Below, in pieces: positions 1-24,903 of a DNA stretch of 24,903 nucleotides. Below the pieces are notes generated by a model, which was not told the origin of the DNA, searched no databases, and saw only the letters and a list, made by a program, of their open reading frames with translations. The DNA is from a virus, in IMG/VR virus record IMGVR_UViG_3300023215_000843, positions 1-24,903 of that record, one strand, 5' to 3'. The stretch's first letter is position 1, and each line of letters begins with the position of its first letter. The position numbers and the translations under genes were made by a program.

Positions 1-767
1 ATTTCATAGGATTAAAAAAATTAGAGGACTCAAAATATTTTGCAAATGATGCAATTTCTCAATCAAATCTAAAAAACATATTAAAATCTAACGGCCATTA
101 TACATTTGGTTTAGATTATTCGCCTACAAGTACACAAATGGAGTTTGGCAGTGCATTTCATCGGTATATCGAATCTGAGGATTTGTTTACAGATGATTAT
201 GCCATTGCTCCTGAATGCAGAAAAGGCTCAAAAGGATGGAAGGCATTCGAAGAAGAGGTTGGAGATAAAAAAATCATAAAACGCAATGACTATAATTCAA
301 TTATTGATATGGCTAGTAAAATTCATGAACACCCAGTTGGTCATGATATTTTAGAGGATCAATCAAGAAAAGAAGAGGCGTTTTTTTTCCGTAAAAACGG
401 TCACTATTGTAAAGGGAAATTCGACGTTTTAACATCCTCAAATTATATTGTTGATTGGAAGACGACGACCGATGCGAGCAGTCACGGTTTTTCCAAATCA
501 ATTGTTAATTTCAAAATGCATTTCCAGGCGGCTTATTATGTTATGGGATTAGAATTAGCAGGGCAACCCGTCGAAGGATTTATTTTTGCGGCAATTGAAA
601 AAACGGCTCCTTATGGGGTAGGTTTTTATCAACTCAGTCATGAAAGTTTGGCAAAAGGTATGGAGCTTGTTGAAGATGCATTTAACAAACTCGATCATGT
701 TGCAAAATCACCTAATGAGACATATTCAAATCAAATCGAGTTTATTGATCTTCCACAATGGGCATAA
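1..767 (+). CDS. RecE/Cas4-like PD-(D/E)XK exonuclease (5'-partial)
   Basis: Probable double-strand DNA exonuclease that makes single-stranded tails for the RecT-type protein encoded next. The reading frame is open back to base 3, so the gene starts outside the window. The ATG at 138 is internal: residues upstream of it (AISQSNLKNIL, then HYTFGL) match the usual N-terminal part of RecE C-terminal-domain/DUF3799 nucleases. Numbering from M138, GSAFHRY (4-10) is the conserved His motif. GKFD (93-96) and the DWK motif (106-108) supply the metal-binding and catalytic residues. QAAYY (130-134) is the QxxxY motif of RecB-family nucleases. The gene ends 34 bp before recT. The family call is firm; the exact polarity and processivity are inferred. 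Confidence 0.85.
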   Translation, partial: FIGLKKLEDSKYFANDAISQSNLKNILKSNGHYTFGLDYSPTSTQMEFGSAFHRYIESEDLFTDDYAIAPECRKGSKGWKAFEEEVGDKKIIKRNDYNSIIDMASKIHEHPVGHDILEDQSRKEEAFFFRKNGHYCKGKFDVLTSSNYIVDWKTTTDASSHGFSKSIVNFKMHFQAAYYVMGLELAGQPVEGFIFAAIEKTAPYGVGFYQLSHESLAKGMELVEDAFNKLDHVAKSPNETYSNQIEFIDLPQWA

Positions 768-801
768 TTTTAATAATTAAATCATATATTTAGAGGATAA
801 A

Positions 802-1578
802 ATGGATGTTGCAAAACAACAAAATCAGTTAGTAGAATTAGTAAATCAATCTGCTCAAGAAATTGCAAAGGCTCTACCGAATTATTGCAATTCTGAGCGT
901 TTTATACGTATTGTTCTAACCGAATTAAGGACGAATCGTAAATTACAACAATGCACACCTGCTTCATTCATGGGAGCGGTCATGCAATCTGCACAATGGG
1001 GCCTGGAATTCGGGGTTGCAGGTCACGCCTGGATGATTCCTTACAAAAATGAGTGTACATTTCAAGTCGGTTTTCAGGGCTATTTGCACCTTATGAAAAA
1101 AAATGGAAGTGTGACTTCCTGTACTATTGGTAAAATTTGTGAAAATGACGAATATGAATTTGAATATGGGACATACAAAAAGTTTATTCACAAGTTTGGA
1201 TTAGGCGAAAGAGGGAAAACTTTAGCATATTATTGTTACACCAAACTATTTAATGGCGATGAGGATTTTACGATTATGAATGTTTCTGAAATTGCAGAGC
1301 ATGAACGTAAATTTGTAAAATACAACTCAGAAATGTGGAAAAAACACCACGACGCAATGTGTAAAAAAACAGTAATCAAGGCCCATGCAAAATATATGGC
1401 CTTATCTCCTGAGATTACAGCACTAACCGCCTCTGATGAAGTGATCATGAAATCTGAAAATGAGCGAGAATATTTTGAACCAGAACCAGAATTAAAACCC
1501 GTTGAAAATAAAATCAAAATTGTTGAATATATCGGGAACGACGAGTTACCAGAGGGTGAGGGAGTGCCAATAAAATAA
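802..1578 (+). CDS. recT: RecT-family single-strand annealing protein
   Basis: Recombinase that anneals complementary single strands, working with the upstream exonuclease in double-strand-break repair and replication. It has 258 residues, close to the usual RecT length of about 270. The family core is visible: TPASFMGAVMQSAQWGLEF (52-70), the AWMIPYKNE stretch (76-84), the QVGFQGYLHLMKKNG segment (88-102) and ENDEYEFEYG (114-123). The C-terminal tail from about 220 is acidic and proline-rich. The start is supported by an AGAGGA Shine-Dalgarno sequence about seven bases before the ATG. The exonuclease-RecT pair is the classic phage two-component recombination cassette. Confidence 0.93.
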   Translation: MDVAKQQNQLVELVNQSAQEIAKALPNYCNSERFIRIVLTELRTNRKLQQCTPASFMGAVMQSAQWGLEFGVAGHAWMIPYKNECTFQVGFQGYLHLMKKNGSVTSCTIGKICENDEYEFEYGTYKKFIHKFGLGERGKTLAYYCYTKLFNGDEDFTIMNVSEIAEHERKFVKYNSEMWKKHHDAMCKKTVIKAHAKYMALSPEITALTASDEVIMKSENEREYFEPEPELKPVENKIKIVEYIGNDELPEGEGVPIK

Positions 1579-1584
1579 GGAGTT

Positions 1585-1640
1585 AGGGGGGATTAAAGAT
1601 ATATAATATCATATTGTATATTATATATATATTTAATCAT
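1585..1640. promoter_or_regulatory. AT-rich imperfect palindrome before the replication initiator
   Basis: A run of six G at 1586-1591 leads into a long imperfect inverted repeat. GATTAAA (1591-1597) pairs with TTTAATC (1632-1638), and ATATATAATAT (1599-1609) pairs with ATATTATATAT (1618-1628), around an 8-base centre. That gives 18 paired bases with a small internal loop. There is no T-tract after it on the plus strand, so it is not a typical terminator. Its position just before a DNA-binding initiator gene suggests an operator or an origin unwinding element; this is inference. Confidence 0.45.
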
Positions 1641-1663
1641 ACAACGGGAAACAGAGGCAAAAA

Positions 1664-2743
1664 ATGAACTCATGGGTAAAGTTACATAGAAAGTTTGAAG
1701 AATGGCAGTGGTATCAGGATAACAACACAAAATCAGTATTTATACATCTACTGATCAAAGCTAACTATCAGGATAACATGTGGATGGACAAAGTCATAGA
1801 ATCAGGACAACTGGTGACTAGTGTAAATAAATTATCATCAGAACTAAGCTTATCCGCATCACAGATACGAACCAGTTTAAAAAAACTCACTGATAGTCAG
1901 GAAATTAATATTACTAGTACAAATAAATATTCAAAAATTACTCTGAAAAACTGGGATAATTATCAAGTTGAGTATCCTCAAATTTTAGACAGAAGAGATG
2001 TAAAAAAGACAACAAACAAAACACAATCAAACAACAATCAAGCAAGCCCTTTGATAGCATCATCTGAGGATATTCAAAATGAGGTGCTGGCCGAAAATGA
2101 TGAAACTTATGACAAACAAACAACAACAATCAAAGAAAGTAAGAAAAAAGAAGTTTTAAAAGAAAAAAAACTCTTAAAAAAAGAAAAAGCCACTTCGTTG
2201 ACACTCGTTGAGTATTCAAGAGATTTTGAAAAGCTTTGGAAACTAACTAAAGTGGGAGTTAAATCATCATCGTACAAAGCGTACAACTCTCGGGTGTCAG
2301 AAAAATACTCAATCGAGGAAATGGCATACGCATGGACCAAATATTACAAAACCGTCAAGGATAAAAAATTTCTCATGCATTTGTCTACGTTCTTGAGCAA
2401 GGCGTCTGGCATACCACGGTTTTTAGAATTCATTGACATACCTAAAGGCTCAATCCCCGATGTATTCAGCACTCAAAACGAAGTGGTGACGGTTTTTAAG
2501 TCGCTAATCCCTAAATTACCAAATGCGATTAAGACATGTCAAAGAACGCTACTGACTGGGGAATACAGAAGGATAGCGTTTACGATTTACCAAAAAAGTC
2601 CAAATCAATTTCCAAAACAATTTAATGATTTTAGCGATGCGTACCTCAACTCAGTTGAGACTCTAACCAAATTATCGGACGTCCATCTCGTGATAAACAG
2701 CCAATATCGGACGTCTGACCTACAAATTTTAGAGGTATCATGA
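1664..2743 (+). CDS. Phage replication initiator, winged-helix N-terminal domain
   Basis: Likely origin-binding and helicase-loading protein. The N-terminal 110 residues (WVKLHRKFEEWQWY at 4-17, then LVTSVNKLSSELSLSASQIR with a following LKKL) are the winged-helix domain seen in many phage replication proteins related to the DnaD/O-protein type. A Lys/Glu-rich, probably disordered linker covers roughly 120-185. A separate helical C-terminal region follows, including a FLMHLSTFLSKASG-type segment typical of such proteins. The ATG is preceded by AGAGGC at good spacing. The 3' end overlaps the helicase gene by ATGA (2740-2743), so the two are probably translationally coupled, as expected for an initiator and its helicase. 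Which origin it binds is unknown; the palindrome at 1585-1640 is a candidate. Confidence 0.75.
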   Translation: MNSWVKLHRKFEEWQWYQDNNTKSVFIHLLIKANYQDNMWMDKVIESGQLVTSVNKLSSELSLSASQIRTSLKKLTDSQEINITSTNKYSKITLKNWDNYQVEYPQILDRRDVKKTTNKTQSNNNQASPLIASSEDIQNEVLAENDETYDKQTTTIKESKKKEVLKEKKLLKKEKATSLTLVEYSRDFEKLWKLTKVGVKSSSYKAYNSRVSEKYSIEEMAYAWTKYYKTVKDKKFLMHLSTFLSKASGIPRFLEFIDIPKGSIPDVFSTQNEVVTVFKSLIPKLPNAIKTCQRTLLTGEYRRIAFTIYQKSPNQFPKQFNDFSDAYLNSVETLTKLSDVHLVINSQYRTSDLQILEVS

Positions 2744-4050
2744 CGGATCAAACAAAATTATACGACCTAGACAGCGAGCGAATCATCCTAAGTAGCCTGA
2801 TAAACGATATTAGTAATATAGACATAGTAAGACCTGAGTTTTTTTATTCAATGCGGTTACGTAGGTTCTATGACGCAATTAGAGCTATATTTGACTCAGG
2901 GGATACCCCTACAGAGCAATCAATAAAAAACTGGATGGTTAGAAATGAATCGTGGAAAGAAGTAGGTGATATTGACGAGCTTATTAATTTAAGTAAATAT
3001 TCAAGTGCTGGTTTTGACGTAAATGCCTACGTTGATATAATAAAAGATTTATGGCAAAGACGTTCATTGCAGGCCATTGCAAAAGAATTGTATGAGAGTT
3101 CACAAGGTATTGAAACTATTGAACAAATTACAGAGGGTTTAAGTAAAAAAATTAACAATATAAAACTGGATAAATGTGAAGAATCTGAGCTATATTGGGA
3201 TCTTTTTATGACAAATATGGAATCCCTAGAAAATGGTTCTAAAACAAAACCATCCGGTTTTAAATCAGGACTAGATGACCTAGATGCATTAATCAATTTT
3301 TTCGCTCTGGGACAAGTTGATATTATTGGAGCGAGACCCGCAATGGGTAAAACATCACTAGCTCTAAATTTGGCTTTATCATCGGCGGTGACTGAGGATA
3401 TCCCAACATTAATAATCTCTGTAGAGCTAGACAGAAGGGAATTATCAACGCAATTGTCGTCAATACAATCGTCAATACCAATCGAAACATTAGACAAGGC
3501 CACAAATGGCAGAAGTGAGTTAGATTCTGATAACTGGGATAAATTATATAGTATATCAGATACCGTTAAGAAGTTACCAATTTGGATAGACGATAAGAGC
3601 ATGACAGCAGATAAAGTCATTAGCTCAATTAAATACAATATCGAAAAACATGGTATCCAATCTGTTATTATCGACTACATCCAGTTAATTAAAATGGCAG
3701 AAAAACGAGGTGTTAATTCTGCAAAAATAATAGGAGATTTTGCAACGGAAATTGCTAGAATAGCAAAAGAATTTAATATTCATGTTTTTTTTATATGTCA
3801 ACTCAACAGGATGTTAGAGTCCAGAGCTGATAAACGTCCTATACCAAGTGATTTAAAAGATTCAGGGGATTTGGAACAAATTGCCTATCGAATTTTATTG
3901 ATTTATCAGGACCAAATTTATAATCCTAATTCAGATGATAGGGGGATTGCAGAAATCATCCTAGCTAAAAATAGAAGAGGTGCAAGAGGTGTGGTCCGTG
4001 TAGCATTTAATGGAGAGTGTACACAATTCAAAAATCTAAATAAGTGGTGA
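2740..4050 (+). CDS. dnaB: Replicative DNA helicase, DnaB family
   Basis: Hexameric 5'-3' replicative helicase that unwinds the phage fork. It has 436 residues, a little shorter than bacterial DnaB (about 470). The N-terminal helical domain (about 1-130) contains LDSERIILSSLI and is followed by a linker and the RecA-like motor. GARPAMGKTS (197-206) is the Walker A loop. SVELDRREL (227-235) carries the catalytic glutamate, E229. VIIDYIQLI (309-317) is Walker B, CQLNR (353-357) is motif H3, and SDLKDSGDLEQIAY (370-383) and LAKNRRGARG (408-417) complete the DnaB signature, the latter holding the arginine finger region. It overlaps the initiator gene by 4 bp. All key motifs are intact. No DnaC-type loader is visible; the initiator or the small next ORF may take that role. 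Confidence 0.95.
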   Translation: MTDQTKLYDLDSERIILSSLINDISNIDIVRPEFFYSMRLRRFYDAIRAIFDSGDTPTEQSIKNWMVRNESWKEVGDIDELINLSKYSSAGFDVNAYVDIIKDLWQRRSLQAIAKELYESSQGIETIEQITEGLSKKINNIKLDKCEESELYWDLFMTNMESLENGSKTKPSGFKSGLDDLDALINFFALGQVDIIGARPAMGKTSLALNLALSSAVTEDIPTLIISVELDRRELSTQLSSIQSSIPIETLDKATNGRSELDSDNWDKLYSISDTVKKLPIWIDDKSMTADKVISSIKYNIEKHGIQSVIIDYIQLIKMAEKRGVNSAKIIGDFATEIARIAKEFNIHVFFICQLNRMLESRADKRPIPSDLKDSGDLEQIAYRILLIYQDQIYNPNSDDRGIAEIILAKNRRGARGVVRVAFNGECTQFKNLNKW

Positions 4051-4054
4051 TATT

Positions 4055-4282
4055 GTGAATTATCAGTGCGGGAAAACAATAGATGAGATTTTAGAGGATA
4101 ACAAAAATTGGGATAAATTACGATCATTAGGTAATGAATTAATCGAACAATCACTAAAGGAGGTACTGGATTGGCATAAGAGGAATAAAGTATCTACAAA
4201 AGATAAAATATTAGCAGAAAAGTTTTTGCTACATTTAAATTTAACAATAAATAATATTTTTGATAAAGGTATTAGGCCATGA
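4055..4282 (+). CDS. Small hypothetical protein between helicase and SSB
   Basis: A 75-residue protein of no family I recognise, mostly charged and helical by composition, with no membrane segment and no cysteine pair (C5 only). The start is GTG at 4055 with a weak GGTGAT upstream, four bases after the helicase stop. An internal AGAGGATAA at about 4090 resembles the local ribosome sites, but no in-frame ATG follows it at proper spacing. Its last codons overlap the SSB start by ATGA (4279-4282), which supports it as a real, co-translated gene. Its place suggests a replication accessory role, which is inference only. Confidence 0.6.
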   Translation: MNYQCGKTIDEILEDNKNWDKLRSLGNELIEQSLKEVLDWHKRNKVSTKDKILAEKFLLHLNLTINNIFDKGIRP

Positions 4283-4665
4283 ATAAAGTCGTCTTAATTG
4301 GTAAGTTGGGATTCGATCCTGAGATTATTACAAAAGGTGAGTTTAAAATAGCCAAATTACGATTGGTAACATCGAAAGGATGGAAAGATAAAAATGGAGA
4401 AAAGCAAGAAAAATCATCGTGGCACAACATCACATTTTACGGTAAAACAGCAGGGACATGTGAAGACTATTGTTTTAAAGGTAATAGGATTGCCGTTGAG
4501 GGTGAGATTGACTATCAGACATGGGATAAGGATGATGGTACGAAGGGTTATAAGACTATCATCACTGGCATTTCATTAGAGTTGTTAGGGGATAACAAAC
4601 ATACTCAAAACCAGCAAAAACAACAGATGATTGAACCTGGAGATTCTGACGAATTGCCATTCTAA
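4279..4665 (+). CDS. ssb: Single-stranded DNA-binding protein
   Basis: Coats single-stranded DNA at the replication fork and during recombination. It has 128 residues with one OB fold: MNKVVLIGKLGFDPE at the N-terminus, then SSWHNITFYGKTA (about 46-58), GNRIAVEGEIDYQTW and a closing ITGISLELLG strand, all standard bacterial/phage SSB features. After the fold comes a short Gln/Asn-rich linker and the acidic tail DSDELPF, equivalent to the DDDIPF tip that binds partner proteins. The ATG overlaps the preceding ORF stop. It is shorter than E. coli SSB (178 aa) because of the short linker, as usual for phage SSBs. Confidence 0.95.
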   Translation: MNKVVLIGKLGFDPEIITKGEFKIAKLRLVTSKGWKDKNGEKQEKSSWHNITFYGKTAGTCEDYCFKGNRIAVEGEIDYQTWDKDDGTKGYKTIITGISLELLGDNKHTQNQQKQQMIEPGDSDELPF

Positions 4666-4681
4666 GAAATAGGAGCTGTTA

Positions 4682-5500
4682 ATGAGTGATAATAAAATTG
4701 TGTCATTTTCAGGTGGACGGTCTTCTGGGATGATGTTGGTTAAAATGGCAGAAAAAAAACTATTAGACAATGCTGTGATTCAGTTTGCGGATACGGGTAG
4801 GGAGCATGTAGAAACTTATAATTTTGTCGACAAAATCGAAAACTTTATAGGTGTTCCAATTGTTAGAATCACAGCATTTCCAGGGGTTAAAGACCCACTT
4901 AGGCATTTAATCTTAAAAAGAAAATTTCTTCCAAACCAACAAATGCGGATTTGTACTTTGGAGCTTAAGATTATTCCAATGCAAAGATTGATGATTGAAT
5001 TAGGACATAAAGAATATGTTAATTTTTTAGGGTTTAGGGCCGATGAACAGAAAAGAATCGTTCAAAAACGTGATGGAGATTCCTTTGCGGTTTATAAAAA
5101 AAATAAAAAAATTCGTCAAGATGCTGAAAAAGTAGAGGAACAAAGAAATAAGGATGATTATGATTTTTATCAAATAGATAATCAATTCCCATTAAACGAA
5201 TGGGATATTTCGAAAAGGGATGTATTAGAATTTTGGGCGAAAATGCCTTTTGATCTAGAAACCCCACTAGGAGGTGATTCAAATTGTGTTTTTTGTTTTC
5301 ATAAACCATTCCCTCAAAAAGTACTACTGGGGCAACTTCTTCCCGAGGTTTTGGAGGTTTGGTTGGAGGATGAAAAATTAATAAAAGCAACCTACAATAA
5401 AAATCATTCAATGAAAGACATTCAACAATTTTCTAAAAGACAAACCAATTTTGTTTTTAATCAAATTGGAGATTCAGAAAATTGTGTTTGTTCTGATTAA
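4682..5500 (+). CDS. PAPS-reductase-like ATP-pyrophosphatase family protein
   Basis: A 272-residue protein of the PAPS reductase/N-type ATP-pyrophosphatase fold. SFSGGRSSG (8-16) is the pyrophosphate-binding loop, a variant of SGGxDS. FADTGREHVETYNFV (36-50) and GFRADEQKR (117-125) are further family motifs, and PLNEWDISKRDVLEFW (170-185) is a typical C-terminal helix. Cysteines at 91 (ICTLELK), 202 and 205 (CVFC), and 268 and 270 (CVC) could bind a metal or Fe-S centre. There is an insertion rich in Lys/Glu at about 138-160. It has a good AGGAG site. The substrate cannot be read: sulphate reduction, DndC-like DNA sulphur modification and tRNA thiolation all use this fold. It sits between SSB and a nuclease gene, which hints at nucleic-acid work rather than sulphate assimilation (inference). 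Confidence 0.8.
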   Translation: MSDNKIVSFSGGRSSGMMLVKMAEKKLLDNAVIQFADTGREHVETYNFVDKIENFIGVPIVRITAFPGVKDPLRHLILKRKFLPNQQMRICTLELKIIPMQRLMIELGHKEYVNFLGFRADEQKRIVQKRDGDSFAVYKKNKKIRQDAEKVEEQRNKDDYDFYQIDNQFPLNEWDISKRDVLEFWAKMPFDLETPLGGDSNCVFCFHKPFPQKVLLGQLLPEVLEVWLEDEKLIKATYNKNHSMKDIQQFSKRQTNFVFNQIGDSENCVCSD

Positions 5501-5514
5501 AAAAAAGGTTACAA

Positions 5515-5838
5515 ATGCAACCAATAAAAAATGATAGGGGTATGAACAAAACTGAGGCAAAATATGCTGATATTTTGGAGCTACAATATAAGGATGGCAA
5601 TATAATTTCTTATCATTTTGAGGAAGTAAAATTTAAGATCGGTGAACGATGTTGGTATACCCCTGACTTTCTAGTTGTATGCCAAGATCATTTTGAGGTT
5701 CATGAAGTTAAGGGATTTATGCGAGATGATGCACGTGTGAAAATCAAAGCCGCACGTTACCGCTACCCATTTTTTAATTGGTTTCTATGCTATTTCAAGA
5801 ATAAAAAAATAGGTTGGGATATTCAAGAGGTAAAATAA
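5515..5838 (+). CDS. DUF1064-like PD-(D/E)XK endonuclease
   Basis: A 107-residue protein with a small PD-(D/E)XK nuclease pattern: E14 in MNKTEAKYADIL, D51 in YTPDFLV, and E64/K66 in EVHEVKGF. This matches the DUF1064 family, often described as phage Holliday-junction-resolvase or VRR-like nucleases. The 70-87 part (RDDARVKIKAARYRYPFF) is the usual helix after the active site. The first ATG has an AAAGG site eight bases upstream. An internal ATG at 5542 lies too close to GGGG to be preferred, although homology itself begins near residue 10. Likely role: processing of recombination or replication junctions made by the genes upstream; this is inferred from family and context. Confidence 0.72.
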   Translation: MQPIKNDRGMNKTEAKYADILELQYKDGNIISYHFEEVKFKIGERCWYTPDFLVVCQDHFEVHEVKGFMRDDARVKIKAARYRYPFFNWFLCYFKNKKIGWDIQEVK

Positions 5839-6093
5839 ATGTCAAAAGTTATTTGGATTAGGATGGCAAAAATGAGTTACATAAACCGTTTAGAACTTAG
5901 GAATAGCAAGGATAAAAATATTGTAACACGTGAGGATATAAATAGTGCGATGGAAGCTTTTAAATTAAAAGGTGGGGTTATCAAAAAGTATGAGGATGGT
6001 AATGCACATGATCTAATTTGTGTTGGTGGAATGCTACCAGAACAACAAGGTGATACTCCAATATCTCCTAAGCCTCTACAAGGTTCCTATTAG
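5839..6093 (+). CDS. Small hypothetical protein, last gene of the plus-strand operon
   Basis: An 84-residue protein I do not recognise. The ATG follows directly on the stop of the nuclease gene (TAAATG), with AAGAGG upstream inside that gene, so it is translated in the same operon. It is basic in the first half (RLELRNSKDKN), ends in a proline/glycine-rich tail (PISPKPLQGSY), and has no membrane segment. Its TAG stop overlaps the TAA stop of the convergent membrane-protein gene on the other strand (6090-6093). Confidence 0.55.
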   Translation: MSKVIWIRMAKMSYINRLELRNSKDKNIVTREDINSAMEAFKLKGGVIKKYEDGNAHDLICVGGMLPEQQGDTPISPKPLQGSY

Positions 6094-6398
6094 TTATTAA
6101 CTGCACGTAACAGATCGCCACGAATCGTATTTTCAAGACGTACGATAGACGTATTTATTTCATGCAAACCCGTCGAAACTTCTTTCATGATCCCTAAAAG
6201 TTCATCCTGTTGTTTATCAAAAATAACTGTAGTAGCTTTATTTTGTTCAATGATTAAATTCCTCCAATCTTTTCGCTCTATTCCATGAGTTTTATGCAAA
6301 TAGAAAATAAAACCTATTTGGAATAGCATAACTACACCTACAATTCCAAACTCCAAAATAGTCATTGCCCCCGTAGTTACTAACTCATCATTTATCAT
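6090..6398 (-). CDS. Small single-pass membrane protein (holin or i-spanin candidate)
   Basis: A 102-residue protein with a short N-terminus, one hydrophobic span (about 13-34, TILEFGIVGVVMLFQIGFIF) and then a charged, helical, coiled-coil-like tail ending in VRLENTIRGDLLRAV. This layout fits a small phage holin or an inner-membrane spanin. It lies at the end of the late gene set, where lysis genes are common, but no endolysin is next to it, so the lysis role is only inferred. The first ATG has a poor Shine-Dalgarno sequence. It sits directly after an AATAGG...CCTATT stem. A second ATG (residue 12) follows GGGGG closely. Choice between long and short starts, as in dual-start holins, cannot be settled here. 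Confidence 0.6.
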   Translation of the reverse strand: MINDELVTTGAMTILEFGIVGVVMLFQIGFIFYLHKTHGIERKDWRNLIIEQNKATTVIFDKQQDELLGIMKEVSTGLHEINTSIVRLENTIRGDLLRAVNN

Positions 6399-6451
6399 AA
6401 TAGGATCACTTTAGCCTATTCCTTTGGAGTTTATTTATATTCTGAAAGTTC

Positions 6452-6543
6452 TGTTAAAGGAGCTAAAAACGCTTCTTTAATAGCGGTAACCCCCAGTTTT
6501 TAATGTTTTGTCCATGTTAAAGAAGCTAAAAACGTTCCTTCGT
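6452..6543. repeat. Two imperfect direct repeats of about 29 bp, 63 bp apart
   Basis: Copy 1 begins at 6452 and copy 2 at 6515. They share TGTTAAAG, one mismatch, AGCTAAAAACG, then a variable half. Copy 1 folds as TTAAAGGAGC (6454-6463) with GCTTCTTTAA (6471-6480), ten pairs with one G-U on one strand. Copy 2 lies inside a bulged hairpin CATGT...ACATG (6513-6549). Confidence 0.6.
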
Positions 6544-6547
6544 TACA

Positions 6548-6572
6548 TGGAAATGTTTCCACCTTTTTATTT
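6548..6572 (+). terminator. Possible weak terminator for the plus-strand operon
   Basis: TGGAA (6548-6552) pairs with TTCCA (6557-6561) over an ATGT loop. It is followed two bases later by TTTTTATTT on the plus strand. The stem is short and A/T-rich, so termination would be weak. If used, plus-strand transcripts would run antisense through the small membrane-protein gene before stopping here. Confidence 0.25.
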
Positions 6573-6642
6573 AAAATAAATGATAAAAAAAAATAAAAAT
6601 ATAATCGAATAAATAAAAATCAACGTTTTCAGATTTGAAATA

Positions 6643-9492
6643 TTACTGCATCAATCTTTGAGTTACAGTTTGAGCATTTGTTGAAATTGTATTTTTCATA
6701 GCTGAAGGTCTAGCAACTTTTCGTTCATTCTGAGCAGGTTTAGCATACAATGCTTGGGACGTACTAAGATAATTCAATGAAGGATCAGAATTTATATCAA
6801 ACAGAGTATAAATCTGTAAACGTTTTTGATAATTGATTCCATCCCCATTGTTTGCTAATTCTCTAATAAACTCTGATTTCATCCTGTTATACATTTTGGG
6901 GTATACATAACGGATTGTATCTACATCTGATTTCGATATGTTATTCTCTCCCATAAATTTGAATATCAAGGTCGGATTATCAACTAGATTAGCAGTTCTA
7001 TTAAATTGCGATTTCTCAAAAGAACTAGGCTTATATTGAGTTTTATGTCCTGTATAAAGTCTAGAATCTTCAAAAGGGTCTTTGGGTTGCTTTTCATTCA
7101 AATGAAGAATACCTCTTCTTAAAGAATCCCGCATAGAATAAATAACTGTATCAGGTATTTCTGATTCAATGGGTACTGCATTTTCTAAAGCTTTTTCAAG
7201 CATAGCTGGACTAGACGATAACGTGTTTAATTGATCTATTCTTTTTGCAAAGTTCTTATCTGATTTTTTAGAATGAATAAACCCATCTTCCTTATCACGC
7301 TTTTCATTTACAAGAAGAATTCCAGCTCTTCTATAAGCATCTAAACTTTTGGAAGAAGCAAATAACTCTATAGACTTATCCATAACATTACTTGTCTTAT
7401 CTATTGCATTAAAGATCGAATCAAAATTCCTTAACTTATCAGATATGTGAGCTACAGTTGATAAACCTCTTTCTCTATATAACTTAGAACCAAGAGAAAG
7501 AGCAAAACCCCATCCTGCGTTGCCAGTAGCTATAGAACCTGCACCAAAAATTGTTTCAGCTCTAGAAAATGGGTTTAATCCCTTGCCAACTGCTGCTCGA
7601 CCTGTAGTTTTATCTAAAATATTGTCGAATTTTGTAAGTACACCATAAGATTTCTTAGCTTTTTTAAGCTCCTCACCAATATTATAAATTGCCTTACTCT
7701 TATATTTAGTAGAAATATTAGCTATTTGTCTGTCTAGAGAATCCATAGACATACTAGTAAGAATACCTGTGACCCTTCTCATCCAATGGGAATAAGTATA
7801 CTCTGGATGATCTCTACCTATACCCATAAATTTTGTACCCCATCCTGTTTTTCTATCTTCAACAGTCCTAAAATCTATTCTGACACCCTTTTTTCTAAGT
7901 TGGTTAACAAAAAACCTAACCCTTCTAAGAACCTTCGCAGAATCAAATTCCACTGATGCTGTTAGTGGATCATATATTTCTCTACTAACTATATCTTCAA
8001 ATTTAGAAAAAGGAACAACAGGGTTATCAGATAAATCTTCAATAATCGCTGAAATCTTATTCATTTCAACCCCAACACGATAATTTACTTTCTCTGGTGA
8101 TCCAGTCCAAGGCTTTGTCCACTTTTTTTTCTTTGTATTAAACCACCTAAAATCCAGAGTTTCACCATCTTGTTTAAGTAATTCAATATTCTTTTTAATC
8201 CTGATAATAGTTCCCGCAGAATCTTCTAATCTCAATTCATTTAATGGTTTATATATCTGTTTTGCAACTTCTTCAGAGAATTCATCAACAGAAAACTTCA
8301 GCTTATCATATTCCTTATAGCTCTCTTGTAGTTCAATATTCTTATCTTTTGCATTCTGTTTAATGGAAGCATTTAAATCATATTCAAATTCCTTTTTTAA
8401 TCTACCAATATCTTCACCTGCTTTATCTAATTTGATTTTTATTTTTTCAGATATTTCTTCTATTGTATCACCTGCCTTTACAATATTTAAGTCTCTTACA
8501 TCTTGACCGAATTTTAGTCTTTGTTCAGGTGTCTTTATACCTACAAATTTCAAATCACCCATTTTAAGACCTGTAGCTTTTAATGGATATTGTTCTGATA
8601 AAGAATGTAAATAATTCTTTAATCTTTTCCCAAGCTTAGAAGTAGGTTCACCATCTTTAGGTAGTTCAGCTCTAGCAGCAGCAACTTCAGCATCAACACC
8701 CATTTTTTTGTAAAGACTTGTCTTAGCAACTTGTTCTGCTAAATATTTACTACTCTTAACGCCTTTCCCCCCAATTAATGAAGCACCTTGAGATACTCCA
8801 CCAATAATTCCACCTGTAATCAAGCCCATTCCTGCACCCCCAATAACATATTCAGCAACCAATGCAGGGTCATTAAATATTTCTCTTTTCTTCTTTACTG
8901 AATCAGAAACATAACTACCAACACCAAAAATACCTCCTTCAATTGCACCAGTAACACCAAATGTTCCGACTTTGTTCTTTAAGCCCATTTTAGTTACTAC
9001 ATTCTGAGAAATCCTAGTAGCAATACCTGGAGCACTCCACCTGGCAGCCGAACCTGCTAGACCTACTCCACCAGTAAAAATACCTGCCAATACAGCAGCA
9101 CTAATTTCTCCTGTCGTACTTAAATAAGGATTCTGTTCTGCTAATCTCTGTATATGATCTTCAAGCCCAAATGTTCTTGCTAAAACATCACTACCACCTA
9201 ATGTTAAAGACCTAGCAGCCCCAAATGCAAAAGCTTGTACATTTTTTTCATCATATTTTTCATTAAGCTGATAGCTCGCTAGAGCGTCCTCACCACTACC
9301 AATAAATTCATATCCAGTATTCATAGCTGCATGAAAATCAGATTGATCTATTGTTGCAAGTTGACCAGAAGGATTCTTGACAAAAATTCTATCATCAGGA
9401 AGGAAACTATAATCTCCTGAAAGGACTAATTCCTTTCCTTCTTCATGGTCATTTAAATTGAATTTTTGGCCTTCTCTATTTAATAGTTCCAT
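6643..9492 (-). CDS. Large internal virion / DNA-ejection protein candidate (949 aa)
   Basis: A 949-residue protein with no enzyme motif I recognise. An N-terminal module (about 34-64, RIFVKNPSGQLATIDQSD then AMNTGYEF) resembles a short domain found at the front of phage internal proteins. Residues about 130-150, 175-195 and 212-243 are Gly/Ala-rich hydrophobic stretches of glycine-zipper type (for example GGAGMGLITGGIIGG), fitting a protein that inserts into the host membrane. Long charged helical regions follow (about 330-430), then another Gly/Ala stretch past 640. No transglycosylase or peptidase motif is seen. It is the last of three large proteins after the nozzle gene, the place of the T7 gp14-16-type ejection proteins. 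Start: ATG two bases after the upstream stop, with no good Shine-Dalgarno sequence, so it is probably coupled. Confidence 0.6.
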   Translation of the reverse strand: MELLNREGQKFNLNDHEEGKELVLSGDYSFLPDDRIFVKNPSGQLATIDQSDFHAAMNTGYEFIGSGEDALASYQLNEKYDEKNVQAFAFGAARSLTLGGSDVLARTFGLEDHIQRLAEQNPYLSTTGEISAAVLAGIFTGGVGLAGSAARWSAPGIATRISQNVVTKMGLKNKVGTFGVTGAIEGGIFGVGSYVSDSVKKKREIFNDPALVAEYVIGGAGMGLITGGIIGGVSQGASLIGGKGVKSSKYLAEQVAKTSLYKKMGVDAEVAAARAELPKDGEPTSKLGKRLKNYLHSLSEQYPLKATGLKMGDLKFVGIKTPEQRLKFGQDVRDLNIVKAGDTIEEISEKIKIKLDKAGEDIGRLKKEFEYDLNASIKQNAKDKNIELQESYKEYDKLKFSVDEFSEEVAKQIYKPLNELRLEDSAGTIIRIKKNIELLKQDGETLDFRWFNTKKKKWTKPWTGSPEKVNYRVGVEMNKISAIIEDLSDNPVVPFSKFEDIVSREIYDPLTASVEFDSAKVLRRVRFFVNQLRKKGVRIDFRTVEDRKTGWGTKFMGIGRDHPEYTYSHWMRRVTGILTSMSMDSLDRQIANISTKYKSKAIYNIGEELKKAKKSYGVLTKFDNILDKTTGRAAVGKGLNPFSRAETIFGAGSIATGNAGWGFALSLGSKLYRERGLSTVAHISDKLRNFDSIFNAIDKTSNVMDKSIELFASSKSLDAYRRAGILLVNEKRDKEDGFIHSKKSDKNFAKRIDQLNTLSSSPAMLEKALENAVPIESEIPDTVIYSMRDSLRRGILHLNEKQPKDPFEDSRLYTGHKTQYKPSSFEKSQFNRTANLVDNPTLIFKFMGENNISKSDVDTIRYVYPKMYNRMKSEFIRELANNGDGINYQKRLQIYTLFDINSDPSLNYLSTSQALYAKPAQNERKVARPSAMKNTISTNAQTVTQRLMQ

Positions 9493-9494
9493 AA

Positions 9495-11150
9495 TTATTG
9501 TTGTTCTAATAACCGTTCACTAGTCACTTCTGTCTTGTACATATTTCTATTTTTTCGCATTGCTTCTAATCCATTAATCCCAAAATACTGGCCATACATA
9601 GCCCATACCTTAACTTCAGCAATTTTTACACCACCCCTTTTCAAGTACTGTCTTAATCTAGGTTTACTTACATATCTGGCAGCATTTATATTTAATGGTT
9701 GAGCTTCTGCTTCTATAACGGTACGAGACTTATTTATGTTTTTCCTAAATTCCTTAAGTTTTGTATCAAACACACCAAGCAAAGCTTCATCAAAACTTGG
9801 TTTCTCTAGAACATCTTTAATAAACTTTATATCTTCTATTGGAGTAAATGCTGCACCTAAATTAGCAAGAGGCTCACTTTTATATATATTAAGTAACTCT
9901 GAAACCTGTGCTTTCATTTGTGTTCTAGATTTATGATATGGTATTATCACATTCATTCCATGTTCTTTCATTAATGCTGTAAGCCTGTTAAGTGGGGCTT
10001 GAGCCTTATGCCATGTGCTTAGAGAAGCACCAGCTTCTTGTGCTCTCTTTGGTGAATTAAACATCCCAACACCATCAACCATCAAAGTTACAACATTTTG
10101 CTCTAGTTTCTGTTCCTTAGTACTAATCACTAATTTTTGTATCTCTAAACCTCTTACTCGTGCTTCATCCTCTTGCTTTCTTTTACGTTCATCAATAATT
10201 TTTTTAGCACTAAATTTAATTATATTCATTTTAACTGTTAGCTGTTGCATTACCAACTGTTTTTCAGCTTGGATAAAAGCTTTTTGCTTAAGATAATTAT
10301 CTGTTTTATTAGCTGCTTCCATCATCTTAAGTCTTGCTACCTGAATCACTTTATCTTGATGTTTTAATAAAGAAGAAATCTCAGATAATTTTGTAGCCTT
10401 CTTACCCTTTAATAAATTAAGTTTACTTTTATATTCATTCTCAATTGCATCAGTCAGTAAATTGGATATAACTACTCCTGTATTCTGATTACCAGGAGTC
10501 ATTGTATCACCTACTGAACCCATAATTATTGCAATTGCTGCCATTATACCCTGTAACGGCTTTTCAGATGTAAACAGCTTATCCCTTTCAGGAGGGTTTT
10601 CATCCAGCCTTTTTAAATCAGCATAATGAGGGTCAATCTCTGTTTGAAATTGATCCTTCATCTGTTGAACAGTCCCTGCCTCAGTCCATATTGAGGTTGG
10701 AATCATGTAAGTATTTTCTTTATCAGTAAATTTACGATAGGCAGTTTTGTCATATGCCTCTTTCAATTCACTTACAGATTCAAAAACACTTTCCTGTAAT
10801 TCAGATGTGAACACCTCTAAACCAGCTTTTTTAACTGGGTCTGTCTGAATATTATATTTTGCGTCGAGTTCATCAGAGGATTTTTCAATCTGGTTCATTT
10901 TTAGAAAGTATTCATTACTCATTTTCTTTATAGGGTCTACTACCTTTGTAGAGTCTACTCTCCCTACAGGCCTTTGTTCTGGTATAGGAGGTAGAGGTGT
11001 AGTTTCTTTAATAACCCCTTTAACAGTTTCATCCTGTTGTGAAGTAATCTCATCAACCCAATCAAATAATTCCGGGTCATTTTCTGCCATTGCATCAGTT
11101 TTCTGATAGGGCATTCTGGAAAAAAATGCTGTTGTACGGGGATTTGGCAT
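9495..11150 (-). CDS. Internal virion / ejection-type structural protein (551 aa)
   Basis: An unrecognised 551-residue protein that fits the middle member of a phage ejection-protein set. The N-terminal 190 residues are charged and partly proline-rich. A hydrophobic Ala/Ile/Met segment (about 199-212, LQGIMAAIAIIMGS) is followed by GDTMTPGNQNTGVVISNLL, then a very long lysine-rich helical stretch (about 235-350) likely to form a coiled coil. The part at about 385-485 (EHGMNVIIP, then NLGAAFTPIEDIKFIKDVL) resembles a helical module I associate with podovirus internal proteins. The ATG has AAAGGT eight bases upstream. The stop nearly touches the next gene, implying coupled translation. A role in genome delivery is inferred from order and composition. 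Confidence 0.55.
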   Translation of the reverse strand: MPNPRTTAFFSRMPYQKTDAMAENDPELFDWVDEITSQQDETVKGVIKETTPLPPIPEQRPVGRVDSTKVVDPIKKMSNEYFLKMNQIEKSSDELDAKYNIQTDPVKKAGLEVFTSELQESVFESVSELKEAYDKTAYRKFTDKENTYMIPTSIWTEAGTVQQMKDQFQTEIDPHYADLKRLDENPPERDKLFTSEKPLQGIMAAIAIIMGSVGDTMTPGNQNTGVVISNLLTDAIENEYKSKLNLLKGKKATKLSEISSLLKHQDKVIQVARLKMMEAANKTDNYLKQKAFIQAEKQLVMQQLTVKMNIIKFSAKKIIDERKRKQEDEARVRGLEIQKLVISTKEQKLEQNVVTLMVDGVGMFNSPKRAQEAGASLSTWHKAQAPLNRLTALMKEHGMNVIIPYHKSRTQMKAQVSELLNIYKSEPLANLGAAFTPIEDIKFIKDVLEKPSFDEALLGVFDTKLKEFRKNINKSRTVIEAEAQPLNINAARYVSKPRLRQYLKRGGVKIAEVKVWAMYGQYFGINGLEAMRKNRNMYKTEVTSERLLEQQ

Positions 11151-11179
11151 ATGTACCTTTAATAATTAAATCTAATTTA

Positions 11180-13021
11180 TCAAACTGGAGTAGGAGTTGT
11201 TGGTGGAATCCCCATTTGGTACTTAACATAAGCTGATGCAACTAAGCCTGCACCCTGTAAAACACCACCTAATAAACTATTTTGGTTATTCCTATTACTT
11301 TGTGAGCGGTCCCATTTATGCTGTAATCTTGCCATTTTTTCTTGGAATATACGTGCCTGTTCTACATTCATTAATTCAGCCGATATTCCTAGCTTCTTCA
11401 AATTTAGGTTAACTTTATTTAATGCTTGTTGTTCAGACATACCTTGTAATTGAAGTTGTGTTGATTGGTTTTGGATATGCGTTCTTAAGTTATTCTGAGA
11501 ATCTTGGATATTACGTTGTTGTGCTAGTTCAGAAAGTAAATTAGCTCTATTAGCAGATATATCTGCCTGTTGTCTCAGCCTGTTAGCCTCAGTAACATGC
11601 CCTTGTAGCTCTGATTCTTGTGCAAGTTCAGCAAGTCGAGTAGACCGTTGTTGTTCTAATCTTTGTTGCTGTAAATCTGCCTCTAATTGAAACCTTGATT
11701 TGTCCCTTGAAGCTTCAAAGTTAAGAACGCCCTGTTGTAAATTCCGTTGGGATGCAACCTCCATCCTTTTTATTCCAGCCTGTTGCTGTAATTCCGCTTG
11801 TCTTATCTTCCGGCGTTCCTTGAATTCTACAATGGTTAGACCTGCTTGTGTAGCTAGTCTTGCATCTTCAACATTTTTTTGCTGTTCATACTGTAAAAGA
11901 GTTAAACCTAAAGTTTGAGCCATCTCAGCGTCTTTTATTTTTTGTGTACGTTCAAACTCTTTACCAGCTAATATTGATTGCTGTGTAAGCCCTGCCTGAC
12001 TTGTTGCTAAACCAGCCTCAACAGTTCTTGCTGAACCAAGAGATTCACCAAGTAATTTCTTTCTATCGAAAGCTTGTTGTGCACCTAACATTGCAGATTG
12101 TTCTGCTGCTTGGCTACCGATCTTACCTACTTGTGAAGCTAATTGACGTTGTGCTATTGAAACATCTGCACCTCTACCTTTAGATAATGCTACTTGTTGA
12201 GCAATTGCTGCATCTCTATCTCTAGCAAGCCCTATTTGCTCTGCGCTCTGTGCTCCTGGTTCTTGTAAGCTAGCAAGGTATGCAAGTTGTTTCGCCTTAA
12301 TAGATGTTGCAGAGGAGTCTTCTGTAATAGTAGCAGCATCACCAGCAGTAACATTCCCTACTGTTATTTTCTGTTCATCAGTAGGAGCTACTATAGAAGT
12401 TACTGCATCAGCCGTATAACTAGGGAGAGCAGTATCTGCTCCACCTATTGTTGGGGCTACATAATCACCAGTCTTGATTGGGTTACCATCGGCATCAACA
12501 CCCATTTGGTCAGAGATAGTACCAGCAGCAATATTTGTTGCAGCAACATCTGTCGATATTCCGGTTTCCTCATCAACACTAACAACACTATCAATACTTT
12601 GAGTTCCTATATAACCAACAGCCGTATCCTCAGTACCAATAGCACCAACTGTTATATCAGCCAGTGCTTTACCATCCGCATCAACTGGGACTACACCAGT
12701 TGACGATACAGGTTGAATATCATCATCTTCTCCGGTCCCATAACTAATATCAAATTGACCTGTATCTATTGCTGTTGGATCATAATTTATAGTATCTAAA
12801 TGTGCGCCAACATCCTCTCTATCTCTTGGTTTATTCCTATATTGCGCTCTCTCCCACTTCTCGAATTTTGCAAGAGCTTGAGGTCTTGTCAGACCAGCCT
12901 TTACTTGATCCCCTACCCAAACTTCTAAAGCTTCATTATTTATTTCCTCTTGAGTTGGTCCTGCTGGTTCTGGTGCTGCTATAACAGTTGGAGCATCCTT
13001 TTTTCTTAAAGCGTACGACAT
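11180..13021 (-). CDS. Ejection-type structural protein with 22-residue helical repeats (613 aa)
   Basis: A 613-residue protein of mixed build. Residues 1-100 are charged. About 105-240 are low-complexity Val/Thr/Ala/Gly/Asp, likely beta or disordered, with DADG appearing twice. About 240-570 are Gln/Ala/Arg-rich helix. Inside the helix lie tandem 22-residue units at 362-383, 384-405 and 406-427 (pattern AxLxxQAGLTxxExxxR), fading into weaker units up to about 515. The C-terminus has a short Gly/Ala hydrophobic end (SLLGGVLQGAGLVASAY, 582-598), common in phage ejection proteins. A good AAAGGT site precedes the ATG. It is followed by two more large helical proteins, so I read it as the first ejection-set member; no enzyme motif is seen. 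Confidence 0.58.
   Translation of the reverse strand: MSYALRKKDAPTVIAAPEPAGPTQEEINNEALEVWVGDQVKAGLTRPQALAKFEKWERAQYRNKPRDREDVGAHLDTINYDPTAIDTGQFDISYGTGEDDDIQPVSSTGVVPVDADGKALADITVGAIGTEDTAVGYIGTQSIDSVVSVDEETGISTDVAATNIAAGTISDQMGVDADGNPIKTGDYVAPTIGGADTALPSYTADAVTSIVAPTDEQKITVGNVTAGDAATITEDSSATSIKAKQLAYLASLQEPGAQSAEQIGLARDRDAAIAQQVALSKGRGADVSIAQRQLASQVGKIGSQAAEQSAMLGAQQAFDRKKLLGESLGSARTVEAGLATSQAGLTQQSILAGKEFERTQKIKDAEMAQTLGLTLLQYEQQKNVEDARLATQAGLTIVEFKERRKIRQAELQQQAGIKRMEVASQRNLQQGVLNFEASRDKSRFQLEADLQQQRLEQQRSTRLAELAQESELQGHVTEANRLRQQADISANRANLLSELAQQRNIQDSQNNLRTHIQNQSTQLQLQGMSEQQALNKVNLNLKKLGISAELMNVEQARIFQEKMARLQHKWDRSQSNRNNQNSLLGGVLQGAGLVASAYVKYQMGIPPTTPTPV
11609..11938 (-). repeat. 66-bp period coding repeats (22-residue helical units)
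   Basis: This stretch codes for residues 362-471 of the 613-residue protein. Three units align well (start residues I362, V384, I406), with AGLT-like motifs at 371, 393 and 415. Two more (428, 450) keep the leading hydrophobic residue and length. The DNA copies have diverged, so the repeat is best seen at protein level. Confidence 0.65.
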
Positions 13022-13029
13022 AATTACCT

Positions 13030-15984
13030 TTATATAGTAGAACTTGTTCCTAATTTACGTAAGCCTGTTTTTAACCCTACTATAGATTGCATAACACTTA
13101 TACTATAGGACTGGTCTGTAAATGTAGGCATACTATCAAAAAATCTTATTCTGAAAGACTGACATTTTTGTTTGCCATGCTCTATTCTGAACTGATACAC
13201 ACCATCACTATCTCCACCATAAATACCATTACCATAAGGTGTTCCATCACCAAATGAGTTTAGGTTTTTAGCTGTAGCAAAATCAAAAGTGTGTTCTTCA
13301 TTGAAGAATTCTTCATAATCATAAGCAATTTGACATACTAGAATGTGACTTGTTTTATAATCACCTAATACGGCTGTTTTATAAACCCTTTGAAACCCCT
13401 GTAGTTGGTCTAAATTAATCCATGCTGTTGTCAGCTTCATAACAATTGATCTGGAATTATCTAAATATTTATCAGCAGTTTCTTGATAAACCTCACCATC
13501 ATCTCTTAAGTAGACATACGCCCCTTGCCATATAGTAGAGCCATTGCCAGAATGGTTAGTAAAAGTAGACCATTTATCAAAGTAATAGTCATAAACTAGT
13601 GTTATATCATCATCAGTAAGAAACCGAACTTGATTACCATCTTGAACAAGAGTTGCACCTTTTATTGTTTTGCTATTAAAAGACTCAACAGGAGAACCAA
13701 TATAAAAGGTTTGTAAACTCCTATCTAAAAGATAAATTCCTTTAGTTGTCTGAAACATCAACCCCTTTGGTGTTACCACAATAGAGTTTGTGTTATCACA
13801 CCCGACATCTGAGGTAACTAACTGAGGCTTAGAAAAAGTATCTTGTTCACCTGTGTTAGTTGGACCATCACCAGTTAATACATAGATTTTAGACTTCTCA
13901 AAAATGAATAACTTACCATCCATCTCTTGAAATGCTGTAATTCTATCTGCACTTGATATTGTAATCCTTAGAGTCTCATTGAATTCAACGGGTAAACCTT
14001 TTGACCTACCCTTAGAGTAATAAATAGTTTTACTATCCTCTCCTGATACTAAGAACACCCTATTCTTGAATAACCCAATAATGCTACCAGAAGGAGGTGC
14101 AATATTGTCTAATATGCCACCATTCGTATAGAGGAACTGATTATATATTAACGATACATCAGAATTAGTATCAGCTATATCAACAGTATTAACATCAGGG
14201 TCATTATCTATTTCCTTAGTAAAGTAATAAAGAGTCGATTTGCCTGCTTCTGTTCTAAATACTTGAATTTTTACATCTGTCTTTTCTGTAAGTCTCAAAG
14301 TAGGGACCGTCAAAGTTATTTTCTGTATACTAGACTCTGCTCCTAACGTCTTTGTCAAAATCACAGAAGTTGCAGAATAATGTAAATAACCTTTATGATC
14401 AGTCCAAGAATATATTACTTTGTAGTTATAAATCCCATCTGACATAAAACCACCTGAAGTACCTAAAGCTCCTGTAATATTCTCAGGGTAAAGATGGAAT
14501 CCATGTTCTACAATATTCGTCCCATCATACATATTAAGAAAACCACGATATACATGAAGGTTCCCTCCTAACTCTTCAGAATTAATCTCTACTGTATTCA
14601 AATCTAAAGTGACACGGGACAATCCTGTTTTTGTATAGACATTATTATTATCACTTACTAATTCTGTTTTTATTGTGTTGACTGACTCCCAAACACCAGA
14701 CTCTTTTTCTATTACAGAGGGTAATATTTTCTTGGTATTTACTCCACCAGCTTCACCCTGTAAATACTTTGCGCTTAATAGACCTGTCCCTTGCATTGTA
14801 TAGAAAGTACTTTGGAGGTCACTATCATGAACAACGTTCATATAGATAACTGTACCATCTAAAAAAGCCTTAGAAGCTAAGCCTACAGAGTTTTTAACAA
14901 CACTAGCTGAACCAGTAGTAGAATCGGCTATAGTGACCTTGTTGGTCTTTATAAACCTATTATAGGTGTTAGTTGCATTCATCTCATAAAAGAAGTTCAA
15001 ATCACCTGAACTATCAAATACTTGTGTGACTACATTAACAATAGGAGAACTAGTTGAGTCTATAGTCCTTGCTGATAAATCAGTTGTTAAATTACTATTT
15101 AATGAAAATAACCTCAAACCTACAGATGGCTTAAAATAAGAAATATAAAATTTATCATTAGCAGCATTAGCAATAACTTCTAAACATTCCGTAGGAGTAT
15201 CCCCATTTATAGTAACAGCATTTGAAAGTGAGTCTAACGTAGTTGCTATAAGACCTGTTTCTAATAAATATCCTACTTTAATGTCATTACTAGAACTCAT
15301 AGAGTAAGCAAAAACTGATTCATCCCCCCTTTTCACAATACTATAAAGTTTAGAAAAATTAAGGTCTGTAGCTACATTAAAAGATGCCTCAAACAATAGC
15401 GTTGTAAGGTTAAACTTTTGACCTGATAATGTAGAACCATTAGCATAAAGCACAAACATGCTTGACCCAATGTTTATACATCTAGGATTCGTAGCAGTTG
15501 CATGTAATGCAATATCAGAAGCTAGAAAAACATTATTCTTTAGATCAATAACAGTAACCCGTATACCCCCTCTGTCATCTTCCCATGCAAATAATGCAAT
15601 ATTCCTATGTACAGTAACATCAGGAGTAGTTTGCTCTGCATTATTACGAATAATATTTGATAAGGAGGGTAATAGAGACTTGAAAGAACCCCTATCTAAC
15701 CAAGCGTTTCGGTTTGGGGCAAAAGAATAAAATTTATTAGAAGAAGTCAGAAAAAGTTCATCTTCAAAAGAAGTAATACTATCCCCCGAAGTTAAACTAT
15801 CTACAGAATTGATTACATCCTTTGACAATGCCGTATAGCCATTCCTCTTAGTAATAGTGCTTCCTTTATTAAAAACACCATTTTCCAGCTCTGTAAGATT
15901 AGCTGGTAAAACAAGCTTTTCATCAGATTTTGTGTCTATCCCCCCACTAAGACTTATTTGTACCGCTTGTTTCTGTAGTGCCAT
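13030..15984 (-). CDS. Large tail nozzle / stabilisation-type protein (984 aa)
   Basis: Probably the tail nozzle below the adaptor. The start (ISLSGGIDTKSDEKLVLP, then LTELENGVFNKGSTITKRNGY) is the common N-terminal signature of podovirus tail tubular B/gp10-like and related proteins. The rest is rich in beta strands. Repeated propeller-like pieces are visible, such as GLFKNRVFLVSGEDSKTIYY and GKLFIFEKSKIYVLTG, and further on TTKGIYLLDRSLQTFYIG. No enzyme motif is seen. The size fits a beta-propeller nozzle of the P22 gp10 type rather than the smaller T7 gp12, but the exact family is not certain. AAAGGTC precedes the ATG. The start lies 38 bp inside the end of the small coiled-coil gene. Confidence 0.68.
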   Translation of the reverse strand: MALQKQAVQISLSGGIDTKSDEKLVLPANLTELENGVFNKGSTITKRNGYTALSKDVINSVDSLTSGDSITSFEDELFLTSSNKFYSFAPNRNAWLDRGSFKSLLPSLSNIIRNNAEQTTPDVTVHRNIALFAWEDDRGGIRVTVIDLKNNVFLASDIALHATATNPRCINIGSSMFVLYANGSTLSGQKFNLTTLLFEASFNVATDLNFSKLYSIVKRGDESVFAYSMSSSNDIKVGYLLETGLIATTLDSLSNAVTINGDTPTECLEVIANAANDKFYISYFKPSVGLRLFSLNSNLTTDLSARTIDSTSSPIVNVVTQVFDSSGDLNFFYEMNATNTYNRFIKTNKVTIADSTTGSASVVKNSVGLASKAFLDGTVIYMNVVHDSDLQSTFYTMQGTGLLSAKYLQGEAGGVNTKKILPSVIEKESGVWESVNTIKTELVSDNNNVYTKTGLSRVTLDLNTVEINSEELGGNLHVYRGFLNMYDGTNIVEHGFHLYPENITGALGTSGGFMSDGIYNYKVIYSWTDHKGYLHYSATSVILTKTLGAESSIQKITLTVPTLRLTEKTDVKIQVFRTEAGKSTLYYFTKEIDNDPDVNTVDIADTNSDVSLIYNQFLYTNGGILDNIAPPSGSIIGLFKNRVFLVSGEDSKTIYYSKGRSKGLPVEFNETLRITISSADRITAFQEMDGKLFIFEKSKIYVLTGDGPTNTGEQDTFSKPQLVTSDVGCDNTNSIVVTPKGLMFQTTKGIYLLDRSLQTFYIGSPVESFNSKTIKGATLVQDGNQVRFLTDDDITLVYDYYFDKWSTFTNHSGNGSTIWQGAYVYLRDDGEVYQETADKYLDNSRSIVMKLTTAWINLDQLQGFQRVYKTAVLGDYKTSHILVCQIAYDYEEFFNEEHTFDFATAKNLNSFGDGTPYGNGIYGGDSDGVYQFRIEHGKQKCQSFRIRFFDSMPTFTDQSYSISVMQSIVGLKTGLRKLGTSSTI

Positions 15985-16135
15985 TTAAGACCTTTAATTT
16001 TTCAGTAAGCCCTTGTATCTCCCCATCCTTTTCAACTAAGGCTTTATGTAACTCATTAATAATTAAACATTTTTGTTTAATATTCTCAGCAAATATCAAA
16101 TCATGATCTGTATTATAAATTTCATTTATTTGCAT
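15947..16135 (-). CDS. Small coiled-coil protein
   Basis: A 62-residue protein, helical by composition, with a heptad-like run from about 20 to 50 (LHKALVEKDGEIQGLTEKLK). I do not recognise the family. It has a good AAAGGTG site six bases before its ATG, lies eight bases after the preceding gene, and overlaps the start of the nozzle gene by 38 bp, so it is probably expressed with the tail genes. A role in tail assembly is a guess from position. Confidence 0.55.
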   Translation of the reverse strand: MQINEIYNTDHDLIFAENIKQKCLIINELHKALVEKDGEIQGLTEKLKVLNGTTETSGTNKS

Positions 16136-16143
16136 AACACCTT

Positions 16144-16521
16144 TTATAATGGTTTAATTGGTAAAGAACACGAATCTTTGTTTAACACCCCATTTTCATC
16201 CAGCGTGGGGTCCACTGTTGATTTCAAATCTCTTAATTCTTGACGATAATTCTTGTACTTGTCAGGGTTCCTATCTGGTAGCATCTCAAAATCTGTTTCT
16301 AACAATCTTTGATTACAAATTCTTTCCACCAAACTTTTTGCAAGTATTTTCAAATCAGGACAATTTGACATAAATTGAGTGGGAATTGAATCAATTACAT
16401 GTTCTTTTTTCGCCCACCACTCACTTTCTCTTTCTTTTAAAATATAATCATCTGGCTCAACTCTAAATTCTTCGAATTCAGCCTGAATTTCAATAACCGA
16501 AGACATTTTCACAACAAACAT
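16144..16521 (-). CDS. Tail-fibre assembly chaperone-like protein
   Basis: Probably 125 residues. The open frame reaches back to 16650, but the likely start is the ATG at 16521: TTTAAAGGA lies seven bases upstream, and this start avoids a 119-base overlap with the fibre gene. Near the C-terminus, PDKYKNYRQELRDLKSTVDP matches the WxxYRxxLRDL-type motif of phage tail assembly chaperones (Phage_tail_APC and tail-fibre assembly families). The remainder is charged and has no membrane segment once the upstream hydrophobic extension is dropped. It directly follows the fibre gene (10-base gap), which is where such chaperones sit. The function is inferred from motif plus position. Confidence 0.58.
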   Translation of the reverse strand: MFVVKMSSVIEIQAEFEEFRVEPDDYILKERESEWWAKKEHVIDSIPTQFMSNCPDLKILAKSLVERICNQRLLETDFEMLPDRNPDKYKNYRQELRDLKSTVDPTLDENGVLNKDSCSLPIKPL

Positions 16522-16531
16522 ATATTTTCCT

Positions 16532-18922
16532 TTAAAAAATATTCCAATTAAACCCAGAACACGCAATATAAACAATAGGAGCACCCCCCGTGTGATAGGT
16601 TTTATACCACAATCTATTGTCCCATAATGGCACTTCGAATGTTCCCCCAAAATTCCCTACATTAGCTGTAACAGCAGTTTCATGAATCCTAAAATACTCG
16701 TCAAATGCATAAACATTATTTGTGGTCAAATATATTTTTTTAGAATATCCACCATTAAGCTGAAAATATCCTCTCAATTTTGCAAGTTTCCAAGGCAGAT
16801 CAGGTAATATATTAAGTGTCACTAAAGTTCCATCTACCCCAGTGGCAGTCGGTGTATAACTTGCACTAGCAGCCGCTCCAGCAATATCGGTAAAAACAAG
16901 TGGATGTATTACAACATTTCCTTTTTGGTAAAATTTCCTATTAACGCTAGAATCTCGATAAACGGCTCCTACTAATCGAAAAAATAGGGTTCCCGCCGGA
17001 CGATAGAATTTCTCATCTAAATTGTCATTTAATGCGGTTGCTGTTGTTGCGGTTGATCCAACTACTCGAGTAACTGTCAAATTAGAAATTACCCATATAA
17101 AAACCCACCCCGTCCCGACATCAGCATCGTCCATTGAATTAATTTCGCCGGCATAAGTTGCGTTGCATTTAAGAACGAGCCTAGAAGAATTAGGAATTTC
17201 GACAACTACAGCATGACCATCAAGTGAGTGTAAGGTTAAATAATCAGCCCATAACTCTACTTGATGGTCATTATAAGAGCCGTTATATTTCATGACAAAA
17301 CCTTCGTCACGATGAGGTTGAGTGATTACCCCACTCGTTAGTGTCACCTTATTAAAGGTTACGTCTGCATTTGTTGTAACATCCTGGTTTATTACACTTG
17401 CTGATTCAACATCAAGATTGCCACTAAGTGTTAATGAGCGATTTGCATTCCCTGTAATAAGGCTTAACGTGTAATCAGCATTAAGATCATTTACAGGCTT
17501 AATGATAAGAACATTATTTGATCCAGAATCTTTTATTTGTAACCCCGTATTACCAAGGGTTATTTTACCAAACTCTGCTGTCGTTGAGGCAACTGATAAA
17601 TCTTGATCTATAACTGAGCCTGAGCCTTCTATAGAGATAGCTGTATTTGTTCCAGTATCCGTAGTAATAGTTAGAGTTCTATTATCCGTAAGATCAGCCC
17701 CAGGTTTAATAGTAAGATACTTATCTCCAGAAGTCTCTTTTACACGTAGACCAGTATTAGGAAGAGTTAATACATCAAAAGCTGCTGTTGTTGAATTAGC
17801 TGATAAATCTTGATCAATAACTGAGCTAGTACCTTCTATAGAGATAGCTGTATTTGCATTACCAGTAGTAATACTAAGTGTTCTATCTGCTGTAAGAGCA
17901 GACGCAGGTTTAATGATAAGAGCATCTGTTCCACTGCTTTCTTTCACACGTAGACCAGTATTACCTAGAGTAACCCCTGTAAACGTTGGAGAAGCATCAT
18001 CAGTAACATCTTGGTTTATGAGAGAATTAGCCTCTACACCTAAATCGCCTGCAACCGTCAAAGTTTTATTAACATTGGCATCTATGGTTAATATACTACC
18101 GCCAGGAGCTTTAATTTCGAAGTTCGTCCGATCTGACGCAACCCTCATATAACCAGTAATTGATCCACCTTCTTCTATATCAATTCCTGATAATGCTCCA
18201 GAATCAGCACCTCCACCATCATTTATTATAATATTATTGTCTTTAACAGTAAGATTAGTGGTGTCAACCGTAGTCGTTGTTCCATTTACTGTTAAATTGC
18301 CACTAAGGATAATATTACCTGCAAAGGTCTGAGGATCAGAGCCTATATGTGCAAGAGTTGCAGTAGTTTCAGGTAGGGTAAGTGTCTTTGGATTAGTACC
18401 TGTATATTGAAGCTTTACAGATTGAGTCGATACACCATCTGTATAAATATAAATTGATTCGGTAGCTAATAAGGCAGTTTCATTTGTATTTTGTAGGAAT
18501 GTAAAAATCTTATTAGTATCATCCCAAGTAACACTAGCATTAGTTTCACCCATACTACCGATACCACCAATAGAAGTCGCACTAATTGCGTTATCATCTG
18601 TCAAACGTACTTCTTCGCCTTGATCATTTACATAATATAAATCCCCTGATTTTTGGTACAAGGCCATTAAATCTGTTTCAGAATCTAATGTAGGGTTTGT
18701 AGAATTAAGCCTTATTGTTCTAATGCCTATAGCATCTTTATTGTTAAAATTTAATTCTGTAGATATATTTATGCCAGCAGGAGTGACTTGAATCCCTTTT
18801 GCAGAACTATGGTCATGATTATCAATTGTATCAGCGTTAGTGTTAAGGTTTGTGGCCCACGTTGGACCTGCCGTTACATTAACGTCTGGTTTAGTCAATC
18901 CCATATTTGCAGTTGTTGCCAT
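16532..18922 (-). CDS. Tail fibre with tandem repeats (796 aa)
   Basis: Likely host-receptor-binding tail fibre. The N-terminus (LTKPDVNVTAGPTWATNLN at 9-27, then IDNHDHSSAKG) matches a virion-attachment module seen in many podovirus and marine phage fibres. A beta-rich shaft follows: NLTVNGTTTTVDTTNLTVKD (209-228) is a shaft motif shared with other phage fibres. Then come three units of about 68-72 residues (roughly 303-511), each holding an NTGLRVKESSG-like start, an I(I)KP strand and an NxxLTLSIT strand. The C-terminal 260 residues (about 535-796) are unlike the repeats and probably form the receptor-binding head. GAGGT sits before the ATG. The stop TAA is part of the next gene's ribosome site. 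Confidence 0.83.
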   Translation of the reverse strand: MATTANMGLTKPDVNVTAGPTWATNLNTNADTIDNHDHSSAKGIQVTPAGINISTELNFNNKDAIGIRTIRLNSTNPTLDSETDLMALYQKSGDLYYVNDQGEEVRLTDDNAISATSIGGIGSMGETNASVTWDDTNKIFTFLQNTNETALLATESIYIYTDGVSTQSVKLQYTGTNPKTLTLPETTATLAHIGSDPQTFAGNIILSGNLTVNGTTTTVDTTNLTVKDNNIIINDGGGADSGALSGIDIEEGGSITGYMRVASDRTNFEIKAPGGSILTIDANVNKTLTVAGDLGVEANSLINQDVTDDASPTFTGVTLGNTGLRVKESSGTDALIIKPASALTADRTLSITTGNANTAISIEGTSSVIDQDLSANSTTAAFDVLTLPNTGLRVKETSGDKYLTIKPGADLTDNRTLTITTDTGTNTAISIEGSGSVIDQDLSVASTTAEFGKITLGNTGLQIKDSGSNNVLIIKPVNDLNADYTLSLITGNANRSLTLSGNLDVESASVINQDVTTNADVTFNKVTLTSGVITQPHRDEGFVMKYNGSYNDHQVELWADYLTLHSLDGHAVVVEIPNSSRLVLKCNATYAGEINSMDDADVGTGWVFIWVISNLTVTRVVGSTATTATALNDNLDEKFYRPAGTLFFRLVGAVYRDSSVNRKFYQKGNVVIHPLVFTDIAGAAASASYTPTATGVDGTLVTLNILPDLPWKLAKLRGYFQLNGGYSKKIYLTTNNVYAFDEYFRIHETAVTANVGNFGGTFEVPLWDNRLWYKTYHTGGAPIVYIACSGFNWNIF
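17387..18016 (-). repeat. Coding tandem repeats in the tail-fibre shaft
   Basis: Three units of about 68, 69 and 72 codons. The TGLRV/TGLQI motif recurs at residues 322, 390 and 459 of the fibre, and VIDQDLS/VINQDVT ends each unit. DNA identity between units is clear in places (for example the block coding NTGLRVKE), so recombination between copies is possible. Confidence 0.75.
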
Positions 18923-18931
18923 TTTTTTACC

Positions 18932-19255
18932 TCAAAATATCCATACGTCGATTGTTGCAATACCAGAACTATTGATAATTATGATTCTATCTTTATTAAT
19001 ATTTGTTGAATTAATAAATGTAGTTATTCCTGAATCAGATTTTGTTATTAACATACCTGTATATTTCCGATCTAATCCATGACCAATTCCGTTATCACCT
19101 GAAACTAGAGACACATCCTTTTTATGTATACCATCTAAAAAAGGTGCTCTATTTAGTATATTAACTACATTTATTATTTCATCTTGAACCAGACCTAATT
19201 CCCTAGATTTAACAGGGTCTGAAGCCACAATATTTGAAAACTTTAGAAGACTCAT
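18932..19255 (-). CDS. Small virion protein, fibre- or tail-associated
   Basis: A 107-residue protein with a helical N-terminal half and a C-terminal beta part: DVSLVSGDNGIGHGLDRKYTG, then a strand-turn-strand ending IATIDVWIF. This resembles a small phage structural protein often found beside fibre or adaptor genes (pattern nHgLgRkptGw... tvdlWvF). Its ATG overlaps the adaptor stop by one base (TAATG), so translation is probably coupled. The exact place in the particle is unknown. Confidence 0.55.
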   Translation of the reverse strand: MSLLKFSNIVASDPVKSRELGLVQDEIINVVNILNRAPFLDGIHKKDVSLVSGDNGIGHGLDRKYTGMLITKSDSGITTFINSTNINKDRIIIINSSGIATIDVWIF

Positions 19256-20103
19256 TATATTACATATAGATTATCATAGGCAGAGACATCTGTAACTGTT
19301 GTAGGCTCTCCCGCATCTCTTATATTTGATGCACCATTAATCCTTTTAACTAAAGAGGACTTATGACCTACTAATGGACCTATATCAGATTCTTCTTTTA
19401 CTAAGCATCTTATAGCTGCATCCACAATTACAAATTCATCCCAACCAGAATATCCATCCATCATAAGGTTAAGCTTACCAAAGTTAGTTACAGCTCCTAG
19501 TGCTGAAGAATCTAAATCTGTAACTACTGTTGTAGCTGTTACCGATACAATTTTCTGTTCTACATTATAAGTTGCAGGTAAAAAATCCTCACCCAATAAG
19601 TAATCACCTGCTACATAGTTTTTTGGGTCTGTCGTATATGTTGTATTAGAACCCGTTGCAACAATGGTAGCAGATGTGAATTCTAATAATCTAGGGTTTG
19701 GAATATACCAAATCCTTATAGTGTCAGAACTTGTCGGTGTAGGAGAAAAGAATATCTTCTCACCCTGTATCCGATACTTTAAGCTGGATGCTGACCTAGA
19801 ACGCTCAGAAAAATTATATCTATGAATAGGCATATAATCATTACCATTCTTATAATCGACACCTCTAGCTTTATAGAAATCACTAGGGAGATCATAAGAT
19901 TCTGTATCAGAAACTAAAGTAATATCACTATTTTTCAGAAAATAATCTTCTTCATAATTCTGAATAATAATATCATACAATTCGTTCCAAGCATGATTAA
20001 CATAATCATCAACTTCGGCATCAGAGACAAATTGGGAATTCTCCATATCTGCCCTTCTACGTACATTAGTTCTTATACTGTTTAATCCAACCCGTTTAGG
20101 CAT
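19255..20103 (-). CDS. Head-tail adaptor / tail tubular A-type protein
   Basis: A 282-residue adaptor-like protein that probably joins portal and nozzle. The start (RTNVRRRADMENSQFVSDAE, then VDDYVNHAWNELYDIIIQNY) is the typical helical N-terminus of podovirus adaptors, with ITLVSDTESYDLPSDFYKAR (61-80) and FFSPTPTSSDTIRIWYIPNP as family-type strands. An extra beta-like insert covers roughly 140-205 (TSATIVATGSNTTY, later VSVTATTVVTDLDSS). The end returns to helices (VIVDAAIRCLVKEESD). A TTAAGGA site lies eight bases before the ATG. Its place between capsid and tail genes agrees. Confidence 0.72.
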   Translation of the reverse strand: MPKRVGLNSIRTNVRRRADMENSQFVSDAEVDDYVNHAWNELYDIIIQNYEEDYFLKNSDITLVSDTESYDLPSDFYKARGVDYKNGNDYMPIHRYNFSERSRSASSLKYRIQGEKIFFSPTPTSSDTIRIWYIPNPRLLEFTSATIVATGSNTTYTTDPKNYVAGDYLLGEDFLPATYNVEQKIVSVTATTVVTDLDSSALGAVTNFGKLNLMMDGYSGWDEFVIVDAAIRCLVKEESDIGPLVGHKSSLVKRINGASNIRDAGEPTTVTDVSAYDNLYVI

Positions 20104-20104
20104 A

Positions 20105-20308
20105 TTATTTCCTTAAAGATTTCAACGCCCTGATTATCTTTTTTATATCTTTATTCTCAATCGCATCAATCAATTCATTAGCCATGAATTCTTCTTCTGC
20201 ACTATGAGCATCACAAGAACCCTCTTCATGATCATCAGAATCATCATCAGATTTTTTCATCATTGGTCCAAGAATAATTCCTGCGATCTTTGCATTATTA
20301 GAGAGCAT
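20105..20308 (-). CDS. Small acidic protein next to the capsid gene
   Basis: A 67-residue protein: a short hydrophobic start (AKIAGIILGPM), an Asp/Glu/Ser-rich middle (KKSDDDSDDHEEG) and a helical basic end (ELIDAIENKDIKKIIRALKS). Small proteins of this build, with an acidic centre and an AxELxxAxxxxDxxxxxxAL-like tail, occur near capsid or portal genes in several podoviruses, but their function is not known to me. The ribosome site is weak. It lies one base before the adaptor gene start. Confidence 0.55.
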   Translation of the reverse strand: MLSNNAKIAGIILGPMMKKSDDDSDDHEEGSCDAHSAEEEFMANELIDAIENKDIKKIIRALKSLRK

Positions 20309-20331
20309 ATCTAACCATTACTTTAGAGAAT

Positions 20332-20355
20332 GTAGCCCACCCGAAAGCAGGCTAC
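20332..20355 (-). terminator. Hairpin just after the major capsid gene
   Basis: On the minus strand, GTAGCC (20355-20350) pairs with GGCTAC (20337-20332). Three further pairs, two of them G-U, close a six-base loop. No T-tract follows, so it is probably a partial terminator, RNA-processing or mRNA-stabilising element rather than a full stop. Its place right after the capsid gene would let capsid mRNA exceed the tail genes. Confidence 0.4.
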
Positions 20356-20363
20356 TGAAAATA

Positions 20364-21590
20364 TTAAGGTAGAGTGATATTACAATTCCAACCAGGAGCA
20401 GTGCAACCTAGTTGAGCATAATATCCTGCACGAATCTCAACACCATCATCTGATGATTGACGTAACATTTCAAGTCCGTCATGCCTCAAAATTCTAGGAG
20501 TTGCACCAATAGAATAAAGCTTCCAAGTGTCCATCTGGACTAAGAAAGCTCGTGATACTGGACAATCCTTGTCGGGTATGATCTTAATTATTCCTGTAGG
20601 CGCATACATCTCAACACCTTGGAAAGAAAATTTGCCAACCTGTGCAACATCTCTTTGTACCTGAGAATTCAAAGTCGTAATTAAACTTCCAAAGTCAGTA
20701 AAAGAGACAAAGCAATAATCAGGTTTTCCACCTTCTCTACCAAGTCGTACTGAAGCATTAATGATAGCTAAGTCTACACTTGCAAGCGAACCACCATTAT
20801 ATCGTTGGCCTCCTAGTCTAGTAGCATCAGAACTTCTATCTAAACCAAAGAAAGAATCACCAGAAGCAGGAGCAGTAGTTGGTAACCAACCAGCCAACCC
20901 AGTAACTTTATTACCTTTATCACCTTCCATAAAGACATAATCATTATTTGCAATTGCACTAATTCCAGCAGAAAGGTTTCCTGTCATAGTCACCTGCATA
21001 GTAGTCGCATTTCGATCAATCGCAGAAACTTGCAATGTTCCTGATCGAACAGCCGTACCAGTGGTTAAATTATGAACTGAAACTTTCTGATTCTTCTCAA
21101 AGTTTACAACATCATTATCATCAACAAGATCAAGAGTTGCTACACCAAAAGCACCGCTAGCATTGTTTACTTTACCAATACTTCCTGAACCATCTCCAAA
21201 AAGAGATTTACTCAAAGAGTCCGATAATGCTCTAAGGGTTCCATTGATTTCACTTGTTGAAGCAGAAAGAAAAGCATACTCATCACCTCTTGAGGCTTCA
21301 AGTACTTCGCCACCAATAGTGACAACGCCATAATCTTTCTTACGGGTAAGGAGAAATTCTGCTAAAGAAGAAGCAGAAGCATTTGACTGAGCAGTTGAAA
21401 AAGTAGAACTTCGACCTTGCCCATGTCCATATATTACAGGGACAGGAAGGTTCTTACCTTTGAACTTCTCATTTTTTGGAACCATCGCCAAAAAGGGATG
21501 ATTAGGATATGTTAAATCTTTGACTGCATCAGCCGTATAATACTGCTTTAATGCATCATCAAAAGTTGTCATTGTTGTTGCAGTTGCCAT
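20364..21590 (-). CDS. Major capsid protein, HK97-like
   Basis: Forms the head shell. It has 408 residues and is placed straight after the scaffold, with the strongest ribosome site of the block (AGGAG, 8 bases before ATG). Typical features of the podovirus capsid family are YPNHPFLAMVPKNEKFKGKN (28-47), the STFSTAQSNASAS stretch, ALSDSLSKSLFGDGSG (121-136), and the P-domain/A-domain end GKFSFQGVEMYAPTGIIKII with WKLYSIGATPRI. A beta-rich insert lies at about 150-230. No protease is visible, and the N-terminus shows no long delta domain, which agrees with a separate scaffold gene. Confidence 0.85.
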   Translation of the reverse strand: MATATTMTTFDDALKQYYTADAVKDLTYPNHPFLAMVPKNEKFKGKNLPVPVIYGHGQGRSSTFSTAQSNASASSLAEFLLTRKKDYGVVTIGGEVLEASRGDEYAFLSASTSEINGTLRALSDSLSKSLFGDGSGSIGKVNNASGAFGVATLDLVDDNDVVNFEKNQKVSVHNLTTGTAVRSGTLQVSAIDRNATTMQVTMTGNLSAGISAIANNDYVFMEGDKGNKVTGLAGWLPTTAPASGDSFFGLDRSSDATRLGGQRYNGGSLASVDLAIINASVRLGREGGKPDYCFVSFTDFGSLITTLNSQVQRDVAQVGKFSFQGVEMYAPTGIIKIIPDKDCPVSRAFLVQMDTWKLYSIGATPRILRHDGLEMLRQSSDDGVEIRAGYYAQLGCTAPGWNCNITLP

Positions 21591-21603
21591 TTTAGACTCC
21601 TAG

Positions 21604-22551
21604 TTAAGCTGTTCTTTGACCTTTCAAAACTTTAACAGCTAATTCTAGTCGATCTTCATCAGTTAATAACTCATCTCGGCTAGGCTGTTGTAAGCTCCTA
21701 CTTTGTTTATTTGTTATAGTCTTACTATTTTTCTTAGCGATAGGAGTCAGCGAAGGCGTATCTTCATTTTGTAAACTAGTGCGACCAGTAAATTTTTTAG
21801 CCTTTGAAAATATATCTAACTGATTTTCAAAGTATTTTTCAACATTTTCGAGTACATCTTCCATAGGTAGCATTTTAGCTTCACCTGTACTCTGTAACAT
21901 ACGATTAGCATATTGTGATTGGATTGACAAATAAATATCCTTGGCAGCATCCCAATTGATTGAGCACAATTCAAAGTCTTCGTCATTTTCTTTAACATGT
22001 ACACCAACTTCAGCCATATATGTTTCAACTTCTTGTTGCTGTGTTTTTATTGTACTTTCTAATTTAGATTCTTCCTTCTCTTTTAATAATTGATCAACCT
22101 GTAGTTTTAATTCCTTTAAGATTTCATTTTCAGGTGTACTACTATCAGGTTCATCACTATCTATTATTTTATTAGTTACTTCTTGGTACGATGTACCAAT
22201 ATCCTTTAAGAACTTTAAGGGATCATCTTGTGCAAGTTTCTGCATATCTTCATATGACTGAACATTCTTGCTAGTTTCTTTTAAATCTTTCTCTCTGCTC
22301 CTAACCTCTAATTCCCTACGATTTAATTCCTCAAAAGCTGCATGTAATTTGTCAGTGTTATCAGTATCCTCTTTTTCTGGTACTTCCTCTTTAGCTTCGG
22401 CAGCAGGAATCGCCACATCTTCCACATCATCTGTTTTAACATCAACATCATTATCTGTTCCTTCATTAGCCACATTATCATTAATAAATTCATCAATCTG
22501 GCTAAATTCCTCTGTCGATTCTGCTACTTCCTCTTGAACTTCTTCGGTCAT
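21604..22551 (-). CDS. Scaffold protein
   Basis: A 315-residue, strongly acidic, helical protein between portal and capsid genes: the standard place and composition of a phage scaffold. The first 65 residues are almost all Glu/Asp/Val/Ala. A coiled-coil stretch runs about 68-180 (ELNRRELEVRSREKDLKE, then LKLQVDQLLKEKEESKLE). The C-terminal 65 residues are basic and Ser/Thr-rich, as in scaffolds that bind capsid through a positively charged tail. AAGAGG precedes the ATG, and the start overlaps the portal stop. No protease motif is seen. Confidence 0.8.
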   Translation of the reverse strand: MTEEVQEEVAESTEEFSQIDEFINDNVANEGTDNDVDVKTDDVEDVAIPAAEAKEEVPEKEDTDNTDKLHAAFEELNRRELEVRSREKDLKETSKNVQSYEDMQKLAQDDPLKFLKDIGTSYQEVTNKIIDSDEPDSSTPENEILKELKLQVDQLLKEKEESKLESTIKTQQQEVETYMAEVGVHVKENDEDFELCSINWDAAKDIYLSIQSQYANRMLQSTGEAKMLPMEDVLENVEKYFENQLDIFSKAKKFTGRTSLQNEDTPSLTPIAKKNSKTITNKQSRSLQQPSRDELLTDEDRLELAVKVLKGQRTA

Positions 22552-24422
22552 TATACCTCTTGTTGTTGTTGTGGATTAATCGGCCCCTGCCCTTGTGGTT
22601 GGCCCTCTGGTTGTTGAACTTGTTGGCCCTGTACTAATTGTGCTTGAGCTTGCTGCGCTTGAGCCTGTTGTGCTTGAGCTTTACGTTGCAACTCTATTTG
22701 CTTTTCAATAACCTGCTCTTTTGCTCTATCCTGTAAAAATAATACTTGATTTAACCAAGTCCTAAGTATCTCGAGTCTTTCCTCTGAAACACCATTAATT
22801 CTGGCATTCAAAATAGCCCTAGTAAACTTATCTTGAGCAAGAGCTAAATCCATCTGAGGATAAGGTTCAGGTGGTTGTTTACCATCAAGTATATCTGAGA
22901 CAGCTTGATCAATATAATCCTCATTAACTGTTGCTAATGTTTGAAATGAATCCAAATCTGGAACATTAAGTAATTTGATTGTTTGTTCTCTTGAGGTTAT
23001 AAGTCCAGCTTGCACCAATTCTTGAATCATTTGTAATCGACCTGTAGGTGTAGACGGCAAAAGAGATACAGGAAAAACTCTCATCAAATATTCGTTTTCA
23101 TCCAGACTTACCTCCTTCCATTTAAGTTTCCTTAAACTTTTTTTCTGCATCCCTAATACCGTGAGTGAGTCTCCTTCATCATCAGATTTCTTAACTAATC
23201 TAATAATCCACTCTGCCGCTTTCATAAAAGCATTTTCATAATTCTGGGCGGTAGTCATAAAACGTTCTGTTTCAACATCTTGTAGTGTTCTAAGCGCAAC
23301 ACCTGCTGATATACCTTTTGGCTTCGTAGATGTAGCGGACAGTTGAGATATTCCCGATATTTCATACGCATCTCTTTTCATCCTATCTAAGTGTGCAAAA
23401 ACTTCACTAGGGACAACATTAGGGGTATAGATTTGTGGCGGTCTTCCTGTATAATTAATTATTGTTCCCTCAACATTCCTAATATGGGAAGGAGAAACGT
23501 TTGATCCTGCTTCAATCATTACAAAAGGAACTGCAAGTAAATGTATGGATTGAGCAATCCTATGAAGAGTTTGATTAATTTCAACCTGAATCCCAAATAA
23601 TTGCTCTGTTAATGATTGTCCGTACCATGATAAATTAGTTTTGTTCCATCTGAGAAAGATAAAAGGGAAATCATCAAATAACCAAGGTTCATCGAATAAG
23701 CATCGTCCCTCAATAGAGATGATGTGCCTTCCATCATTTGCAGTTGAACTACTGGGCAAATGCCATGCTTCAATGCATGTGATATTATCGTCGTTGGTGT
23801 CATTTGAACCCCCTAAATTTACTGATTCCTCAGAAACTGGAATATCACCGTATTCTTGCTCTAAAATGTACCTAGAAATGTCTCTAACTTGGTATAAATG
23901 TGTTGCTTTACCAAAACGCCCTTCCTGTTCATCTACAAATATTTCCATCGGAAAGACTTTTTCACACTTTATGTCACCATCCTCTTCGAATATTTTTAAG
24001 ACTCCAATATCAAAAATTGTTGAATCTAAAAAGACATCAGGCATCTTTGTATAAATATCCATCCTTAGAAACATACCCTCAACAAAATCGCCTAATAATT
24101 CAGCACGTTTTGCTAACTCTTGGTTATGGCCTTGAGTCAAAAACATCGGTCTTGGCTTATTTTTAGAAATTTTCGAAGTAATTGTATCGCATACAGACTG
24201 AACGATATTAATTTTAGAACGCTCACCCTTACGACTATAAAGGTTATCGGTAACCTCTATTCCTCTATCACTGATAGAATAGTTCCTATTACCGTATAGC
24301 CTTAAAAAAGAAAGGTTCTCAGCAATACGTTTAGACTGCTTCTTCCTTAACATTTCTACATAAGGAAAAAGAGAGTTGTGAACACTATTTTCTTCTTCTA
24401 GCCACCAAAAGTTCTGTTTCAT
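22551..24422 (-). CDS. Portal protein
   Basis: Twelve-fold ring at the head vertex through which DNA is packaged and ejected. It has 623 residues. INIVQSVCDTITSKISKNKP (71-90), LLGDFVEGMF and VFLDSTIFDIGVLKIFEEDG (130-149), ERVFP-type KVFPMEIFVDEQEG (155-168) and DAYEISGISQLSATSTKPKG (351-370) followed by SAGVALRTLQD are typical of podovirus-type portals. The last 60 residues are Gln/Ala-rich (AQAQQAQAQQ) and probably disordered. The start ATG overlaps the upstream stop (TGATG). A second copy of its first 31 codons lies in the inverted arm at 24810-24903. Confidence 0.87.
   Translation of the reverse strand: MKQNFWWLEEENSVHNSLFPYVEMLRKKQSKRIAENLSFLRLYGNRNYSISDRGIEVTDNLYSRKGERSKINIVQSVCDTITSKISKNKPRPMFLTQGHNQELAKRAELLGDFVEGMFLRMDIYTKMPDVFLDSTIFDIGVLKIFEEDGDIKCEKVFPMEIFVDEQEGRFGKATHLYQVRDISRYILEQEYGDIPVSEESVNLGGSNDTNDDNITCIEAWHLPSSSTANDGRHIISIEGRCLFDEPWLFDDFPFIFLRWNKTNLSWYGQSLTEQLFGIQVEINQTLHRIAQSIHLLAVPFVMIEAGSNVSPSHIRNVEGTIINYTGRPPQIYTPNVVPSEVFAHLDRMKRDAYEISGISQLSATSTKPKGISAGVALRTLQDVETERFMTTAQNYENAFMKAAEWIIRLVKKSDDEGDSLTVLGMQKKSLRKLKWKEVSLDENEYLMRVFPVSLLPSTPTGRLQMIQELVQAGLITSREQTIKLLNVPDLDSFQTLATVNEDYIDQAVSDILDGKQPPEPYPQMDLALAQDKFTRAILNARINGVSEERLEILRTWLNQVLFLQDRAKEQVIEKQIELQRKAQAQQAQAQQAQAQLVQGQQVQQPEGQPQGQGPINPQQQQEV
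22641..22685 (-). repeat. 15-bp tandem repeat in the portal C-terminus
   Basis: Three copies of a TGCTTGAGCTTGCTG-like unit (22641, 22656, 22671), coding AQAQQ pentads of the Gln-rich tail. The copies differ by one to a few bases. The tail length could vary by slippage. Confidence 0.6.
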
Positions 24423-24456
24423 CAGACTGCACTTCTAAAGATAATATCGTCATTGA
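24329..24456 (+). repeat. Left arm of a 128-bp perfect inverted repeat
   Basis: Native copy. It covers the end of the Xre-like ORF and the first 31 codons of the portal gene on the minus strand. It is an exact reverse complement of 24776-24903 by direct comparison. The central loop between the arms is 319 bp. Confidence 0.97.
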
Positions 24457-24775
24457 TTTCTTCATGCTCATTAATATTTGAGCCAATAGACAACGGTTTA
24501 GGTTCATATACTATAGATATATTATCTATTTGTATACTCTGACATCCATTTTCCTTACCTATCTCAGCAAGGGTTCTAACTTGGTTAACTATACTAGTAG
24601 TTAGTATACTCTTTAATTCTGTATCTTCCAACTGACTTTCTGTATTGTCAAAACTGTTTAGTTGCCCAACCTTACTTTCTCCTTCTCCAAACAAAATCCA
24701 TTGAGAACTATATCCATATCTTAGCTCTATACTGTTGGCTAGTAACTTTGATACGTTCCCCTTATCTTTAAGAAT
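24422..24775 (-). CDS. Xre-like (Cro/cI-type) ORF, 5'-truncated at the fold-back junction
   Basis: Open frame directly before the portal gene, overlapping it by one base. A TTG at 24694 can serve as a formal start, but it has no Shine-Dalgarno sequence, and codons upstream read on sensibly to 24775: NVSKLLANSIEL followed by RYGYSSQWILFGEGES. The YGxxxxWxLxGEGE run is the usual end of the helix-turn-helix domain in Xre/Cro-cI-type regulators. This frame meets a stop at 24776-24778, right inside the inverted arm, so the real N-terminus is missing. The C-terminal 80 residues (for example SIQIDNISIVYEPKPLSIG) have no family I recognise. A late-gene regulator or packaging accessory is possible, but only a guess. 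Confidence 0.5.
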   Translation of the reverse strand: MLKDKGNVSKLLANSIELRYGYSSQWILFGEGESKVGQLNSFDNTESQLEDTELKSILTTSIVNQVRTLAEIGKENGCQSIQIDNISIVYEPKPLSIGSNINEHEEINDDIIFRSAV

Positions 24776-24903
24776 TCAATGACGATATTATCTTTAGAAG
24801 TGCAGTCTGATGAAACAGAACTTTTGGTGGCTAGAAGAAGAAAATAGTGTTCACAACTCTCTTTTTCCTTATGTAGAAATGTTAAGGAAGAAGCAGTCTA
24901 AAC
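24776..24903 (-). repeat. Right arm of the 128-bp inverted repeat, ending at the window edge
   Basis: Exact reverse complement of 24329-24456, carried to the last base of the window. Just left of it, AAGAA (24770-24774) also matches the partner, with one mismatch at 24775, so a short microhomology lies at the junction. It contains a plus-strand copy of the portal start. Confidence 0.97.
24810..24903 (+). pseudogene. Inverted partial copy of the portal gene start
   Basis: Plus-strand ATG at 24810 followed by codons identical to portal residues 1-31, cut by the window edge. It exists only because of the inverted arm and is probably not a real second gene. Confidence 0.8.

Follow-up and report, generated by a model that had tools for sequence, protein, structure and literature searches.

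The right end of IMGVR_UViG_3300023215_000843 folds back on itself, and the question is whether this inverted repeat belongs to the phage or arose on the way from sample to record. The window analyzed here is that complete linear IMG/VR virus record, 24,903 bp, so that the inverted arm and the contig share their last base. The fold-back is real in the record but almost certainly artefactual in origin and no biological feature; its relevance is one of data hygiene, not biology.

Geometry of the fold-back

A first-pass annotation had described an exact 128-bp fold-back at the right end, with a 319-bp loop and an arm running to the final base. Recomputation confirms each element. Positions 24776-24903 match 24329-24456 in reverse complement at 128 of 128 bases, the longest exact suffix arm, and 319 bp separate the two exact arms. 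If the single mismatch between 24775 and 24457 is allowed, AAGAA at 24770-24774 extends the arms to 134 bp; both this motif and the mismatch had been reported correctly. The fold-back is by far the strongest inverted repeat of the window, and the runner-up, 38 nt at 71%, is so much weaker that chance is excluded. No exact repeat of at least 10 bp links the left contig end to any other part of the contig, and direct repeats are absent from the right end. The features are as follows.

24329..24456, plus strand: native arm, spanning the initial 94 bp of the portal gene (minus strand) and the final bases of the regulator-like ORF upstream of it; single copy, in native order, in the relative (locus L003)
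24457..24775, plus strand: native loop, 319 bp, holding the C-terminal portion of the minus-strand regulator-like ORF; colinear with L003
24770..24777, plus strand: joint; AAGAATTC versus AAGAAATC (reverse complement of 24455-24462), 7 of 8 bases in common; exact 2-base overlap at 24776-24777
24778..24903, minus strand: non-native, probably chimeric tail that repeats the portal start and the junction upstream of it in inverted form; the 99.8%-identical relative has different sequence here
24422..24775, minus strand: remnant of the truncated regulator-like ORF; residues 39-155 of 155 retained, 38 N-terminal residues gone, stop at the joint

The portal gene (22551-24422, minus strand) matches PHROG head-tail adaptor/portal families (1.2e-17 and 2.5e-10), and its product scores just under the family cut-offs for Pfam Head-tail_con and P22_portal. 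The window also encodes an adaptor protein that matches Pfam SU10_adaptor and a major capsid protein that resembles SU10_MCP with a score below the cut-off. Judged from these matches, the structural module looks podovirus-like. Upstream of the portal gene lies the C-terminal part of a second minus-strand ORF; a TGA (minus strand, 24776-24778) interrupts it at the joint, as expected from the earlier remark that the interrupted ORF stops there. This remnant should not be taken as a short gene. Elsewhere in the window, the early gene region includes a PAPS-reductase-domain protein (4682-5500; Pfam PF01507, 1.4e-07). A 796-aa minus-strand ORF (16532-18922) contains internal near-repeats (17482-17767 versus 17689-17971, ~74% identical DNA), as in modular tail-fibre proteins.

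A near-identical relative across the joint

The sequence expected to the right of 24775 had been proposed as a target for a search of related genomes. One contig was found, IMGVR_UViG_3300028612_000468 (locus L003), a 19,916-bp IMG/VR record that codes for the entire portal protein, the best-matching segment being 100% identical. The two records are colinear over window positions 9118-24777. Window positions 9118-12600 match the first 3,483 bases of the relative at 100%, and a base-by-base comparison of 12554-24777 gives 23 mismatches in 12,224 bp (99.8% identity). Divergence starts at 24778, from where the relative runs on for 4,256 bp in the native direction; the arm occurs in it once, and no inverted copy is present. 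Because the relative is colinear up to 24777, lacks the inverted copy, and continues natively past the joint, the order of the final 126 bases (24778-24903) is not native.

The gene content beyond the joint in the relative agrees with this result. The interrupted ORF is intact there, encoding 155 aa (L003:4145-4612) with a stop that overlaps the portal ATG, and the complete product matches PHROG transcriptional regulator/repressor families (E values of 3.5e-07 and 3.8e-06). Beyond it lie an endolysin (phrog_465, 1.2e-30), TerL (phrog_2, 4.6e-37) and TerS (phrog_51, 4.8e-30; Pfam Terminase_2). The packaging genes absent from the window are thus found just past the joint. The stretch directly past the joint, L003:1-4612, reads TerS, a GNAT-like ORF, TerL, endolysin and the regulator-like ORF, a set of genes for packaging and lysis that the window lacks. 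The portal and TerL proteins have only distant protein matches (~21-27% identity). No similar phage DNA was found among GenBank phages, and a search of GTDB genomes with TerL returned no host or prophage.

The earlier distrust of gene content to the right of 24775 was correct; by the relative, the boundary is strictly 24777, and the terminal 126 bp of the record should be disregarded. The joint is covered by a single relative, since probing IMG/VR with a 28-mer from the loop retrieves only IMGVR_UViG_3300028612_000468. The case shows that, for a suspected fold-back, a single near-identical contig from a different sample can come close to settling the matter without recourse to raw reads. Window positions 9118-24777 are backed by this independent assembly, a support that is confined to that interval and does not extend to 1-9117. 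The 23 mismatches are clustered rather than even (for example, at 14328-14346, 16333-16412 and 18228-18256), a pattern that suggests local recombination or mixed variants.

Origin of the inverted tail

Comparison with the relative also locates the switch. The native sequence reads ...CTTTAAGAATTC/TATTTAACC, the window ...CTTTAAGAATTC/AATGACG, and the inverted source ...CATGAAGAAATC/AATGACG. As the loop side is still native to 24777 with the relative as reference, the switch lies within the common TC at 24776-24777, inside the 8-nt near-match of AAGAATTC and AAGAAATC; this refines the placement given in the first-pass annotation. Among random inverted pairs from the same phage with a spacing of 0.1-1 kb, 0.06% match at 7 or more of 8 bases, so the microhomology is unlikely to be accidental. 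Ligation at a GAATTC (EcoRI) site at the joint was considered and rejected, the other partner being AAGAAATC, which has no such site.

The tail at 24778-24903 is most likely a fold-back chimera from amplification, library preparation or assembly. Among chimeras formed during multiple-displacement amplification (MDA), 85% are inverted and closer segments are favoured; more than 70% are primed at 2-21 nt of complementarity, and 93.5% for inverted segments less than 10 kb apart (Lasken and Stockwell 2007, PMC1855051). The fold-back shares with them its inverted polarity, segments well under 10 kb apart (the arms are separated by 319 bp) and short junction complementarity, here an exact TC inside a 7-of-8 match. 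It differs in being known from a consensus contig rather than from reads. With its microhomology, inverted polarity and short distance between the arms, the tail is consistent with the 3'-end relocation described for MDA. Ordinary library preparation also yields inverted chimeric reads (PMC10908179). In the PDSM model of these reads, single strands pair in vitro and inverted chimeras form without whole-genome amplification, which would apply equally here; that model invokes pre-existing inverted repeats or palindromes in human DNA, whereas the pre-existing complementarity here is 8 nt with one mismatch. Fold-back reads are known from long-read data as well (PMC12870357). Because library preparation and long-read data also yield inverted chimeras, the contig does not reveal which laboratory step was responsible. 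The first-pass annotation had favoured an MDA chimera or a mis-resolved assembly end. Its diagnosis of an artefact holds, given a relative in native order with no inverted copy, and MDA as the cause is compatible with the data but goes no further than that.

The following sequence of events would account for the tail. During in vitro handling of the DNA, by whole-genome amplification or library preparation, a 3' end within the regulator-like gene, terminating in ...AAGAATTC at 24777, would anneal through the imperfect 8-nt microhomology to a strand ~0.3 kb upstream. Extension in the inverted direction would then copy the end of the regulator-like ORF and the portal start. An assembler could follow such chimeric reads up to the point where they rejoin the native path or give out, and the contig would end there. 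The true genome past 24777 would comprise the rest of the regulator-like ORF, then endolysin, TerL and TerS. Direct observations are the native continuation in a near-identical phage, which lacks an inverted copy, the microhomology, and the fact that the arm finishes where the contig does. The relocation of a 3' end is our inference, and the same event in the opposite polarity is equally possible; the reason for the contig stop is likewise deduced.

We consider it very probable that the right contig end derives from a chimeric molecule, and we are highly confident that it reflects either such a chimera or an assembly error. The identity of the arm with its source (128 of 128 bases), its inverted polarity and the distance of less than 1 kb support the former. 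Two points count against it, namely that a single relative covers the joint and that the arm length is off: a graph-merge stop in metaSPAdes predicts exactly k = 127, and with the observed 128 the usual k gives no clean account of why the contig stops. The same number bears on a pure assembly error, in which two ends would have been joined through the near-match AAGAATTC/AAGAAATC with no chimeric molecule involved. In a fragmented de Bruijn graph, contigs normally end in sequence of length maxK (COBRA, PMC10914622), and an exact repeat of near-k length finishing at the contig end is what is seen here. However, metaSPAdes with k up to 127 should give 127, and the arm measures 128 bp, one base off if maxK was 127; maxK may also have had another value, such as 141. 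The exact overlap of 2 bases at the joint is, moreover, far too short for a k-mer join, so that the join almost needs reads that carry the joint. An error of assembly with no such reads is accordingly unlikely, though it deserves some weight.

Explanations that place the inverted copy in the phage fare worse. A real structural variant, either a phage strain or a defective snap-back molecule with an inverted duplication of the portal start region, could draw on the 0.2% difference between the strain of the window and that of the relative and on a polarity that is also compatible with snap-back during replication in vivo. Yet the regulator-like ORF is broken at the joint, the portal is separated from the terminase, the arms show zero divergence, and the inverted arm, together with the contig, breaks off 94 bp into the portal gene. 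The 99.8%-identical relative has the normal order, and the joint occurs in no other IMG/VR contig, the loop probe finding only the native relative. We regard such a variant as very unlikely, and it is extremely doubtful that the sample holds real snap-back (inverted-duplication) phage molecules that arose, as defective-interfering genomes do, while the phage replicated. A true terminal inverted repeat or a hairpin (covalently closed) genome end, already ranked by the first-pass annotation below an artefact, is hardly credible. The position of the inverted arm at the record end would suit it, but phi29-like terminal repeats have arms at both genome ends, whereas here the partner lies inside the contig at a distance of 319 bp, and the left end has no repeat. 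A hairpin telomere of the N15 type is a perfect palindrome centred on the terminus and loopless at the turn; here a unique 319-bp coding loop lies between the arms. The continuation of the relative for 4.26 kb past the joint argues against both forms, and a genuine terminal repeat of 23 bp in another IMG/VR contig, described below, does have its arms at both ends.

Fold-backs at other IMG/VR contig ends

Three scans with arbitrary 14-mers provided 360 random IMG/VR loci for a survey of contig ends; 58 of the first 120 were whole contigs, and many others included one true end. An exact fold-back of at least 30 bp, anchored at the last base or seeded no more than 80 bases from the end, was present at either end in 0 of 360 loci. 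Fold-backs are therefore no usual property of virus contig ends. The idea of a common fold-back class at IMG/VR contig ends was dropped on this count, and there is hence no length distribution to report.

The nearest case, at a true left end (L048:1-82), is an inverted repeat with 27-bp arms and a 28-bp loop; it could represent a hairpin or a similar fold-back on a smaller scale. The genuine terminal repeat comes from a 12,059-bp contig (L232) with exact 23-bp inverted repeats, one at each contig end. Read by eye, its ORFs resemble a protein-primed-type DNA polymerase and a packaging ATPase, and the contig is probably a complete phi29-like genome. A 4,120-bp record (L146) has a 123-bp direct terminal repeat, which, to judge by its length, may be a k-mer overlap left by the assembler and not a biological repeat.
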